A stretch of DNA of 64,000 bases, from NCBI GenBank assembly GCA_030685065.1, contig JAUXQH010000059.1, positions 62,001 through 126,000 of the forward strand, given 5' to 3'. The notes below the pieces were generated by a model. It worked only from the letters and a program-made list of their open reading frames with translations, searched no databases and was not told the DNA's origin. Positions 1-64,000 of this stretch are shown one piece after another. The DNA is from Pseudomonadota bacterium (GTDB taxonomy: Bacteria; Myxococcota_A; UBA796; SXON01). The position numbers and the translations under genes are program-made. Numbering within the stretch: position 1 is the stretch's first letter; each line of letters opens with the position of its first letter.

Positions 1-2052
1 GGGGGTGATCTGCAGGGTCACGTCGCGCGCGCCGAGCTGGGCGGAGAGCTCCAGCACGAACTTGTCGACGACCTTGAGCACGATCTCCTGGGAGAGCGGA
101 CCGAACGCGACCATGCCGTCCAGCCGGTTGCGGAACTCGGGCGGGAAGGTGCGGTTCACCGCGTCGTCCACGCGGCGGCCCTGGTCGGCGCGGCCGAACC
201 CGGGGCTCGGGCGCTGGCCCTCGCGCACGCCCGCGTTCGTCGTGAGCACGAGGATGACGTTCCGGAAGTCGGCCTTCTTGCCGTTGTTGTCGGTCAGGGT
301 CGCGTGGTCCATCACCTGCAACAGGATGTTGTAGATGTCGGGGTGCGCCTTCTCGATCTCGTCGAGCACGAGCACGGCGTAGGGCGTACGGTTGACCGCG
401 CCGGTGAGGAGACCCTCCTGCTCGAACCCGACGTACCCTGGGGGCGCGCCGATGAGCCGGCTCACGGTGTGCTTCTCCATGTACTCGGACATGTCGAAGC
501 GCAGGAACGCCACGCCGAGCACCTCGGCGAGCTGCTTGGCGAGCTCGGTCTTGCCGACGCCGGTGGGCCCGGAGAAGAGGAACGAGCCGATCGGCTTGTT
601 CGGCGCACCGAGGCCCGCGCGGTTGAGCTTGATGGTCTGCGTGACGGCGGCGATGGCCTCGTCCTGGCCGTAGATCCGGGCGCTCAGGAGCTCCGGGAGG
701 CGCGAGAGGCTCATCTGCTCCTCGTTGCTCACGGTGCGGGGCGGGACCCGCGCCATGCGCGCCACGACGGCCTCGATCTCGGGCACGCCGACGACCGATC
801 CGGGCTTGTGCAGGCGCGCGGCGGCGCCCGCCTCGTCGATCACGTCGACCGCCTTGTCCGGGAGGTGCCGATCGTTGATGTGGCGCGCGGCGAGGCGCGC
901 GGCGGCGTCGATCGCGTCATCCGAGTAGGTCACACCGTGGTGCGTCTCGAATTGCTTCCTGAGGCCGTGCAGGATGAGGATGCACTCGTCGACCGAGGGC
1001 TCCGCCACGTCGATCGTCTGGAACCGGCGGGCGAGCGCGCGATCCCGGCCGAAGGCGGCGCGGTACTCCAGGTGGGTGGTCGAGCCGATGCAGCGGAGCT
1101 CCCCGCTCGCGAGCGCCGGCTTGAGGAGGTTCGACGCGTCCATCGATCCGCCCTGCGTGGCCCCTGCTCCGATGATCGTGTGGATCTCGTCGATGAACAG
1201 GATGGACTTCGGCTTCTCGTCGAGGGCCTTGAGCACGGCCTTGAGCCGCTCCTCGAAGTCCCCGCGGTAGCGCGTGCCCGCGATGAGCGCGCCCATGTCG
1301 AGCGCGTACAGGCGGCTGCCCTTGAGCAGGTCGGGGACGTTCCCCTCGTGGATGCGCCGCGCGAGGCCCTCCACGATCGCGGTTTTCCCGACGCCGGGAT
1401 CCCCGAGGAACAGGGGGTTGTTCTTGCGACGGCGCGCGAGGATCTGGAGGGTGCGCTCGAGCTCGGCGTCACGGCCGACGAGCGGGTCGATCTTGCCGTT
1501 GGCGGCGCGGGCCACGAGATCGACGCAGAAGTTCGACAGCGGGTCGTTCCCCGAGCTGGCCGTGGACGACTCGCTCTCGCTGGAGATCGAGGAGGTGCTC
1601 GCCTTCTTGTGGGAGGTCTTCCGGACGCCGTGCGCGATGAACGCGGTGACGTCGAGCTTGGTGACCTGCTGCTTCTCCAGCATGTGCACGGCGTGGCTGT
1701 CGTTCTCCGAGAACATCGCGACGAGCAGGTTGCCGCCGCTGACCTCGGTCTTGCCCGAGGACTGGACGTGATGCACGGCCCGCTGGAGCACGCGGGTGAA
1801 CGCCGCGGTCTGCGTGGGCTCGAAATCTTCGGCTTCGTCTTCGGGCAGCTTCTCCATTTTTTCGAAGAAGGCGTCGAGCTCTACCTCGAGCTTCTTCAAG
1901 TCAGCGCCGCAGGCCTCGAGGCATTCGGCGGTCGTTGGGTCGGTCAGCAACGCATACAGCACGTGCTCGAGCGTCAAGAGCTCGTGCCGCTTCTCACGGG
2001 CCACCTCCATGGCAAGGGAGAGGGCGATGGTGAGTTCGCGGGAAAGCGTCAT
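1..2052 (-). CDS. clpA: ATP-dependent Clp protease ATP-binding subunit ClpA (3' end outside window)
   Basis: The ORF track omits this gene because no stop codon lies in the window; I read it from the reverse complement. ATG at 2052 starts [20 protein letters not shown], the ClpA N-domain that docks ClpS. A Ser-rich linker (about residues 150-175) follows, then AAA D1 with Walker A GDPGVGKT and Walker [10 protein letters not shown], and D2 with Walker [11 protein letters not shown], the SEYMEKH segment and Walker [10 protein letters not shown]. Known role: hexameric unfoldase that feeds substrates, including N-degron proteins, into ClpP. About 684 codons are visible of a usual ~750, so only the C-terminal tail is missing. 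clpS ends 7 bases upstream, so the two are almost certainly co-transcribed. Confidence 0.97.
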
Positions 2053-2059
2053 GTATCCT

Positions 2060-2401
2060 TCACTCCGGTTCGGTCGTCACGAGGAGCGGGTACCCACGGT
2101 CGCGTGCACGGTCCATCGCAAGTTGGGCTTTTGTTTCCGCAATCTCACGCGTATAGACACCTGCCACGCCTCTTCCACTCCGATGAATGGAAAGCATGAT
2201 GCGGGTCGCCTCGACGCGTGTTCGTCGGAACACCACGGAGAGGACCTCCACCACGAACTCCATCGTGGTGTAGTCATCGTTGTGGAAAAGGACCTTGTAC
2301 ATCCGCGGCGTCTCCAGCCGCGTCTTGACGTCCAGGTCGGGAGCGATGCGGACATTGCCGTCATCGTCCTTCTTCTCGGGGCCGGCCCTGAACCGGAGCA
2401 T
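2060..2401 (-). CDS. clpS: ATP-dependent Clp protease adaptor protein ClpS
   Basis: 113 aa from ATG at 2401. The core FHNDDYTTMEFVVEVL is the hallmark ClpS segment, in which the N-D-D pocket binds N-terminal degron residues. It is followed by the Arg-rich helix and GVAGVYTREIAETKA. The first ~34 residues form the flexible tail that inserts into ClpA. Known role: hands N-end-rule substrates to ClpAP. Longer starts in the track (2887, 2427) run across the tRNA gene or use another frame, so the ATG at 2401 is chosen. It is the first gene of clpS-clpA. Confidence 0.96.
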   Translation of the reverse strand: MLRFRAGPEKKDDDGNVRIAPDLDVKTRLETPRMYKVLFHNDDYTTMEFVVEVLSVVFRRTRVEATRIMLSIHRSGRGVAGVYTREIAETKAQLAMDRARDRGYPLLVTTEPE

Positions 2402-2505
2402 GCGTAGGCTCCACGGTGATCGAGCAAAGGGCCGCTCGCGTGGCGTCACGCGGCGGCCCCCAGTCTCTCGGTACGAACGGCGCAGCACGAGGGCTGCGAA
2501 AAAAA

Positions 2506-2581
2506 TGGAGCGGGTGATGGGATTCGGACCCACGACACCGAGCTTGGGAAGCTCGTACTCTACCAACTGAGCTACACCCGC
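2506..2581 (-). tRNA. tRNA-Gly (anticodon CCC), 3' CCA encoded
   Basis: Read on the minus strand, a complete 76-base cloverleaf is visible. The acceptor stem GCGGGTG pairs with CACCCGC, followed by discriminator T and an encoded CCA. The D-arm is GCTC-AGTTGGTA-GAGT. The anticodon arm is CGAGC-TTCCCAA-GCTCG, giving anticodon CCC, which reads GGG. The T-arm is GTGGG-TCCGAAT-CCCAT. Position 55 in the T-loop is C where almost all elongator tRNAs have U (pseudouridine). Confidence 0.95.
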
Positions 2582-2594
2582 AGTCGCGGAGGCA

Positions 2595-2621
2595 TGTATA
2601 CGCGGTGTCTGTAGTCGGCAA
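2595..2621 (-). promoter_or_regulatory. Possible promoter of tRNA-Gly
   Basis: On the minus strand, TTGCCG (2616-2621) and TATACA (2595-2600) are separated by 15 bases. This would start transcription about 10 bases before the tRNA. Both boxes match consensus at 4 of 6 positions and the spacer is short, so this is only a candidate. Confidence 0.3.
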
Positions 2622-2684
2622 GGGCCGTCGGCTCGAGAGTGACGAGTGGACGTCCGGCGACAGCGCCCATAGCAGGGAGGCGTG

Positions 2685-5600
2685 ATGGGCACCGAAGGGA
2701 GGGCGGAACTACCGGAACGCCCGCCGGCGGCGCGGCGTCGACGCTGGCGGTACGTCCTGGCTCCGGTCGGCCTGGTCGGCGTGGCGCTGATCGTGTTGCA
2801 ATCGGAGCTCGTCTCCCGACTCGCGGCGCGGGCGCTCGAGCGCGCGGTAGAGGCCGCGATCGGCGAGCAGGTCACGATCGGGCGCATCGAGGTGGACTAC
2901 GTGCCGCTCCAGGTCGAGCTCCAAGGCGTGGTGGTGACCCACGCGCCCACCGGGGAGACCATCGCGGCGGTCCGCGCGATCCGGGTCGAGCCGGGGCTCG
3001 AGGGCTTCGTCCCGTTCCTGCGCACCCTCACGATCGAGGCGCCGCGCGTGGCGCTCCACCTGGACGCGGGCGGCCTTCGGGAGCTCCAGGCGCTGCTCGG
3101 CCGGCTGCCGGCGGCGGGGAGCCGGCCCGCGTCGCAGCACTTTCCGTGGCGGGAGCTCGTGATCCGGGAGGGACGGTTCTCGCTCGAAGCGGAGGGCGGC
3201 CGCCTCGAAATCGACGGGATCGATGCCCACCCTGGGGACCTTCCGGGCACCACCGACCTGCGTCTCGGCGCCCTCGACTTCTCCGTGGGAACGATCGCGC
3301 AACACGCCGTCGACGTCTCTTTTCCCGGGCTCCAGTTCGCGCCGGATCGGCTCATCGTGCCCGAGATCGACATCCACTTCGAGGCGCTCTCCTTGGACGG
3401 CGCCCTCGCCGTCGTGAAAGGCGGGGCCACCCGCGGAGACGTGTCCGCGTCGCTCGATCTGGGGCGGCTCACCGGGGGGAGGGGCGTGGGCGAGGGGTAC
3501 GTCGAGGGGCAGATCGACTTCGACGCGACGTTGGGCGGCACGACGGACGCGCCCGAGGCGAGCGGCGCGGTCGCCCTCACGGGCCTCGTCATCTGGCGGC
3601 CCGGCACCACCGCCATGCACGCGACCCGCATCGGAGATGCCCATGGCCCCTGGGTGCTCGTCCCGGGTGACCCGATGGCGCTCGAGGTCGGGCCCCTGGA
3701 CATGGCCTGGGGCGAGGGGACCCTCCAGGTGGACGCGCGGGTGGAGCCCGCGACCGGCATCCTCTCCGGGGGCGTGCAGGCGGAGGGCATCCGCCTCGCC
3801 CGGATCCTCCAGTCCGCGGGCGTCGCGCCGACGCCCTGGGCCGACTTCCGCGGGGATCTCGAGACCCACGTGACCGGCACGATCAAGCCCTTCCGCCTGG
3901 ACGGCCCCTTCGAGGTCAACGTCGGAGACTTCCACGTCAACGACGGGCCGATCGACGGCCCCTCGGACACCCTGCTCGCCATCGCGGCGGGGACGGTCGT
4001 GGGGGAGCTGATGGTGGACGCCCACCACCTGGTGCTCGACGGAAAGGTCGCCTCCGGGCCGAGCCGCGGCACCGCCCGGGCCGACGTCGGCTTCGCGGCC
4101 TTCGGGCCCCTGGGCGTCGACGTCGACTTTCCCCTCCTCGATCTGTCGCAGCTCCAGCCGCTCGGAGACGCGGGGCTGGGCGGCCGGGCCTCGGTTCACG
4201 GATGGGTGGGCGGCCGCTACGACCGGCCCATGTCGGCCCAGGCCACCCTCACCGTGACCGACGCCGTCGTGCTCGACCTCCCCCTCGCGGACCAGCTCAC
4301 CGCGACCCTCGACAGTGACCTGCGCCGCCTCCACTTCACCGACATCCGCGCCCGGCTCGGGGAGACCGACTACCAAGGCGACTTCGAGATCGCGTTCACC
4401 GACCCGATGTTCATCGACACCCAGGTCTACGTGGGCGCGGGCCACATCCGGGATCTCGCGGGCATCTTCGTGGACGTAGGCCCGATGGACGGCATCGTGT
4501 CCGGCACCGCCGTGCTCTCGGGCGAGCCGTTCCACCTCGACGGGGACATCTCCGTCGAGCTGCGCGACGTCGATCTGTACGGCGAGGCCTTCCCCAGCGG
4601 GCACGCCACCGCCTGGATGGACGACGGCGAGTTCACCCTGGACGAGCTGGTGCTGGCGCGCGGGGAGGAGTCCGTGCTCGCGCGCGGCTCGGTGGCGCGC
4701 GGTTTCGTGATGAACATGGACGTGCTCTCCGACGGCGTCGCCTTCGAGCGGCTCGACCACGTGGCGCCGCTCGGGCTGCCGCTCACCGGGAGCGTCACGC
4801 TCACCGCGCAGATCGGGGGGACGCTCTCCGATCCCGCGCCCCGCGGGCGGCTCTCCGCCACCCGCACCTTCTACGACGGCACCGGCCTGGCCGACACGTC
4901 GGTCGACTTCTCCTCGAAGGACGGCGTGCTCTCCTGGGACGGCGGGATCCTGGGAGACGCCTTGCGCACCCGCGGCACGCTCGGCATGTGGGGCGAGCAG
5001 CCGTACGAGGCCGAGGCGACGTTCAGCCGCTTCCCCGCGCATCTTTTCTACCCGCGCGCGCAGGACGGGAGCCCGGTGGACGCGCGGATCTCGGGGGACC
5101 TCTCGCTGGCCGGCCGCTTCGGTGACAGCCCCACCCCGGTCGACATCGAGGGGCGCTTCGACCGCGTCGAGGCGCGGTGGGACGGGCATGAGCTCTCAGC
5201 CCCGCAGCCGTGGGTGTTCGCCGTGCACGGCACGAGCATGCAGGTGCCGCGGCTCCGCCTCGTGGGAAACGACGGCACCGAGCTCGGCTTCGAGGGGTAC
5301 ACGACGGGAAACGGCCAGCTCGCGTTCGGGGGCGGAGGCAAGGTCAACCTCGACTTCGCCCGCGCGTTCGTGCCCGAGCTCGAGCTCGCCCAGGGGATGG
5401 CGGAGGTGGAGGTGGCGATCGAGCGCGATCGCGAGGGCGTGCCGCGGGTGGAGATCGGCGCGCAGCTCGAAGGCGCGACGCTCCGCTCCGCGTACTTCCC
5501 CGCCGACTTCGAGAACGTCACCGCGACGATCGAGGCCACGTCCGAGCGCTACGTCATTCGCGACGTGACCGCCGAGGTGGGCGGGGGCACGTTCCAGAGC

Positions 5601-6650
5601 GGCGAGAGCGTGATCGAGGCGGACGGATGGACGCCCCGCCGCTACCAGCTCGAGGGCGAGCTCGAGGACGCCCGGGTGGCCTACCTCGACTACCTGCCGC
5701 CGATCGTGGGGGACGCCTCCCTGCGGTTCGACGGCCCGGTCGACGATCTGCTGCTGTCCGGGACGATCGACATCGACGAGATGGAGTTCCGCGAGCGCAT
5801 CGACTGGGAGGCGATGGTCATCTCGCTGCGCGAGGAGCGGCTCACCGGGAGCGCGCCGGTCGAGGGCCGGCGGTACTTCAGCCTCGATCTGGAGGTGCGG
5901 GCCGACGACACCGTGCGGCTGCGCAACAACGTGGCGGACGCCGACGCAAGCGCCAACCTCCGCATCATCGGGGACACCTCGCGGCCCGGCATGGTCGGCG
6001 AGATCATCGTCGACACGCGCGGCGAGGTGTACCTGCACGAGCGCGAGTTCGAGGTGACGCGCGGGGAGCTCCGCTACGTCGATCCCTACACGTTCGATCC
6101 CGACCTCGACATCCTCCTCGAGACCGACGTGCGCAGCCACGACCAGGACTACCACGTGACCTACGGCGTCACCGGGCCGTTCTCCGACTGGCGCACGAAC
6201 ACCGCGTCCGATCCGTACCTCGCGCAGGCGGACGTGAACGCGCTCCTGCTGTTCGGCGTCACCCGCGAGGAGCTGGAGCGCTACGGCGGCCTCGGGACCG
6301 CCCTGGTCGCGGAGACGGGTGACCTGCTGCTCGCCCAGACCGCCATCTCCCGGACGAACCTCTTCATCATCGACCGGTGGAACCTCGTGAGCGGCGTGTC
6401 GGAGCGCGGATCGAGCGCCGTCACGAGCGATCTTCGGCTGGTCGCCGAGAAGCAGGTGGGCGAGTTCGACATCACGGTCGAGAAGGCGCTGGGCGTCAAC
6501 CTCGGCAGCGACTGGTACGCCTCGGTCGAGCGTCGTATCGCAGAGCGGCTCTACGCCACCGCGTACGTGGCGACGCGCCAGGAGGGGCGATCGCTGCCGA
6601 TCGGGGCGGCGTACGGCGCGGAGTTCAAGTTGAAGTGGGAGCTGGACTAG
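2685..6650 (+). CDS. tamB: Translocation and assembly module subunit TamB (DUF490 family)
   Basis: 1321 aa. The track starts at GTG 2682, but the following ATG at 2685 sits 4 bases after GGAGG and is preferred. An N-terminal signal anchor follows a cluster of Arg (about residues 17-47). A very long beta-rich, AsmA-like body then forms the hydrophobic groove predicted for TamB/YhdP-type lipid-transfer proteins. The DUF490 C-terminus is recognisable: the VDTRGEVYLHEREFEVTRGEL segment, DVNALLLFGVTREEL, and a strand-like end closing on ELD. Known role: spans the periplasm, partners an Omp85 protein in outer-membrane protein assembly and/or carries phospholipids. The Omp85 gene lies 54 bases downstream, the classic tamA-tamB pairing in reverse order. 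Confidence 0.9.
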   Translation: MGTEGRAELPERPPAARRRRWRYVLAPVGLVGVALIVLQSELVSRLAARALERAVEAAIGEQVTIGRIEVDYVPLQVELQGVVVTHAPTGETIAAVRAIRVEPGLEGFVPFLRTLTIEAPRVALHLDAGGLRELQALLGRLPAAGSRPASQHFPWRELVIREGRFSLEAEGGRLEIDGIDAHPGDLPGTTDLRLGALDFSVGTIAQHAVDVSFPGLQFAPDRLIVPEIDIHFEALSLDGALAVVKGGATRGDVSASLDLGRLTGGRGVGEGYVEGQIDFDATLGGTTDAPEASGAVALTGLVIWRPGTTAMHATRIGDAHGPWVLVPGDPMALEVGPLDMAWGEGTLQVDARVEPATGILSGGVQAEGIRLARILQSAGVAPTPWADFRGDLETHVTGTIKPFRLDGPFEVNVGDFHVNDGPIDGPSDTLLAIAAGTVVGELMVDAHHLVLDGKVASGPSRGTARADVGFAAFGPLGVDVDFPLLDLSQLQPLGDAGLGGRASVHGWVGGRYDRPMSAQATLTVTDAVVLDLPLADQLTATLDSDLRRLHFTDIRARLGETDYQGDFEIAFTDPMFIDTQVYVGAGHIRDLAGIFVDVGPMDGIVSGTAVLSGEPFHLDGDISVELRDVDLYGEAFPSGHATAWMDDGEFTLDELVLARGEESVLARGSVARGFVMNMDVLSDGVAFERLDHVAPLGLPLTGSVTLTAQIGGTLSDPAPRGRLSATRTFYDGTGLADTSVDFSSKDGVLSWDGGILGDALRTRGTLGMWGEQPYEAEATFSRFPAHLFYPRAQDGSPVDARISGDLSLAGRFGDSPTPVDIEGRFDRVEARWDGHELSAPQPWVFAVHGTSMQVPRLRLVGNDGTELGFEGYTTGNGQLAFGGGGKVNLDFARAFVPELELAQGMAEVEVAIERDREGVPRVEIGAQLEGATLRSAYFPADFENVTATIEATSERYVIRDVTAEVGGGTFQSGESVIEADGWTPRRYQLEGELEDARVAYLDYLPPIVGDASLRFDGPVDDLLLSGTIDIDEMEFRERIDWEAMVISLREERLTGSAPVEGRRYFSLDLEVRADDTVRLRNNVADADASANLRIIGDTSRPGMVGEIIVDTRGEVYLHEREFEVTRGELRYVDPYTFDPDLDILLETDVRSHDQDYHVTYGVTGPFSDWRTNTASDPYLAQADVNALLLFGVTREELERYGGLGTALVAETGDLLLAQTAISRTNLFIIDRWNLVSGVSERGSSAVTSDLRLVAEKQVGEFDITVEKALGVNLGSDWYASVERRIAERLYATAYVATRQEGRSLPIGAAYGAEFKLKWELD

Positions 6651-6704
6651 CCCCGAGCGGAAGGGCGCCGAGCGAGGAGGCGCGCGCGTTATGGCGAGGC
6701 CCCG

Positions 6705-9700
6705 ATGCGAGCCCCTCCGTCTCAAGCAAGCCGCGCGAACCGAGGCGTCGCCACGCGGAAGCGAGCCGCCCCGGCGTGGGCGAGGCTGCTCTGCGCCGCG
6801 GTCCTGGCGCCCGCCGTCTTGGCTCCCGCGGTGTGGGCCCCCGCCGCCTTGGCGCAGGAGCCCGCCGCCTCGGCGCAGGAGCCCGCCGCGGAGCCTGCCT
6901 CCGAGGAGCGAGGCGCCGTCGAGCCGCTCGAGCTGGTGCCGCTCCCCGAGGGGCCCGTCGCCACGGACTCGGACCTCCCGCCGGCCGTGCGCTACACCGG
7001 CCGCATCGTGGCCCTCCGCACCCTGGTCGCCCCCGGCGGAGGCCTCCCCGCCGAGAGCCTCGAGCCCCTCCTGCGCGTGCAGCAGGACACCCGGTACGAC
7101 CCGCAGGCCGTGCGCCAGGACATCGCGGTGCTCCACCGCGTGCTCGACTTCGCCCGCGTGGAGGTCGACGTCGAGGACTGGGTCGCCTTCGACGCCGATG
7201 GGCAGCCCGTTCCCGCGGTGAAGGTCGAGTACCGCGTGTACCCGCCTCCGCGCCTCGGCCAGGTGCTGTTCCGCGGCGCGCGCGCCCTCTCCCGCCGCCA
7301 GCTGCTGGGCGTCATCGGGCGCGAGCCGGGCGATCCGTTCTTCTCCGAAGACGAGGAACGCGTGGGGACGGACATCCGGGAGGCGTACGCGGCCATCGGG
7401 TATCCCTCGGCCACGGTCGACGTCGCGACGACGACCGACGCCGCCGGGAGGGTCACGCTCGCGTTGACCGTGGTGGAGGGGCCTCCGAACCGGGTGACGG
7501 AGGTGCGCGTCCGGGACGGGGGCGCCTTGAGCGGGCTGCGCGTGCGCTGGATCCTCGGGCAGGCGGGCCTGGGCGTGGGCCGGCCCTGGACGGAGGACGC
7601 CCTCCGGCGCGCGCGCGACGCCCTCACCCAGGCCGTCCGCGAGAAGGGCTACTACGAAGGCCGGGTGGTCGTTCAGCTCGATCCGTTGGCCGAGGGGATC
7701 CGGCTCGTGGTCCTGGTGGATCCGCGCCGGCCCTGGCAGATCGTGCGCGCCGGGAAGCGGCTCCCCACCAAGGTCCGCATCGTCGAAGCGCTGGGGTTGG
7801 AGGAGGGCGCGCGGCTCTCCCGCCGCTACGGTGAGGAGGCCTCCCGCACGCTCACGGACGGGCTCCGGAAGGCCGGCCACCTCGAGGCGCGGGTGGACGT
7901 GGTGGTCACGGAGGCCGAGGACAAGGTGAGCGTGCGGGTCACCGGGACCGCCGGCCCGCGCCATCGCCTCGGCTCGGCGCGCTTCTCCGGCGACCCCCAC
8001 TACGACAACCGCTACCTCACCGGCGCGTTGAAGGAGGCCAGCCCCGAGCTCATCGCGCGGGGCCGCATCACCCCCGACGCCGTGGACGACGCGCTCGAGG
8101 TGCTCCAGGAGTTCTACCGATCCGAGGGATACCTCTCCGCCGATCTGGAGCGCGTGTCGTTCACCGAGCGCCCGGGCCCGGAGCAGCGGGGGGCGGCGGT
8201 GGTGCCCGTGGACATCGAGGTGCGCGTGGACGCCGGCCCGCGTACCGTGCTCGCGGCGTACACGGTCGAGGGAGACGGCGTGGAGGCCGGCGGCCCCAAC
8301 GGCGACGCCCTCTTCGGGGATCTGGTGGGGCTTCCGCTGAACCCGGCGGAGGTGGAGGCGCGCAGCCGGCGCCTCGTCGAGGCGCTCAACGAGCAGGGGT
8401 TCCTCGGGGCGGACGCGCGAGCCTCCACCGTGGTCTCCGCGGACGGGAGCCAGGCCGACGTACACATCGTGGTGACGACGGGCCCGACGGTCTACCTGCG
8501 CTCGGTGATCCTGCGCGGGCATCGACGGACCCGGCGGTCCGTGATCGAGCGGGAGATCGATCTCCGATCGGGCGACCCGCTCGCCCCGTCGCGCATCGCC
8601 GCCATCCGGCGGCGGCTCTACGAGCTGGACCTGTTCTCGCGCGTCTCCGCGGAGCTCGTGGGGGACGAGGACCGCGTCAAGGACCTCATCGTCGAGGTGG
8701 AGGAGCGCCCCAACCTGCACGCGGAGATCGGCGGCGGTGTCGCCACCGACCTCGGGGTGAAGCTGTTCGTGCGCGGCGGGCATCGCAACCTGTTCGGGCT
8801 CGGCCACCGGTTGACGCTGCTCGCGCAGGCCGGTGTGGGCTGGGTCGGAGACGGCTGGAGCCTGGACGTGCTCGCCCCGGAGTGGAAGGCGGCGGCTCGC
8901 TACGAGGCCCCGAACATCCCGGCGCGCGGCGAGCGGGTGGCGCTCGACGTGACGTTCAACGAGCAGCAACAGGAGCCGACCTACCGCCTCGAGCGGTCGG
9001 GCGGCGGGCTCGGCGTGCTGCTCCACCTCGGCGCGTACGGCACCGCCGAGCTCGCCTACCGCGTGCAGTTCCGGCGGCTGCTCGACGTCGATCCCGGGGC
9101 CATCGTCCCGGGGGACCCGTGGCTCGACGAGCTCGGCATCGCCGACGTGGACGACCTCGCGCTCACCCTGCCGAGCGCCGTGCGGGCACAGTCGGGCCTC
9201 GATCTCTCCTTCGTGCTCGACCTGCGGGACGATCCGTTCAACCCGACGCGCGGCGGCGTCGGCAACCTGCTCGTCAACGTGACCGACCAGGTGCTCTCCG
9301 ATCTGACCTACCTTCGCGCGGAGGGGAGCTGGGCGTGGTGGGCGCCGATCGGGGGCTTCGGGCTCCAGGGGCGCCTGCGCGCCGGAGCGGCGTGGGTGCC
9401 CGGCACCCGGTCCTCTGCCGTCCAGTCCACCCTCCCGCTCGAGGATCGCTTCCGCCTCGGCGGCGGCGCCAGCCTGCGCGGCTTCGCCCTCGACGAGGTG
9501 GGCCCAGCCAACGAGGTGGCGCGCGAGCACATCGACTTCAACGACGGTCTGGGGCCGATCGTGGCGTACGGCGGCCGGGATGCGCCGTCGCGGTGGGTGC
9601 CGACCGGCGGCGATGCGATGGCGCTCGGGAGCCTCGAGTTCCGCATCCCGTTCGAGCGGCTCGGGCTCGCGAAGTGGGAGGGCACGCAGCTCGCCTTCTT

Positions 9701-9923
9701 CGCGGACGTGGGCAACGTCTGGTTCCTCCACCCCGACGTCACCGATTCGATGAAGCTCGCGGCGGACGACGGCAACCCGGCGCTGCGCTGGTCGGTCGGG
9801 GTGGGGCTGCGCCGCGCCACGGTCATCGGCCCGATCCAGGTCGACGTGGGCTTCAATCCCGCCCCCATCGAGGCGCGGGAGGAGAGCGTGGTGCGGCTGC
9901 ACGTGTCGCTGGGGGCGCTGTGA
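6705..9923 (+). CDS. Omp85-family outer membrane assembly protein (BamA/TamA-like) with about seven POTRA domains
   Basis: 1072 aa. A signal peptide ends at ALA before QEP (about residue 50), followed by a short Ala/Pro/Glu linker. Reading the repeated pattern 'strand, helix, helix, GY/GF, strand, strand' I count seven POTRA units between about residues 90 and 700. The last begins VYLRSVILRGHRRTRRSV. The C-terminal ~370 residues form the 16-strand barrel, with the RLGGGASLRGF loop (L6 region) and the terminal GPIQVDVGFNPAPIE region. Known role: inserts beta-barrel proteins in the outer membrane. BamA usually has five POTRAs and TamA three. The tamB neighbour suggests a TamA role, but it could be the cell's BamA. 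ATG 6705 is used; ATG 6691 is out of frame. Confidence 0.88.
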   Translation: MRAPPSQASRANRGVATRKRAAPAWARLLCAAVLAPAVLAPAVWAPAALAQEPAASAQEPAAEPASEERGAVEPLELVPLPEGPVATDSDLPPAVRYTGRIVALRTLVAPGGGLPAESLEPLLRVQQDTRYDPQAVRQDIAVLHRVLDFARVEVDVEDWVAFDADGQPVPAVKVEYRVYPPPRLGQVLFRGARALSRRQLLGVIGREPGDPFFSEDEERVGTDIREAYAAIGYPSATVDVATTTDAAGRVTLALTVVEGPPNRVTEVRVRDGGALSGLRVRWILGQAGLGVGRPWTEDALRRARDALTQAVREKGYYEGRVVVQLDPLAEGIRLVVLVDPRRPWQIVRAGKRLPTKVRIVEALGLEEGARLSRRYGEEASRTLTDGLRKAGHLEARVDVVVTEAEDKVSVRVTGTAGPRHRLGSARFSGDPHYDNRYLTGALKEASPELIARGRITPDAVDDALEVLQEFYRSEGYLSADLERVSFTERPGPEQRGAAVVPVDIEVRVDAGPRTVLAAYTVEGDGVEAGGPNGDALFGDLVGLPLNPAEVEARSRRLVEALNEQGFLGADARASTVVSADGSQADVHIVVTTGPTVYLRSVILRGHRRTRRSVIEREIDLRSGDPLAPSRIAAIRRRLYELDLFSRVSAELVGDEDRVKDLIVEVEERPNLHAEIGGGVATDLGVKLFVRGGHRNLFGLGHRLTLLAQAGVGWVGDGWSLDVLAPEWKAAARYEAPNIPARGERVALDVTFNEQQQEPTYRLERSGGGLGVLLHLGAYGTAELAYRVQFRRLLDVDPGAIVPGDPWLDELGIADVDDLALTLPSAVRAQSGLDLSFVLDLRDDPFNPTRGGVGNLLVNVTDQVLSDLTYLRAEGSWAWWAPIGGFGLQGRLRAGAAWVPGTRSSAVQSTLPLEDRFRLGGGASLRGFALDEVGPANEVAREHIDFNDGLGPIVAYGGRDAPSRWVPTGGDAMALGSLEFRIPFERLGLAKWEGTQLAFFADVGNVWFLHPDVTDSMKLAADDGNPALRWSVGVGLRRATVIGPIQVDVGFNPAPIEAREESVVRLHVSLGAL
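6851..6889 (+). repeat. 21-bp tandem repeat encoding an Ala/Gln/Glu/Pro linker
   Basis: GGCGCAGGAGCCCGCCGC occurs at 6851-6868 and again at 6872-6889. It encodes QEPAASAQEPAA just after the signal-peptide cleavage site of the Omp85 protein. It looks like a replication-slippage duplication in a flexible linker. Confidence 0.6.
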
Positions 9924-11773
9924 GCGAGGAGGCCCCGGGCTCCCCTTCGGAGGGCGGCACCCCGGCGGTGGAGAGGGGGGGCCTGCTGGCGATCGGCCTC
10001 GCCGTCGTGGCGGTGCTCGGCCCGGTCCTCCTGCACCCCGGCACGCGGGTCGTGGGCTCGCCCAGCGTGGACGGCTTCGGAACGCAGTGGTTCTTCTGGT
10101 TCGCCAGCGAGGTCCTCTCGGGCCGGCAGCCCGCGGGGGTGACGGACCTCTTGTTCCATCCGTGGGGCAAGGATCTGTACGCCCACACCGGCGGAAACCT
10201 CGTCGATGCATGGCTCGCGGCGCCGCTCCGCGCGGTCCTCGGGCCGGTGGCGGGGTTCGACGCGTGGGTGGTCGTCGTGCTCCTGACCAACGCGTGGGCG
10301 GGCCTGCGCCTGGCGGCGGCCTTCGGGGCCCCCCGCCGCTGGCGGTGGGCGGCCGGGCTGGCGCTCGTTCTGAACCCCTACGTGCTCGCCGAGATCGATC
10401 TGGGGCGGGTGACCCAGGCCTGGTTGGCGCCAGCGGGGCTGGCGCTCGCGGGCCTGGTGGCGATGCGGTCGGTTCGTGGCGCGGCGTTGGCGGGGCTCGC
10501 GCTCGGGCTGTCCGGGCTCGCCTACTGGTACTACGGCCTCCTCCTCGGCGCGATCGCGGTGCTCCAGGGGGTCTGGGCCCTCGTCGCGGGCCCGGAGCGC
10601 ACCCGCGCCTTCGGGCTCTTCGCGGTCGCGGCCGCGGTGGCGCTCCTCGTCACGCTGCCCTTCGCCGCACCGATGGTCCGCGCGCTCGGCGGGGGAGAAG
10701 TGCCGGGCCTCCTCGCGCTCGACGGCACCGGCCCGCTCGCGCCCCTCGCGCTGAGAACGGTCGAGGGCGACGAGCAGGGGCTCTACGTCATCGCCCCGCT
10801 CCTCGGCGCGGCCGGCTCGCTCCTGGAGGATGGTGGGCTGCGCTTCAGCCGCGGCCTCCCCGCCTACTTCTGGGTCCACCTGCTCGCCGGCCTCCTCGGG
10901 CTCGGCGTGCTCCTGGCCCGCGGGGGCGTGCGCCGCTGGGGCTGGGTCGTCGGGGCGTGGATCGTCGCGGTGCTCGTCGCGAGCGGGCCGGCCATCGTGC
11001 TCGGCGACCACCTCGTCCCGAACCGCCCCTGGATCGCGCTCGTGACGGCGGTCGACGTGCTGCGACGCTGGTGGTGGCCCGGTCGCGCGGTGTTCCTGCT
11101 CCACCTGCTCGTGGCGGGCCTCCTGCCGGTGCTGCTCTCCGCCCTGCCGCGGGTCCTCCGGATCCCGACGGGCGCGGGGATCCTCCTCGTCGCCCTCGCC
11201 CTGCTCCGTCGTGACGCGCTCGCGCCCGTCGCCAGCTGGGACGCGACGGTGCCGCCCGCGCTCCGCTGCCTTGCCGCCGCGCCTCCGGGGGCGGTCATCG
11301 ATCTGCCGCTGCTGGTGGACCAGAAGAACCTCTGGTTCCAGACCGTGCACCACAAGCCGCTGCTCGGCGGGATGTTGCTGAAGAAGACAGCCTTCGCACC
11401 GGCGGAATTCACGCGGCTCCGCGCCGAGGATCCGCTGCTCCAGGCGCTCGAGGCCATCGGCGACCGGCACTACACGCGCGACATGGAGCCGGCGACGCCG
11501 GAGGTCCGCGCCGCGCTCGCCTCGCACGGCTACCGCTACGTGGTGGCGCGGATCGACGCCTTCCGCCGCCCGCGCACCGCCGCCGACGGGGAGGTGGTCT
11601 GGGTGTCCGAGTGGTCGCGGCCAAGGCGGCAGCTCCTGGCGCTGCTGGGCGCGCCCGCGGCGGAGGACGACACCCTCGGGATCTGGATGCTCGACGGCGG
11701 GGCCTTGCCGTGCGGCCCCGACGGCGGCCGAACCGATGGCGCGCACGATGGCGAAGGGGGAGATGGGCGCTAG
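9920..11773 (+). CDS. Polytopic membrane protein, GT-C glycosyltransferase-like, coupled to the Omp85 gene
   Basis: 617 aa. GTG at 9920 overlaps the TGA of the Omp85 gene (GTGA), so translation is probably coupled. About a dozen hydrophobic segments lie in residues 20-420, followed by a soluble tail. The first loop after TM1 (SPSVDGFGTQWFFWF, then FHPWGKDLYAH) and the NPYVLAEI segment resemble bacterial GT-C/YfhO-type proteins, where an acidic residue in that loop binds a polyprenyl-phosphate sugar. The tail contains PPGAVIDLPLLVDQKN followed by HHKPLLGGML, also common in that group. Function is not established. A role in glycosylating an envelope lipid or protein is inference from fold resemblance and position. 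Confidence 0.6.
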   Translation: MSEEAPGSPSEGGTPAVERGGLLAIGLAVVAVLGPVLLHPGTRVVGSPSVDGFGTQWFFWFASEVLSGRQPAGVTDLLFHPWGKDLYAHTGGNLVDAWLAAPLRAVLGPVAGFDAWVVVVLLTNAWAGLRLAAAFGAPRRWRWAAGLALVLNPYVLAEIDLGRVTQAWLAPAGLALAGLVAMRSVRGAALAGLALGLSGLAYWYYGLLLGAIAVLQGVWALVAGPERTRAFGLFAVAAAVALLVTLPFAAPMVRALGGGEVPGLLALDGTGPLAPLALRTVEGDEQGLYVIAPLLGAAGSLLEDGGLRFSRGLPAYFWVHLLAGLLGLGVLLARGGVRRWGWVVGAWIVAVLVASGPAIVLGDHLVPNRPWIALVTAVDVLRRWWWPGRAVFLLHLLVAGLLPVLLSALPRVLRIPTGAGILLVALALLRRDALAPVASWDATVPPALRCLAAAPPGAVIDLPLLVDQKNLWFQTVHHKPLLGGMLLKKTAFAPAEFTRLRAEDPLLQALEAIGDRHYTRDMEPATPEVRAALASHGYRYVVARIDAFRRPRTAADGEVVWVSEWSRPRRQLLALLGAPAAEDDTLGIWMLDGGALPCGPDGGRTDGAHDGEGGDGR

Positions 11774-11794
11774 CTTCAGAGGGAGCGAGGTCCG

Positions 11795-12964
11795 ATGTTT
11801 GGACGACGTTTCCCGCTTCTCCGCCTCTTCGGTTTCCAGGTACGGGCCGATGCCGGGTGGCTCATCATCGCCCTCTTCGTCACCTGGAGCCTCGCGCTCG
11901 GCGCCTTCCCCGCGATCGTCCCCGGCCTCTCGGCGGGGGTGTATTGGGTCATGGGGTTCGTGGGCGCCATGGGGCTCTTCGCCTCGATCCTCCTGCACGA
12001 GGTCTCCCACGCCCTCGTGGCGCGGCGGTACGGGCTCGAGACCCGGTTCATCACCCTCTGGCTCTTCGGCGGGGTGGCGGAGACCGTGTCCGAGCCGCCG
12101 AGCGCCCTCGTCGAGCTTCGGGTGGCGCTCGCGGGGCCCCTGTGCAGCTTCCTGCTGGCCATCGCCGCGATGGCGCTCGGCCTCGCCGTCGACTACGCCG
12201 GCCTCCCGGTCGCGGTCGCCTCCTTGCTGGTCTACCTCGGTTGGATGAACCTCGTCCTGGCGATCTTCAACATGCTTCCCGGGTTTCCGCTCGACGGGGG
12301 GCGCGTGTTGCGGGCCATCCTCTGGCAGGTCCGGGGGGATCTGTACTCGGCCACGCGCGCCGCGTCCCGGGTCGGACAGGGCATCGGGATCTTCCTGATG
12401 GCGGCGGGCGTGCTGGTCGGGCTCGGCGGAAACCTGCTCGGCGCCTTGTGGTGGATCCTCATCGGCTCCTTCCTCCGGCGCGCCGCGGTGAGCTCGATGC
12501 AGCAGCTCGACATCCAGCGCGTGCTCGAGGGCGTGGCGGTGCACCGCGTCATGGATCGCGTGCCGCTCGTCGTGTCGCAGTCGCTCTCGCTCGAGCGCTT
12601 CGTCCAGGACTACGCGTTCGTGCGGGGCCGCATGCGGTTCCCCGTCACCCAGGGGGACCAGCTGGTCGGCTATGTCGACGTGGCGGACGTGCGGGCCATC
12701 CCGGAGGCGGACTGGCCCGTGCGCACGGTCGAGAGCGTGGCGCGGCCCCCCTCGCCGAGCGCGGTCATCGATCCGGACGCGAACGGCGCCGAGGCGCTCC
12801 GGCGCATGCAGGAGGCCGACGCCACCACGCTCCTCGTCGCGAGCGACGGGCGCCTGGAGGGGGTCGTCACGCTCGACGATCTCGTGCGGATCCTCGGGGT
12901 GAAGAGCACGCTCGAGGGCGGCACCCGGCTCGCGGCGCTCCGCGCGCAGGAGCTCCGCCGCTGA
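11795..12964 (+). CDS. Site-2 protease family (M50) intramembrane metalloprotease with CBS domains
   Basis: 389 aa. The zinc-binding motif HEVSH lies at residues 68-72 inside a hydrophobic segment, and the second active-site motif [12 protein letters not shown] lies near residue 157. Together they define an S2P/SpoIVFB-like protease. Six hydrophobic segments cover about residues 15-230. Two CBS domains follow (about 245-310 and 320-375), the second containing [18 protein letters not shown]. Known role of the family: regulated intramembrane proteolysis, often of anti-sigma factors or membrane-held regulators; the CBS pair usually senses adenine nucleotides. No obvious substrate is adjacent. 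A purine-rich Shine-Dalgarno (GGGAGCGAGG) precedes ATG 11795. Confidence 0.88.
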
Positions 12965-12973
12965 GGGGCCCGA

Positions 12974-14461
12974 TCAGCGGTCGCGCGGCTCGGGGCACGC
13001 GTCCACGAGGTCGAACAGCGCGCAGCCGTCGATGGAATCGGAGCGGTACAGCGCGGTCTCGCGGTCGGGAAAGTCGATGCGCCACGAGAGGTCGGCCCCG
13101 CCGGCCGCGTCGGGCCGGAGGAGGGCGAGCGCGGAGCGCTGCGGGGCGTCCTCGTCGACCCACCAGAAGTTCCCGATCGCGAGATCGAGGGCGCCGTCGG
13201 CGCGGCGATCGAGCCCGCCCCACGCGGGAGAGGTCCAGTCGAGGGGGCCGCGCCACGCGGTCTCGATGCGCGCGGTCCCCGCGGCCTCGTCGAGGAGGAG
13301 CACCATCGCGCGGCTGTAGGGGGCGCCCCCCACGGCGGTGCGCCCCAGGCCGTTGTCGTAGACCACGAGGCGGTCGCCGATCCGCTTCACGTCGTGTTGC
13401 CCGAAGAACCACTCGGTGTCCTCCGCGGGGGCCCCGTCGATGCCGAGCAGCGCCAGATCGCCGCCGTGGCCGACGCGCAGATCGACCTCGCGGGTGGCCA
13501 CGTCGATGCGGAGCACCTGGTTCAGGTTTCGCAGGCTCACGTACACCTTCTCGCGGCCCGCCTCCTCCACGTCCCACACCGCGTTCGCGTGGTAGGGCCC
13601 GGTGTCGTAGCGGGTGCCCGGTTCGAGCGCCCCGGCCGCCACGCCGTCGTCCATCGAGCTCCAGCTCCAGAGGACCGCGCCCGTGTCGAGCGCGAGCTCC
13701 TGGATCACGAAGCCCTCCCACGTCGTGTCGGGATCGTCCTCCGTCGGGATGGCCTCCTGCGCGAGCACCCACAGGCTCGCGCCGTCCGCCGCCAGCCCCG
13801 CGTCGTGATGCCAGCTCGACGGGACCTGCCAGTCGCTGGAGAGGGCGTCGGGCGCGGAGAGCAGCACTTCGCCGTCGAGCGTGAGGACCGTGGGCGCCGT
13901 GCTCGCGTCGGCGCCGAAGCCCCCGAAGAGCAGGCGGTCCTCTCCGAGCCAGGTGGCGTCGATGTCTCCGCCGCCTTCCCCCGCGAAGTGCCAGCGCGGC
14001 CGGCCCTCGGCGTCGAGGATCGCGAGGAACTCGTCGCTGAAGTAGTTGCCGCCGGCGTTCTCTGGCGCGAGGAGCCGCGCGAGGTTGACGAGGCGGAAGC
14101 CGACGTCGGCGGCATCCCCGGCGACCGCGACCTCGGCGACGGGGAACGCCTCGGGAAGCGGCGGCGTCTGGAGCTCGATCGTCCCCGATCGAGCATCGCC
14201 GCGCGTCGCGACGCACGCGTAGCTCGTGTCCCCCAGGAGGCCGCGGACGACGAGGGGACCGGGCGCCGCGCGGCCGAGGAGCGCGTGCACGTCGTCTCCG
14301 GCGGCGGTCGCGCAGCGCAGGTCGACCGGGCCGCCCGCGGAGAGGGTGAACACGGCGGCGTGCGGGTCGGTGGGGGAGAGCGCCCCCGCGAGCTCCACGA
14401 CGCTCGGCTCCGCGGAGTCGGGCGTCGCGGGTCGGCACGCGAGAAGGAGGCCGAACACCAT
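12974..14461 (-). CDS. Arylsulfotransferase-like (ASST-type propeller) predicted lipoprotein
   Basis: 495 aa. The N-terminus MVFGLLLAC carries a lipobox (Cys9), though the signal is very short and lacks the usual positive residues. The body shows propeller-like repeats and the histidine-containing blocks WHHDAG, YHANAV and FGQHDVKR, which resemble the ASST/arylsulfotransferase family. Known enzymes of that family move sulfate between phenolic compounds in the periplasm. Whether this protein is catalytic or only a binding propeller cannot be told from sequence. It is single-gene, convergent with the S2P gene (9-base gap) and divergent from the phosphoesterase gene. Confidence 0.6.
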   Translation of the reverse strand: MVFGLLLACRPATPDSAEPSVVELAGALSPTDPHAAVFTLSAGGPVDLRCATAAGDDVHALLGRAAPGPLVVRGLLGDTSYACVATRGDARSGTIELQTPPLPEAFPVAEVAVAGDAADVGFRLVNLARLLAPENAGGNYFSDEFLAILDAEGRPRWHFAGEGGGDIDATWLGEDRLLFGGFGADASTAPTVLTLDGEVLLSAPDALSSDWQVPSSWHHDAGLAADGASLWVLAQEAIPTEDDPDTTWEGFVIQELALDTGAVLWSWSSMDDGVAAGALEPGTRYDTGPYHANAVWDVEEAGREKVYVSLRNLNQVLRIDVATREVDLRVGHGGDLALLGIDGAPAEDTEWFFGQHDVKRIGDRLVVYDNGLGRTAVGGAPYSRAMVLLLDEAAGTARIETAWRGPLDWTSPAWGGLDRRADGALDLAIGNFWWVDEDAPQRSALALLRPDAAGGADLSWRIDFPDRETALYRSDSIDGCALFDLVDACPEPRDR

Positions 14462-14523
14462 TCGTCGTGTTCTATCTCCCGCGCCTGTCGGAGGATACCT
14501 CTCCGGCGTCGCCCCTGGACCCC

Positions 14524-15420
14524 GTGCGCATCCTCCACGTCACCGACACCCACCTCGGCGCCGACCGCTGGTTTCGCGGGGCGCCCGCCGGGTGGCGCCG
14601 CGGGGACGACCACCTCGCCGCGCTCGAGACGGCGCTCGCGCCGGCCTACGGGGGCGAGGTCGACCTCGTGGTGCACACCGGAGATCTGTTCGATCGTTCG
14701 CGTCCGTCCGCGCGCGCCGTCAAGGAGGCCGTGCGCGTCCTCTCGGACCTGGGGCGCGTCGTTCCGTCCGTGATCATGCCGGGAAACCACGATCGGCGCG
14801 GCTTGCGCGTGCACCTCGGCACGATCCCCGGCGTCGAGATCGTCGACGAGGCCGCGAACGTGCGGATCGCGGGCCTCCGGCTCGCGATGGTGCCCTACCT
14901 CGCGACGGCGGGGGCGTGGGCGGCGGCGGCGGCGGCCGCGTGCCGGGGCGGCGTGGATCTGGTGCTCGCCCACCAGGCCTTCGACGGGGTGCGGGTGCCC
15001 GGGTTCACGTTCCGCGTCGGCGCCGCCCCGGACACCGTCGGCGCGGCGCACCTCCCGCCCGACGTGCGCTTCGTGCTGTGCGGCCACATCCACCCCCGCC
15101 AGGTCGTCCCCGTCGGGGACGCCGTGGTGGTGCACCCCGGCTCGACCGAGCGCACCGCGTTCAGCGAGCGCACCGAGGCGAAAGGGACGGCCCTGTGGGA
15201 TCTCGGCGGCGCCGTGCCGACCTGGCGCTTCGTCGACGGGAGCGCGCGCCCGATGCACGTCGTCTCGCACCCGGACACGCTCGCGGACGTGGGCCCGGGG
15301 CACCTCGTCCTGTTGAAGGGCGCCGCCGAGACGGTCGAGGTGGAGCGCGCGGCGCTCGCACGGGGAGCCTGGGTGTCGCCCTGGGCCGCGCCGACGGCCC
15401 AGATGGCGCTGTTCCCGTAG
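14524..15420 (+). CDS. Metallophosphoesterase (calcineurin-like, SbcD/YfcE type)
   Basis: 298 aa from GTG 14524. All the metal-ligand blocks are present in order: VTDTHLG, HTGDLFDR, MPGNHDRRG, LAHQ and CGHIHPRQ. These are the five motifs of binuclear metallophosphoesterases. A GTG at 14467 gives 19 more residues, but it would lie only 5 bases from the divergent lipoprotein start; family proteins normally begin right at the MRILHVTDTH strand, so the shorter form is preferred. No SbcC-like ATPase follows, so it is not a clear SbcD. It could be a nuclease, a phosphodiesterase or a nucleotide phosphatase. It ends just before an efflux-operon promoter. Confidence 0.82.
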   Translation: MRILHVTDTHLGADRWFRGAPAGWRRGDDHLAALETALAPAYGGEVDLVVHTGDLFDRSRPSARAVKEAVRVLSDLGRVVPSVIMPGNHDRRGLRVHLGTIPGVEIVDEAANVRIAGLRLAMVPYLATAGAWAAAAAAACRGGVDLVLAHQAFDGVRVPGFTFRVGAAPDTVGAAHLPPDVRFVLCGHIHPRQVVPVGDAVVVHPGSTERTAFSERTEAKGTALWDLGGAVPTWRFVDGSARPMHVVSHPDTLADVGPGHLVLLKGAAETVEVERAALARGAWVSPWAAPTAQMALFP

Positions 15421-15473
15421 GGGGGGCGGGACGAAGCGCCCACCTGTCGCGCGAGCGCTCGGAGCGCCGACGG

Positions 15474-15502
15474 TTGACACGAAGCAAGTGTTTACTTACA
15501 AA
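15474..15502 (+). promoter_or_regulatory. Sigma-70-type promoter with overlapping palindrome (candidate TetR operator)
   Basis: TTGACA (15474-15479, perfect -35), a 17-base spacer and TACAAA (15497-15502, 4 of 6 for -10) lie 23 bases before the HlyD start. The palindrome AAGT-GTTT-ACTT (15486-15497) and a second nested one, GTTT-ACTTAC-AAAC (15490-15503), overlap the spacer and the -10 box. This is where a repressor would block RNA polymerase. The TetR gene at the end of the same cassette is the obvious candidate to bind here. The tract is AT-rich within very GC-rich DNA. Confidence 0.6.
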
Positions 15503-15524
15503 CGAGGGGCAGCCTGGAAGCGCG

Positions 15525-16652
15525 ATGTATCGGCCCCTCCCCCGACTCCTCCCCTACGTGCTCGTGCCCCTCGGCATCGCCGCGCTGGTCGCCGCGGTGC
15601 GCCTTCGCCCCGTCGACACGCGCGCGCATCGCGTGGACCGCGGGGATGTCGTGGCCGAAGTGCTCGGCGTCGGCGTGTTGGAGAGCACGCGCGAGGTGCG
15701 CGTCTCGTTCGAGGCCTCCGGCCGCGTGACCTCGCTCGCGGTCGACGAGGGTACGGTCGTCGCCGAGGGGGACGTGCTCGGCACGATCGACGCCTCGGAT
15801 GCGACGCGGGAGCTCGCCGTGGCCGGGGCCGCCGAGGAGGCGGCGGTCGCGGTCGTCGCGCGGGCCCGCGCTGAACTGGAGCGCGCCCGCGTCGCGTCGA
15901 TGCGGGCGGCCGCCGACCGTGGACGCGCCGACACGCTCTTCGCGGCGGGCGTCATCCACGCCGCGGAGCACGAGGCCGCCATCGAGCGAGATGACAGCGC
16001 CGGGGCGGACGTGCGGGCGATGGAGTCCGGGCTGGTCCAGGCCGAGCGGAGCCAGGATGTGGCCGCCCGGACACGCGGCATCCGGAGCGCGCAGGTGGCG
16101 GACGGGCGCCTCGCGAGCCCGCTCTCCGGCCTCGTCGTCGCCCGCGATGTCGAGGCCGGGCAGCTCGTCACTCCGGGCTCCCCGGCGTTCACCATCGTCT
16201 CCACCGAGGCGATGCGCGTGCGCGCCTGGGTGGACGAGACGGCGCTGGGCACCCTGGCGGTTGGCCAGCCGGCCCGGCTGGTGTTCCGGTCCGAGCCCGA
16301 CCGCCCCTTTGCCGGTACCGTCACGCGAATCGGTCGCGAGGTGGACCGGCAGACCCACGAGCTGCTCGTGGACGTGGCAGTGCTCGAGCTGCCGACAAAC
16401 TTCGCCGTCGGGCAGCGCGCCGACGCCTGGATCGAGGTCGGCCGCAGCGCCTCCGTGGCCAGCGTGCCGCGAGGCTGGTGCGATACCCGGTGTGCCGTCC
16501 TGGAGGACGGGCGGGTGGCGTCCCGCGAGGTGACGCTCGGCCTCGCGGGGCGGGATCGGGTCGAGGTGTCGAGCGGGCTCGCGCCGGACGACGTGGTGCT
16601 CGCGCCCGGCGCGACCATCGGAAGGCGCGTGCGGATCACGGAGGAACAATGA
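15525..16652 (+). CDS. HlyD-family periplasmic adaptor (membrane fusion protein) of an ABC efflux system
   Basis: 375 aa. One N-terminal transmembrane segment (about residues 8-27) is followed by the biotinyl-lipoyl half SFEASGRVTSLAVDEGTVV, a helical hairpin rich in Ala/Glu/Arg (about 90-180), and the second half LASPLSGLVVARDVEAGQLV. The beta-barrel domain is VRAWVDETALGTLAVGQPARL. This order is typical of DevB/MacA-type adaptors that couple an inner-membrane ABC transporter to an outer-membrane channel. ATG 15525 follows GGAAG. Its stop overlaps the permease start (ATGA). No TolC-like gene is in the window. The substrate is unknown. Confidence 0.9.
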   Translation: MYRPLPRLLPYVLVPLGIAALVAAVRLRPVDTRAHRVDRGDVVAEVLGVGVLESTREVRVSFEASGRVTSLAVDEGTVVAEGDVLGTIDASDATRELAVAGAAEEAAVAVVARARAELERARVASMRAAADRGRADTLFAAGVIHAAEHEAAIERDDSAGADVRAMESGLVQAERSQDVAARTRGIRSAQVADGRLASPLSGLVVARDVEAGQLVTPGSPAFTIVSTEAMRVRAWVDETALGTLAVGQPARLVFRSEPDRPFAGTVTRIGREVDRQTHELLVDVAVLELPTNFAVGQRADAWIEVGRSASVASVPRGWCDTRCAVLEDGRVASREVTLGLAGRDRVEVSSGLAPDDVVLAPGATIGRRVRITEEQ

Positions 16653-17773
16653 ACCTCGCGTGGAAGGACATCCGCCGCCAGGGGCTCCGGTTCGTCTTCA
16701 CGGGGCTCGGGCTCGGCCTGCTCTTCGCGATCGTGCTCGCGATGGGAGGCATCTACAAGGGCATGGTCGCGGACGCGACGGTGCTCGTGGACGCGGTCGG
16801 CGCTGATCTCTGGGTGGTCCAGCGGGAGACCCGCGGCCCCTTTGCGGAGCGCTCCACCGTCCCCCGCAACCTGGAGGACCGTCTGCGCGTCGTGGAGGGG
16901 GTCGCCTCCGCCGAGAGCTTCACCTACGCCACCATTCAACGCGGCGACGTCGCCCATCCGGTGCGCATGGGGGTGGTGGGCCTGTCCTGGCCGGCCAACC
17001 GAGGACAGCACCTCCCGCTCGTGGGCGGGCGCGCGCTCGGCGCCGCGCACCGCGAGATGATCGTGGACCAGAGCCTCGGGCGTGCGCTCGGTGAGCATGT
17101 GCCGCTGGGAGACGACGTGTACGAGGTCGTGGGCGTCACCAAGGGGTTCGTGTCCTCGGGTGGAGACGCCCTCGTGTTCGTGACCGAGCCCGACGCTGAC
17201 GCGATCCTCGGGTGGACCGCCCCGGAGTCACGGCGGCTCGCGGGCAGTCGGGACGCCGAAGTGCTCCCCAGCGCGGTCGTCGTGAAGCTCCTCCCCGGGT
17301 ACCGCGCCGAGGACGCGCAGGCCCGGATCTCGAGCTGGCCGGAGGTGACGGTGTGGACCCACGAGGAGCAGCGAGGCCTCCTCCTGCACGGCGTGATCGA
17401 CAAGGCACGCAAGCAGATAGGGCTCTTCCGCGCGCTGCTCTCCGTGGTCTCCGCGATCATCGTCGCCCTCATCCTGTACAACATGACGGTCGCCAAGAGC
17501 TACGAGATCGCGCTGCTGAAGCTCCTGGGAGCGCGCACCCGCGTGATCGTGGGGATGATCCTCCAGCAGGCCCTGCTCCTCGGAGCGATCGGCTACGGGA
17601 TGGCCGTCGCCATCGGCGGCCTCGCCTTCGAGCACTTCCCGCGCCGCGTCGTGGTCGGTCCCGAGGAGCTCGGTGGGCTAGCGGCGCTGGTGGTCCTCAT
17701 CAGCGTGCTCGCCAGCGCCGCCGGTATCGTCCGGGCGCTCCGCATCCCTCCCACCCTCGTCCTGGCGGGTTGA
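16649..17773 (+). CDS. ABC transporter permease, MacB/DevC (FtsX-fold) type
   Basis: 374 aa. TM1 near residues 15-38 is followed by a large periplasmic domain (about 45-265), then three more transmembrane segments: SVVSAIIVALILYNMTVA, the LLLGAIGYGMAVAIGG region and the LVVLISVLASAAG region. The cytoplasmic coupling loop AKSYEIALLKLLGARTR is the FtsX/MacB signature. ATG overlaps the stop of the adaptor gene and the ATPase ATG lies 2 bases beyond this stop, so all three products are made together. Known role of the type: mechanotransmission export of substrates from the periplasm rather than transport across the inner membrane. Confidence 0.9.
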   Translation: MNLAWKDIRRQGLRFVFTGLGLGLLFAIVLAMGGIYKGMVADATVLVDAVGADLWVVQRETRGPFAERSTVPRNLEDRLRVVEGVASAESFTYATIQRGDVAHPVRMGVVGLSWPANRGQHLPLVGGRALGAAHREMIVDQSLGRALGEHVPLGDDVYEVVGVTKGFVSSGGDALVFVTEPDADAILGWTAPESRRLAGSRDAEVLPSAVVVKLLPGYRAEDAQARISSWPEVTVWTHEEQRGLLLHGVIDKARKQIGLFRALLSVVSAIIVALILYNMTVAKSYEIALLKLLGARTRVIVGMILQQALLLGAIGYGMAVAIGGLAFEHFPRRVVVGPEELGGLAALVVLISVLASAAGIVRALRIPPTLVLAG

Positions 17774-17775
17774 TC

Positions 17776-18497
<722 letters not shown>

Positions 18498-18501
<4 letters not shown>

Positions 18502-19073
18502 CCGCCCGCCAACCCACCGAGGAGCGCCGCCGCCAGATCGCCGACGCCGCGCTCAAGGTCATCGCCGAGCAGGGCCTCGGTCGGTTCACCACCCAGGCCA
18601 TCGCGGCCGAGGTGGGGATCACGGACGGCAGCTTGTTCCGCCACTTCGCGAGCAAGGAGGAGATCGTGCTCGCGGCGCTCGACCGCGTCGAGGAGCAGCT
18701 GTTCGACGGCTTCCCGCCGGCCGACCCCGATCCCCTCGTCCGCCTGGAGCACTTTTTCCGCGTCCGCGCGGCGCTGGTCGGGGGCAACCCGGTGATCGCT
18801 CGGCTGGCGTTCTCGGAGGAGCTCCCGCACGCCGCGGGCGAGCGCGGGGCGAGGCAGGTGCAGAGCTGGAAGGACCGCTCCCTGGACTTCGTCGTGGCCT
18901 GCGTGGAGGAGGCCGCCGCGCAGGGGCGAATCCCGCCCGGGCTCCCCGCGCGGGAGGTGGGCGTCATGGTACTCGGCACCCTCATCGCGCTGGTCCGCTT
19001 CGGGGAGCTCGCCTCCGGGGCCGCGACGGTAGACCGCGCGTGGTCGCTCGTACAGCGACTGTTCGGGAGGTAG
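18498..19073 (+). CDS. TetR/AcrR-family transcriptional regulator
   Basis: 191 aa. The N-terminal helix-turn-helix is complete: RRRQIADAALKVIAEQGLGRFT, then the AIAAEVGITDGSLFRHFASKEEIV block of TetR repressors (about residues 30-53). The C-terminal ~130 residues are helical and ligand-binding. As the last gene of the efflux cassette it probably represses the promoter at 15474-15502, an autoregulatory arrangement common for drug-efflux operons. The inducer is unknown. Confidence 0.93.
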
Positions 19074-19273
19074 CGGACGCGGGGCGTCGGCCCGATCGGA
19101 GCCCGCGATGCGCGGTGAGCTGCGGCTACGGCGGCCACGGCCAGACCACCCCGCCCCGCCGACTCGTTCACCTCGGTGAGTGCGCACCCGACCTGAACCC
19201 CATCCGGGCGCGATCTCTCAGCCATCTCTCATGCCCACCTGCGTCCCCGGCGAGCGCGTGAAGATAGGGGCGC
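19074..19273. other. Intergenic region between the efflux cassette and the FHA/kinase pair
   Basis: 200 bases. I see no convincing promoter box, terminator hairpin with T-run, or small ORF with a ribosome site. A promoter for the FHA-kinase pair is expected here. TTCACC and similar fragments occur but without a paired second box. Confidence 0.4.
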
Positions 19274-20173
19274 ATGATGCGCGCCTACGTCCGTCTCCGC
19301 CCGCCGAACGGCCACGCCGTCGAGCTCGGCCACGGCGACCTCATCGGCCGGCTCTGGTCGGCCGCGCTCTCCATCTCGGACGCGCGGGTCTCCGAGGCAC
19401 ACGCGATGGTGAGCCTTCGCGGCCAGGAATTGTTGTTGCTTCCGCTGCGGGGGCGGTTCGCCGTCGACGGGCAGCGGCAGGCGTCGCTGGTCCTCGCCGC
19501 GGGCCAGAGCATCACGCTGGCCGACGGCCTGGACCTCGTGGTCGAAGAGGTCTCGTTGCCCGCGTCGGTCTTCGCGGTCGAGGGTGACGGGCTCCCCCGC
19601 GTCGTCGTGAGCGGGGTGTGCAGCCTGTTGACCCGCCCGCGGCCCGAGCTCGTTCCTCGCCTCGTCCCCGACGCGCCAGCCCACCTGTGGGGCGACGGCG
19701 AGGGTTGGTGCCTCACGATGAATGGGATCACCCGCGCGCTCGAGGTCGGGGACACCTGGGAGCTCGACGGGCGTCGCTTTCGGGCGGTGGGCCTCTCCCT
19801 GGACAGCGCTGGCCGCACGGTGACCCGGCTCGACGGGGGGGTGGCCCGCCCGCTGCGCATCGTGGCGCAATTCGACACGGTGCACATTCACAGCGACGGT
19901 GGCGGTGCGCTCGCCCTCTCCGGGCTGGCCGCGCGGCTGGTGAGCGAGATCGTCGCCTTCGACGGGCCCGTGTCCTGGGAGGTGCTCGCGAAGGAGCTCT
20001 GGCCCGACGAGGACGATGTCCACCTGCTCCGCCACAAGCTCGACGTGACCCTCTCCCGGCTCAGGTCGCGGCTGCGGGAGGCGCAGGTCCGCCCCGATCT
20101 GGTCCGCTCCGACGGCTTCGGAAAGGTCGAGCTGTTCCTGCTCGACGGCGATCGGGTCGAGGATCGCACGTGA
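19274..20173 (+). CDS. FHA-like domain protein with C-terminal winged-helix DNA-binding domain
   Basis: 299 aa; two ATGs (19274 and 19277) are possible starts. Residues about 5-92 look like an FHA domain: GR at 25-26, then Ser40 and His43 in ARVSEAHAMV, the usual phosphothreonine pocket. The distal Asn of a canonical FHA (in the NGT block) is not evident. A middle beta-rich part (about 135-200) is unassigned. Residues about 210-290 match an OmpR/SARP-type winged helix: VSWEVLAKELWPDED, HKLDVTLSRLRSRLRE, then the DGFGKVELFL wing. The order is reversed compared with mycobacterial EmbR (winged helix first, FHA last). The GTGA overlap with a Ser/Thr kinase gene suggests that the kinase controls this transcription factor; this is inference. 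Confidence 0.7.
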   Translation: MMRAYVRLRPPNGHAVELGHGDLIGRLWSAALSISDARVSEAHAMVSLRGQELLLLPLRGRFAVDGQRQASLVLAAGQSITLADGLDLVVEEVSLPASVFAVEGDGLPRVVVSGVCSLLTRPRPELVPRLVPDAPAHLWGDGEGWCLTMNGITRALEVGDTWELDGRRFRAVGLSLDSAGRTVTRLDGGVARPLRIVAQFDTVHIHSDGGGALALSGLAARLVSEIVAFDGPVSWEVLAKELWPDEDDVHLLRHKLDVTLSRLRSRLREAQVRPDLVRSDGFGKVELFLLDGDRVEDRT

Positions 20174-23055
20174 ACGACCCCCTCGGGGCAGACCAGGACA
20201 GCTCGCCCGCGCCGAGCGATCCCGGAGATGGCCCCGGGCAAACCGGGCGAGCGGCGGTCGAGCCGGACGCCCCGCGCTACGAGCGGCAGGGCCTGATCGG
20301 TCGCGGCGGGATGGGCCGGGTGTACGCCGCCCGCGACGCCCGGCTGCGCCGCCAGGTGGCGCTCAAGGTGGCCGCGACGCCCGAGCTCGCCGATCGCCTC
20401 GCGCGCGAGGCCTGGATCACCGCGCAGCTCGAGCACCCCGGCATCGTCGCGGTGTACGACGCGGGCGAGACGGAGGGGCAGGCGTGGTACACGATGCGCC
20501 TCATCCGCGGCCGGACCCTCCGGGAGCGCCTCGCGGCCTGCCCCGACCTCGGCGCGCGCATCGAGCTCCTGCCCCACCTCCACGCGGCCTGCCAGGCGGT
20601 CGCGTACGCGCACTCCATGGGCATCGTCCACCGCGATCTGAAGCCGTCGAACATCATGGTGGGCGAGTTCGGCGAGACCCAGGTGGCCGACTGGGGCCTG
20701 GCCACCCCGCTCGACGAGGCGCTGCCGGACTGGAAGCGGATCGTCAGCCCGGCGGGCGACGTGTCCGGGACGCCCCGGTACATGAGCCCCGAGCAGGCCC
20801 GCGGGGCGCCCGCGAGCCGCGCCTCGGACGTGTTCGGTCTGGGCGCGGCGCTCTACGAGCTCCTGGCGGGGCACGCGCCCCCAGGCGAGCCGGGCGTGCC
20901 GCCCGACGCGGACGCCCTCCCCGGGCAGGTGCCGAGGGAGCTGGTGGCGATCGCGCGCCGCTGTCTCCGGGCCGATCCGGCGGCGCGGTACCCCACGGCG
21001 GGGGAGCTCGCCGCCGACCTCGGCCGTTGGCTCTCCGGGCAGCGCGTCCACGCGCACGAATATCGACCGACCGAGCTCCTCGCCCGGCTGGTGCGCGCCT
21101 GGCGGATCCCGCTCACGGTGGGCGGCATCGCGCTGCTCGCGCTGGCCGCCGTCGTCGTCGTCGCGGTGGAGCGCACGGCGCGCGAACGCGCCGCCGCCGA
21201 GGGGAACCTCGCGGTCGCGCTCACCCGACAGGCGCTCGCGGCCCTCCTGGAGGAGCGGCTCCCCGAGGCGCACGTGCTGGCCGCGCATGCCCTGCGGTTC
21301 GGCCCCTCGCCCGAGGCGCGGGGGATCCTGGCGGCGACCCGGCGCAACACCGCCGAGCTGGTCTGGCGCGTGCCGCTCCCCCCCGGCTGTCGGCACGGGG
21401 GCGTGCTCGCGCCGGACGCGGAGACCCTCGCCTGCCGCGCGGACGGAAAGCTGGAGATCTGGGGCATCGACCCCCTCGTGCGCCGCGCCGTGCTCGACCT
21501 GTCCGTGGTGGAGGATCCGGTCTGGGTGGGCGAGCGGCTGCTCGTCGCGACGCCGGACGCGCTGCTCTGGATCGAGGAGGGGGTGGTCGTGGGGACGACG
21601 CCGGGCGCCGGATGGTGGCCGTTGGCCTCGGGTGAGGTGGCCTTCGCGACCCGCGGGCCCGCCGGCCGCCGGCTCCTGCCCGACGGCGAGGGCGTGGACT
21701 TCGAGATGTGCTGGGCCAACCGCTCCACGACGCGCGTGGTCGCCGGGGAGCTCGTGGTCGGCTGCGACGACGGGTTCCTGCGCAGCTACGGTCCCGACGG
21801 GGCGCTGCGGCTGGAGCTACCGCTGGGCGAGCGCCCCGCGTGGTCCGCCGTCCGTGAAGCGGCGGGGGGGCTCCTCGTCGGGCGGCTCGACGGCGATGTC
21901 CAGGCGCTCGCGCTCCCCGAGGGCCGCTGGACGCCGCCGTTGCGGGGACTGTCCCGGAGCGTGCTCGCCCTCCAGCCCATCCCCGGCACCCCGGGGGTCC
22001 TCGTCCTCGGCGAGCGGGGAGGCCCGAGGATCTGGAACACCGAAGCCGCAGGCTGGGCGGGCTCGTTGCCGGCGGGGGCCAGTCGCATGTTCCCGGGCAC
22101 ACGGGCGGGGGAGGTGCTGCTCCTCGGCGACACGCTGCAGCTCTGGCGCGTCTCCGCGACGCCCCGGCCCACCGTGCTGTCCTACGGCACGGGAGCCTCC
22201 CAGGTCACCCCGTCTCCCGATGGCGAGTCCCTGGCGGTGGCGCTGGGCGCCGGTGAAATCGTGGAGCGTCGGCTCGCGGACGGGCACGAGCTGCGGCGAT
22301 GGACCTGGGGCGACGGCGTCGCCAAGTGTGTGGCCTACGCGGAGGACGGGCTCCTCGTCGCAGCGGCGATGGGGGCGCCGGGACAGGTGCTCGGTCCGTC
22401 GGAGGAGATCCGGCCGCTCGAGTTGGGGGCCGTCCTCCGACGCGCCGGCCGCCTCGCCGATGGAACGGTGTGGGCGTTCGCCTACACCGACGCCGCGTTC
22501 CTCGTCGCGCCCCGGACCCGCCGCGTCACCACACAGGCAACCGGCCCGGGGCTGTTCGACGGATCGAGCAGCCCCGACGGGGGCACGGCCGCGCTCCTCG
22601 ACACGCGCGGGGGGGTGTGGCTGTTGGAGGGAACGACATGGCGCGAGGCGCGTCGCATGGCGGACGCCGTGGCGGTGGACGTGGGCGAGGGCGGCGCCCC
22701 CCTGGTGGTCGCGCGGCGTCGGGAGGTCTGCATCGAGGAGCGCTGCTACGCCGTCGATGACGACATCATCGATGTCGCGTTCTCCGGCGACCGGGTGGCG
22801 GTCGCGACCCTGAGGGGGGACGTCTCGTTGCTCGACGCGGGGACGGGCGAGCGGCTGGCCCTCCTCCGCGGCCACGCCGCGCGGGTGAGCTCGGTGGAGT
22901 TCGGGCCGGGGGGAGAGTGGCTGGTGAGCGGGAGCTGGGATGGGACCGCCCGCCTGTGGGACCTCGGCGGGCTCGACGAGCCCGCCGAGGCGCTGATCAC
23001 CCGCAGCGAACGTGCGTGGGGTCTCGGGCTCGACGAGGCGATGCGGAGCCGGTAG
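20170..23055 (+). CDS. Membrane Ser/Thr protein kinase with C-terminal WD40-like beta-propeller
   Basis: 961 aa from GTG 20170, overlapping the FHA gene stop. Kinase domain about residues 37-290: glycine loop GRGGMGRV (44-51), Lys66 in VALK, catalytic HRDLKPSN (154-161), metal-binding DWG (174-176, a known DFG variant), and SPEQARG. A transmembrane segment lies at about 313-333. A helical linker follows, then a long beta-propeller (about 400-950) ending in a clear WD40 blade, VSGSWDGTARLWDL. Known pattern: PknB-type Hanks kinases with an extracytoplasmic sensor. Here the propeller is predicted to face the periplasm and would sense a ligand or protein. The partner FHA/winged-helix protein is the likely phosphorylation target. 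Confidence 0.88.
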   Translation: MNDPLGADQDSSPAPSDPGDGPGQTGRAAVEPDAPRYERQGLIGRGGMGRVYAARDARLRRQVALKVAATPELADRLAREAWITAQLEHPGIVAVYDAGETEGQAWYTMRLIRGRTLRERLAACPDLGARIELLPHLHAACQAVAYAHSMGIVHRDLKPSNIMVGEFGETQVADWGLATPLDEALPDWKRIVSPAGDVSGTPRYMSPEQARGAPASRASDVFGLGAALYELLAGHAPPGEPGVPPDADALPGQVPRELVAIARRCLRADPAARYPTAGELAADLGRWLSGQRVHAHEYRPTELLARLVRAWRIPLTVGGIALLALAAVVVVAVERTARERAAAEGNLAVALTRQALAALLEERLPEAHVLAAHALRFGPSPEARGILAATRRNTAELVWRVPLPPGCRHGGVLAPDAETLACRADGKLEIWGIDPLVRRAVLDLSVVEDPVWVGERLLVATPDALLWIEEGVVVGTTPGAGWWPLASGEVAFATRGPAGRRLLPDGEGVDFEMCWANRSTTRVVAGELVVGCDDGFLRSYGPDGALRLELPLGERPAWSAVREAAGGLLVGRLDGDVQALALPEGRWTPPLRGLSRSVLALQPIPGTPGVLVLGERGGPRIWNTEAAGWAGSLPAGASRMFPGTRAGEVLLLGDTLQLWRVSATPRPTVLSYGTGASQVTPSPDGESLAVALGAGEIVERRLADGHELRRWTWGDGVAKCVAYAEDGLLVAAAMGAPGQVLGPSEEIRPLELGAVLRRAGRLADGTVWAFAYTDAAFLVAPRTRRVTTQATGPGLFDGSSSPDGGTAALLDTRGGVWLLEGTTWREARRMADAVAVDVGEGGAPLVVARRREVCIEERCYAVDDDIIDVAFSGDRVAVATLRGDVSLLDAGTGERLALLRGHAARVSSVEFGPGGEWLVSGSWDGTARLWDLGGLDEPAEALITRSERAWGLGLDEAMRSR

Positions 23056-23069
23056 CGACCGCGCCTCGC

Positions 23070-24470
23070 TCACATCTCGGTGGAGGCCTCCGCCTCCGCG
23101 TTGGTCGCCGCCCCCTCGGACCGCCGCCCCACGCCCAGCACGAGCCGCCCGAGCGCGTAGCCGGCGACGCCCGCGACACCCGAAGCCGCGAGGATCGCGA
23201 GCTTCGCCGTCTCGAGGGCGGGCCCGGGGGGGAAGGCCAGCTGCGCGACGAACAACGCCATCGTGAAGCCGATCCCGGCGACGCCTCCGACCACGGTCAC
23301 GTCGGCCCAGCGCACCCCGCGCGGGAGGGTTGCGGCCCCGAGCGCGGTGGCGGCGCGCGCCGCGCCGTACACGCCGACCGCCTTGCCGATCACCAGCCCC
23401 GCCACGATCCCCACGAACACGCGCCACCCGTCGCCCGCGAGGCTCAGGCTCCCGAGCGAGACGCCCGCGTTCGCGAAGGCGAACAGCGGCATGACGAACC
23501 ACGCCACCCAGCCGTGGAGCGCGTGCTCGAGGCGCTCGACGGGCGAGACGGCCTCGCGGGTGGCGCGCGCCACCGCGTCGAGGTGCTCGTGGATGTGGGT
23601 GATGCCCGCGCCGGCCGCGTCGCGTACGCCGCGCGCGGCGGCCTCGGCGGTGTCGGCGAAGCGATCCGCGCCGAGCCAGGCGCGCACTGGCGTGAGGAGG
23701 CCGACGAGGACCCCGGCGATGGTCGGGTGTACCCCGGAGGCGTAGGTCGCCCCCCAGGCGACCAGGGCCAGCGGGACGTAGGCGGCGATCGTCCGCACGC
23801 CGAAGAGCTGCAACACCAGGATCCCGGCGAGCCCGGCTCCGGCCGCACCGAGCGCGAGGAGGTCGACGCCGCCCGAGTAGAAGATCGCGATGACGAGGAT
23901 GGCGCCGAGGTCGTCGATGACCGCGAGCGCGAGGAGGAGGACGCGCAGCGCGGGGGGAACCCGATCGCCGAGGAGCGCCAGGACGCCTACGGCAAAGGCG
24001 ATGTCCGTCGCCATCGGCACGCCCCAGCCGACCGACGTGGCGCGCCCCGCGTTCAGGGCCGCGTAGATCGCGGCGGGGACGAGCATCCCGCCCACCGCCG
24101 CCGCGAGCGGGAGCGCCGCCCGGCGCAGGTCGGAGAGCTCGCCGGCGTGCATCTCCCGGCGGATCTCGAGCCCGACGACGAAGAAGAACACCGTCATCAA
24201 GCCGTCGTTGACCCACCAGCGGAGGTCCCGCTCGAAGCTGACCGGGCCGAGGGTCAGCCCGAGCGGGGTGTTCCACAGGGCCTCGTAGAGGGCGGCCGCG
24301 GGCGTGTTCGCCCACACGAGGGCCGCTGCCGCCGCGACGAGGAGGACGATGCCGCTCGCGGCTTCTACCGCGAGGAAGCGATCCACCGGCGCCGACAGCG
24401 CTCTTGCGAGACGACGGGCCGGAAACCAGGAGCGAGGCGGGGCAGGGAGATGGTCATGGGGAGGACGCAC
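23070..24470 (-). CDS. nhaA: Na+/H+ antiporter NhaA
   Basis: 466 aa, eleven or twelve hydrophobic segments. Signature blocks include WWVNDGLMTVFFFVVGLEIRRE, PMATDIAFAVGVLALLG and AVIDDLGAI. Asp186-Asp187 correspond to the essential Asp163-Asp164 pair of the E. coli protein and Asp156 to its Asp133. Longer than E. coli NhaA (388 aa) because of an extra loop (about residues 265-315) and a charged tail. Known role: exchanges Na+ or Li+ for protons to keep pH and sodium balance. The start is GTG 24470 with no clear ribosome site, so a shorter start is possible. Single gene, convergent with the kinase gene. Confidence 0.95.
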   Translation of the reverse strand: MRPPHDHLPAPPRSWFPARRLARALSAPVDRFLAVEAASGIVLLVAAAAALVWANTPAAALYEALWNTPLGLTLGPVSFERDLRWWVNDGLMTVFFFVVGLEIRREMHAGELSDLRRAALPLAAAVGGMLVPAAIYAALNAGRATSVGWGVPMATDIAFAVGVLALLGDRVPPALRVLLLALAVIDDLGAILVIAIFYSGGVDLLALGAAGAGLAGILVLQLFGVRTIAAYVPLALVAWGATYASGVHPTIAGVLVGLLTPVRAWLGADRFADTAEAAARGVRDAAGAGITHIHEHLDAVARATREAVSPVERLEHALHGWVAWFVMPLFAFANAGVSLGSLSLAGDGWRVFVGIVAGLVIGKAVGVYGAARAATALGAATLPRGVRWADVTVVGGVAGIGFTMALFVAQLAFPPGPALETAKLAILAASGVAGVAGYALGRLVLGVGRRSEGAATNAEAEASTEM

Positions 24471-24613
24471 GTCGGGCTCGCGTGAGCTGGCGGCCCGACC
24501 AGCTACGAACCTGCGGCGATGATCACCGCACCCGGGGCTCCATTAACCCGGGCCTGGAGCGCGGCGCTACCCGCCCGGACAGCGGCCCTCGTCCGGGACG
24601 AGGCGCGCGCGTG

Positions 24614-27229
24614 TCACCAGCTCGTCCCCGCGGGCCCGCCCCGCGCGCCCATGTCGTTGCGGGTGCCGTCCGCGTCGTTGTAGGCAGAGGAGGGATCGCC
24701 CGCGTCGATCGAGAAGGAGGTGGCGCGCAGCACGAACGTGTCGTTGTACGGGTTGTTCTCGCACGCGACGGACGCGAAGTTGCTGTTCGTGGAGATCGCG
24801 CCGGTGCCGGCCGAGAGCGAGCCGCTGTAGGTGTCGCCCGAGCTGTTGTACGTGTTGTTGTACAGCTGGGAGCCGCCGCCCCCGGCGCCGTACACGAGCG
24901 CGACGGAGGTGCTCGCCTCGACGATGGAGTTCATCAGGTTGAACGTGGTCGAGGCGCCAATGTAGGCCTGCGAGCCGCGCGCGGTGCCGGAGACCGACGA
25001 CGTGTTTCCGAAGAACGCGGCGTTGGTGAACGACGCGGTGCCCGAGGACTCGGTGTACACGCCGCCGCCGTCCGTCTCCGCGTCGTTGCAGTAGATCGCC
25101 GCGTTCGTGAAGGACGCCCACGCGCCGGAGAGGTTGATACCCCCGCCGTCCACCGCGTCGTTCTCGCCGATGTAGCCCTCGTCGAAGCTGAAGTTGGAGT
25201 CGGCCTCGGCGAAGATGCCGCCGCCCTGGTCGGCGAAGTTGCCCGAGATCCAGGAGTTCTCGAAGTGGCTGCTCGAGTTCCGCAGGCAGACGCCGCCGCC
25301 GAAGCTGTACATCCACACCTGGGTGTAGGTGCCCGTCGCGACCTGCTCGAACCCGGGCAGCGTGTTGTCGCGCACGTCCACGTCGTAGAAGGTGGGGTCG
25401 TCGCCGTTCACGTAGATGCCGCCGCCGCAGTACTCGTAGGTCGTGACCGCACAGGTCGTCTGGCCGCTGTGCGACGCCGAGGAGTCCGCGCAGGTGGTGC
25501 TCGCGGTGGACGCGGTGTAGGCGCCCGTGCCGCCCGTGATGGTGAACCCGTGGATCGTCGGCGCCGCGTTGCTCCCGGAGTCGACGGTGAGCGCCGCGCC
25601 GCACGCGGTGGGGTTGGCGGTGTTGCAGGTCGCCAGGCTGGGATCGATCGTGGTGATGTCGTAGCCTTCGACGCCCCACACATCGATGCTCTTGCCCCCG
25701 AGATCGATGGCCTCGCGGTAGGTGCCGCGAAAGGCGACGACGCACTGGTTCGCGGAGTCGATGGCGTCCTGAAGGCTGTCGTACGGGCTCGAGAGGCTGC
25801 CCGAACCCGATGCGGAGCCGCTGACCGGGTCGCACACGACGGGCTCGGTGCGATCGCCGTCGTTGCAGTCCCAGGCGTTGTCGACATAGCCGGCGGGCAC
25901 GGTGCACTCGACCTCGGTGACCGAGGGGTCGCCGAAGCCGTCCTCATCCACGTCCACGTACCAGGTCTCGCCGTCGACGGGCCCGTTGTCGACGATGCCG
26001 TCGCAGTCGTTGTCGATGCTGTCGCAGATCTCGTCCGCGCCGGGGTGGGTGATCGCGGAGGAGTCGAGGCAGTCCGTGTCGTCCGCCACGTAGCCGCCCG
26101 GCGCGGTGCACCGCACGTCGCTGCGCGAGGCGTTGCCGTAGGCGTCGCCGTCGGCGTCGAGGTACCAGGTGGCCGCGTCCGCGGCGTCGTCCTCGTCGAT
26201 CGTGCCGTCGCAGTCGTCGTCGTAGGAGTTGCAGTACTCGGTGGCGCCCGGGTTGGTGAGGGCGCGCGTGTCGTCGCAGTCGTTCGAGGAGGCCACGTAG
26301 CCGGCGGGCGCGGTGCAGAGCCGGGTGGACGTCGAGGCGTCGCCGTAGGTGTCCGCGTCCGTGTCGGCGTACCAGGTGCTCATGTCGGAGGCGTCTTCGT
26401 CGACCGAGCCGTCGCAATCATCGTCGATCGTGTTGCAGACCTCGATGGCGTCGGGGTTGACCGCGATCGCGTCGTCGTCACAGTCTTCGGAGTTGTTCGT
26501 GTACCCGGTGGGGACCGCGCAGGCCTCCTGGGTCAGCGCGGAGTTGCCGAAGCGATCCCCGTCGAAGTCGGCGTAGTACGTGGTGGTCACGCCCTCGTCG
26601 ACCGAGCCGTCGCAGTTGTTGTCGATCTCGTCGCACACCTCGGCGTTGCCCGGGTAGGCGTTGCTCGTGGTGTCGTCGCAGTCCGTGGAGTCGGGGACGG
26701 AGCCCAGGGGCCGGTCACAGGAGAGGGTGGGCGCTTCGAGGTCGCCGTAGGTGTCGCCGTCGGCATCGGCGTACCAGGTCTGGTTCACGCCCTCATCGAC
26801 CGTGCCGTCACAGTTGTTGTCGAGCCCGTCGCACACCTCGGTGCCGCCGGGGAACGCGGTGCGCTCGCTGTCGTCGCAGTCGTTTCCGTTCTGGACGTAG
26901 CCGGAGGGCGCGTCGCACGAGATGGCCGCGACGGCGGGGTCGCCGAAGCCGTCCCCGTCGAAGTCCTGGTAGTAGGTGGCCTCGACGTCCTCGTCGACCT
27001 CGCTGTCGCAGTCGTCGTCGATGCCGTTGCACAGCTCGGTCGCGGAGGGGCTCACGTCGCGGTTGCTGTCGTCGCAGTCACCCTCGGAGACGAGGAAGCC
27101 GTCCCCGTCCTCGTCGACCGGCACGGAGGCGCTGTCGTCGACGGGCTTGACCGTGCCATCGGGCGAGGTGCCACCGTCGCAGCCGGCGAGCAGGAGGACG
27201 AGGGAGACGGGGAGCAGGAACTTGGCCAT
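24614..27229 (-). CDS. MopE-like 'putative metal-binding' repeat lipoprotein with C-terminal beta-helix
   Basis: 871 aa from ATG 27229, 6 bases after an AAGGA site; the longer track start lacks support. Signal peptide with lipobox LLAGC (Cys17). Residues 39-470 hold six full repeats and one short one, period 66-69 residues. Each has DCDD, a P/E/C-N/D-G-I/L-D-N/D-D/N-CDG core, then an acidic DADGD loop and a Cys. This is the MopE-type Asp/Cys pattern, which may bind calcium or other metals. Residues about 480-871 are Gly/Asn/Ser-rich with short strand periodicity, as in right-handed parallel beta-helix domains. Probably surface-exposed; ligand and role unknown. Such proteins are abundant in Myxococcota-like genomes. 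Confidence 0.82.
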   Translation of the reverse strand: MAKFLLPVSLVLLLAGCDGGTSPDGTVKPVDDSASVPVDEDGDGFLVSEGDCDDSNRDVSPSATELCNGIDDDCDSEVDEDVEATYYQDFDGDGFGDPAVAAISCDAPSGYVQNGNDCDDSERTAFPGGTEVCDGLDNNCDGTVDEGVNQTWYADADGDTYGDLEAPTLSCDRPLGSVPDSTDCDDTTSNAYPGNAEVCDEIDNNCDGSVDEGVTTTYYADFDGDRFGNSALTQEACAVPTGYTNNSEDCDDDAIAVNPDAIEVCNTIDDDCDGSVDEDASDMSTWYADTDADTYGDASTSTRLCTAPAGYVASSNDCDDTRALTNPGATEYCNSYDDDCDGTIDEDDAADAATWYLDADGDAYGNASRSDVRCTAPGGYVADDTDCLDSSAITHPGADEICDSIDNDCDGIVDNGPVDGETWYVDVDEDGFGDPSVTEVECTVPAGYVDNAWDCNDGDRTEPVVCDPVSGSASGSGSLSSPYDSLQDAIDSANQCVVAFRGTYREAIDLGGKSIDVWGVEGYDITTIDPSLATCNTANPTACGAALTVDSGSNAAPTIHGFTITGGTGAYTASTASTTCADSSASHSGQTTCAVTTYEYCGGGIYVNGDDPTFYDVDVRDNTLPGFEQVATGTYTQVWMYSFGGGVCLRNSSSHFENSWISGNFADQGGGIFAEADSNFSFDEGYIGENDAVDGGGINLSGAWASFTNAAIYCNDAETDGGGVYTESSGTASFTNAAFFGNTSSVSGTARGSQAYIGASTTFNLMNSIVEASTSVALVYGAGGGGSQLYNNTYNSSGDTYSGSLSAGTGAISTNSNFASVACENNPYNDTFVLRATSFSIDAGDPSSAYNDADGTRNDMGARGGPAGTSW
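25820..27115 (-). repeat. Six and a half ~198-bp coding repeats of the MopE-like protein
   Basis: Units begin at residues 51, 117, 183, 249, 317, 386 and 454 (distances 66, 66, 66, 68, 69, 68 codons). They are diverged at the DNA level but keep the DCDD, CDG and DGD codons, giving a visible periodic pattern (GTCGTCGCAGTC on the plus strand). The last unit is truncated before the beta-helix part. Confidence 0.85.
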
Positions 27230-27391
27230 GCAGGTCCTTCGCGGCCGAAGGGCCGGGCGAATGGTGGCACGAAGGCGGCGCGAGACGAGGGGCCCGTCAC
27301 GGAGAGGGGGCCCATCAGGGCGCATTGAACCACAGGGTTGTGCGTCCCGCAAACGGTTTTGTAGTGCTGCTCGCAGACGCGGGCCCGATGT
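27230..27391. other. Intergenic region upstream of the MopE-like gene
   Basis: 162 bases. On the minus strand TTGCGG, 17 bases, then TTCAAT could be a weak promoter for the lipoprotein gene, but matches are poor. No terminator with a T-run is visible for the upstream ppx gene. Confidence 0.3.
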
Positions 27392-28285
27392 TCAGCGCTG
27401 GATGGCGCCGAAGCGGAGACCACGATCGGACACCCGCCAGGCTTGCCTGCGGGTCCGCTCCAGGACGGCGAGGAGGATCACGGCCCCCGCGAGGACCGTG
27501 TCCGCACGCTCCGGAGAAACCGTGACGAGGCGGCGCCTCTCGTCGGGCGTCGCGGCGAGGAGGCGGTCGATCCAGCGGCGCAGGGCGGCGGCCGTGAGCG
27601 TCGATCCGTGCACGACCGTCGCGTCGTAGCGCTCGAGGCCGAGGTCCGCCGCGGCCAGCGTGGTGGCGGTGCCGGCGACCGCCACGGCGGCCTTGGGGAT
27701 GAGGTCGAACTGGAGCGTCGCGACCGCGGCGTCCACGTGCGCCCGGAGCCGGGCCAGCGCGGCGGCCGCCACGACGCCGGTGCCGAGGTACTGCTCGGTG
27801 AGCCGCACCGTGCCGATCTCGAGCGACACCCGGCTGCGGATGTGCGGACCCTCGCCGACGATGACCTCGGTCGAGCCGCCGCCCGGATCGCACAGCAGCG
27901 CGGGCCCCGGCCCGAGCCCGAGCCCCGCCACCCCGCCGAGCCACGTCAGCCGCGCCTCTTCCTCGCCGCTGACGACCTCGGCGCGCAGCCCGGTCTTCGC
28001 ACGCACGCTCGCGTAGAAGGTGGTGGCGTTGAGCGCGCGACGCGACGCGGACGTGGCGATCGTCCGCACGCCCTCTGGCGCGACTCCGAGGGCGCGCGCC
28101 TTGGCCGCGTAGTCGCCGAGGACGGCGATCGCCGCCTCCATGCGATCGGTCCGGAACACCCCGACCTCGCCGAGGCCACGCCCCAGGCCGACCACGTTCG
28201 CCTCGTCGTGAAGCACGTTCCCCGCGTCGTCCGTGACGAGCAGGAGCAGGGAATTGGACCCGATGTCGATGGCGGCGCGGGGCAT
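27392..28285 (-). CDS. Ppx/GppA-family phosphatase (exopolyphosphatase / pppGpp phosphohydrolase)
   Basis: 297 aa from ATG 28285, preceded by GGAGG; the track's longer start adds a Pro-rich stretch without a ribosome site. It is an actin-like ATPase-fold enzyme: phosphate-1 loop AIDIGSNSLLLLV, the TSASRRALN segment, E-E-E in VVSGEEEARL, phosphate-2 loop CDPGGGSTEVIV, and AGTATTLAAADL. About 300 residues matches the short single-module Ppx/GppA group, which lacks the HD-like C-terminal domain of E. coli Ppx. Known role: hydrolysis of polyphosphate and/or pppGpp; which one cannot be decided here. Same strand as tolB, with a 120-base gap holding a strong hairpin. Confidence 0.88.
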   Translation of the reverse strand: MPRAAIDIGSNSLLLLVTDDAGNVLHDEANVVGLGRGLGEVGVFRTDRMEAAIAVLGDYAAKARALGVAPEGVRTIATSASRRALNATTFYASVRAKTGLRAEVVSGEEEARLTWLGGVAGLGLGPGPALLCDPGGGSTEVIVGEGPHIRSRVSLEIGTVRLTEQYLGTGVVAAAALARLRAHVDAAVATLQFDLIPKAAVAVAGTATTLAAADLGLERYDATVVHGSTLTAAALRRWIDRLLAATPDERRRLVTVSPERADTVLAGAVILLAVLERTRRQAWRVSDRGLRFGAIQR

Positions 28286-28348
28286 GGAGCCCTCCGGGGA
28301 GCGGGCGATGGCAGGGGGCGGCGGAGGGCTCGGGGGGGGGGCGTTGCG

Positions 28349-28364
28349 GGGGGGCTTGCCCCCC
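28349..28364. terminator. Hairpin between tolB and ppx (possible terminator or mRNA stem)
   Basis: GGGGGG-CTTG-CCCCCC forms a six-pair G/C stem with a CUUG-type tetraloop in the 120-base gap downstream of tolB. There is no T-run, so intrinsic termination is uncertain. It could instead partly separate tol and ppx expression. Confidence 0.35.
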
Positions 28365-28405
28365 TGCCCCAAGAAGCCCCGCTGCCGAGAGAGGCGGAGA
28401 GGCCG

Positions 28406-29716
28406 CTACCAGCTCAGGTGGTTCGACCAGGAAGGGTTGGTGTACCCGCCGCCGCCGGAGGTGACCTTCACCTGGTGGCGCCCGTCCTTGGAGGCGATCC
28501 AGATGTGGGCGCCGCCTTCGCGGGTGGACGAGAACGCGAGGTACTCGCCGTCGGGGGACCAGCTCGGGTCCTCGTTGTCGCCCTGGCCCTGGGTGATGCG
28601 GTCCATCCCGGAGCCGTCGGGACGCACGGTGAACACGTCGAAGTGGCCCCCCTCGCGCCCGACGAACGCGATGCGGTCACCCGCGGGGGACCAGGCGGGA
28701 TCAGTGTTCTGGGAGCCCGAGAAGGTGACGCGCTTGGCGCCCGAGCCGTCCGCGTTCATCTGGTAGATCTGCGGGCCGCCGCTGCGCTCGCTGACGAACG
28801 CGATCTTGGAGCCGTCGGGAGACCACGAGGGGGAAACGTCGATGCCGGGGCTCGCGGTGAGCCGCGCGATCTCGCGGCCGGCGTACGGATCGATGGTGTA
28901 GATCTCGGCGTCGCTGCCGACGGTGAGGGTCAGCGCGAGGATGTCGCCGAGCGGGGAGAACGCCCCCCCGGTGTTGATCCCGGAGCGGCTCGACACGCGG
29001 CGGATCTGGCCCTTTCCGAGGTCGGCCACGTACAGATCGGGGTTGCCCGCCGCGTACGAGGTGTAGGCGATCGCCGTGCCCGTGGCGTTCCACTTCGGCT
29101 TGAGGTTGATGCTCCCGTTCTTCGTGACCGAGCGACGCCCGTAGCCGTCGGCGTCGACCATGTAGATCTCTTTGTTCCCCGAGAAGTTCCCCGAGAACGT
29201 GAAGCGGGTGTCGAAGAAGCTGCGCTGGCCGGTGACGGTCTGGATGATGTGGTCGGCCACCCGGTGGGCGAGGCTGCGCATCCCGGTCGGGGGCGCCGAG
29301 AAGGCCTTCGCGCCGAGCTTCTCGCCGCCGTCGACGCCGTACACCCAGGCCTCCGTGCGCAGCTTGCCGTCGGTCTCCACGAGGCTCGTCTTTGCGAGGA
29401 CGGCCGCGCCCGTCGGGCGCCAGTCGGCGAAGTCGAATTCTCCGACGCGGATGCCGGCGCCGGCGGGCTCGAGCGAGGCGTTGACGTCGAGCACGCGGAA
29501 CCAGCCGGACAGCTCCAGGTCACGACGCACCACGGCCCAGAACTCGCCGCCCGGGCCGCCGCCCGTGGGCATGGGGAGGGCGATGGGGACGGCGCGTTCG
29601 CCGGGGCTGCCGATCTGGACCAGGACGTTGGTGCGCGGCGCGTCCTGCGCGGCAGCCTCGAAGCAGCCCGTGAGGAGCAGCGGCGCGACGAGGGCGGCGA
29701 TCGTGCGGACGGACAT
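28406..29716 (-). CDS. tolB: Tol-Pal system beta-propeller protein TolB, predicted lipoprotein
   Basis: 436 aa from ATG 29716, which overlaps the tolA stop (TGATG); AAGGAG lies about 10 bases upstream. The TolB N-domain (about residues 30-160) is followed by a six-bladed propeller with repeated SPDGSKIAFVSERSG, SPAGDRIAFVG and SPDGEYLAFSS blades. Known role: periplasmic hub binding Pal and TolA during outer-membrane constriction. The signal sequence ends LLLTGC, a clear lipobox at Cys18. Most TolB proteins are soluble, so membrane anchoring would be unusual. No pal or cpoB gene follows. Confidence 0.93.
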   Translation of the reverse strand: MSVRTIAALVAPLLLTGCFEAAAQDAPRTNVLVQIGSPGERAVPIALPMPTGGGPGGEFWAVVRRDLELSGWFRVLDVNASLEPAGAGIRVGEFDFADWRPTGAAVLAKTSLVETDGKLRTEAWVYGVDGGEKLGAKAFSAPPTGMRSLAHRVADHIIQTVTGQRSFFDTRFTFSGNFSGNKEIYMVDADGYGRRSVTKNGSINLKPKWNATGTAIAYTSYAAGNPDLYVADLGKGQIRRVSSRSGINTGGAFSPLGDILALTLTVGSDAEIYTIDPYAGREIARLTASPGIDVSPSWSPDGSKIAFVSERSGGPQIYQMNADGSGAKRVTFSGSQNTDPAWSPAGDRIAFVGREGGHFDVFTVRPDGSGMDRITQGQGDNEDPSWSPDGEYLAFSSTREGGAHIWIASKDGRHQVKVTSGGGGYTNPSWSNHLSW

Positions 29717-30471
29717 CACTGGCACTCCTTCCCGGTGAACTGCATGGAGGCGCTGAGGCCGTCGGCGTACTTGGCGGGAGGCTTGGGAAGCGAGCCGGTC
29801 GCCTCCACCGCGCGCCGTCCCGCCTCGTCGAAGGAGGTGTTGCCGCTCTTCTTCTTGATCGTCGGAGCGCCCAGGACATTCCCGTTCGCGTCGAGGTCGA
29901 CCGAGATGAACACCTCGAGGCCCGGGTTCGACAGGCAGAGCGATCGGAGCGGGTGCCAGTTCTGGCCGACCTGCTCGCGTGCCTTGGCGGTCCAGCGCGC
30001 GAGCTCCGGATCATTGACGCCGCTCGTGGCATGCGAGCCCGCGTCCTCCGATCCGTCGGGGCTCGACGCGAGGCGGTCCACCTTGCCGACGTCGGCCGTC
30101 AGGTTGTCCATCGCGGCGCGGCGCTTCAAGTCGTCGATCGCCTTCTGCAGCTTCTCCGCGTTGGGATCCCCCTTGACCTTCGGGGCGTCCGGCGTCTTGA
30201 GCGCCATGTCGCTCGCGTTGGGCGGCGGCGGGGTGTCGGGCGCTTGCGGCAGGTCGGGCGCCTTGGGCGCGTCCGGCGCGCGCTCGGCCTTCTGCGGCAT
30301 GCTCGTGACGTTTTTCGGCGGCCCGGAGAGCGCCACCTGGATGGTGTCCTCGGGCTTGAACAGCGGCTCGTCCGAGCTCGAGCACCGGCCGACCGCCACG
30401 GTCGCCGCCAGGGCCACGTGGGCGAGCAGCGCGACGGGGATCTCCCAGGTGATCGAGGGCCCGACTGGCAT
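29716..30471 (-). CDS. tolA: TolA/TonB-type energy-transducing protein of the Tol-Pal system
   Basis: 251 aa. One N-terminal transmembrane segment with the His-containing face VALLAHVALAATVAV (about residues 12-30) matches the TonB/TolA anchor that contacts TolQ/ExbB. A Pro/Lys/Asp-rich spacer follows (about 40-120). The C-terminal TonB/TolA-like domain carries SVDLDANGNVLGAPTIKKKSG and DEAGRRAVEA. It is shorter than E. coli TolA (421 aa) because the helical spacer is short. Position between tolR and tolB identifies it as the TolA of this system; on sequence alone it could be called TonB. It ends in Cys-Gln. Confidence 0.85.
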   Translation of the reverse strand: MPVGPSITWEIPVALLAHVALAATVAVGRCSSSDEPLFKPEDTIQVALSGPPKNVTSMPQKAERAPDAPKAPDLPQAPDTPPPPNASDMALKTPDAPKVKGDPNAEKLQKAIDDLKRRAAMDNLTADVGKVDRLASSPDGSEDAGSHATSGVNDPELARWTAKAREQVGQNWHPLRSLCLSNPGLEVFISVDLDANGNVLGAPTIKKKSGNTSFDEAGRRAVEATGSLPKPPAKYADGLSASMQFTGKECQ

Positions 30472-30474
30472 CGG

Positions 30475-30912
30475 CTACGGCGCCTCGCCCAGGCCTTCGA
30501 CGACCGGGCCCGGCTGTGTCACGAGGCCCACCTTGGCGACGCCGGCGTTCTGCGCGACCGCGAGCAGCTGGAGCACCTTCTCGTAGGCGAGCTTGCCGTC
30601 CGCCCGCACGAACATCTGCTGCTCGGGGTTCGCCTTCGCGATCGCGGCGAGCTTGACCTTGAGCTCCTCGAGCGGGAACGCGTTCTTGCCGAGGTAGTAC
30701 GTCTCATCGGCCGTGACCGAGAGGACAAGCTGGTCTTCGTCGGGGGCGAGCGAAGGCGCCTCCGCACGCGGGAGCTCGAGCGCCACGCCGGTGGTCATCA
30801 GCGGGGCGGTCACCATGAAGATGATGAGGAGGACGAGCATCACGTCGACGAAGGGCGTCACGTTGATGTCCGCCATCAGCGCGCCGTCGCGCGAGGGGCC
30901 GCTCATTCCCAT
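30475..30912 (-). CDS. tolR: TolR/ExbD-family proton-channel protein
   Basis: 145 aa. A short cytoplasmic N-terminus is followed by the key transmembrane helix ADINVTPFVDVMLVLLIIFMV, which carries the proton-conducting Asp of the TolR/ExbD family. A periplasmic ferredoxin-like domain follows (LVLSVTADETYYLG, then FVRADGKLAYEKVLQLLAVA). It forms the proton channel with TolQ and powers TolA. It starts 3 bases after the tolQ stop and ends 3 bases before the tolA start. Confidence 0.95.
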   Translation of the reverse strand: MGMSGPSRDGALMADINVTPFVDVMLVLLIIFMVTAPLMTTGVALELPRAEAPSLAPDEDQLVLSVTADETYYLGKNAFPLEELKVKLAAIAKANPEQQMFVRADGKLAYEKVLQLLAVAQNAGVAKVGLVTQPGPVVEGLGEAP

Positions 30913-30915
30913 GGA

Positions 30916-31635
30916 TTACCGTCCCCGGTAGTGGCGCTTCACGATGTTGAGGAAGTCGGACGAGAACCCGTCCATCTCGCTCGCGATGCCCCGGATTCGG
31001 CTGTTGAAGAAATTATACGCCATGACGGCCGGGATGGCGGCGAGCAGGCCCACCGCGGTGGCGACCAGGGCGTGCGCGATGTCGGGGCCGACGGTCTGGA
31101 TGGAGGCCTGGCCGGTGACGCCGATCTTCTGGAACGCGCGGAGGATGCCCCACACCGTGCCGAACAGGCCGATGAACGGGCCGGTCGAGCCGGTGGTGGC
31201 GAGCACGGGGATGAGGCGCTCGAGCTGGTTCAGCTCGGTGTTCGCCGTGCGCCGCAGCGCGCGCTCGATGTTCTCGGTGAGGCCGAGGTCCATGCCGCCC
31301 GCGGCGTCGGCCGTCGTGAGGCGCTTCAGCTCGTCATAGCCGGACTTGAACACCGCGCCGACGGGAGCGGCGGGGTAGCGGCCCAAGCGGGCGTAGATGT
31401 CGTCGAGCGCGCCGGCCTTCCAGAACGCGTCGAGGAACGCCTGGGATTGCACGGATGCGCGTCGTACCGCGAGGTACTTGTTGAGGATGATGGCCCAGCA
31501 GGCGACGGACATCGCGAGCAGCAGGAAGAGCACCGACTGCACGATGAAGTCGGCCTCCATGACGAGGGCGAAGATCGAGAAGCCGTCGTCCGTCGCGGCG
31601 ACGGAGGCCAGGTAGACGGGAAGTACGGGATCCAT
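30916..31635 (-). CDS. tolQ: TolQ/ExbB-family proton-channel protein
   Basis: 239 aa from ATG 31635; the track's GTG at 31653 adds six residues and neither start has a strong ribosome site. Three transmembrane segments: VLFLLLAMSVACWAIIL, TTGSTGPFIGLFGTVWGILRAF and ALVATAVGLLAAIPAVMAYNFF. The loop GLFGTVWG and the T-x2-G-x-L-x-A-I-P stretch are the family signature. It forms the pentameric stator of the Tol motor with TolR. First gene of a tolQ-R-A-B unit. Confidence 0.95.
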   Translation of the reverse strand: MDPVLPVYLASVAATDDGFSIFALVMEADFIVQSVLFLLLAMSVACWAIILNKYLAVRRASVQSQAFLDAFWKAGALDDIYARLGRYPAAPVGAVFKSGYDELKRLTTADAAGGMDLGLTENIERALRRTANTELNQLERLIPVLATTGSTGPFIGLFGTVWGILRAFQKIGVTGQASIQTVGPDIAHALVATAVGLLAAIPAVMAYNFFNSRIRGIASEMDGFSSDFLNIVKRHYRGR

Positions 31636-31713
31636 GAGGACGGCGGGTAACACGGGCGCCGGGTTGTTGTCTGGCTCGGCCCGTCGCGCGCCCCCTGCGG
31701 GCCCTCCCGTTCG

Positions 31714-32835
31714 CTACGGCGCGGCGGTCCGTCGCCACCCGTCGAGCGCCTCGGGGAGCCCCGGCCGCAGCTCGAGCGCCTTGCTGTAGGCCTCCGCGGC
31801 GAGCGAGGACTGGCGCAGCGCCTCGTAGTTCCGGCCGAGCATCGTCCACGCGCCGTAGTGCCCGGGGAGGAGCCGCGTGGTGTTGCGGAGCGCGCGCACG
31901 GCGAGATCGGGGCGGGCGGCCTCGTTCGCGATGTCGCCGATGCCGTTCCAGGCGTAGGCGTTGCACGCATCCATGGTGAGGGCCGCGCGGTACTCCTGGA
32001 GGGCCCCCAGGGCGTCCCTCTTGATCCGGCGATCGTCTCCCGCGTCGACCCGCTTGCGGGCCTCCCCCCGGAGGGCCTCGGCGGGCGCCTTGCAGGCGGT
32101 GGGGGGGTCGGCAGGCAGGGACGCCGCGAGGGCGGCCATCGGGTCGCTGCTCGGCATGGAGGCCGCCGCGGGCATCGCCGTGGAGGGAGCCGCGGCAACG
32201 GGCTCGGGTCGAGGTGAGGAGGAGGGGCCCGCCGTCATCGCAGGCGCGCTCGACCCGGTCGGGACGATGCGCGGGCTGCCCGACCGCGAGGGGGCATGCG
32301 CCCCGTTCGAGGTCCCTGCCGCGAAGGCGGTGCCGGAGACGGGCAGGACGACCAGGGGCCGCCCGTCGATCACCACGACCTTGGCGCCCGGGGATCGGGT
32401 CACGGGCGAGACGTTCGACAGGGTGGCCGCGTCGACCGGCAGATCGCTCTCGCAGTCGAGCAGGAAGAGGCGGCCGAGGTCGTCCGCGGGGGTCACGCAG
32501 GTGCTCTCCGGCAGGGCGCACGCCTGCTCGAAGCAATGCACCTGCAGCGGGTTGAGCGCCTGCATGATCAGCTCCCCCCCGAGCGGCGCATGGTCGAGGA
32601 CGACGGTCGCGCCGGGGTCGAAGGCGCCGACACCGTCGCAACCGAGCTCCCAGAGGCCGACCACGCGCCACCCCGCGCCTTCGCGGGCGACGGGCGCGCC
32701 CTCTCCGAACACCCGGAGGCGCGCCTCGCAGCTGGACAGGCCACCCGCCCGGCAACACTCGAAGCAGGCCTCGTCGGCGGCCCGGGCGGGGGGGGCGAGC
32801 GAAAAGAGGGCGAGCGCGAGCGCGGAGGGGACCAT
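31714..32835 (-). CDS. Secreted Cys-rich protein with C-terminal TPR repeats
   Basis: 373 aa. Signal peptide with cleavage at ARA-ADEA (about residue 19). The N-terminal 130 residues are rich in Cys (CFECCRAG, SCEARL, CFEQACALPESTC), suggesting disulfides. A Pro/Ser/Ala linker covers about 170-250. The C-terminal ~110 residues form two or three TPRs (ALQEYRAALTMDACNAYAWNGIG; AAEAYSKALELRPGLPEALDGW). It lies upstream of tolQ on the same strand with a ~78-base gap. By analogy with CpoB/YbgF (a TPR protein of the Tol operon) it may assist envelope constriction, but there is no sequence match to CpoB beyond TPRs. Function unknown. Confidence 0.7.
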   Translation of the reverse strand: MVPSALALALFSLAPPARAADEACFECCRAGGLSSCEARLRVFGEGAPVAREGAGWRVVGLWELGCDGVGAFDPGATVVLDHAPLGGELIMQALNPLQVHCFEQACALPESTCVTPADDLGRLFLLDCESDLPVDAATLSNVSPVTRSPGAKVVVIDGRPLVVLPVSGTAFAAGTSNGAHAPSRSGSPRIVPTGSSAPAMTAGPSSSPRPEPVAAAPSTAMPAAASMPSSDPMAALAASLPADPPTACKAPAEALRGEARKRVDAGDDRRIKRDALGALQEYRAALTMDACNAYAWNGIGDIANEAARPDLAVRALRNTTRLLPGHYGAWTMLGRNYEALRQSSLAAEAYSKALELRPGLPEALDGWRRTAAP

Positions 32836-32845
32836 GGCGCGGAAT

Positions 32846-34132
32846 CTACAGCGCGGCGCGGGGAACGTCGCGCCTCGTGGGTTCGGACCCTTCGCGGGCC
32901 GGCGATTCCTCCAGCAATCGTCCGTACAGGCCGAGCACGCGCGCCGCGTGGGCGTCGAGGGGCTCGGTGACGAGGGGTGAAACGCGGGCGCGGCCCTGGC
33001 GCACCTCGGCCGCGAGCGCCCGGCGCCAGGCCTCGACCGAGCCGGGCTCCACGCGAACGGCCCGATCGGCGCCGAGCACCTCCGTGACCCCGGGCAGGTC
33101 GCTCGCCACGATGCGGAGCCCCGCGGCCCCGGCCTCCCGCAGCACCAGGGGGCTGTTCTCCTCCCACGTGCTCGGGAACAGGAGCACGTCCGCCTCGGCG
33201 AACAGCGCCGGGACGTGGTCGGCGGGGCAGGGGCCGGTCAGCGAGGCGCCCGGCACCTCGGCCGCGCGGGCGCGCAGCTTGTCGGCGTAGGTGGTGCGGC
33301 CGTCGTAGGGGAGCGAGGGCCCGACCAACCGGAGGGTCGCGGCGCCGGCCGGGAGGCGGGCGAACGCCTCGAGCGCCACGTCGGGGCCCTTGGTGGGGAG
33401 GAGGCCGCCGAGGAAGAGAAAGCGCACCGGGCCGGGCGGGGAGGGGGGCGCCGGGAGCACCGGCCGGAGCAGCGGGAGCGGCAGCCACGTGCAGGGGATG
33501 CCGAGCCGCGCGGGGAGGTGGCGCGAGGGCGACAGGAACAGGTCGACGTGGGCGCGAAGGGAGGAGAGGGCCTCGGCTCGAGCGCGGATCAGGTCGCGAC
33601 GGAGCGGGAGACGATCCGCCAGCGCCGGGGGGAGGGGAGCCCAGACCGCGGTGGAGAGGCAGCGGGCGCATCGGTCGACGGCGGGCCCCGCGCACTGTGC
33701 CCCCGAGCGGTCGACGAGCTGGCCGCGGGCGCAGGCGAGCCACGCGTCGTGGAGCGTGAAGACGACCCGCGCGCCGAGGCCGCGCGCCACGCCGGGGATG
33801 CCCATCGAGGCGCCCGTCAGGTGGTGGACGTGGAGGATGTCGGGCCCGGCGGGCCGCGCTCCCCGCGTCTCCGGGAAGGCGGCGTGGCACGCCACCCCGA
33901 ACGCCGCCTCGGCCTCGGGGCGGGTGAAGGTCTCGCGGAACCGGAGCCCACGTGCCGAGAGGGCCGGGCTCGCGGAAGCGGGGGTCCAGTGGGCGACGAG
34001 CGCGCCGGCGCGCCGCTGGGCGTCCGCGAGCGCGGCGGCGTAGAGCTCGGTGCCGCCGAGGTCCTCCGGCGGCCAGCCGTGGGCGACGTGGAGGACGCGG
34101 AGGGGGCCCGGTCGCTCAGCTACCCTCCGCAA
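32846..34132 (-). CDS. GT4-family glycosyltransferase
   Basis: 428 aa from TTG 34132, with GAGGAG 4 bases upstream; it overlaps no other gene and starts 13 bases after the YbjN-like stop. GT-B fold: N-terminal VLHVAHGWPPEDLGGTELY donor-side motif and C-terminal EENSPLVLREAGAAGL (the E-x7-E retaining glycosyltransferase motif) followed by VASDLPGVTEVL. In the N-terminal half, a HDAWLAC segment is followed by a C-x7-C-x2-C cluster, a pattern seen in some GT4 enzymes. Likely role: sugar transfer in capsule, O-antigen or exopolysaccharide synthesis. Acceptor and donor unknown. Confidence 0.88.
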   Translation of the reverse strand: MRRVAERPGPLRVLHVAHGWPPEDLGGTELYAAALADAQRRAGALVAHWTPASASPALSARGLRFRETFTRPEAEAAFGVACHAAFPETRGARPAGPDILHVHHLTGASMGIPGVARGLGARVVFTLHDAWLACARGQLVDRSGAQCAGPAVDRCARCLSTAVWAPLPPALADRLPLRRDLIRARAEALSSLRAHVDLFLSPSRHLPARLGIPCTWLPLPLLRPVLPAPPSPPGPVRFLFLGGLLPTKGPDVALEAFARLPAGAATLRLVGPSLPYDGRTTYADKLRARAAEVPGASLTGPCPADHVPALFAEADVLLFPSTWEENSPLVLREAGAAGLRIVASDLPGVTEVLGADRAVRVEPGSVEAWRRALAAEVRQGRARVSPLVTEPLDAHAARVLGLYGRLLEESPAREGSEPTRRDVPRAAL

Positions 34133-34550
34133 GGATCTCCTCGGCCCGCTGTCCGCCCGCCAGCGCCTGCAGCTCTTCGTCGTGATCGTCGCTCACGCGG
34201 GCCACGTAGTGGAGGGCGTGGCTGAACTCCTCGAACGAGAGCGTGTCTCCGAGCAGCGTGTGCGTGAACGACACCGCGTCGTCCTCGAAGAGGAGGAAGG
34301 CGCCGAAGAGCACCTCCGTGTTCATCCGGAGGAGGCGCATCACCAGCTCGAGCTGGGGGCGCGCGCCGGAGAGGAGCGTCGAGGCGAACCGGACGAACAC
34401 GTGCTTTTCGTCCTCGAAGATCGACACCATCACGACCGTGGAGCCGTACTTCAGGAGGAAGATGCCCTCCGGGTTTCGGTCCGGATCGATGTCCATCCGC
34501 ACGAGGAAGTCGCTGACGCGGTCGGCGAGCTGGCGCAGGCGGTCGCTCAT
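34116..34550 (-). CDS. YbjN-like protein (CesT/type III chaperone-like fold)
   Basis: 144 aa from ATG 34550, preceded by GAGGGAG; the longer track ORF runs into the neighbouring gene. Acidic and alpha/beta, with WLV-like strands: GIFLLKYGSTVVMVSIFEDE, HVFVRFASTLLSG, then LELVMRLLRMNTEVLFGAFLLFEDD. This matches the YbjN/putative sensory transduction family with a secretion-chaperone-like fold. The molecular role of YbjN proteins is poorly known; they affect stress and surface traits when altered. It lies between two GT4 genes in the same direction, which suggests an envelope polysaccharide link. Confidence 0.7.
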   Translation of the reverse strand: MSDRLRQLADRVSDFLVRMDIDPDRNPEGIFLLKYGSTVVMVSIFEDEKHVFVRFASTLLSGARPQLELVMRLLRMNTEVLFGAFLLFEDDAVSFTHTLLGDTLSFEEFSHALHYVARVSDDHDEELQALAGGQRAEEILAEGS

Positions 34551-34606
34551 GAACTCCCTCTCCGGTCCTCCCCCATCTTTACACGACGGGCGCCCGGACA
34601 GGCCCA

Positions 34607-35896
34607 TCAGGGGACCGGAGGGGCGGCGCCGGCCCCCGCGTAGACCGCGACGACGCGGTCGAGGTGGTCCGAGAAGCGCGGGGGGCGCGACACCGGGAGC
34701 GTCGTGACGGCGGCGGTGCGCAGGCACTCGGCGAGCGCGGCCTCGTCTCCCGGGGGGTACAGCCACCCGTCGATCCCGGGGGTCACCAGCTCGCGGATCC
34801 CGCCGATGTCGGGGGCCACCACGGGGCAGCCCGCGGCCCGCGCTTCGAGGATGACCAGCGGCGCGTTCTCCGGCCAGAGGGAGCCGAGGACGAGGGCCCG
34901 CGCGCGCGCGAGGTGGTCGGGGACCCGGGCGGCGTCGAGCGGGCCGTCGTTCGGGAGCCCCGCGACGTAGGCGGCATCGGGGCCCGGCGGCCCGTGGACG
35001 CGGAGCGGCACGTCGACGCCGGCCGCGCGCCACGCCGCGCGCACCAGGTGGGGGCCCTTGTGCCAGGCGAGGGTGCCGAGAAAGAGAAACGGGCCGCGCG
35101 CCGCGTCGGGGTGGCGCGCGGTGACCGGATCGACCCCATGGGGGACGATCGCGGGCGCAGGAAACCCCTGTGCCACGGCGGCTTCGGCCAGCCATCGGCT
35201 CGGGCTGACGATGCGGGCGCATCGCGCCGCGAAGGCCCGGATGGCGCGGTCGCGGCGGCCCAGCTGGGCGGGGGTCAGCGCCGGGGCCGTCCCGTCGGTG
35301 ATCCGCGCCCGGACGCGGCCCGGGAGGTGATGCCAGAGCGCCTGGAGCCGCGCGGGATCGACGTGGCGGCCGACCCTCCCGGCCACGCCGAGCGCGCGGG
35401 TCAACGCCGGGGTGTCGCGCGCCCAGCCGGAGGCGCAGGCGACGCAGGCGGCGCCGGGCCCGGCGCAGGGCTGCTTGTCCGCGGAGGGAGAGGCGTCACG
35501 GAGGAGCAGGCCGCCCGCCGCGCACCACGCCCACGCGTCGTGGAGCGTCCAGACGACCGGCGCGTCGACGCGGAAGGTGGTCGAGAGGGAGGTGAGGTGC
35601 TGGACGTGCACCACGTCGGGCCGGAGCCGCCGCGCGAGGCCGGTCACGACGCGATCGATCGCGGGGTCGGAGGCCCCGCGGCGAAGCCCCGCGTACGGCG
35701 CGTTGTTGACGACGCGCGTGAGGCCGGGAGACTCGGTGATGGCGTAGGGCGCCGCGCCGGGCGCGGGGGCCACCGCGAGCGTGTGCACCTCCCAGCCGCG
35801 CGCGCGCAGCCCGTCCGCGAGCCTCCGGGCGTATTGTTCGGTCCCCGCGCCCTGGTCGGGAGGGTAGCCGTGGACGAGCTGGAGGAGGCGTGGCAC
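34607..35896 (-). CDS. GT4-family glycosyltransferase
   Basis: 429 aa from GTG 35896, 7 bases after GGAG; the track's ATG 35914 adds six residues but lacks a ribosome site. N-terminal LVHGYPPDQGAGTEQYARRLADG is the nucleotide-sugar side of a GT-B enzyme. The C-terminal PENAPLVILEARAAGCP holds the E-x7-E motif, followed by VAPDIGGIRELV. Like its neighbour it has a Cys cluster (C-x6-C-x2-C) after a HDAWAWC segment. The two enzymes share layout and may be paralogues acting in the same polysaccharide pathway. It is divergent from the NtrC-type regulator (25-base gap). Confidence 0.88.
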   Translation of the reverse strand: MPRLLQLVHGYPPDQGAGTEQYARRLADGLRARGWEVHTLAVAPAPGAAPYAITESPGLTRVVNNAPYAGLRRGASDPAIDRVVTGLARRLRPDVVHVQHLTSLSTTFRVDAPVVWTLHDAWAWCAAGGLLLRDASPSADKQPCAGPGAACVACASGWARDTPALTRALGVAGRVGRHVDPARLQALWHHLPGRVRARITDGTAPALTPAQLGRRDRAIRAFAARCARIVSPSRWLAEAAVAQGFPAPAIVPHGVDPVTARHPDAARGPFLFLGTLAWHKGPHLVRAAWRAAGVDVPLRVHGPPGPDAAYVAGLPNDGPLDAARVPDHLARARALVLGSLWPENAPLVILEARAAGCPVVAPDIGGIRELVTPGIDGWLYPPGDEAALAECLRTAAVTTLPVSRPPRFSDHLDRVVAVYAGAGAAPPVP

Positions 35897-35921
35897 GCAC
35901 GGCTCCGGTATCATCCGAACC

Positions 35922-37295
35922 GTGCCCGCCTCCCCCCTCCGCGTGCTGGTGGTCGACGACGAGGAAAACCTCCGTCACCTCCTCACCCTGATCCTCGGCC
36001 GCGCCGGCTACGGCGTGGTCGTCGCGGCGAACGGGCGTGAGGCGCTCGGGCGCCTCGACCAGGCTGACGTGGTGTTGTGTGATGTGCGGATGCCCGAGAT
36101 GGACGGGCTCAGCTTCCTCGGCGCCCTGCCGCCCGGGGCCCCGCCCGTAGTGATGATGAGCGCGTACGGCACCGTCGACACGGCGCTCGAGGCGATGCGG
36201 CGCGGCGCCTACGATTACGTGTCCAAGCCGTTCAAGGCCGACGAGATCGTCCTGACGCTGCGCAAGCTGGAGGAGCGCGAGAACCTCGTCGCGGATCGGG
36301 GGCGGCTCGCCGTGGAGAACGCGCGGCTCCAGGAGCGCGTCGGCGAGCCGGTCGAGGGGTTCGTCGGCCGCTCGCCGGGCATCGGAGAGCTGCTCCGGGT
36401 GCTGGGGCGCGCCGCGCGCCACGACTCCACCGTGCTCCTCTCGGGAGAGAGTGGGACCGGCAAGGAGCTGCTCGCCCGCGCGCTGCACCGCCTCTCGCCG
36501 CGCGCCAAGGGGCCTTGGGTGGCGGTGAACTGCGCCGCCATCCCCGAGACGCTCCTGGAGAGCGAGCTCTTCGGGTACACGCGCGGCGCGTTCACCGGGG
36601 CGGTCCAGGCCCATCCCGGCATGTTCGAACAGGCCGACAAGGGCACGTTGTTCCTGGACGAGATCGGTGACCTTCCCGGTCCGCTCCAGTCGAAGCTCCT
36701 CCGCGTGCTGGAGGACGGCATGGTGAGGCGCCTCGGCGCGCGGGCCGACCAGGCGGTCGACGTGCGGATCGTCGCCGCGTCGGCCCAGCCCCTCGCGCCG
36801 CCGCGCTTCCGCGAGGACCTCTACTACCGGCTCGCCGTCGTACACCTGCACATCCCGCCGCTCCGCGAGCGCGCAGAGGACATCCCGCTCCTCATCGAGC
36901 ACCTGCTCGGCGCGCTGGCCGTGCGCATGCGCCTGCCGCTCCCAGCGCTCCCGGATGAGACCCGCCGGATCCTCCTCGCCCACTCGTGGCCCGGAAACGT
37001 GCGCCAGCTGGAGAACGCGCTGGAGCGCGCGCTGCTCGTGTGTGACGGGCGGGTGATCGCGCCGGAGGATCTGCCCCGCGAGCTGCGCATGCCCGCGGCA
37101 CACGCCGACCTTCGGAGGGGGCCGCCGACGGCGGAGGATCTCTCGATCCCCGCCCAGGTCGCCGCCCTGGAAAAGCGCCTCATCGAGCGCGCCCTCGCGC
37201 AGTCGGAGGGCAACAAGGCCGCCGCGTCCCGCGTGCTCGAGATCGCCTACAAGACGCTGCTGTACAAGATCCGCGAATACGGGATCGAGCCGTGA
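35922..37295 (+). CDS. NtrC-family sigma-54-dependent response regulator
   Basis: 457 aa from GTG 35922. Receiver domain about residues 7-120 with acidic pair DDE (12-14), phospho-acceptor Asp54 in VVLCDVRMPEMDG and Lys104 (SKPF). AAA+ domain about 138-370: GESGTGKE (Walker A), ELFGYTRGAFTGAV (GAFTGA loop that contacts sigma-54) and TLFLDEIGDLPG (Walker B). C-terminal Fis-type helix-turn-helix NKAAASRVLEIAYKTLLYKI. Known role: activates sigma-54 promoters when phosphorylated. No histidine kinase is adjacent. Being first in the minor-pilin run, it may act as a PilR-like regulator of these or other pilus genes (inference). Confidence 0.93.
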   Translation: MPASPLRVLVVDDEENLRHLLTLILGRAGYGVVVAANGREALGRLDQADVVLCDVRMPEMDGLSFLGALPPGAPPVVMMSAYGTVDTALEAMRRGAYDYVSKPFKADEIVLTLRKLEERENLVADRGRLAVENARLQERVGEPVEGFVGRSPGIGELLRVLGRAARHDSTVLLSGESGTGKELLARALHRLSPRAKGPWVAVNCAAIPETLLESELFGYTRGAFTGAVQAHPGMFEQADKGTLFLDEIGDLPGPLQSKLLRVLEDGMVRRLGARADQAVDVRIVAASAQPLAPPRFREDLYYRLAVVHLHIPPLRERAEDIPLLIEHLLGALAVRMRLPLPALPDETRRILLAHSWPGNVRQLENALERALLVCDGRVIAPEDLPRELRMPAAHADLRRGPPTAEDLSIPAQVAALEKRLIERALAQSEGNKAAASRVLEIAYKTLLYKIREYGIEP

Positions 37296-38170
37296 CCCCC
37301 CCCCGCCGCATCGTCGTCGCCGGGGCGCTCGTCGTCGTCGCGCTCGCGTGCGTGGTGGGGCTCCGGCTCACTTCGGTCTCGCGCAGCGTGGCGGCGGCGC
37401 AGCGGGCGCTCGACGCGGCGGACCTCGTCACGGCGGAGACAGCCTGGCGGGCCGTCCTGGCGGAGGACCCCGGGCGCGCCGAAGCGCTGTACGGGCTGGG
37501 GTGGACCCTGCACCTCGCCGCCGAGACGGATGGCGCGCGCGAGGCGTTCCAGCAGTGCGTGGAGGCCCATCCCGAGAGCCCCCTCGGCTACAAGGGGCTC
37601 GGAAGCGTCGCGATGGGGGAGGGCAACCCGACCCTCGCGCGGCGCCGCTTCGAGGAGGCCCTCGCGCGCGCCCCGGGTGACACGGCCGTGCGCCACAGCC
37701 TCGCGCTCCTCGATCTCCTCACCGGGCGGGCCGACGAGGCCGTCGTCACGTTCGAGGCCCTCGCCGCCGAGGAGCCGACCCATGCCGCGTTCCAGCAGGC
37801 GCTCGGCGAGGCCCTCGTGGCGGTCGGCCGCCCCGAGGAGGCGCTCGAAGCCGCGACCCGGGCCGTGGAGCTCGCCGCGGACGATGATCGGGGCCGCGCC
37901 CTCGCCCAGCTGACCCGCGCCCGCGCCATCCTCGCGGCCACCAGTGGGCGGGTCGACACGGCGGACTGCGCGGGCACCGCGCCGCCGGTCTACGCGTGGC
38001 TCGAGGAGGCGGACCGGGCCCTGGACGAAGCGGAGGCCACCCAGGTTCCGCTCCCGGATCTGGTCGCCGCTCGCCGCGCCATCCGCCAGCGGCGTGGCGC
38101 CGTGGACGACCAGTGCCCGGGCGCCCGCGTCTCCCCCGAGAGCCTGGGAAGGAAACTCCCAGATGGGTAG
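37292..38170 (+). CDS. Membrane-anchored TPR protein of the minor-pilin operon
   Basis: 292 aa. GTG overlaps the regulator stop (GTGA). A signal anchor covers about residues 6-26, then four or more TPR units (residues about 35-205: PGRAEALYGLGWTLHLA; SPLGYKGLGSVAMGEGNPTLARRRFEEALARAPGD; GRPEEALEAATRAVELA). The C-terminal tail is Cys-containing. It overlaps the first minor-pilin gene by 8 bases. TPR proteins assist pilus assembly in several systems (for example PilF/Tgl for the secretin), but this one has no lipobox and cannot be assigned to that role. Confidence 0.75.
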   Translation: MTPPRRIVVAGALVVVALACVVGLRLTSVSRSVAAAQRALDAADLVTAETAWRAVLAEDPGRAEALYGLGWTLHLAAETDGAREAFQQCVEAHPESPLGYKGLGSVAMGEGNPTLARRRFEEALARAPGDTAVRHSLALLDLLTGRADEAVVTFEALAAEEPTHAAFQQALGEALVAVGRPEEALEAATRAVELAADDDRGRALAQLTRARAILAATSGRVDTADCAGTAPPVYAWLEEADRALDEAEATQVPLPDLVAARRAIRQRRGAVDDQCPGARVSPESLGRKLPDG

Positions 38171-38891
38171 TTTTTGCCCACTTTCGAATGTGACGAGTCG
38201 GGACAGGGCGCCGGATCACGTAGGATCGCTTCTTGCAGGGTCAAGGTCGGGCCATACACTCGTCGAGCTCGCGGTGGCGATCGCCATCGTGGGAATCCTC
38301 GCCGGGATGGGCTGGTCCGCGATTCAACCCGAGGTCGACCGTTTCCGCATGCTGAAGGCCGCGCGAATGTTGCACTCCGATCTGCAGTCGCTCCGCGCGA
38401 TGGCGATCGCGACCAACCGGGAGACCCGCATCGTCTTCACCGTCGCGGATGACGCGCTCGATCCCGCCGACGTGCAGGTGGGCGAGTGGCTCCTCCAGGC
38501 GGGGGACCGCTCGAACGCCAGCGTGGAGTGGGACACGCTCCCCATCGACGACGGCACGAGCGGCTCCGAGGGCGAGCGCAGCCTCTCCCCCGGCGGCGCC
38601 GACGAGACGCCCCACGTCAGCCTCGCGCGCTGGCCCACCCTGGTCGGCCCGGGCACCGACAACGCGGACGCCATCGTGTTCTCGCCGCGCGGCTGGGTCG
38701 CCAACCCCGCGAAGGACTTCGCTGACGGCTACGTCGCCCTCCGCATCGTCAACAAGCGCGCGCTCGGCCGCGGCGCCGTCGAAGAGGTCACGCTCCGCGT
38801 CTCGCGCGGTGGCCTCACGCGGCTCGAGGTCGGCGCTTCCACCACGCTGCCCGCGACGGACGTCGGCACCGGGGAGGCCAGCTCCCAATGA
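38163..38891 (+). CDS. Type IV minor prepilin, GspH/FimT/FimU type
   Basis: 242 aa. ATG 38163 follows GGAAGGA. A 30-residue leader ends in Gly30, then HTLVELAVAIAIVGILAGMG is the hydrophobic alpha-helix of a prepilin with Glu35 at mature position 5. Mature residue 1 is His instead of the usual Phe. The globular part includes LHSDLQSLRAMAIATNRETRIVF, the typical GspH/FimU region. Known role: part of the minor-pilin priming complex at the pilus tip, processed by PilD (not in the window). Its stop overlaps the pilV ATG. Confidence 0.85.
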   Translation: MGSFCPLSNVTSRDRAPDHVGSLLAGSRSGHTLVELAVAIAIVGILAGMGWSAIQPEVDRFRMLKAARMLHSDLQSLRAMAIATNRETRIVFTVADDALDPADVQVGEWLLQAGDRSNASVEWDTLPIDDGTSGSEGERSLSPGGADETPHVSLARWPTLVGPGTDNADAIVFSPRGWVANPAKDFADGYVALRIVNKRALGRGAVEEVTLRVSRGGLTRLEVGASTTLPATDVGTGEASSQ

Positions 38892-39436
38892 TGCAGTTCC
38901 CGCGCCTCCGGGCTTCCCTCGGCCGCCCGTCGAGCCTCCGAGCCGCCTCCCGCCGCTCGGTCGGCGGTCGTGGCGGCTTCACGATGGTGGAAGTCGTCAT
39001 CGCCTCGGCGCTGCTCGGCTTCTCGCTCATCGTCATGTTCGGCTTTCACAGCCAGGCCCTGCGCGCCAACATGAACGCCCGCCGCCTGACGGACTGCACC
39101 TACCTCGCGCAGACGCAGATGGAGCGCCTGTTGGTGATGGACTGGGCGAGCGCCGCGCGCCCGACCGACCTGACCAACTCCGGCTCCGTCGACGCCGGCT
39201 CGGCGGGCATGAACGACGAGCTCGAGTGGCCGAGCGCGCCGGCCGAGGTCAACGCGGTCAACAGCACGGTGGGAAGCCCCCTCATCCCCTCGCTGTACAC
39301 GGTCACCTGGGACGTAGAGGACATGGACGCCAACGCGACCTGGGTCCGCCTCCGCGTGCGCTGCACCTACGAAGATTCGGCCTTCAACACCCGTCACGGC
39401 ACGACCATCTCGTCTTATCGTTACCGGGATTCCTGA
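38888..39436 (+). CDS. pilV: Type IV minor prepilin, PilV type
   Basis: 182 aa. A long basic leader (30 residues) ends GG, then FTMVEVVIASALLGFSLIVM with Glu at mature position 5. The short globular domain fits PilV/GspI-type minor pilins; CTYLAQTQMERLLVM resembles the conserved helix after the N-terminal segment of PilV. It overlaps the upstream pilin by ATGA and shares one base with pilW. Assigned by motif and by order between the FimU- and PilW-type genes. Confidence 0.82.
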   Translation: MMQFPRLRASLGRPSSLRAASRRSVGGRGGFTMVEVVIASALLGFSLIVMFGFHSQALRANMNARRLTDCTYLAQTQMERLLVMDWASAARPTDLTNSGSVDAGSAGMNDELEWPSAPAEVNAVNSTVGSPLIPSLYTVTWDVEDMDANATWVRLRVRCTYEDSAFNTRHGTTISSYRYRDS

Positions 39437-40539
39437 TGCGCACGACCTTCGCCAGCTCGAGCCCCTCCAAGACGATCCTGCCCCGTGGGCATGGCCGCGG
39501 CGGCTTCACGCTCATCGAGCTGATGTTCGCGCTGGTCATCGGGCTGTTCGTGGTCGCCGCGCTCTACAACCTGTTCACGGCGCAGGTCCGGCAGTTCGTC
39601 TACCAGGATCTCCAGATGGAGATGCACCAGAACACGCGCCTCGCGACCGACATGATGAGCCGCACCGCGCGCCTCGCCGGGTACGGCACGAACGGAACGA
39701 CAGCCGGCGCGTTCGGGTACGAGGGGGTCGACAGCAGCTCGCTCCCGGCGATCATCTCGTCCAACGGCACGGGGCCCAACGGCAGCGACGCGATCACGCT
39801 CGTCTCGATGGACCCCTCCCTCGTCGTGAACACCTCGTCGACCTTCCCGCCGAGCTGCGCGTCGACCACCCTCACGGTCGACACGGCGGCGCTGCACAAC
39901 GCGGCGCGCCTGGCGCAGTACCACGAGGGCGAGCTCCTCATGTGCTACGACTACGCCGCGATCGGCGGCTTCCGCAGCTTCTTGTGGCCGATGACAGCGG
40001 ACGCGAACGTCACCTCCGGCGAGCTCTCCATCGGGTCCGGCTCCGCCTATGCCGACTACGACATCTCGTGTCCGGTCGCCGACAACCTCCCGCTCGTGAT
40101 GACGTGTTCGCGGGCCGAGGTCGTCACCTTCTACATCGACAACGATGACTCCGACGGCATCGGGGCCGGCAGCGCCGATCACCCCGTGCTGATGATGGAT
40201 CTGGACTTCGAGTCCCCCGACGCGGACGACGTGCCGCTGGTCGACAACGTCGAGGACATCCAGTTCGCCTACTGCCTCGCCTCGGGGAGCGGCTTGACGG
40301 ACTGTTCGGATCCGGCGGCCTGGGTGGACGAGATCGACCCGGACGCCGCGAGCGACGTGTACATGATCCGCATCAGCCTGGTCGTACGCTCCAGCCGGGA
40401 GGATCTCCGGCACCTCCACGTCGGGCAGCGCCCCGAGCTCGAGGGGAACCCCGCGTCCGCCACCACCGATCACTACTTCCGGCAGGTGCTGTCCACCGAG
40501 GTCGCCGTGCGAAACATGCGCATCCAGAGCCTCCTATGA
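39436..40539 (+). CDS. pilW: Type IV minor prepilin, PilW type
   Basis: 367 aa from ATG 39436, sharing base A with the pilV stop. A 23-residue leader ends GG, then FTLIELMFALVIGLFVVAAL, a canonical prepilin with Glu at position 5. Next comes QDLQMEMHQNTRLATDMMSRTARLAGYG, the PilW signature region. The large globular domain contains paired Cys residues and Asp-rich loops. Known role: minor pilin that, with PilV, PilX and PilY1, caps and primes pili. Its stop overlaps pilX (ATGA). Confidence 0.9.
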   Translation: MRTTFASSSPSKTILPRGHGRGGFTLIELMFALVIGLFVVAALYNLFTAQVRQFVYQDLQMEMHQNTRLATDMMSRTARLAGYGTNGTTAGAFGYEGVDSSSLPAIISSNGTGPNGSDAITLVSMDPSLVVNTSSTFPPSCASTTLTVDTAALHNAARLAQYHEGELLMCYDYAAIGGFRSFLWPMTADANVTSGELSIGSGSAYADYDISCPVADNLPLVMTCSRAEVVTFYIDNDDSDGIGAGSADHPVLMMDLDFESPDADDVPLVDNVEDIQFAYCLASGSGLTDCSDPAAWVDEIDPDAASDVYMIRISLVVRSSREDLRHLHVGQRPELEGNPASATTDHYFRQVLSTEVAVRNMRIQSLL

Positions 40540-41069
40540 TGAAGCCCTCCTCCTCCCGCCGATCCCGCGAGGGGTACGCGATGCTCGTCGCGCTCGTGCT
40601 CATCGCGCTGCTGACGATCATCGGGGCCACCTCGCTGTCGGTGGCGGGCGTCGATCAGCGCGTGGCGACGCACAACCGTCGGCACATGATGGTGCTCAAC
40701 ACGGCCGATGCCGGCACCGAGCACGCCCGGTTCCTCCTGCAATCGGAGAACCCCGCGAACGAGGGCTGGGACACGGCGGACACCGGCAGCATGTTCGTGC
40801 CGAAGACCGAAGCGGACGCCTCCTTCGAGGGCATCTCCTTCCCGATGAACCAGGGTGTGTACGAGGTCGATGCGGTCTACCAGAAGTGCTCCAACCCGCC
40901 GCCCGGGTACAGCACCGAGGTCGGCCGCGTGGGGTACCGCTCCGACTTCTGGGACATGCGCTCCCGCGCCACCTTCGACGATGCCGCCTACTCGCAGATC
41001 AACCCCACCCAGGCCGTCGTGGTCTCGACCATTCGCAAGGTCGTCCGCGGCAGCTGCAAGATTCGGTGA
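40536..41069 (+). CDS. pilX: Type IV minor pilin-like protein, PilX/GspK-like
   Basis: 177 aa. Leader ends REG (Gly13), then YAMLVALVLIALLTIIGATSL. Mature position 5 is Val, so the Glu found in other pilins is missing, as in GspK-type tip pseudopilins and many PilX proteins. The N-terminal region AGVDQRVATHNRRHMMVLNTADAG is the typical PilX N-domain. A pilin without Glu5 cannot salt-bridge to a preceding subunit, fitting a tip position. It lies 8 bases before pilY1. Confidence 0.85.
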   Translation: MMKPSSSRRSREGYAMLVALVLIALLTIIGATSLSVAGVDQRVATHNRRHMMVLNTADAGTEHARFLLQSENPANEGWDTADTGSMFVPKTEADASFEGISFPMNQGVYEVDAVYQKCSNPPPGYSTEVGRVGYRSDFWDMRSRATFDDAAYSQINPTQAVVVSTIRKVVRGSCKIR

Positions 41070-41077
41070 GGTACACC

Positions 41078-44000
41078 ATGAATCGTGCCCCGCTCGCTCT
41101 CCTCCTCCTCCTCGGCGCTCCGTCCTGGGCCGCCAGCTCGGGCACGGACGAGCTCCTGTCCACGATCGAGCGCGTTCCGCCGGTGGTGATCTTCGTGGTC
41201 GACATGTCGGTCGACATGTCGGTCCCGTGTGACGGCAGCGGCGTGGGCGACTCGTGCCTCCAGGACACGTTGGACGCGATCCAGCAGGTGGCGCGCCACT
41301 GGGACACCGCGGCGTACGGCGTGGTCGGCACGAGCGAGCTGGCGAACGACGACGCGTTCTACCGCATCGTCCCCGTCGGCAGCTCCTACGCCGAGATCGC
41401 GACGGCGCTCGCCGGCGTCTCCGCGTGGACCGGATCGACCCGCAACCTCGCCGAGGTCGTGGAGAGCGTCGGAGAGACCTACCTCAAGAACGCCAGCTTC
41501 GACAATCAAGAGGATGACGATGGCGACGGGTACACCGGCGATTGGGACGAGACCCCCATCGGCTACACCTGCACCGACACCCACATCATCGTCCTCGCGA
41601 AGGACCGCCCGGTAGACGACGAGCAGGTCGACTTCATCTACGCTTCCTCGAGCAACGGCACGGCCGGAGAGATCGCGTGTGATGTCTCGGGGATCACGGC
41701 GCTGGACGTCGAGTGCAAGTACGACAACGTCGTCTCGCACATGTACAACCAGGACGTCTCGTCGCTGTCGGACACCCAGCGGACCTACGTCCACACGATC
41801 TCCCTCGGGGTCGCCTCCGGCTCGATCGCCGAGCAGCTCTTCGACAACGCCAGCACGAACACCGTCGGGGATGCCGTCTACACCGACGTGACGACCGGTG
41901 GCGAGATCCTGGCGAGCATCCTCTCGATCATGAGCGAGATCGCCGCGGGCACCTACACCCGGTCGACCCCCGTCGTCACCGCGGACGGCTCGTACCTCAT
42001 CTACACCTTCTACGAGGTCTCCGGCGACAACCCGCTCGCCCAGGGCCACGTCCGCGCGTACGCGCTCGACGACGATCCGGCGTCGGCGACCTACGGCGAG
42101 ATCCTCTACGAGGGGCCGAGCGCCTACGGCGGCGCGGTGTGGGACGGCGGAGATCTCCTCGTCAGCCGCCCGGTCACGGCGTCGGAGTCGAACCCCAACG
42201 AGAACGACGGTGTCGGAAAGCGCGACATCTATACGTACGAGGACTACGCGTACCTCCTCGGCTCGCTCGGATCCGAGGCGGCCCTCACCCGGCGGATCGG
42301 TTTCGACTACGAGTTCGCGCAGGCGGTCGGCAGCAGCCCCGTCACCCTCGACCTGTACCTGGACAGCGCGCTCGACCCTACCAACCTGCCGTGCGGCCTC
42401 GACCCCGCATACGACCTGAACGGCGACTGCCTGGTGGACGGTGACGATCTCCAGTCCCTCGTCGACTTCGCCCGCGGCTTGCCCGAGGCCGAATTCCGCT
42501 ACCTCGATCTCGCGCGCGGAACGTGGAAGCTCGGCGATTCGCCGTACTCCATCCCGGTCGTCGTGAGCCCGCGCGAGGACAACTTCTCGACCGACGCGAC
42601 CTACCGCGAGTTCCTCGCGACGCTCGAGGCCGAAGACGTCCCCTCCATCGTCCTGCTCGCCGCGAATGACGGGATGTTGCACGCGTTCCGGCTCGAGGAC
42701 GACCCCGCGACCGCGACGGAAGACGAAGCGGGCGAGGAGCTCTGGGCCTGGGTGCCGGGGTACCTCCTCCTTCGGGACAAGGACGAAGAGTGGGCGAACA
42801 GCCTCATCGATCTGATGTGGTACGGCAAGACCTTCCTGTTCGACGGCAGCCCCGTCGTGGAAGACGTCTGGATCGATGATGGGGACGGCGTCAAGACCGC
42901 CGACGAGTGGCACCGCGTGGTGGTGGTACAGCAGGGCATGGGCGGCCCGGTCACCCTGGCGCTCGACATCACCGACACCCAGTTTCCGACCTACCTCTGG
43001 GAGCAGGTCAACTCCGAGGACACCACGGCGCAGGGCTTCGGCACGGGCCGGCCCGTCGTGTTCAACGTCTACGACGCGCGGTTTCCGGACGGTCCGGACC
43101 AGTGGGTCGCGATGTGGGGCGGTGGGCGCGCCTCCGGGCACAGCGGCACGTCGGGGACCAACTACTGGGAGTCCTCCGAGGCCAACCTCTACATGTGGAA
43201 CGTCGGGGATGACGTCTGGGGCTCGGAGAACGTCGGCTACGACGGCGGCGGTGACAACATCGGCACCCAGTTCCCGGACTCCGTCCCGATGGGCGGCGCA
43301 GAGACCCCGGCCGACCTGAAGAACCTCGACGCGGACCCCAACTTCGAGCACGGCTACATCTCGGCGGCGCTCGCCGCGGTGGATGTGGACGGCGACGGCG
43401 ACGGCGATGTCCTCTACTTCCCCGTGACCAGCTCCTACCGCCCCTCGGACGAAGGTGGCGCGGGCGTGGCGGACCCCGAGGATCCGGGTTCGTCCTGGAT
43501 GTACAAGGCCATCCTGAGCACCACGCAGCCGGATGACCTCACCTGGTGCGAGTTCTACGACCCCTTCGAGGGCACCGACGGCACGAACGGCATCGGCGCT
43601 CGGCCCGAGGTCTACTACGCGGCCACCACCGCGTGGCTGACGGACGGCTCGCTCGGCATCTACTGGGGTACGGGCACGCCGTTCGATCGCGACACGTCGA
43701 ACACCGGCTACTTCTTCGCCATGTACGACGAGGAGCCGAGAAGCTGCACGAGCAAGGCGCAGCCCCTCCCGTGCAACGGCAACGACGGGTACTATCCGCT
43801 CGACTCCGGCGAGGGCCTCACGTCCGACCCGCTGGTGTACGCCGGCGTCGTGTACTTCACGACGTACATGCCCGACGCGGATCGGTGCGAGCTCGGCAAC
43901 GGCCGCGTCTACGGCCTGCAGTTCGATGACTGCGCGCCCGGCATCGACACGGACGGGAGCGACGGTGTCACCCCCTCCGACTCGCCCTACGTCGAGACCC

Positions 44001-44158
44001 CCGGCTACGTGTCCGGCGTGTCCGCGGGTGATGGCACGATCTACTACGGCAGCGCCAACCCCACGACGGATGGCTCCAGCGCCGCCGCCGAGACCATCCG
44101 CGCCGCGACGGACCCCTTCCTCGGGACCACCGCGATCGCCTGGATGGAGATCTACTAG
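41078..44158 (+). CDS. pilY1: PilY1-like type IV pilus tip-associated protein
   Basis: 1026 aa. ATG 41078 after GGTGAGG; signal peptide ends SWA-ASSG. An N-terminal vWA-like part (VVIFVVDMSVDMS, about residues 30-300) precedes the C-terminal PilY1 beta-propeller (about 480-1026), recognisable by LLAANDGMLHAF, VVVQQGMGGPVTLALDITD and the Asp-rich calcium loop DVDGDGDGD (near residue 770). Known role: adhesin and mechanosensor at the pilus tip and a calcium-controlled regulator of pilus retraction. Unusual: residues 446-457 (DLNGDCLVDGDD) form a perfect 12-residue EF-hand loop like those in dockerins. Last gene of the minor-pilin run. Confidence 0.88.
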   Translation: MNRAPLALLLLLGAPSWAASSGTDELLSTIERVPPVVIFVVDMSVDMSVPCDGSGVGDSCLQDTLDAIQQVARHWDTAAYGVVGTSELANDDAFYRIVPVGSSYAEIATALAGVSAWTGSTRNLAEVVESVGETYLKNASFDNQEDDDGDGYTGDWDETPIGYTCTDTHIIVLAKDRPVDDEQVDFIYASSSNGTAGEIACDVSGITALDVECKYDNVVSHMYNQDVSSLSDTQRTYVHTISLGVASGSIAEQLFDNASTNTVGDAVYTDVTTGGEILASILSIMSEIAAGTYTRSTPVVTADGSYLIYTFYEVSGDNPLAQGHVRAYALDDDPASATYGEILYEGPSAYGGAVWDGGDLLVSRPVTASESNPNENDGVGKRDIYTYEDYAYLLGSLGSEAALTRRIGFDYEFAQAVGSSPVTLDLYLDSALDPTNLPCGLDPAYDLNGDCLVDGDDLQSLVDFARGLPEAEFRYLDLARGTWKLGDSPYSIPVVVSPREDNFSTDATYREFLATLEAEDVPSIVLLAANDGMLHAFRLEDDPATATEDEAGEELWAWVPGYLLLRDKDEEWANSLIDLMWYGKTFLFDGSPVVEDVWIDDGDGVKTADEWHRVVVVQQGMGGPVTLALDITDTQFPTYLWEQVNSEDTTAQGFGTGRPVVFNVYDARFPDGPDQWVAMWGGGRASGHSGTSGTNYWESSEANLYMWNVGDDVWGSENVGYDGGGDNIGTQFPDSVPMGGAETPADLKNLDADPNFEHGYISAALAAVDVDGDGDGDVLYFPVTSSYRPSDEGGAGVADPEDPGSSWMYKAILSTTQPDDLTWCEFYDPFEGTDGTNGIGARPEVYYAATTAWLTDGSLGIYWGTGTPFDRDTSNTGYFFAMYDEEPRSCTSKAQPLPCNGNDGYYPLDSGEGLTSDPLVYAGVVYFTTYMPDADRCELGNGRVYGLQFDDCAPGIDTDGSDGVTPSDSPYVETPGYVSGVSAGDGTIYYGSANPTTDGSSAAAETIRAATDPFLGTTAIAWMEIY
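41201..41224 (+). repeat. 12-bp perfect tandem duplication in the pilY1 vWA motif
   Basis: GACATGTCGGTC is present twice in a row (41201-41212 and 41213-41224) and duplicates Asp-Met-Ser-Val at the position of the metal-binding DxSxS motif of vWA domains. Confidence 0.7.
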
Positions 44159-44261
44159 CCGCGCGCTCCGGGAGCTGGGCAGCCGGACCGCGCCCGGGCG
44201 CGCGGCCGCTGCGGAGCGCCAGTCGCGCTGCGAGCGGGGGACTCCCTTCCGGGGAAGGCTC
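44159..44261. other. Gap between convergent pilY1 and membrane-TPR genes
   Basis: 103 bases of very GC-rich sequence with several short inverted G/C repeats (for example GGACCGCGCCCGGGCGCGCGG) but no T-run. It may serve as a bidirectional stem-loop terminator; this is not certain. Confidence 0.3.
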
Positions 44262-47096
44262 CTACGGCCGCTGCAGCTCCTTGAGCCGGGGCGCCAGGAG
44301 CCGCAGGTTGTCGCGCGCCTGCACGTTGTCCGGATCGATCGCCATGACGGTCTGCCAGCTCTGGGCCGCGAGCTCGTACTGCTCCCGCGTCGCCTGCACC
44401 CGCCCGAGCCCACCTCGCGCCAGGATGTGCTTGGGGTCGAGCTTCAGCGCCGCGCGATAGTCGCTCTCGGCCTCGTCCAGCTGGCGGAGCTCGAAGCGAG
44501 CGTCGGCGCGGATCGCGAGGGCGTCGGGGTTGGGGCCGAGCGTCGCCGCGCGTTGGGCCTGCGCGAGCGCCAGCTCGGCGCGTCCGGTTCTGAGGAAGAG
44601 GCTCGCGAGCGCGAGGTAGGGAGCCGGCTCCATCTTGCCCGAGGGAGCGCGCGCCTGGGTCGCCGAAGCCTGTTTCAGCAGGCGCTCGGCCTCGTCGTAG
44701 CGCTCCAGGCGAAGCAGGAAGAAGCCGAGGTTCTGGGACGTGGTCCACACGTCCGGGCGTGCGCGCAAGGCGCTGCGCAGCGCGGTCTCCGTGCCGAGCA
44801 GATCGCCGCGGGAGTTCCGCGCCCGCGCCAGGCCGTCATGGGCGTACAGGGAGGTGGGATCGAGCTCGACACAGGCTGCGAAGGCCTCCTCGGCCCGCGC
44901 GAGCTGCCCGCGTTCTCCCGCCAGCTCGCCTTCGAGGCAGCGGGTCGCGGCGTAGGCGGGGGCCAGGGCGCGCGCCGTGCTGATCGCGGCCTCCGCGGTC
45001 TCCCACGCGCTCGACGTGATCCCCTCGCGCCTCCCGAGGACGATGGCCTGCCTCGCGCGCGTGAGGTGCGGACGGACGACCGGCTCCAGGGCCCGGGCGC
45101 CCCCCGGCGTCGCGGCGAGCGCGCGCGCCCGGGAGAAGGCGTCGCGCAGGTCGCCGCGCGTTGCCTCTACGAGCATGTCGAGAAGGAGGGCGCGGCTGGG
45201 TGCGCGCGCCACGAGGTCCGCCTCGGGGGCGCCGTCGAACAGGAAGTTGGGGTCGGCGGTGAGGGTCGCGAACGCGGACAGCGGCAGGCCCGGCGGCTCC
45301 CGGAGGGAGGCGGGGAGCCCGGGGCCGGCCGATCGGGCGGGCGCGAGGGCCCGGATCGAGGCGGCGTCGGCCAGCGCGAGGGCGCCGATGTCCAGCGCGC
45401 TCCGGATCGAGGCGGACTCGAGTCCCTTCCGGTCCGCGGCTACGCAGCTCTCGAAGCCGGCCCAGGGGAGCGCGCCGCCCGACGCCGTACCGAGCAGGAG
45501 CGCCGTGTCGGCGCCTTCGGGCGGGAGCCACAACGAGGCGTTCGTGTAGATGCCCGCGAAGTCGAGCATCAAGGCGCGGAGCGCGGGTTCGGCGAGAGTG
45601 GTGGTCGCGACGGCGAGGACGTGAACGCCCCCGTCCGTGAGCCCGGCGCGGGCGGCGCGGAGCGCGCTCTCGTCGGGGAACACGTGGCGGCCGTCCGTGA
45701 AGGGCGTGCGGACGATCTCGACGATGGCGTCGGCGCGGGGGCCCGCGCGGAGGACGGCGGGCGTGGGGAGCGCCACCAGCCGAACCGAGGGGTGCAGCCA
45801 GCCTCGGGCGAGGCTCGGGAGCGCCTCAGCCTGTGCCCGCGCCAGCTCGGCGTCCGGCACCGCGGTGTCGATCGCGAGGAATCCTTGTGCCCGCAAGGCG
45901 GTGACCGCCAGCCCGAAGTCGTCCCCGCCGACCCGCGCGCGCGTGCGATCGCTCGTTGCGCAGGCCGCCAGCGTTCCCGCGAAGCGCTCGGCTGCTCCGG
46001 CGCGCGTGGCGGCGTCGGCCACGCCGCCCTCCAGCTCGACGAAGACCTGGTCGTCCTTGCGGTAGAGCGCCGCGGCGCCCGTGGGCCCCACACCGGCCCA
46101 CAGGAGAGTGGCGCGGGCACGGAGGGCGGCGAGCCGCTCCATCGACGAGGCGGTCGCCGCGTCCGCCCTCGCCGCGCGCGCGGCCAGGCCGACCGGGAGC
46201 GCGGCGGACAAGGGAGACAGGAGCAGCGCCGTAACCACGAGGACGCCGGACAGCGCCCGCCGATCGGGACGGAGCGCGCCGAGGAGCGGGCCGAGCCCGA
46301 GACCGAACGCAGCGAACGCGAACAAGCCGGCGTACGCGGAGGCGCCGAGCAGCTCCGGCAACCGCAGGCCCACCCCCGCCACCGTGCCCGCCGCGAGGCC
46401 GAGCCCGGCGAGGACGCTCCACCACCCGCGGCCGACGAGCGCCCCGAGGCCGAGCCCGCAAACCAAGGCGAGGAAGCCGAGGGTGGTGGGATCGAGAGCC
46501 GCCCGCGCCAGGACCCACCCTCCGAGCGCCACGGCGGCGACCGGCAGCGCGAGGACCGCGCGGCCGAGATCGCTCCGCGACACGCGGTCCGACGGGCCCA
46601 GGACCCCCGTCTCGTGGGCGCGCGCCACGGCCGCCACGACTGAACCGGTCCCGAGGATGATGATCAGCAGGGTGATCCGATCTAGCCAGACCCCCGCCAC
46701 AAAACAGGCAAGCGCAAGGGCCCAGGGGCCGCGCCCCGCACGCGCCGCCGCGCTCCGCAGGGGAGCGCCCAACCCGAGGCAGACGAGAAAGCCCACACAC
46801 GCCGCAATCGGCGGGAGGCCCCGGTAGCCGGCGAGCCACACGATCGTTCGCGCCAGATCGTCCGAAAATATAACTACGAGGCCCGACAACGCCGCGATCC
46901 GCAGCTGATTTCGCGGGGCCGCGGGCGCGAGCGTCGCTGCGGGGAGGGCGATGGCCGCGGCGACGACGAGCGGGAGCGGGCCAGCGGCGAACAGGTCGGT
47001 CGAAAGCCGGACAGCAATGGAACCGATGCAGCCCGCTCCGACTGCTGCCAGCCAGGGCGAAAGAGAAGCGGTAGACGACACGCGCACGCTCGTCAT
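44262..47096 (-). CDS. Membrane protein / degenerate spermidine-synthase-like / TPR fusion
   Basis: 944 aa from ATG 47096 (the track start 120 bases earlier crosses the pilM promoter). About ten hydrophobic segments lie in residues 10-330. Residues about 360-600 follow the outline of fused MFS/spermidine-synthase proteins (RARVGGDDFGLAVTALRAQGF; HPSVRLVALPTPAVLRAGP; FTDGRHVFPDESALRAARAGL). However, the GGGDG glycine loop is reduced to GGDDFG and no acceptor Glu or catalytic Asp block is evident. Residues about 640-944 contain at least six TPRs. Probably a scaffold rather than a working polyamine enzyme. It is divergent from pilM. Confidence 0.65.
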   Translation of the reverse strand: MTSVRVSSTASLSPWLAAVGAGCIGSIAVRLSTDLFAAGPLPLVVAAAIALPAATLAPAAPRNQLRIAALSGLVVIFSDDLARTIVWLAGYRGLPPIAACVGFLVCLGLGAPLRSAAARAGRGPWALALACFVAGVWLDRITLLIIILGTGSVVAAVARAHETGVLGPSDRVSRSDLGRAVLALPVAAVALGGWVLARAALDPTTLGFLALVCGLGLGALVGRGWWSVLAGLGLAAGTVAGVGLRLPELLGASAYAGLFAFAAFGLGLGPLLGALRPDRRALSGVLVVTALLLSPLSAALPVGLAARAARADAATASSMERLAALRARATLLWAGVGPTGAAALYRKDDQVFVELEGGVADAATRAGAAERFAGTLAACATSDRTRARVGGDDFGLAVTALRAQGFLAIDTAVPDAELARAQAEALPSLARGWLHPSVRLVALPTPAVLRAGPRADAIVEIVRTPFTDGRHVFPDESALRAARAGLTDGGVHVLAVATTTLAEPALRALMLDFAGIYTNASLWLPPEGADTALLLGTASGGALPWAGFESCVAADRKGLESASIRSALDIGALALADAASIRALAPARSAGPGLPASLREPPGLPLSAFATLTADPNFLFDGAPEADLVARAPSRALLLDMLVEATRGDLRDAFSRARALAATPGGARALEPVVRPHLTRARQAIVLGRREGITSSAWETAEAAISTARALAPAYAATRCLEGELAGERGQLARAEEAFAACVELDPTSLYAHDGLARARNSRGDLLGTETALRSALRARPDVWTTSQNLGFFLLRLERYDEAERLLKQASATQARAPSGKMEPAPYLALASLFLRTGRAELALAQAQRAATLGPNPDALAIRADARFELRQLDEAESDYRAALKLDPKHILARGGLGRVQATREQYELAAQSWQTVMAIDPDNVQARDNLRLLAPRLKELQRP

Positions 47097-47117
47097 CCTA
47101 TCGCGGCGGGGGTGCGG

Positions 47118-47147
47118 TTGACCCGCTCGATCGCTTCCTGCTACAAC
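47118..47147 (+). promoter_or_regulatory. Candidate sigma-70 promoter for the pilM-accC run
   Basis: TTGACC (47118-47123, 5 of 6) and TACAAC (47142-47147, 4 of 6) are separated by 18 bases. A start near 47154 would fall inside the GTG (47152-47154) used by the track, so translation would begin at TTG 47173 with AAGGA in a ~19-base leader. The site lies in the divergent gap with the membrane-TPR gene. Confidence 0.45.
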
Positions 47148-47172
47148 GACCGTGCCTTTCGAAGGAATCGGT

Positions 47173-48243
47173 TTGGCCCTGTTTGCCCGCCCCCGAAGTG
47201 CCGTCGCGCTGGACATCGGTTCCAGTCACGTAAAGATGCTGGAGCTCGAACTTGATCGTTCGGGACGCCGGCGTCTGAAACATTTTGGCGTCGCGCCGGT
47301 GCCTCCCGAGGCAATCGTCGACGGCGCCTTCATGAACACCAGCGCGGTCGTAGCGACCATCCGAGAGCTGCTCGCGCGGCATCGTGTGAAGTCGCGGGAC
47401 GCCATCGTCGGCGTCGCCGGCAACTCCGTCATCATCAAGCGGATCTCGCTCCCGGTGATGACTCAGGAGGAGCTGGAGGAGTCCATCACGTGGGAGGCGG
47501 AACAGTACATTCCGTTCGACGTGAACGACGTGAACATCGATGCCCACATCCTCAAGGGCCAGGCGGACGAGGCCGGCCAGATGGAAGTGCTGCTCGTTGC
47601 CGCGCGCAAGGAGCTCATCAACGAGTACCAGAGCCTGGTGCTCGAAGCGGGACTCCGGCCCGCCGTGATCGACGTGGCCGCCTTCGCGCTCGAGAATCAG
47701 TACGCGCTCAACTATGACGTGCCGCGCGAACCGACCGCGCTGGTGAACGTGGGGGCTTCCACGGTGAACCTCAACGTGCTCCGGAACGGGGTCAGCGCGT
47801 TCACGCGCGACATCGCGATGGGGGGCCGCGCGTACACCGAGGAGATTCAACGCGCCATGAACGTCTCCTACGAGGAGGCCGAGGCCTTCAAGGTGGGCGG
47901 TGGCGAGAAGGACCGCACGGCGGTCGTGCCTGAGGAGGTCGAGCGCGTGCTCTCGACTGTGTCGGACACCATCGCGAGCGAGATCCACCGTTCGCTCGAC
48001 TTCTTCCTGTCCACGTCGGGCGGCGCGCCGCTCGCGCGGATTGCGCTGTCCGGTGGAGCGGCCCCGACGCCCGGCCTGCGCACTGCCCTGCAGCGCCTGT
48101 GCGGCTGCGCGGTGGACATCATCGACCCCTTCCGCAAGATCCAGGTGGATGAGCGGGCGTTCAACCCCCGCTTCCTCCAGGATGTGGCGCCCCAGGCAGC
48201 CGTGGTCGTGGGGCTCGGGCTGCGGAGGCCGGACGACAAATGA
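47173..48243 (+). CDS. pilM: Type IV pilus inner-membrane platform protein PilM
   Basis: 356 aa from TTG 47173, six bases after GAAGGA. The resulting N-terminus (M-A-L-F-A-R-P then AVALDIGSSHVKMLEL) matches typical PilM starts better than the GTG 47152 form, which adds seven residues. Actin/FtsA-like fold: phosphate-1 loop LDIGSSHVK, SLPVMTQEELEESITWEAEQYIPF and ALVNVGASTVNLNVL (phosphate-2). Known role: cytoplasmic ring protein that binds the N-terminal INLLP motif of PilN and links the motor to the envelope complex. Overlaps pilN by ATGA. Confidence 0.95.
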   Translation: MALFARPRSAVALDIGSSHVKMLELELDRSGRRRLKHFGVAPVPPEAIVDGAFMNTSAVVATIRELLARHRVKSRDAIVGVAGNSVIIKRISLPVMTQEELEESITWEAEQYIPFDVNDVNIDAHILKGQADEAGQMEVLLVAARKELINEYQSLVLEAGLRPAVIDVAAFALENQYALNYDVPREPTALVNVGASTVNLNVLRNGVSAFTRDIAMGGRAYTEEIQRAMNVSYEEAEAFKVGGGEKDRTAVVPEEVERVLSTVSDTIASEIHRSLDFFLSTSGGAPLARIALSGGAAPTPGLRTALQRLCGCAVDIIDPFRKIQVDERAFNPRFLQDVAPQAAVVVGLGLRRPDDK

Positions 48244-49010
48244 TCCGCATCAACCTCCTCCCCGTCCGGCAGACCCGGAAGCTCGAGGGCGCGCGCATCG
48301 AGCTCTCGCTCGCGATGGTGGGCGGCCTCATGGTGGTGCTGCTCGCCGGCGCGACCTGGGGCTTCTTCACCTACCAGCTTGCCGCCACCCGCGACCAGAA
48401 CAGCGCCCTCCAGGCCGAGATCGACCGCCTCGCCGCCGACGTGGCGAAGGTCGACGAGATGGAGAAGTTCAAGGCCGAGCTCGAGCGGAAGCTGGCCGTC
48501 ATCCAGGACCTTCGTGACAGGAAGGCCGGCCCGGTCCACATGCTGGACGAGCTGACCTCCGCGGCGCCCGAAAAGCTGTACCTCACCCGGGTGCAGGAGC
48601 TGAGCGGCGAGGTGAGTGTCACCGGCGTCTCGGTCAGCAACGACGTGATCAGCCAGTTTCTGCGCTCGCTCGACGACTCGCCCTACTTCGAGCAGGTGTA
48701 CCTCCAGGACATCGAGGCGATGTCCCCCGAGAAGAACCTCTCGATCACGCTCAAGTCCTTCAAGCTCACCGCACGCCTCGTCACCCCCTCGACCGCCGCG
48801 AAGGGCGCGGCCACGCAGGGGGCAGGTGCGGCGGGTGTCCCGGTCCCCGCGGGGACCGTGGTGCCAGCGCCGCCCGCCGCGCCGGAGGCACCCGCGCCGA
48901 GCGTGCCCGCACCGGAGGCACCCGCGCCGAGCGCGCTCCCGCCTGTCGAGCCTGCCGCTTCACCCGCGCCTACAACGGCGCCCGCAACCACACCCGGAGG
49001 GGGCGCGTGA
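48240..49010 (+). CDS. pilN: Type IV pilus alignment protein PilN
   Basis: 256 aa. It begins MIRINLLPVRQ, the PilM-binding motif, followed by one transmembrane helix (about residues 24-48), a coiled coil (about 50-90) and the ferredoxin-like periplasmic domain (about 95-185). A Pro/Ala-rich tail of about 65 residues with an internal repeat is extra compared with most PilN proteins (~190-200 aa). It may reach toward PilO, PilP or peptidoglycan. Known role: with PilO forms the inner-membrane alignment subcomplex. The stop overlaps pilO (GTGA). Confidence 0.93.
   Translation: MIRINLLPVRQTRKLEGARIELSLAMVGGLMVVLLAGATWGFFTYQLAATRDQNSALQAEIDRLAADVAKVDEMEKFKAELERKLAVIQDLRDRKAGPVHMLDELTSAAPEKLYLTRVQELSGEVSVTGVSVSNDVISQFLRSLDDSPYFEQVYLQDIEAMSPEKNLSITLKSFKLTARLVTPSTAAKGAATQGAGAAGVPVPAGTVVPAPPAAPEAPAPSVPAPEAPAPSALPPVEPAASPAPTTAPATTPGGGA
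48882..48933 (+). repeat. 30-bp direct repeat in the pilN Pro/Ala tail
   Basis: CCGGAGGCACCCGCGCCGAGCG starts at 48882 and again at 48912. It encodes PEAPAPS twice in the unusual C-terminal tail of PilN, a likely slippage-prone tract. Confidence 0.65.
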
Positions 49011-49648
49011 GCCAACTCCTCGATCGTTACACCCGTCTTCCGCGCTCCCAACGCCTGCTTCTGGTCGGCCTCGGGTATCTGCTGATCTGCGTGGTGTTCT
49101 TCTTCTCGCTCATCTCGCCGACGATGGCCGAGATCGACAGCGCGAACGACGCCCAGGCCCAGCTGACTGCCAAGCGGAACCAGGTCCGTACGCGCGCCGA
49201 CAACCGCGCCTCGTTCGAGGCCGAGCTCGAAGGGCTGGCGGCGCAGCTCAAGCAGGCGCTCAAGGAGCTCCCGAACGACCGGGAGATCCCCGTTCTGCTC
49301 TCCGAGATTGACGGACACGCCCGGAAGTCCGGCCTCGACGTGCGCCGGTTTCAGCCGCTTCCCGAGGTGCTCCACGAGTACTTCGCCGACGTGCCGGTTC
49401 AGCTCGTGATGGAAGGCAGCTTCCACGAGATCGGCATCTTCTTCGATCGGGTCCGCAAGATGAGCCGCATCGTCTCCGTTCAGAACATCGAGATGTCGGA
49501 CCCGGTCGAGCTGGGCTCCGAGACCACGTTGAAAGTGAGCGCGCAGGCGGTGACCTATCGCTTTCTCACCGAGAAAGAGATCGAAGACCGCCGCAATACC
49601 GCCCCCAAGAAGGGCAAGAAGCCCGGGGCCGGAGGGGCCGATGAATAG
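49007..49648 (+). CDS. pilO: Type IV pilus alignment protein PilO
   Basis: 213 aa from GTG 49007. One transmembrane helix (about residues 16-38), a coiled-coil stretch (about 45-90) and a ferredoxin-like domain with EIPVLLSEIDGHARKSGLDVRRFQPL, the typical PilO core. The C-terminus is Lys/Gly-rich. Known role: heterodimer partner of PilN that contacts PilP. Overlaps pilP by 8 bases. Confidence 0.93.
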   Translation: MSQLLDRYTRLPRSQRLLLVGLGYLLICVVFFFSLISPTMAEIDSANDAQAQLTAKRNQVRTRADNRASFEAELEGLAAQLKQALKELPNDREIPVLLSEIDGHARKSGLDVRRFQPLPEVLHEYFADVPVQLVMEGSFHEIGIFFDRVRKMSRIVSVQNIEMSDPVELGSETTLKVSAQAVTYRFLTEKEIEDRRNTAPKKGKKPGAGGADE

Positions 49649-50123
49649 GCTTCTGGTGCTGGCCATGCTCCTCTCGGCGTGCGGCGAGCCTGTCCCCGCG
49701 GGGCCGGGAACCGGCGCGCCGAAGAAGGCGCCGGTCAAGGTGGAGGGCGCGGATGCGGCCTCGGCCGCGGCCGAAGAGTACTACTACAACCCGGCTGGAA
49801 AGCGCGATCCTTTCCAGAGCTTCATCAAGCGGGGGCGCGCGGAGGAGATCCGCGCGGACGCTCCGCCGCTCCAACGCTGGGACATCGACAAGTACACGCT
49901 CAAGGGCGTGATTTGGAACACGTCGTCGCCTCGCGGCCTCCTCATCGACCCCGAAGCCACGGGGCACTCGATTGTCCTCGGCACCTACGTCGGTCGAAAC
50001 TGGGGCAAGGTGACCTCCATCTCCGAGGGCTGTGTGGTCGTGACCGAGGAGTACCAGACCCTCGACGGCGAGCTCGTCGTCAACCCCGTAACGGTGTGCT
50101 TCCCCACCGAGGCTAGGAAATGA
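49641..50123 (+). CDS. pilP: Type IV pilus lipoprotein PilP
   Basis: 160 aa. Lipobox LLSAC with Cys14, then an unstructured stretch (about 15-50) and the C-terminal beta-domain: GKRDPFQSFI, KYTLKGVIWN, and GRNWGKVTSISEGCVVVTEEY. These are the HR-domain features of PilP/GspC. Known role: anchors PilNO to the N0 domain of the PilQ secretin. Stop overlaps the pilQ ATG (ATGA). Confidence 0.94.
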   Translation: MNRLLVLAMLLSACGEPVPAGPGTGAPKKAPVKVEGADAASAAAEEYYYNPAGKRDPFQSFIKRGRAEEIRADAPPLQRWDIDKYTLKGVIWNTSSPRGLLIDPEATGHSIVLGTYVGRNWGKVTSISEGCVVVTEEYQTLDGELVVNPVTVCFPTEARK

Positions 50124-52477
50124 TCAGCTTCTATCTTGGGGACAGGGCTCATTTTGCGGGCCTCGTCCTGGTGGCCGCCCTCGGGGCTTTCGCCGCCGCT
50201 CCCGCCTTCGCCGCGCCCACCCTGGACGCGTCGGCTCCCGCCGAAACGGCCAGCGTAGGTGCCGCCCAGATCGGCACCAGCGCAGACGTGACCGTCGTCC
50301 GCATCGCGATCGACGGCACCGGCGCGCGTCCCACCGTGAGCCCCTTCCGGCAGACCAACCCCGAGCGCCTCGTCCTCGACATCGCGGGCGCGCGGCTCTC
50401 TCCGGGCGCCGCGCCGACCATCGGGGGCCTGGTTTCGCGGGCCGAGTACGGCACCTTCAACGACGGAACCGACAACGTCCGGCTCACGTTGTGGCTGTCC
50501 GGGCCGGCCCGCTGGGACATCAAGAGCGAACAGGGCGCGATCGTCCTCTCGCTCACCCCCGGCGCCGTCGCCGATCCGCTCGCGGATGCGCTCGGCGCAC
50601 CGGCGGACGGCGAGGTGAAGCTCTCCGGGCCCCAGGCGCCCATCAGCGGTGCCGCGCTCACGACGCTCGACTTCCAGCAGAAGGACCGCGTCAGCCGCCT
50701 GCTCATCGGGGCCAAGGACGTCGAGCCGGCGGTCTCCCAACCGTCGCGCAACACGATCGCCATCGACCTGCCCGGCGCACGGATCGCCGAGAGCCTCGGT
50801 CGTGAGCTCGACACCCGCTTCTTCTACAGCGCGGTCGACTCCGTGAAGGCCACCCCCACCGCCGCCGGCGCTCGGATCACCGTGGTGCTGCGCGAGGGCG
50901 CCGAATACGAGGTGGCCCGCGAGGGTGGGCTGACCGTCCTCTCCATCCAGATTCCTGCCGACATCCTCGCGAAGCGGGAGGCCGCGCTCAAGGGCGCCGC
51001 CGTCAGCCGCGCGGTGCCGGCGGCGCCCTCCACGCCCGAGACCAACGGGGGCCAGGGGCTCTCGAACTCGAAGGGGTCCGAGGTCCTCATCACCGGTTCG
51101 GGCCGCTCGGTCGATCCGCAGGCCGTGTTCGGGAGCGGCGGCGGCTCGTCGTCGCCCGGCTCGTTGAGCTTCGCCACCGACGTGAAGAGCACCAGCTCGA
51201 CGCGGTCGAGCGGCAAGCGCATGAGCATCGACCTCCAGGAGGCGGACATCCACGTGGTGTTCCGCTTCATCGCGGAGTTCGCCGACATCAACATCGTGAC
51301 CTCCGACGACGTCGACGGCAAGGTGACCGTACGGTTGAAGGACGTGCCGTGGGACGAGGCGCTCGGCGCCGTGCTCCAGGCGAAGGGCCTCGGCGCGCAG
51401 CGCCTCGGGAACATCGTCCGCGTCGCCCCGCTCGAGACGATCAAGGCCGAGCAGCAGGCCACCCTCGAGTCCGCGAAGGCCTCGGCCGATCTCGCGGAGC
51501 TCCAGCTCTACGTCGCGCCGCTCAACTACGCCCAGGCGGACGAGCTCACGGCGCAGGTCACCGCGGTGCTCTCGCCGCGCGGCAGTGTGCAGGTCGACTC
51601 GCGCGGCAACCAGCTCATCGTCCGGGACCGCGAGGAGAACGTGGCCCAGATCCGCGAGCTCCTTCGCACGCTCGACAAGCCCAACCGGCAGGTCAGCATC
51701 GAGGCCCGCTTCGTCGAGGCGACGAGCAGCTTCACCCGGAGCCTCGGCATCGAGTGGGGCGGCGCGGTCGATGCCTCCGCGGCCACCGGCTACCCGACGG
51801 GCGCATTCTTTCCGAACAACATCGGCGTGAGCGGCGGTACCCTGGCCGACGGCGGGGAGTCGACCTTCTTCACCACCGGCGCCGACAGCCTCCTGGTCGA
51901 CCTCGCCGCGGCCGGCACCCCCGCGGGCGCGCTCGCGCTCTCGCTCGGCAGCATCCCCGGCCTCATCGATCTCGATGCGCGTCTGAGCGCGGTCGAGGCC
52001 GAGGGCTGGGGCAAGATCATCTCGAGCCCGCGGGTGACCGCGCTGGACAACGAGGAGGCCGTCGTCATCCAGGGCGCGCGCGTGCCCTTCGTTTCGACCA
52101 GCCAGAACGGCACCCAGGTGCAGTTCGTGTCCGCCAACCTCGAGCTCGCAGTCACGCCGCACATTACCTCGGACGGGACCATCTTCCTCGACATTTCCGT
52201 GTCGAACGATCGTCCCGACTTCTCCAACCAGGTGAACGGCAACCCCTCGATCACGACCAAGTCGATCAAGACTCGCGTGCTCGTGCCCGACGGCGACACG
52301 ACGGTCCTCGGCGGCGTGTACGCCACCTCCGAGGCCTGGTCGCAGACCCGGGTGCCCGGCCTCGGCAGCATCCCGATCATCGGGCTCCTGTTCAAGAACT
52401 CGACGAAGAGCCGCAACCAGAACGAGATGCTGGTGTTCATCACGCCGCGCATCGTGCCGCTGGAATCGGACGGGTAG
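50120..52477 (+). CDS. pilQ: Type IV pilus secretin PilQ
   Basis: 785 aa. Signal peptide ends AFA-APT (about residue 31). Two AMIN peptidoglycan-binding domains (about 50-150 and 165-280: NPERLVLDIAGARL; NTIAIDLPGARI), a Ser/Gly linker, N0/STN domain (MSIDLQEADIHVVFRFIAEF to IVRVAPLE), N1 domain (LYVAPLNYAQADELTAQV), then the secretin channel with the conserved end VPGLGSIPIIGLLFKN and EMLVFITPRIV. Known role: outer-membrane gate through which the pilus passes. It is followed without gap by aroK, as in many proteobacterial pil clusters. Confidence 0.96.
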   Translation: MISFYLGDRAHFAGLVLVAALGAFAAAPAFAAPTLDASAPAETASVGAAQIGTSADVTVVRIAIDGTGARPTVSPFRQTNPERLVLDIAGARLSPGAAPTIGGLVSRAEYGTFNDGTDNVRLTLWLSGPARWDIKSEQGAIVLSLTPGAVADPLADALGAPADGEVKLSGPQAPISGAALTTLDFQQKDRVSRLLIGAKDVEPAVSQPSRNTIAIDLPGARIAESLGRELDTRFFYSAVDSVKATPTAAGARITVVLREGAEYEVAREGGLTVLSIQIPADILAKREAALKGAAVSRAVPAAPSTPETNGGQGLSNSKGSEVLITGSGRSVDPQAVFGSGGGSSSPGSLSFATDVKSTSSTRSSGKRMSIDLQEADIHVVFRFIAEFADINIVTSDDVDGKVTVRLKDVPWDEALGAVLQAKGLGAQRLGNIVRVAPLETIKAEQQATLESAKASADLAELQLYVAPLNYAQADELTAQVTAVLSPRGSVQVDSRGNQLIVRDREENVAQIRELLRTLDKPNRQVSIEARFVEATSSFTRSLGIEWGGAVDASAATGYPTGAFFPNNIGVSGGTLADGGESTFFTTGADSLLVDLAAAGTPAGALALSLGSIPGLIDLDARLSAVEAEGWGKIISSPRVTALDNEEAVVIQGARVPFVSTSQNGTQVQFVSANLELAVTPHITSDGTIFLDISVSNDRPDFSNQVNGNPSITTKSIKTRVLVPDGDTTVLGGVYATSEAWSQTRVPGLGSIPIIGLLFKNSTKSRNQNEMLVFITPRIVPLESDG

Positions 52478-52978
52478 ATGCCCTCGGGTGCCCGGCCGGT
52501 GCGCGTGGCGCTCGCCGGCCCCATGGGCGCGGGCAAGTCGACCGTCGGCCGCCTCCTCGCCTCGCGGTGGGGCGTGCCCTTCGTCGACCTCGACGCCGAG
52601 ATCGGAGACATCCCGGCCGTCTTCGCGAGCGTGGGAGAATCGGGCTTCCGACTGCGAGAGCGCGCGGCGCTCGAGCGGGTGGTGCTCGGGCCGGACCCGC
52701 TCGCGGAGGGCGTGATCGCGCTCGGCGGGGGCACCATCGTGGACCCCTCGAACCGCCTCCTCCTCGCGGGCTGGCGCGTCGTCGTGCTGATGGGCGCGGT
52801 CGGAACGCTTCGGGCCCGGATCGGGGATGCGGCAGGCCGCCCCCTGGCCGGAGATCTCGAGGCGCTGCTCGTGGCGCGGGCTGAGGCCTGGCGAGCCGCC
52901 GGCCCCCAGGTGTGTACCGATGGGTTGGAGCCGTCGGCGGTGGCCGATCGGGTGGAGGAGCTGTGCGCATTCCGGTAG
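52478..52978 (+). CDS. aroK: Shikimate kinase
   Basis: 166 aa. Walker A GPMGAGKST (14-22), shikimate-binding VDLDAEIG and GESGFRLRERAALE, the IALGGGTIV block and the AAGRPLAG lid arginine region. Known role: ATP-dependent phosphorylation of shikimate, step 5 of aromatic amino-acid synthesis. The start codon directly follows the pilQ stop; its end overlaps aroB by 16 bases. It lacks a strong ribosome site and probably relies on coupling to pilQ. Confidence 0.93.
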   Translation: MPSGARPVRVALAGPMGAGKSTVGRLLASRWGVPFVDLDAEIGDIPAVFASVGESGFRLRERAALERVVLGPDPLAEGVIALGGGTIVDPSNRLLLAGWRVVVLMGAVGTLRARIGDAAGRPLAGDLEALLVARAEAWRAAGPQVCTDGLEPSAVADRVEELCAFR

Positions 52979-54093
52979 TGGCGGCAGGGGCGGCCTACGA
53001 CGTCGTTGTCGCCGAGGCGTTCGGGGGCCTGGGCGCCACGCTGGCGGAGCGGCGCGAGCCGGGGCGCTGCGTCGTGGTCACGAACCCCGTGGTCGGGCCG
53101 CTGCACGCCGCAGCGCTGCTCGCGGAGCTGCGGGGCGCGCGCTGGCTCCCCGAGGTCTTGGAGGTGCCGGACGGCGAGGCGAACAAGACGCTCGCGAGCT
53201 GGCAGGCCCTGGTCGAGGGGCTCCTGGTCGCCCGCGTGGATCGGCAGACGCCCATCCTCGCGCTGGGCGGGGGGGTGACGGGAGACCTCGTCGGGTTCGC
53301 CGCAGCCTCCGTGCTCCGCGGTGTGCCGCTGGTCCAGGTCCCGACGACCCTGCTCGCGATGGTCGACTCCTCGGTCGGCGGGAAGACCGGCGTGAACACG
53401 CCCCACGGAAAAAACCTCGTCGGCGCGTTCCACCAGCCGGAGCTGGTCTGGGCCGCCCTCGACACCCTTCGCACCCTCCCCGACGCCGAGCTCCGGTGCG
53501 GCTTCGGCGAGGTGGTCAAGCACGTCGTGATCCGCGGGGAACAGGCCCTGGCGGCGTGCGAGGCGCTGGCGCCCGCACTCCTCGCAAGGGACGCCGACGC
53601 GCTTGCGCACGTCGTGGCCGACTCGGTGCGTACGAAGGCCGAGATCGTCGCGGAGGATCCCCTCGAGGCTGGTCGACGTGCCATCCTGAACCTCGGACAC
53701 ACCCTCGGTCACGCCATCGAGGCGGTGTGTGGCTACGGGGTCATCCGGCACGGCGAGGCCGTCGCGCTCGGCCTCCTCGGGGTCACGCGCTACGCGGCCG
53801 GGCGGGGGTGGCTCGTCGAGCCCGGTTTCCCCGCGCGCCTCCAGGCGCTGTGTGGTGCGCTCGGCCTGCCGACCCACGTGCCACCGGGTGTCGACACGGC
53901 GGCGCTCGTGGCCGCCGTGGGCTTCGACAAGAAGCGCACCCGTGGTATGCTGCGGCTCGTAGTTCCTTCTGCGCCGGGCCGGATCGATCTCCGATCGATC
54001 GCCGCGGAGGAGGTTCCCGCCCTCGTCGAAGCCCTGCCCTCCCTCGCCGCTTCAGACCCAGTCGCCCCTCGCGCGTCCTCGTGGAGCCCCTGA
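52963..54093 (+). CDS. aroB: 3-dehydroquinate synthase
   Basis: 376 aa from GTG 52963, directly after GGTGGAGGAGCT inside the end of aroK. NAD-binding LALGGGVTGDLVGFAA, the VPTTLLAMVDSSVGGKTGVN active-site stretch, CGFGEVVKH, and zinc-ligand block ILNLGHTLGHAIE are all present. Known role: converts DAHP to 3-dehydroquinate, step 2 of the shikimate pathway. The end shares a base with the next start (TGATG). Confidence 0.96.
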   Translation: MRIPVVAAGAAYDVVVAEAFGGLGATLAERREPGRCVVVTNPVVGPLHAAALLAELRGARWLPEVLEVPDGEANKTLASWQALVEGLLVARVDRQTPILALGGGVTGDLVGFAAASVLRGVPLVQVPTTLLAMVDSSVGGKTGVNTPHGKNLVGAFHQPELVWAALDTLRTLPDAELRCGFGEVVKHVVIRGEQALAACEALAPALLARDADALAHVVADSVRTKAEIVAEDPLEAGRRAILNLGHTLGHAIEAVCGYGVIRHGEAVALGLLGVTRYAAGRGWLVEPGFPARLQALCGALGLPTHVPPGVDTAALVAAVGFDKKRTRGMLRLVVPSAPGRIDLRSIAAEEVPALVEALPSLAASDPVAPRASSWSP

Positions 54094-54662
54094 TGTCCCT
54101 CCTCCTCGCCCTCTTCGTCGGCTGCGCATCGGGCCCCTACGGCGCCCCTGACGGCGCCGAGCTCACCTACATGAACGACTCGGACCTCGGGGCCATCTTC
54201 GACGTGAGCTACAACGACCCGGATGACGGCATCGGGCTCCTCATGCGCGAGCAGCTCATGGTCACGAACGAGGTCCTCGAGGGCGGGGGCTCGCGTACCA
54301 TGCCGCTCAACAACATCCTCGTCGAGGTCACGTCCGGCTGGTCCGCCGCCTACGTGATCCCGTCCTCCGTGGTCGTCACGGTCGACGACTACGAGACCGC
54401 CTGCGACGGCGACGAGTCGGACGAGTGCAACGCCTGGTTCGACATCGGCGAGGAGCGCTACGTCGAATTCGCGGGCGAGTACAACGATCTCGGCGGCCTG
54501 CGCCCGACCTACATGTCGGCCGGCACCGACGGCCGCGGGCTGCTCGACTTCTACGTCTTCATCGACTCGATCCCGCTGGATGACGACGGGGAGGTAATCC
54601 CCATCCCGCTGTTCGCCAGCATCGGCGTCGACACCGCCTCCTGGTCGTACGACTTCCAGTAG
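54093..54662 (+). CDS. Predicted lipoprotein of unknown function within the aro block
   Basis: 189 aa. Lipobox LFVGC with Cys11, then an acidic protein rich in Asp/Tyr/Ser with strand-like segments (AAYVIPSSVVVTVDDYETACDG; GLLDFYVFIDSIPLDDD). One Cys pair (CDGDESDEC). I recognise no family. It is translationally linked between aroB (1-base overlap) and a TPR gene (no gap), so it is made with the pilus/aro transcript. It may be a pilus-linked outer-membrane lipoprotein; that is only a guess from position. Confidence 0.7.
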   Translation: MSLLLALFVGCASGPYGAPDGAELTYMNDSDLGAIFDVSYNDPDDGIGLLMREQLMVTNEVLEGGGSRTMPLNNILVEVTSGWSAAYVIPSSVVVTVDDYETACDGDESDECNAWFDIGEERYVEFAGEYNDLGGLRPTYMSAGTDGRGLLDFYVFIDSIPLDDDGEVIPIPLFASIGVDTASWSYDFQ

Positions 54663-55424
54663 GTGACGCCCGTGGCGGAGGCCGAGATCGCCCGCCTCAC
54701 CCGGCGGTTGAGGGACGATCCGCGGTCGACAGCCTTCGTGGCGCTGGCGGACACGCTCCGACGCGAGGGGCGCTTCGGCGAGGGGCTGCAGGTCCTGCGG
54801 GAGGGGTTTCGCGTCCACGCGGATCACGCGCCCGCCCGGGTCGTGCTCGGGCGGATCCACTTGGAGATGGGGCACCGGGCCCTCGCCTCCGAGGTGCTCT
54901 CCGAGGTCGTCCAGGCTGACCCCGAGAACCTCGCCGCGGCGTCGCTGTTGGCGCGCATCCTCGTCGAGGACGGCCGGATGGGAGAGGCCCGGCCGCTCAT
55001 CGACCGGCTGCGCATGGCGAACCACCCCGACGGTGCGCTTCGCGCGCTCGTTCCCGCCTCGGTGCCCGAGTGGGAGCCGCCACCCCGCGGCGCCGATCCG
55101 TTCGACCACACGACCCTGGCCGCGCGGTTCGCCCGCCTCGGGCACTACCCTCGGGCGCGCGCGATCTGGCGGCGCCTCCTGGCCGAGCATCCCTCGTTCA
55201 CGGCCGCCCACGCGCAGATCGCGCTCCTGGACAAGGCGATCGGTGGCATCGCCGACGCCGAGGGGGAGCCGGCGATGCCGGCCGATCGCGTCCGCCGTCC
55301 GCTCCCGGGGCTCGGGGAGGCGTTCGCCGCGTTCGCCGAGGACTCCGAGCGCCCGCGTGCCGAAGCCCCGCGCGGCCGGCACCGCCTCGCCCGCTACGCG
55401 CGTCCGTTCTGGAGGTTGCCGTGA
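54663..55424 (+). CDS. TPR-repeat protein of the aro block
   Basis: 253 aa from GTG 54663 (a second GTG at 54672 is possible). No signal peptide. TPR-like units span about residues 18-120 ([89 protein letters not shown]) and one more lies at about 148-190. The C-terminus is basic. Likely a cytoplasmic scaffold. It overlaps aroQ by GTGA. Partner unknown. Confidence 0.72.
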
Positions 55425-55876
55425 AGGTCCTGGTCGTTCACGGCCCCAACCTCGACCGCCTGGGGCGCCGGGAGCCCGAGGTCTACGGGCGGGACACCCT
55501 CGCCGACATCGACGCGCGGCTCGTCGCGCTCGGGGCGGCCCTCGGAGCGGAGGTGATCTCGTTCCAGTCGAACTGGGAGGGCGCCCTCATCGACCGGGTG
55601 CACGCCGCCGCGGACGAGGGAGTGCGAGGCGTCGTGATCAACCCGGGTGGGCTCACCCACACGTCGGTCGCGCTCCGGGACGCGCTCCTCGCCGTCGCGA
55701 TTCCGTTCGTCGAAGTTCATCTCTCCAACGTGCACGCCCGTGAGCCGTTTCGGCGTCACTCCTACTTCAGCGACGTGGCCGTGGGAGTCGTGTGCGGATT
55801 CGGAGCACAGAGCTATGAGCTGGGCCTGCGCGGTCTGTTAGGCTGCGCCGCCCCCCGCGCCCCTGTGGCCGAATGA
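55421..55876 (+). CDS. aroQ: 3-dehydroquinate dehydratase, type II
   Basis: 151 aa from GTG 55421, after GGAGGTTGCC. Type II signature: [16 protein letters not shown] with catalytic Tyr, [33 protein letters not shown], and [19 protein letters not shown] with the catalytic His. Known role: dodecameric enzyme for step 3 of the shikimate pathway, using the product of AroB. 19 bases before accB, the common aroQ-accB-accC order; the efp and peptidase genes that sit here in some relatives are absent. Confidence 0.95.
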
Positions 55877-55895
55877 CGACGGGGGGGGAGAGCTG

Positions 55896-56339
55896 ATGGA
55901 CCGCAAGGAGATTGCCGACCTCATCCGGATGATGAAGCGGCAGGGTGTCGCCGAGTTCACGTTCGAGACCGGGGCCGAGGGCTCCAAGCTCAAGGTACGG
56001 TTCGACGGCGCGTCGGCGCCGTCGGGGCCCGCGGTGCTGATGCACGCGGCGGCGCCCGCGCCGACCGCGGCCGTCGCGGCCGCAGCTCCCGTGGCTGACG
56101 GGCGCGTGATCAAGGCGCCGATCGTCGGCACCTTCTACCGTTCGTCATCGCCCGATGCGAAGCCCTACGTCGAGGTGGGTGACCAGGTCCGCAAGGGGCA
56201 GGTCGTCTGCATCGTCGAGGCCATGAAGCTGATGAACCAGATCGAGAGCGACGTAGACGGCGTCGTGACCCACATCCTGATCGAGAACGGCCAGCCCGTC
56301 CAGTTCGGGCAGGAACTCTTCCGCCTCGCCCCGAGGTAG
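55896..56339 (+). CDS. accB: Acetyl-CoA carboxylase biotin carboxyl carrier protein
   Basis: 147 aa. N-terminal helix [20 protein letters not shown] and an Ala/Pro hinge (about 45-68). Biotinyl domain with [23 protein letters not shown] and the biotin-attachment motif EAMKLMN (Lys carries biotin); the AccB thumb region is present. Known role: carries CO2 from biotin carboxylase to carboxyltransferase in malonyl-CoA synthesis. ATG follows GGGGGGGAGAG. Two bases before accC. Confidence 0.95.
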
Positions 56340-56341
56340 CG

Positions 56342-57688
56342 GTGTTCCGCAAGATCCTCATCGCCAACCGTGGCGAGATCGCCATGCGCGTCATCCGCGC
56401 CTGCCGCGAGCTTGGCATCCGCACCGTCGCCGTCTACTCCGAGGCGGATCGTCAGGCCACGCACGTCCGCTTCGCGGACGAGAGCGTGTGTATCGGCCCG
56501 GCGCAGGCGCGTCAGTCGTACCTGTCCCTGCCCGCGGTCATCTCGGCGGCCGACATCACCCGGGTGGACGCCGTGCACCCGGGCTACGGTTTCCTCGCGG
56601 AGAACGCGACCTTTGCCGAGGCGGTCAACGCCCACGGCATGACGTTCATCGGCCCCTCTCCGGAGCACCTCCGGCAGTTCGGGGACAAGCTCTCCGCCAA
56701 GGCCGCTGCCCGCGCCGCGGGGTTGCCGCTGCTCGCGGGCAGCCACGGCGCGGTCGAAGAGCTCGAGGAGGCCGTCGAGGTCGCCCGCGCGTCCGGCTAC
56801 CCCCTCATGCTCAAGGCGGCCGCCGGCGGTGGCGGCAAGGGCATGCGCGTCGTCGAGGACGAAGAGACCCTGCGCAAGGTCTTCGCGATCACCTCGGCCG
56901 AGGCCAAGGCGGCCTTCGGGAGCGGGGAGGTGTTCCTCGAGCGGTTCCTCCGCGCGCCGCGGCACATCGAGGTGCAGTTCGCGGGTGACCGCTACGGCGC
57001 CGCCCTGCACATCGGCGAGCGCGACTGCTCGATGCAGCGCCGCCACCAGAAGATCATCGAGGAGGCGCCCGCGCCGAACCTCGACGAGGGCCTTCGGGAC
57101 CGCATCCGCGCCGCCGCCGCGCGCCTCGTGGCGTCGACCGGCTACGTCACCGTCGGCACCTGCGAGTTCCTCGTGCAGGGGGACGAGTTCTTCTTCCTCG
57201 AGGTGAACCCGCGCATCCAGGTCGAGCATCCGGTCACGGAGATGGTGACCGGGATCGATCTGGTGCAGCTCCAAATCCGCCTCGCGGCGGGCGAGCCGAT
57301 GCCCTTCACGCAGTCCGAGGTCCGGCTGCGCGGGCACAGCATCGAGGTCCGCGTCAACGCGGAGGACCCGTGGAAGTTCACGCCCTCGCCCGGCCGGATC
57401 ACGGGGTACCATGCCCCGGGCGGGCCGGGGGTGCGAGTGGACAGCGCCGTGCACGAAGGCGCGTTCGTTCAGCCCTACTACGACTCTCTCGTCGCGAAGC
57501 TCATCGTGTACGCTCCCGATCGGGAGTCGGCGATCCGCAAGCTGCTCGGCGCCATGGACGAGTTCGTCGTCGAGGGGATCCGCACTTCCCTGCCGCTCCA
57601 GAAGCTCCTGCTTTCGGACCCGGCTTTTCGTGATGTCAAGTTCCACACACGCTACATCGACGAGTGGTTGAAGAACCGCCCGGGGTAG
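56342..57688 (+). CDS. accC: Acetyl-CoA carboxylase biotin carboxylase subunit
   Basis: 448 aa from GTG 56342. ATP-grasp enzyme: ILIANRGEIAMRVIRAC, the DAVHPGYGFLAENATFA block, glycine loop KAAAGGGGKGMRVV, QRRHQKIIEEAP, EFFFLEVNPRIQVEHPVTE with metal ligands, and the RVNAEDPWKFTPSPG end. Known role: ATP-dependent carboxylation of biotin on AccB. The length is standard. Confidence 0.97.
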   Translation: MFRKILIANRGEIAMRVIRACRELGIRTVAVYSEADRQATHVRFADESVCIGPAQARQSYLSLPAVISAADITRVDAVHPGYGFLAENATFAEAVNAHGMTFIGPSPEHLRQFGDKLSAKAAARAAGLPLLAGSHGAVEELEEAVEVARASGYPLMLKAAAGGGGKGMRVVEDEETLRKVFAITSAEAKAAFGSGEVFLERFLRAPRHIEVQFAGDRYGAALHIGERDCSMQRRHQKIIEEAPAPNLDEGLRDRIRAAAARLVASTGYVTVGTCEFLVQGDEFFFLEVNPRIQVEHPVTEMVTGIDLVQLQIRLAAGEPMPFTQSEVRLRGHSIEVRVNAEDPWKFTPSPGRITGYHAPGGPGVRVDSAVHEGAFVQPYYDSLVAKLIVYAPDRESAIRKLLGAMDEFVVEGIRTSLPLQKLLLSDPAFRDVKFHTRYIDEWLKNRPG

Positions 57689-57715
57689 GCTGCGCCGCGC
57701 CCGAGGAGGCCCTGG

Positions 57716-59719
57716 ATGGACCGGAACCAACTCGAACAAGAGGCGATGCGCCAGCTGAACCTTGGGAGCCAGGAGGGCGCGCTGCGCGCCTACTCGGCCA
57801 TCCTGAAGCTCGACCCGCGCGACCGCCGCATCCGGCAGAAGGTCGGCGAGCTCCTGCTCAAGCTCGGCCGGCCGGTCGACGCGGAGAAGCAGTTTCGCGA
57901 AGTCGCCGACGGCCTCGTGAAGGAGGGCGCCCACCGCGCCGCGGTCGCGCTGCTCAAGCAGCTGGTGACGCTTCGCCCGGACGATCCCGGGCTCCAGATG
58001 GACCTCGCGGAGTGCTACGTCGCTTCGGGCTACGCGAACGACGCCCGCCCCCACTTCGACATGGCCATGCGCCTCTGGATCGGCGCGGGCCGCGCGCTCG
58101 ACGCGGCCAAGGCGGCTCGCCGCGTCGCGGAGCAGTGCCCCGGAGAGCCCCCCCTGCGGCTCAAGGTGGCCGAGCTGCTCGAGGCCGGTGGGGATGTGAA
58201 CGGCGCCGCCCTGGCCTACCAGGAGGTCGCCGAGGAGTACCGCCGGCGCGGGCGCCCGGATGAGGTCGGGCGGATCGCGGAGATGGCGCTGCGGCTCAAG
58301 CCGGACGACGTCAGCCTCCTCCTCGACGCGGCCTCGGGGCGAATCGACGCGAACGACCACAAGCGCGCGCTCGCGCACCTCCAGGTGGCCTTCAACCAGG
58401 CCCCGCGTGAGCCCCGGACGCTCGACCTGCTCGCGCGTGCGTTCGAGGGCGTGGGCCAGGGCGAGAAAGCCCTGAAGGTGCTCTCCGAGCTGTCCCGTGT
58501 GGCGGCCGATCGCGGCAACCACGCCGCCGAGGCCGACGCCTTGCGGCGCGCGTCCCGCCTCTCCCCGGCGGACATCGACATCCAGGAGCGCCTCGTGGCC
58601 GCGGAGGAGAAGGTCAGCCGGATGGAGCGCCGGCTCACGCAGCTCACGCTCGCCCAACCCGCCACGGAGGACGAGCTGCGGGACCAGGTTCGGGCCGAGG
58701 TGTACCTCAGGTACGGCTTTCTCGACCGAGCGGAGGCCACCCTGCGCGAGGCGCTGGTGAAGCATCCCAACGCGCTCGGCCTCCTGGCCGCCATCGCAGA
58801 GGTGGAGATCGTACGCGAGCGTCCCGCCGACGGCCTGCTGGTGATGGAGCGGCTCCTGCCGCGCGCCGGCGCCGAGGCGGGCGCCGTGCAGGATCGGATG
58901 GCGGTCGTGCGGGCCCGCTTCGGGCTCTCCGCGACGCCCGTGGCCCCCGCCGTTGCAGGGCCCGCGACCCGTGTCGCCCAGGCGCCCGTGACCTCCGCTC
59001 CAGCGGGCCCCGCTGCCCCGCGCGCCACCTCCGCCGAGGCCCGCGGGGACGCCCTGGCCGCCGCCGGTGATCTGCCGGGCGCGATGGTGGCGTTCCGAGA
59101 GGCCCTCGGCGAGGATCCGCTCAACGACGGCGTCCTCACCAAGATCGCCTCGTTGCGGGGCGCCGCGCGCGCCGCAGCGGCGCCCCCCCCCGCCCCCCTC
59201 GCGGTCCCTCCGATCGCCGGGGAGGACGATGCCTTTGCCGACTTCGCCCCCTTGGACGACGGAACGTTCGCCGAGGTCCTCCCGGAGGACCTGCCGGAAG
59301 AGCTCCCGGACGCGCTGTCGGAGCTGCTGGAGCCCGCTCCTGATTCGCTCGACGAGCCCGGCCCGGGGTTGGACATCGACGAGGCCCGGTCGCTCGTGGC
59401 CGTCGGGATGTGGAGCGACGCCCTCGCGATGCTCGAGGGGGTCCCGACGCTCGACGCGGCCGTGCTCCGCGCGCAGTCCGTGCGCGGCCAGGGCGACGTG
59501 GGCCGCGCGCTCGACCTGCTCCGCGAGTCGGTGAACGACGCTCAGGAGTCCGATCCCGCCTATGCCGACGCCCTCTTCGAGCTGTCGGCGCTCTACACCG
59601 CGACCAGCAAGGTCCGCGCCGCGATCCGGCTCCTCGAGGAGCTCAAGGACCTCGAACCCACGTTTCGGGTGGGCGAGGTCGAGTCACGGATGCGCGGCCT
59701 CCAGAAGCTGCTGAAGTAG
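57716..59719 (+). CDS. Large cytoplasmic TPR protein at the end of the pil-aro-acc run
   Basis: 667 aa. No signal peptide. TPR-like helical pairs fill residues 1-420 (NLGSQEGALRAYSAILKLDPRD; GRPVDAEKQFREVADGLVKEG; RPDEVGRIAEMALRLKPDD; DRAEATLREALVKHPNALGLLAAIAEVEI). An Ala/Pro linker and an acidic Pro/Glu/Leu segment rich in LPEDLPEELPD (about 500-560) follow, then more TPRs. Length and acidic insert are unusual for a housekeeping protein. Such proteins often scaffold motility or polarity complexes. The 27-base gap to accC suggests the same transcript. Confidence 0.75.
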   Translation: MDRNQLEQEAMRQLNLGSQEGALRAYSAILKLDPRDRRIRQKVGELLLKLGRPVDAEKQFREVADGLVKEGAHRAAVALLKQLVTLRPDDPGLQMDLAECYVASGYANDARPHFDMAMRLWIGAGRALDAAKAARRVAEQCPGEPPLRLKVAELLEAGGDVNGAALAYQEVAEEYRRRGRPDEVGRIAEMALRLKPDDVSLLLDAASGRIDANDHKRALAHLQVAFNQAPREPRTLDLLARAFEGVGQGEKALKVLSELSRVAADRGNHAAEADALRRASRLSPADIDIQERLVAAEEKVSRMERRLTQLTLAQPATEDELRDQVRAEVYLRYGFLDRAEATLREALVKHPNALGLLAAIAEVEIVRERPADGLLVMERLLPRAGAEAGAVQDRMAVVRARFGLSATPVAPAVAGPATRVAQAPVTSAPAGPAAPRATSAEARGDALAAAGDLPGAMVAFREALGEDPLNDGVLTKIASLRGAARAAAAPPPAPLAVPPIAGEDDAFADFAPLDDGTFAEVLPEDLPEELPDALSELLEPAPDSLDEPGPGLDIDEARSLVAVGMWSDALAMLEGVPTLDAAVLRAQSVRGQGDVGRALDLLRESVNDAQESDPAYADALFELSALYTATSKVRAAIRLLEELKDLEPTFRVGEVESRMRGLQKLLK

Positions 59720-59731
59720 CGCGCTGCTCGC

Positions 59732-60517
59732 TCAGATCACGCCGTAGAACGTGTCGAGGCAGGTGACGCAGACGTTGGCCCAGGCGTGCAGCAGGGCGCC
59801 CGCGAGCGGCTGACCCGTCTTCTCGCGGAGCCACCCGAAGAGGAGCCCGGGGAAGAACGTGGCGAAGTGCCACCACCGAATGGTCACGAGCGAGTGGCCG
59901 AACGCGAAGAACAGCGAGGCGATGACGAGGCCCCAGCCGATCGGCACCCCGAACACGAGGAACTTTCTGGGGAAGACCTCGTTCAGGCGCGTCTGGAAGT
60001 AGCCCCGATAGAAAAACTCCTCGGGGATCGCTACGAAGAACAGGTGGTAGGGTACGAGCAACGCCCAGTTTTCGGGCACCCGCGCCCGCGGCTCGAGATC
60101 GAAGAGCAGGGTCTGGTACAGGTGGTAGCCCGCCAGCCACGGCACGAGGATCACGGCGATGACGAGGCCCGCGCCGAGGAGGCCCTCGCGCCAGGACGGC
60201 CAGTCGGAGAACGCGGGGATGGCGATGCGATAGCCGTAGCTGTCCACGTTGCGCCAGCGGCAGAGCAGCACCGGCGCGTAGATGAACAGGAACGGCACCG
60301 CCGCCAGGGTCCATTCGGGGAGCCCGGCGCCTTGGAGCGCGACCACTCCGCGGATGGCGAGGAGGGTGGCGAGCCACAGGACCGTCAGCTCGAGGAAGAC
60401 CCGCTTCCGAGCGCCGGGGGGGACGTGGTCGACGCGGTCCCCGACGCCGAGGGGGCGGAGGGGTGGGCCCCCGACGTGCTGCCCGTCCGAAAGCCCTCCA
60501 GGTCCAGCGTGATCCAC
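59732..60517 (-). CDS. CPBP-family intramembrane glutamic/metalloprotease (Abi/Rce1-like)
   Basis: 261 aa from GTG 60517, which has GGAGGG six bases upstream but lies 133 bases inside larE. A minimal start is GTG 60346 (204 aa), which would lose the first transmembrane helix. The Rce1/CPBP motifs are complete: EEFFYRGYFQTRL (E-E-x3-R), FFAFGHSLV and LHAWANV. About six hydrophobic segments. Known family role: CAAX-type or membrane-segment cleavage, bacteriocin immunity, or scaffold; the substrate is unknown here. The N-terminal 45 residues of the long form are non-hydrophobic and may not be real. Confidence 0.8.
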   Translation of the reverse strand: MDHAGPGGLSDGQHVGGPPLRPLGVGDRVDHVPPGARKRVFLELTVLWLATLLAIRGVVALQGAGLPEWTLAAVPFLFIYAPVLLCRWRNVDSYGYRIAIPAFSDWPSWREGLLGAGLVIAVILVPWLAGYHLYQTLLFDLEPRARVPENWALLVPYHLFFVAIPEEFFYRGYFQTRLNEVFPRKFLVFGVPIGWGLVIASLFFAFGHSLVTIRWWHFATFFPGLLFGWLREKTGQPLAGALLHAWANVCVTCLDTFYGVI

Positions 60518-61302
60518 GAGAATCCCTCCGCGCGGCAGCTGGCCACGATGTCTTCGCGAACGCCGGGAGCGACGAGCCGCGCAAGGTCGCCGATCTCTAC
60601 CTCGATGCGCAACAGCTCGGTCCCGCCGAGGTCGTGGAAGCGCACGCGGAACTGCCGGAAGCCGTGCGCTCGCATCGTGCTCTCGATGCGTCCGACGCGC
60701 GTGACCCGCCCGAGCGTGACCCTGGTCCCGACGGAAAAGCGGCTCCCGAGGCACGCGAAGCTCGGCTTGTCCCACACCGGCATGCCGAGGGCCCGCGCGG
60801 CGGCGCGCACGTCCGCCTTCGTGAAGCCGGCCTCGACGAGCGGATGGCGAACGGCGTGCTCCGCGGCGGCCCGAAGGCCCGGTCGGTGTCCCTGGAGGTC
60901 GTCGACGATGGTGCCATCGAGGATCCAGGGGATGCCGCGCGCCTCGGCGGTCGCGCGCGCGAGGTCGAACAGCTCGGTCTTGCAGAAGTAGCACCGGTCG
61001 CCGGTGTTTCGCGCGTACCCCTCGCGCTCGAGCTCGTGCGCCGCGACGACCAGGTGCCGGGCGCCGATCTCCGCGGCGAACCGCCGGGCCTCCGCGCACT
61101 CCTCGGCGGGGAAGGTCGGTGAATCCGCGGTCAGCGCCAACGCGCGGTCTCCGAGGGTGTCGACCGCGACCTTGAGCACCAGCGCGGAGTCCACCCCGCC
61201 CGAGAAGGTGACCAGGACCTCGCCCATGCCACGGATGAGGGCTCCGAGGGCGTGGAGCTTCTGGTCGAGCTGCTGGTCGAGCGGCAGGCCCGCCCCCGTC
61301 AC
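60385..61302 (-). CDS. larE: LarE-like ATP-dependent sulfur transferase (PP-loop)
   Basis: 305 aa from GTG 61302, overlapping the upstream stop (GTGA). PP-loop SGGVDS (34-39) and Cys residues at 104, 107 (CYFCKTELF) and 184 (SFACLGSR), with family blocks LALTADSPTFP, EVEIGDLARLV and DLEGFRTGS. Known role: supplies sulfur to the nickel-pincer nucleotide cofactor of lactate racemase and relatives; the Cys near 184 corresponds to the sacrificial sulfur-donor position. LarB and LarC are not in the window. The last ~30 residues (Ser/Thr/Pro/Gly-rich) go beyond the usual end and overlap the CPBP gene. Confidence 0.88.
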   Translation of the reverse strand: MTGAGLPLDQQLDQKLHALGALIRGMGEVLVTFSGGVDSALVLKVAVDTLGDRALALTADSPTFPAEECAEARRFAAEIGARHLVVAAHELEREGYARNTGDRCYFCKTELFDLARATAEARGIPWILDGTIVDDLQGHRPGLRAAAEHAVRHPLVEAGFTKADVRAAARALGMPVWDKPSFACLGSRFSVGTRVTLGRVTRVGRIESTMRAHGFRQFRVRFHDLGGTELLRIEVEIGDLARLVAPGVREDIVASCRAEGFSWITLDLEGFRTGSTSGAHPSAPSASGTASTTSPPALGSGSSSS

Positions 61303-62030
61303 GCCGGCTCCCAGGAGACGGGCGTCCCCGGCGCGAGACCGAGCTCGCGGGCGGCGTGGCCGTCCCGCACGGCGATCTCGAGGCGGCCGGTGCTCCCGGT
61401 CAGCGCGACGGCCGCGCCCTGCGCCGCGCCGGCGTAGGCGTGCACCACCGGCGCGCGGACGCCCCGAACGTGGACCACGCCGTTGTCCGTGCCCGGGAGG
61501 TTCGTCACCGCGTTGCCGTAATGGTCGATGTAGAGCACCTCGCCCGTACCGTCCTCGGGGACGGGGAGGTGGAGGCCAGCGGCGTCGACCACGAGCGGCC
61601 CCACGTCCTCGAACGCCGCGCCGGCCGCGAGGCGAGCGGCGACCGGCGCGAAGAGATCCCGGCCGTGGAAGGTGCGGGAGGGGGAGGGGTTCCCCCAGGG
61701 GGCCGTGATGGCGCGCACCTCGGGGTCGGGGAGGAGACCGAGCAGGCCGTTGTCCGGGCCCACGAACAGCCGGTTGGCGGCCCGCACCACGAGCGGGCGC
61801 CGCCGCGTGCCGACGCCCGGGTCGACCACGCACACGAACACGGTGCCCTCCGGGAAGTGGGGCCACGCGGCGTCGAGGAACAGCGCGCCGACGCGCACGT
61901 CCTGGGGGGGCACGCCGTGGGTGACGTCGAACACGGGCACGCCCGGAGCGAGGCCGGCGATGACGCCCTTCATCGCCCCCACGTAGGGGTCGAGCAGTCC
62001 GAAGTCGGTGAGGAGGGCGATGGGCGCCAA
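61299..62030 (-). CDS. SAM hydrolase / SAM hydroxide adenosyltransferase-family protein (DUF62)
   Basis: 243 aa from TTG 62030, 7 bases after GGAGG. The N-terminal half has ALLTDFGLLDPYVGAMKGVI and the VVDPGVGT block; the centre has the diagnostic FHGRDLFAPVAARLA; the C-terminal domain has YIDHYGNAVTNLPG. These define the duf62/fluorinase-like superfamily, whose ordinary members hydrolyse S-adenosylmethionine to adenosine and methionine. No fluorinase-type insertion is evident. Coupled to larE, which raises the question of a shared cofactor pathway. Confidence 0.9.
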   Translation of the reverse strand: MAPIALLTDFGLLDPYVGAMKGVIAGLAPGVPVFDVTHGVPPQDVRVGALFLDAAWPHFPEGTVFVCVVDPGVGTRRRPLVVRAANRLFVGPDNGLLGLLPDPEVRAITAPWGNPSPSRTFHGRDLFAPVAARLAAGAAFEDVGPLVVDAAGLHLPVPEDGTGEVLYIDHYGNAVTNLPGTDNGVVHVRGVRAPVVHAYAGAAQGAAVALTGSTGRLEIAVRDGHAARELGLAPGTPVSWEPA

Positions 62031-62105
62031 GCGAAAACCTCCGCGGGCTCTTTACCCCGGGCCCGCGGCGCGGTCGCGCCTTCGTCGAAGCGCCGGTCTG
62101 CGGGG

Positions 62106-63380
62106 TTACCCGAGGACCGCGTCCGCGACGGAGACGCCGAGGCGGTTTGGATCGACCGTCGCGATGATGCGCGCGCGTGAACGAGCGGGCTGGGCGAGAT
62201 CGAGAAACGGGCCCCCGCCGAGGATCGCGCCGCCCCGATCGACGACCACCCGGACGACGGGCCGCCCCACCTGGTCCGCGGACGCGGGGGCGCGGCACAC
62301 GATGGCCACCTCGCCGCTGTCGAGTACAATCGCGCTCCCGACGGGGTACCGGCCGAGGCAGGACACCAGCGCGTCGACCAGGGCCCCGTCGTGTCGGCGC
62401 CCGGCGTGCGCCTGGAGCCGCGCGATCGCTTCGTCCGGGAGGAGGCGCCCCTGCCCATCGGCTCTCAGCAGCGCGTCCGCTTCGTCCGCGAGGGCCACGA
62501 TGCGCGCGAAGAGGGGCAGGTGCCGTGTCGGTGCACGTTCGGTGGGGGGGCCCGCCCCCCAGAGGGCCTGCACCAGGCGGACCTCGCTTCGTCCGAGGTG
62601 GCCGGTGGCGCGAGCGGCGATCCGTCTCGCGATCGCGTCCCAATCGGGTGAGGGCGGCAGCGAGGCGACTTCGAGCGCCGCGAGCGTGAGGTCGGCCAGG
62701 GCGCCACGCGGGAGCCCGAGCCGGATGCCGAGGGTGAGCGCGAGGGTGGCGACGGCGATGGCGCGGCGCTGCGCACGCGGGCCCGCGAACGCGAGCACCA
62801 CGGGGAGCGCGCGTGGCTCGTGAAGGCCGCGATCCACGAGCGCCCGCACGGCGGCCTTCAACGCAGGTGTCGGGAGGGCCTCTTCGGACCGCGAGGGGCC
62901 CGCCACCGTGTCGAGGGTGGCCCAGGCCTGAAAGGCGGCGCGGAGGGCGTCTCGGCCGTCGCGGGCCGTGGCGGGCCGAGGCGGCAGCAGCGACAGCGCA
63001 CCGCCGCCGTGCGCGGTGACCCACCGCTGGAGCGCTTCACGCGGGGCTCCGCTCGAGGCGGTGCGCGCGCCCCGCAAGAAGGCGAGCACGGTCGTGCGAT
63101 CAGCGGGCCCGATCAGCCGCGCGCCCCCGACCCCATGATCGCGGAGCGCGGCTTCGAGGCTGGCCAACGCGGCGCGCCAGACGGCGCCGAGGGGCACCGC
63201 CGCGCCGCGCACCCACAACGTGCCGCCGTCGAGCTCGAAGCTCGGCGCACGAGAATTGGCCAGGAGGGACCAATCCTGCACCACCGCGGTGAGGAGGCCC
63301 TTGACCGCCCGGTCCTCGGGATCCGGGACGCGGGCGAGGGCGGCGAGGTGAGCTGCGAACGCGACGTTGGGATCCATCAT
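62106..63380 (-). CDS. Degenerate HD-GYP-like protein
   Basis: 424 aa from ATG 63380. The stop of the upstream HEAT gene overlaps this start. The C-terminal half (about residues 190-400) follows the HD-GYP layout: AIAVATLALTLGIRLGLPR, then LFARIVALADEADALL, then ALVDALVSCLGRYPVGSAIVLDSGEVAIV. Where an active enzyme has the HD dyad (usually in AALLHDIG) this has ALEVASLPPS, and the GYP block is also missing. So it probably cannot hydrolyse cyclic di-GMP and may instead act as a binding or structural protein. The N-terminal half is unassigned and helical. Confidence 0.72.
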   Translation of the reverse strand: MMDPNVAFAAHLAALARVPDPEDRAVKGLLTAVVQDWSLLANSRAPSFELDGGTLWVRGAAVPLGAVWRAALASLEAALRDHGVGGARLIGPADRTTVLAFLRGARTASSGAPREALQRWVTAHGGGALSLLPPRPATARDGRDALRAAFQAWATLDTVAGPSRSEEALPTPALKAAVRALVDRGLHEPRALPVVLAFAGPRAQRRAIAVATLALTLGIRLGLPRGALADLTLAALEVASLPPSPDWDAIARRIAARATGHLGRSEVRLVQALWGAGPPTERAPTRHLPLFARIVALADEADALLRADGQGRLLPDEAIARLQAHAGRRHDGALVDALVSCLGRYPVGSAIVLDSGEVAIVCRAPASADQVGRPVVRVVVDRGGAILGGGPFLDLAQPARSRARIIATVDPNRLGVSVADAVLG

Positions 63381-64000
63381 CGCGGATCTCCACCGGCCGG
63401 GGCGGCGGAGAGCAGCGCCTCGGCCTCCTGCCGCAGGCGTGGCACCTCCGCGGCGACGTGCTGGAGCGCGGCGCGTGCGGTCGAGGAGTTGATCGCGCGG
63501 AGTCCGTGGAGGGCAAGGCGGCCGAGCGCGGGATGGCCGAGGCGGCGGCGCCCCATCGCGAGCTCGGTCAACGCGCTCTCGGCCCGCTCCCGCCCGAGAC
63601 GGCCGAACGCCACGCAGAGGGCGCGGAGCTCTGGCTCCTGCGCGGCGGACAGGTCGGGCTCGTGGAGGCGAGCCTCGATCCAGGGGAGCATATCCGGGAC
63701 GCGATGCGCCACGCCGTAGCGGAGGGCCTCCACGCGCACCGCCGCCACGGGGTCCGCGAGCCGCTGAAACACGAGGCTGCACACCCGCGCGCCCATCTGC
63801 TTGCGCAAGGCCATCAGCGCGCCGAGCCGCACCTCCCCGCTCACGTGCGAGGCGAGCGGGAGGATGGCGTCGACCATGCGGGGGTCGTCCAGGCGCGCGG
63901 CCATCGCGAGTCCGAGCGAGATCACGCCGGGCTGCTGCGCGGAGAGGCGCGCGCGCACGCGCTCGTCTCGGGATCGGCCGTTTTCCGTCTCCCGGAGGAG
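63377..64000 (-). CDS. HEAT-repeat protein (5' end outside window)
   Basis: At least 208 codons; the frame stays open to the window edge, so the track start (GTG 63958) is not the true one. Residues form helical pairs with HEAT spacing (LASHVSGEVRLGALMALRKQMG; LADPVAAVRVEALRYGVAHR; LGHPALGRLALHGLRAIN). Such repeats bind proteins. It overlaps the degenerate HD-GYP gene by ATGA, so the two are translated together and the products may interact. Confidence 0.75.
   Translation of the reverse strand, partial: LLRETENGRSRDERVRARLSAQQPGVISLGLAMAARLDDPRMVDAILPLASHVSGEVRLGALMALRKQMGARVCSLVFQRLADPVAAVRVEALRYGVAHRVPDMLPWIEARLHEPDLSAAQEPELRALCVAFGRLGRERAESALTELAMGRRRLGHPALGRLALHGLRAINSSTARAALQHVAAEVPRLRQEAEALLSAAPAGGDPR

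Follow-up and report, generated by a model that had tools for sequence, protein, structure and literature searches.

Do the two overlapping genes at positions 19274–23055 of the window (the whole 64,000-nucleotide stretch analysed) encode a signalling route in which a membrane Ser/Thr kinase acts directly on a DNA-binding regulator? An earlier note on this DNA had proposed such a one-step transmembrane pair. We consider it rather probable in the extended form presented here, in which the kinase would act on a linker threonine of the regulator (Thr184), the FHA domain of the regulator would bind that residue, and the winged helix would then respond. The coordinates of both open reading frames and their overlap were recovered exactly. 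The regulator gene (19274–20173, ATG start) encodes 299 aa according to its ORF and translation, while the kinase gene (20170–23055, GTG start) encodes 961 aa and shares the nucleotides GTGA with the stop end of the regulator gene. The source genome comprises 8.09 Mb in 175 contigs, and the records with its nearest homologues are mostly assigned to Myxococcota or "Deltaproteobacteria". The following features were identified:

19274–20173, plus strand: regulator with the predicted order FHA, FHA-like, linker, winged helix, 299 aa (ORF, translation, AF2 model, Foldseek)
19274–19558, plus strand: N-terminal FHA domain, residues 1–95 (Foldseek matches to FhaA, EmbR and GarA; conservation; profile alignment to FhaA)
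19562–19798, plus strand: second beta domain, residues about 97–175 (Foldseek on the fragment model)
19817–19843, plus strand: disordered linker, residues 182–190 (pLDDT under 50, seen in the full model as well as in the matching segment of the fragment model)
19823–19825, plus strand: codon of Thr184, the proposed phosphoacceptor (threonine in 54 of 55 non-redundant homologues)
19853–20167, plus strand: OmpR/PhoB-type winged helix, residues 194–298 (model; Foldseek matches to KdpE, EmbR and AfsR; AdeR profile match)
20170–23055, plus strand: transmembrane Ser/Thr kinase with propeller, 961 aa (translation; Pfam PF00069 4.7e-35, WD40 3.9e-12)
20278–21081, plus strand: Hanks-type kinase domain, residues about 37–304 (Pfam, NCBIfam, motifs; DWG replaces DFG)
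21112–21168, plus strand: predicted transmembrane helix, residues about 315–333 (mean hydropathy 2.76 over 19 residues)
21190–23052, plus strand: C-terminal propeller region, presumably periplasmic (Pfam; WD40/propeller matches in partner kinases of nine other loci)

Domain architecture of the regulator and the kinase

The profile search suggested in the earlier note was borne out in part: both expected domains were matched in the regulator, FHA at residues 24–82 (16.5 bits) and Trans_reg_C at residues 233–277 (15.4 bits), but both fell under the Pfam cut-offs. Structure prediction was needed because Pfam and NCBIfam alone left both domains below these thresholds. Among 42 regulator homologues, the Pfam scan matched FHA in 39 (E up to 0.1) and Trans_reg_C in only 6, and a single-sequence search of the PDB with the regulator gave no significant match. 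In an AlphaFold2 model of the full regulator, built on the 42 homologues (mean pLDDT 87), residues 1–95 resembled the FHA structures of FhaA (3poa, E 2.1e-6), EmbR (2ff4, E 5.5e-6) and GarA. The fold is an FHA-type beta sandwich (Foldseek probability 1.00), with a TM-score to FhaA 3poa of 0.80 by target length, which confirms the FHA-like N-terminus read earlier from the letters.

Phosphothreonine binding by FHA domains involves the motifs GR, SxxH and NG (PMC1262709). The GR pair (residues 25–26), Ser40 and His43 are present as the earlier note had reported and are kept in essentially all regulator homologues; part of the family was gathered with an FHA-motif pattern (VSEAHAMV), which inflates the invariance of residues 39–46 and leaves that of Thr184 unaffected. 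A later whole-genome profile search was independent of this pattern. In the profile alignment, the canonical NG is absent; relative to FhaA, the loop lacks two residues, and an invariant Arg59 sits near the NG-loop position. The atypical FHA domain of MU2 appeared among the profile matches. As judged from these alignments, the regulator has a non-canonical FHA pocket in which NG is missing.

A separate model of residues 96–299 (mean pLDDT 88) was compared with known folds. Foldseek matched it to the FHA domains of Ki67 (probability 0.99) and MDC1 (0.84–0.96) and to the FHA-like domain of a PrgH-type T3SS protein (4g2s, 0.92), with weak E-values of 0.03–0.3 and a listing in which the residues covered are not printed. 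A second, degenerate FHA-like domain, overlooked in the earlier note, is probably present at about residues 97–175. The remainder of the model showed winged-helix topology, with strands followed by three helices and a hairpin, and the fragment resembled the OmpR-type winged helices of KdpE (4kny), EmbR, AfsR (8hvr), VicR and AdeR (Foldseek probability 0.98–1.00, E 0.005–0.13), reaching a probability of 1.00 for KdpE, EmbR (2ff4) and AfsR. In addition, the family profile matched the AdeR DNA-binding domain over positions 190–283 (E 0.0068). Model topology, Foldseek and the AdeR match together establish the anticipated OmpR-like winged helix at the C-terminus. EmbR has the order winged helix, BTAD, FHA (PMC4601284); the order is reversed here, and no BTAD was matched in Pfam scans of the regulator or the 42 homologues, both as proposed before. 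Membership of the EmbR/SARP group was ruled out, since BTAD is missing and the winged helix is C-terminal. The same Pfam scans matched no receiver domain, which rules out a two-component response regulator. According to the models, the domain order is FHA, FHA-like, disordered linker and winged helix.

The kinase carries complete catalytic motifs, GRGGMGRVY at 44, ALK at 64–66, HRDLKPSN at 154 and DWG at 174, corresponding to the glycine loop, VAIK Lys, HRD and DFG Asp of Hanks-type kinases, with DWG replacing DFG. This replacement was found in 66 of 70 neighbour kinases versus 4 of 39 unpaired kinases of the source genome. Pfam identified one strong WD40 repeat at residues 894–931, and in partner kinases from nine other loci on different branches, WD40/propeller matches were obtained in all nine. 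Nearly all partner kinases have one predicted helix soon after the kinase domain, followed by some 600–700 residues where the contig allows. Motifs, predicted helix and WD40 match agree with the membrane kinase and WD40-type C-terminal propeller described in the earlier note. With a cytoplasmic kinase domain and a single helix, this topology would place the propeller outside the inner membrane. The kinase scored 74.6 bits against the NCBIfam AfsK model NF053615 (cut-off 1300 bits), and its C-terminal match is of WD40 rather than PQQ type; it was therefore not assigned as AfsK.

Pairing and co-inheritance of the two genes

A GTDB-wide scan for the regulator returned 45 loci, and the profile search, run on 284 sampled genomes of the phylum, detected it in 57, each of these having between one and eight matches. 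A Ser/Thr kinase gene lies close by at 72 of 77 distinct regulator loci: directly downstream on the same strand at 50, upstream on the same strand at 11, divergent at 5, convergent at 4 and with a gap at 2. The pairing thus survives rearrangement, the kinase gene being found downstream, upstream or in divergent orientation. Two of the five kinase-less loci are at contig ends, and the regulators L034, L052 and L110 have no kinase close by. Although the source genome encodes only 69 kinases in its 8.09 Mb, all four full-length regulator paralogues are paired with a kinase. A homologous pair is also carried by the genome of Paraliomyxa miuraensis (L023), a culturable relative.

In a maximum-likelihood tree of 70 neighbour kinases and 39 unpaired kinases of the source genome, 63 neighbour kinases formed one clade (100/98 support) with no unpaired kinase inside. 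A quick FastTree run with all 63 unpaired kinases of the source genome left the clade pure. The neighbour kinases at L021, L025, L029 and L042 fall in unrelated kinase lineages; three of these genes are convergent, and all four were set aside as probably not cognate. Within the clade, regulator and kinase distances were correlated (r = 0.83; best of 2000 permutations 0.20), and the correlation was 0.58 when limited to regulator pairs below 55% identity, although such a mirror-tree signal partly reflects shared ancestry. Read at the level of sequence comparison, and despite shared descent in the signal, this shows that regulator and kinase travel together, with several paralogous pairs per genome. 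The co-occurrence in relatives that the earlier note had made its touchstone is thus found, at 72 of 77 loci and with a co-inherited kinase clade.

No conserved block of the kind that a shared operator would leave was found in the aligned 230-bp upstream regions of regulator orthologues. When the flanks of the closest orthologues were examined, no counterparts turned up for the window's genes for a TetR protein, an ABC exporter, NhaA and a 912-aa repeat protein; synteny therefore gives no indication of the presumed targets of the regulator. The source genome also encodes, at another locus, an FHA protein whose NGT motif is canonical (P0003, L092:8358–9287), and most of this protein can be aligned with the regulator family profile (hhalign E 3.8e-7, probability 93). 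Its gene directly precedes a kinase gene whose product has AAA and TPR domains in place of a propeller. Judging by this sister lineage, regulators of this sort may form a broader class that is also associated with kinases of other types.

Thr184 as a candidate switch

In the full model, pLDDT drops below 50 over three or more residues only at 182–190, and this segment contains Thr184. Among 55 non-redundant homologues (less than 70% identity), the position is threonine in 54, alanine in one (L052) and serine in none. The column entropy is 0.13 bits, compared with 2.3–3.6 bits at columns 181–183 and 185–192, and the residue lies outside every search pattern used. L052, the regulator with alanine, has a threonine one residue earlier that can be aligned to Thr184, and it also lacks a nearby kinase. 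Because a near-invariant threonine in a disordered linker is combined with an FHA fold and an adjacent Ser/Thr kinase, Thr184, overlooked in the earlier note, is most simply read as a putative phosphorylation site. FHA domains often select the +3 position from the phosphothreonine; no conserved residue was found at +3 from Thr184 across the family.

In the proposed scheme, the propeller would sense a ligand or partner outside the inner membrane and thereby activate the cytoplasmic Hanks-type kinase, which would phosphorylate the co-encoded regulator at Thr184 of its flexible linker. Phospho-Thr184 would then be captured by the FHA domain of the regulator itself, in cis or within a dimer, and this would lock or release the adjacent winged helix, so that DNA binding would change in one direction or the other. 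There is precedent in GarA, OdhI and DgcB, FHA proteins in which the domain binds a phosphothreonine in the tail of the same protein (PMC6733907). The earlier note had left the ligand of the FHA domain open. Sequence comparison favours Thr184 of the regulator itself over a threonine in the kinase activation loop, since the loop contains no threonine up to the GT(P) motif in 18 of 58 partner kinases. This absence led us to reject an activation-loop threonine as the universal ligand.

A different arrangement, in which the FHA domain binds an autophosphorylated threonine of the kinase and so recruits the regulator, would resemble what is proposed for EmbR-type systems; EmbR needs its own FHA domain for phosphorylation by PknH (PMC4601284). 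In the present pair, such docking would imply another or an irrelevant phosphosite and a structural role for Thr184. In its favour, 40 of 58 partner kinases do have an activation-loop threonine, and 40 of 63 have Ser or Thr at a juxtamembrane position. Nevertheless, the activation segment is variable and gapped and holds no conserved threonine besides that of GT(P), whereas the regulator's Thr184 is nearly invariant and lies in a disordered segment; we regard this arrangement as unlikely.

The FHA pair could instead serve as a phospho-independent module for dimerisation or docking, with phospho-Thr184 acting on the winged helix by charge or order. The missing NG, the probably degenerate FHA-like fold of the second domain and the atypical MU2 FHA among the profile matches would fit such a role, but Arg26, Ser40 and His43 are kept family-wide, which is unexpected for a pocket that binds no phosphate, and we judge this reading to be quite improbable. 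That an FHA regulator and an unrelated kinase merely share an operon, with no direct functional link, seems very improbable given the several gene orders, the single kinase clade and the correlated distances, even though a few regulator homologues have no kinase neighbour. Capture of phospho-Thr184 by the regulator's own FHA domain is the reading that we retain.

Relation to known systems and significance

Two known systems come closest. In PknH–EmbR of Mycobacterium tuberculosis, a membrane Ser/Thr kinase controls a regulator that likewise combines FHA with an OmpR-type winged helix, and the EmbR structure 2ff4 is matched by both parts of the present regulator (FHA, E 5.5e-6; winged helix, probability 1.00). 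Compared with that system, the pair described here has an FHA-first regulator without BTAD but with a conserved linker threonine, and its kinase bears a WD40-type propeller. AfsK of Streptomyces, absent from the earlier note, is a membrane-associated Ser/Thr kinase with nine C-terminal PQQ repeats that phosphorylates AfsR (PMC1262709). With its C-terminal propeller repeats, it is the closer counterpart of the present kinase. AfsR shares the OmpR-like winged helix (Foldseek match to 8hvr) but differs from the present regulator in being a SARP that carries BTAD, NB-ARC and TPR and lacks FHA.

GarA, OdhI and DgcB likewise combine an FHA domain and a disordered segment with a conserved threonine in one chain (PMC6733907). 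Their threonine is in the N-terminal tail, and they act through inhibition of an enzyme or through a diguanylate cyclase. In this regulator the threonine lies between the FHA-like and the DNA-binding domain, NG is missing, and the output domain is a winged helix. OmpR-family two-component systems also have adjacent genes for a membrane sensor kinase and a winged-helix regulator, with several paralogous pairs per genome; here a Ser/Thr kinase replaces the histidine kinase, and there is no receiver domain. Literature searches of open-licence papers found no description of this pair in myxobacteria. The outline of kinase and regulator is already known from PknH–EmbR and AfsK–AfsR, and what the present analysis adds is Thr184 as a candidate switch.

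These observations could, tentatively, define a family of Ser/Thr-kinase "two-component" systems in Myxococcota, with up to eight regulators per genome, in which a propeller kinase would phosphorylate a single dedicated linker threonine of its cognate regulator, and a non-canonical FHA domain in that regulator would read the mark and switch an OmpR-type winged helix. Myxobacteria have some of the largest known bacterial Ser/Thr kinase sets, and to our knowledge few substrates of these kinases are known. With a co-inherited family of pairs, every such kinase acquires a named candidate substrate and, within it, one candidate residue; kinase specificity, and the existence of insulated one-to-one Ser/Thr pathways comparable to those of two-component systems, thereby become directly testable by one point mutation.

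Neighbourhood of the pair

The regulator–kinase pair is flanked in the window by the following genes:
15431-19073, just upstream of the pair: MacB/FtsX-type ABC exporter genes, then a TetR regulator
23070-24470 (-): NhaA-type Na+/H+ antiporter (Pfam E 3.1e-137)
24614-27352 (-): 912-aa protein in which D/C-rich motifs recur (NDCDDS...CNGIDDDCDG)

The exporter genes and the TetR regulator were not found beside the pair in its closest orthologues. The antiporter gene is convergent with the kinase gene, and the repeats of the 912-aa protein presumably resemble MopE-type metal-binding repeats.

Regulators and records among related loci

In two close orthologues, L015 (6618-6654) and L016 (6623-6627), a frameshift breaks the regulator at a run of 9-10 G, located where the winged helix has its first strands. 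This frameshift could be a sequencing error, or the run could be a slippery tract that acts as an on/off switch for the DNA-binding domain. Separately, the myxobacterial-type pair was observed in GTDB records titled Klebsiella pneumoniae (loci L010 and L039) and Rhodobacterales (L038), titles that look wrong.

FHA proteins and kinases elsewhere in the genome

A sister locus, L092, lies on contig C110 of the window's own genome (G000):
8358-9287: sister regulator, canonical FHA with NGT motif
9291-13004: 1238-aa kinase, directly 3' of the regulator gene, carrying AAA/NB-ARC and TPR domains

In a profile comparison, the family profile of the 299-aa regulator aligned with most of the sister's length (E 3.8e-7), and the sister's C-terminus is winged-helix-like, if divergent. 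Two other FHA proteins of this genome have a Ser/Thr kinase gene within about 1.5 kb:
C59:178078-178983: 339-aa frame
C67:13151-13342: 322-aa frame

Both are possibly additional members of the wider regulator class.
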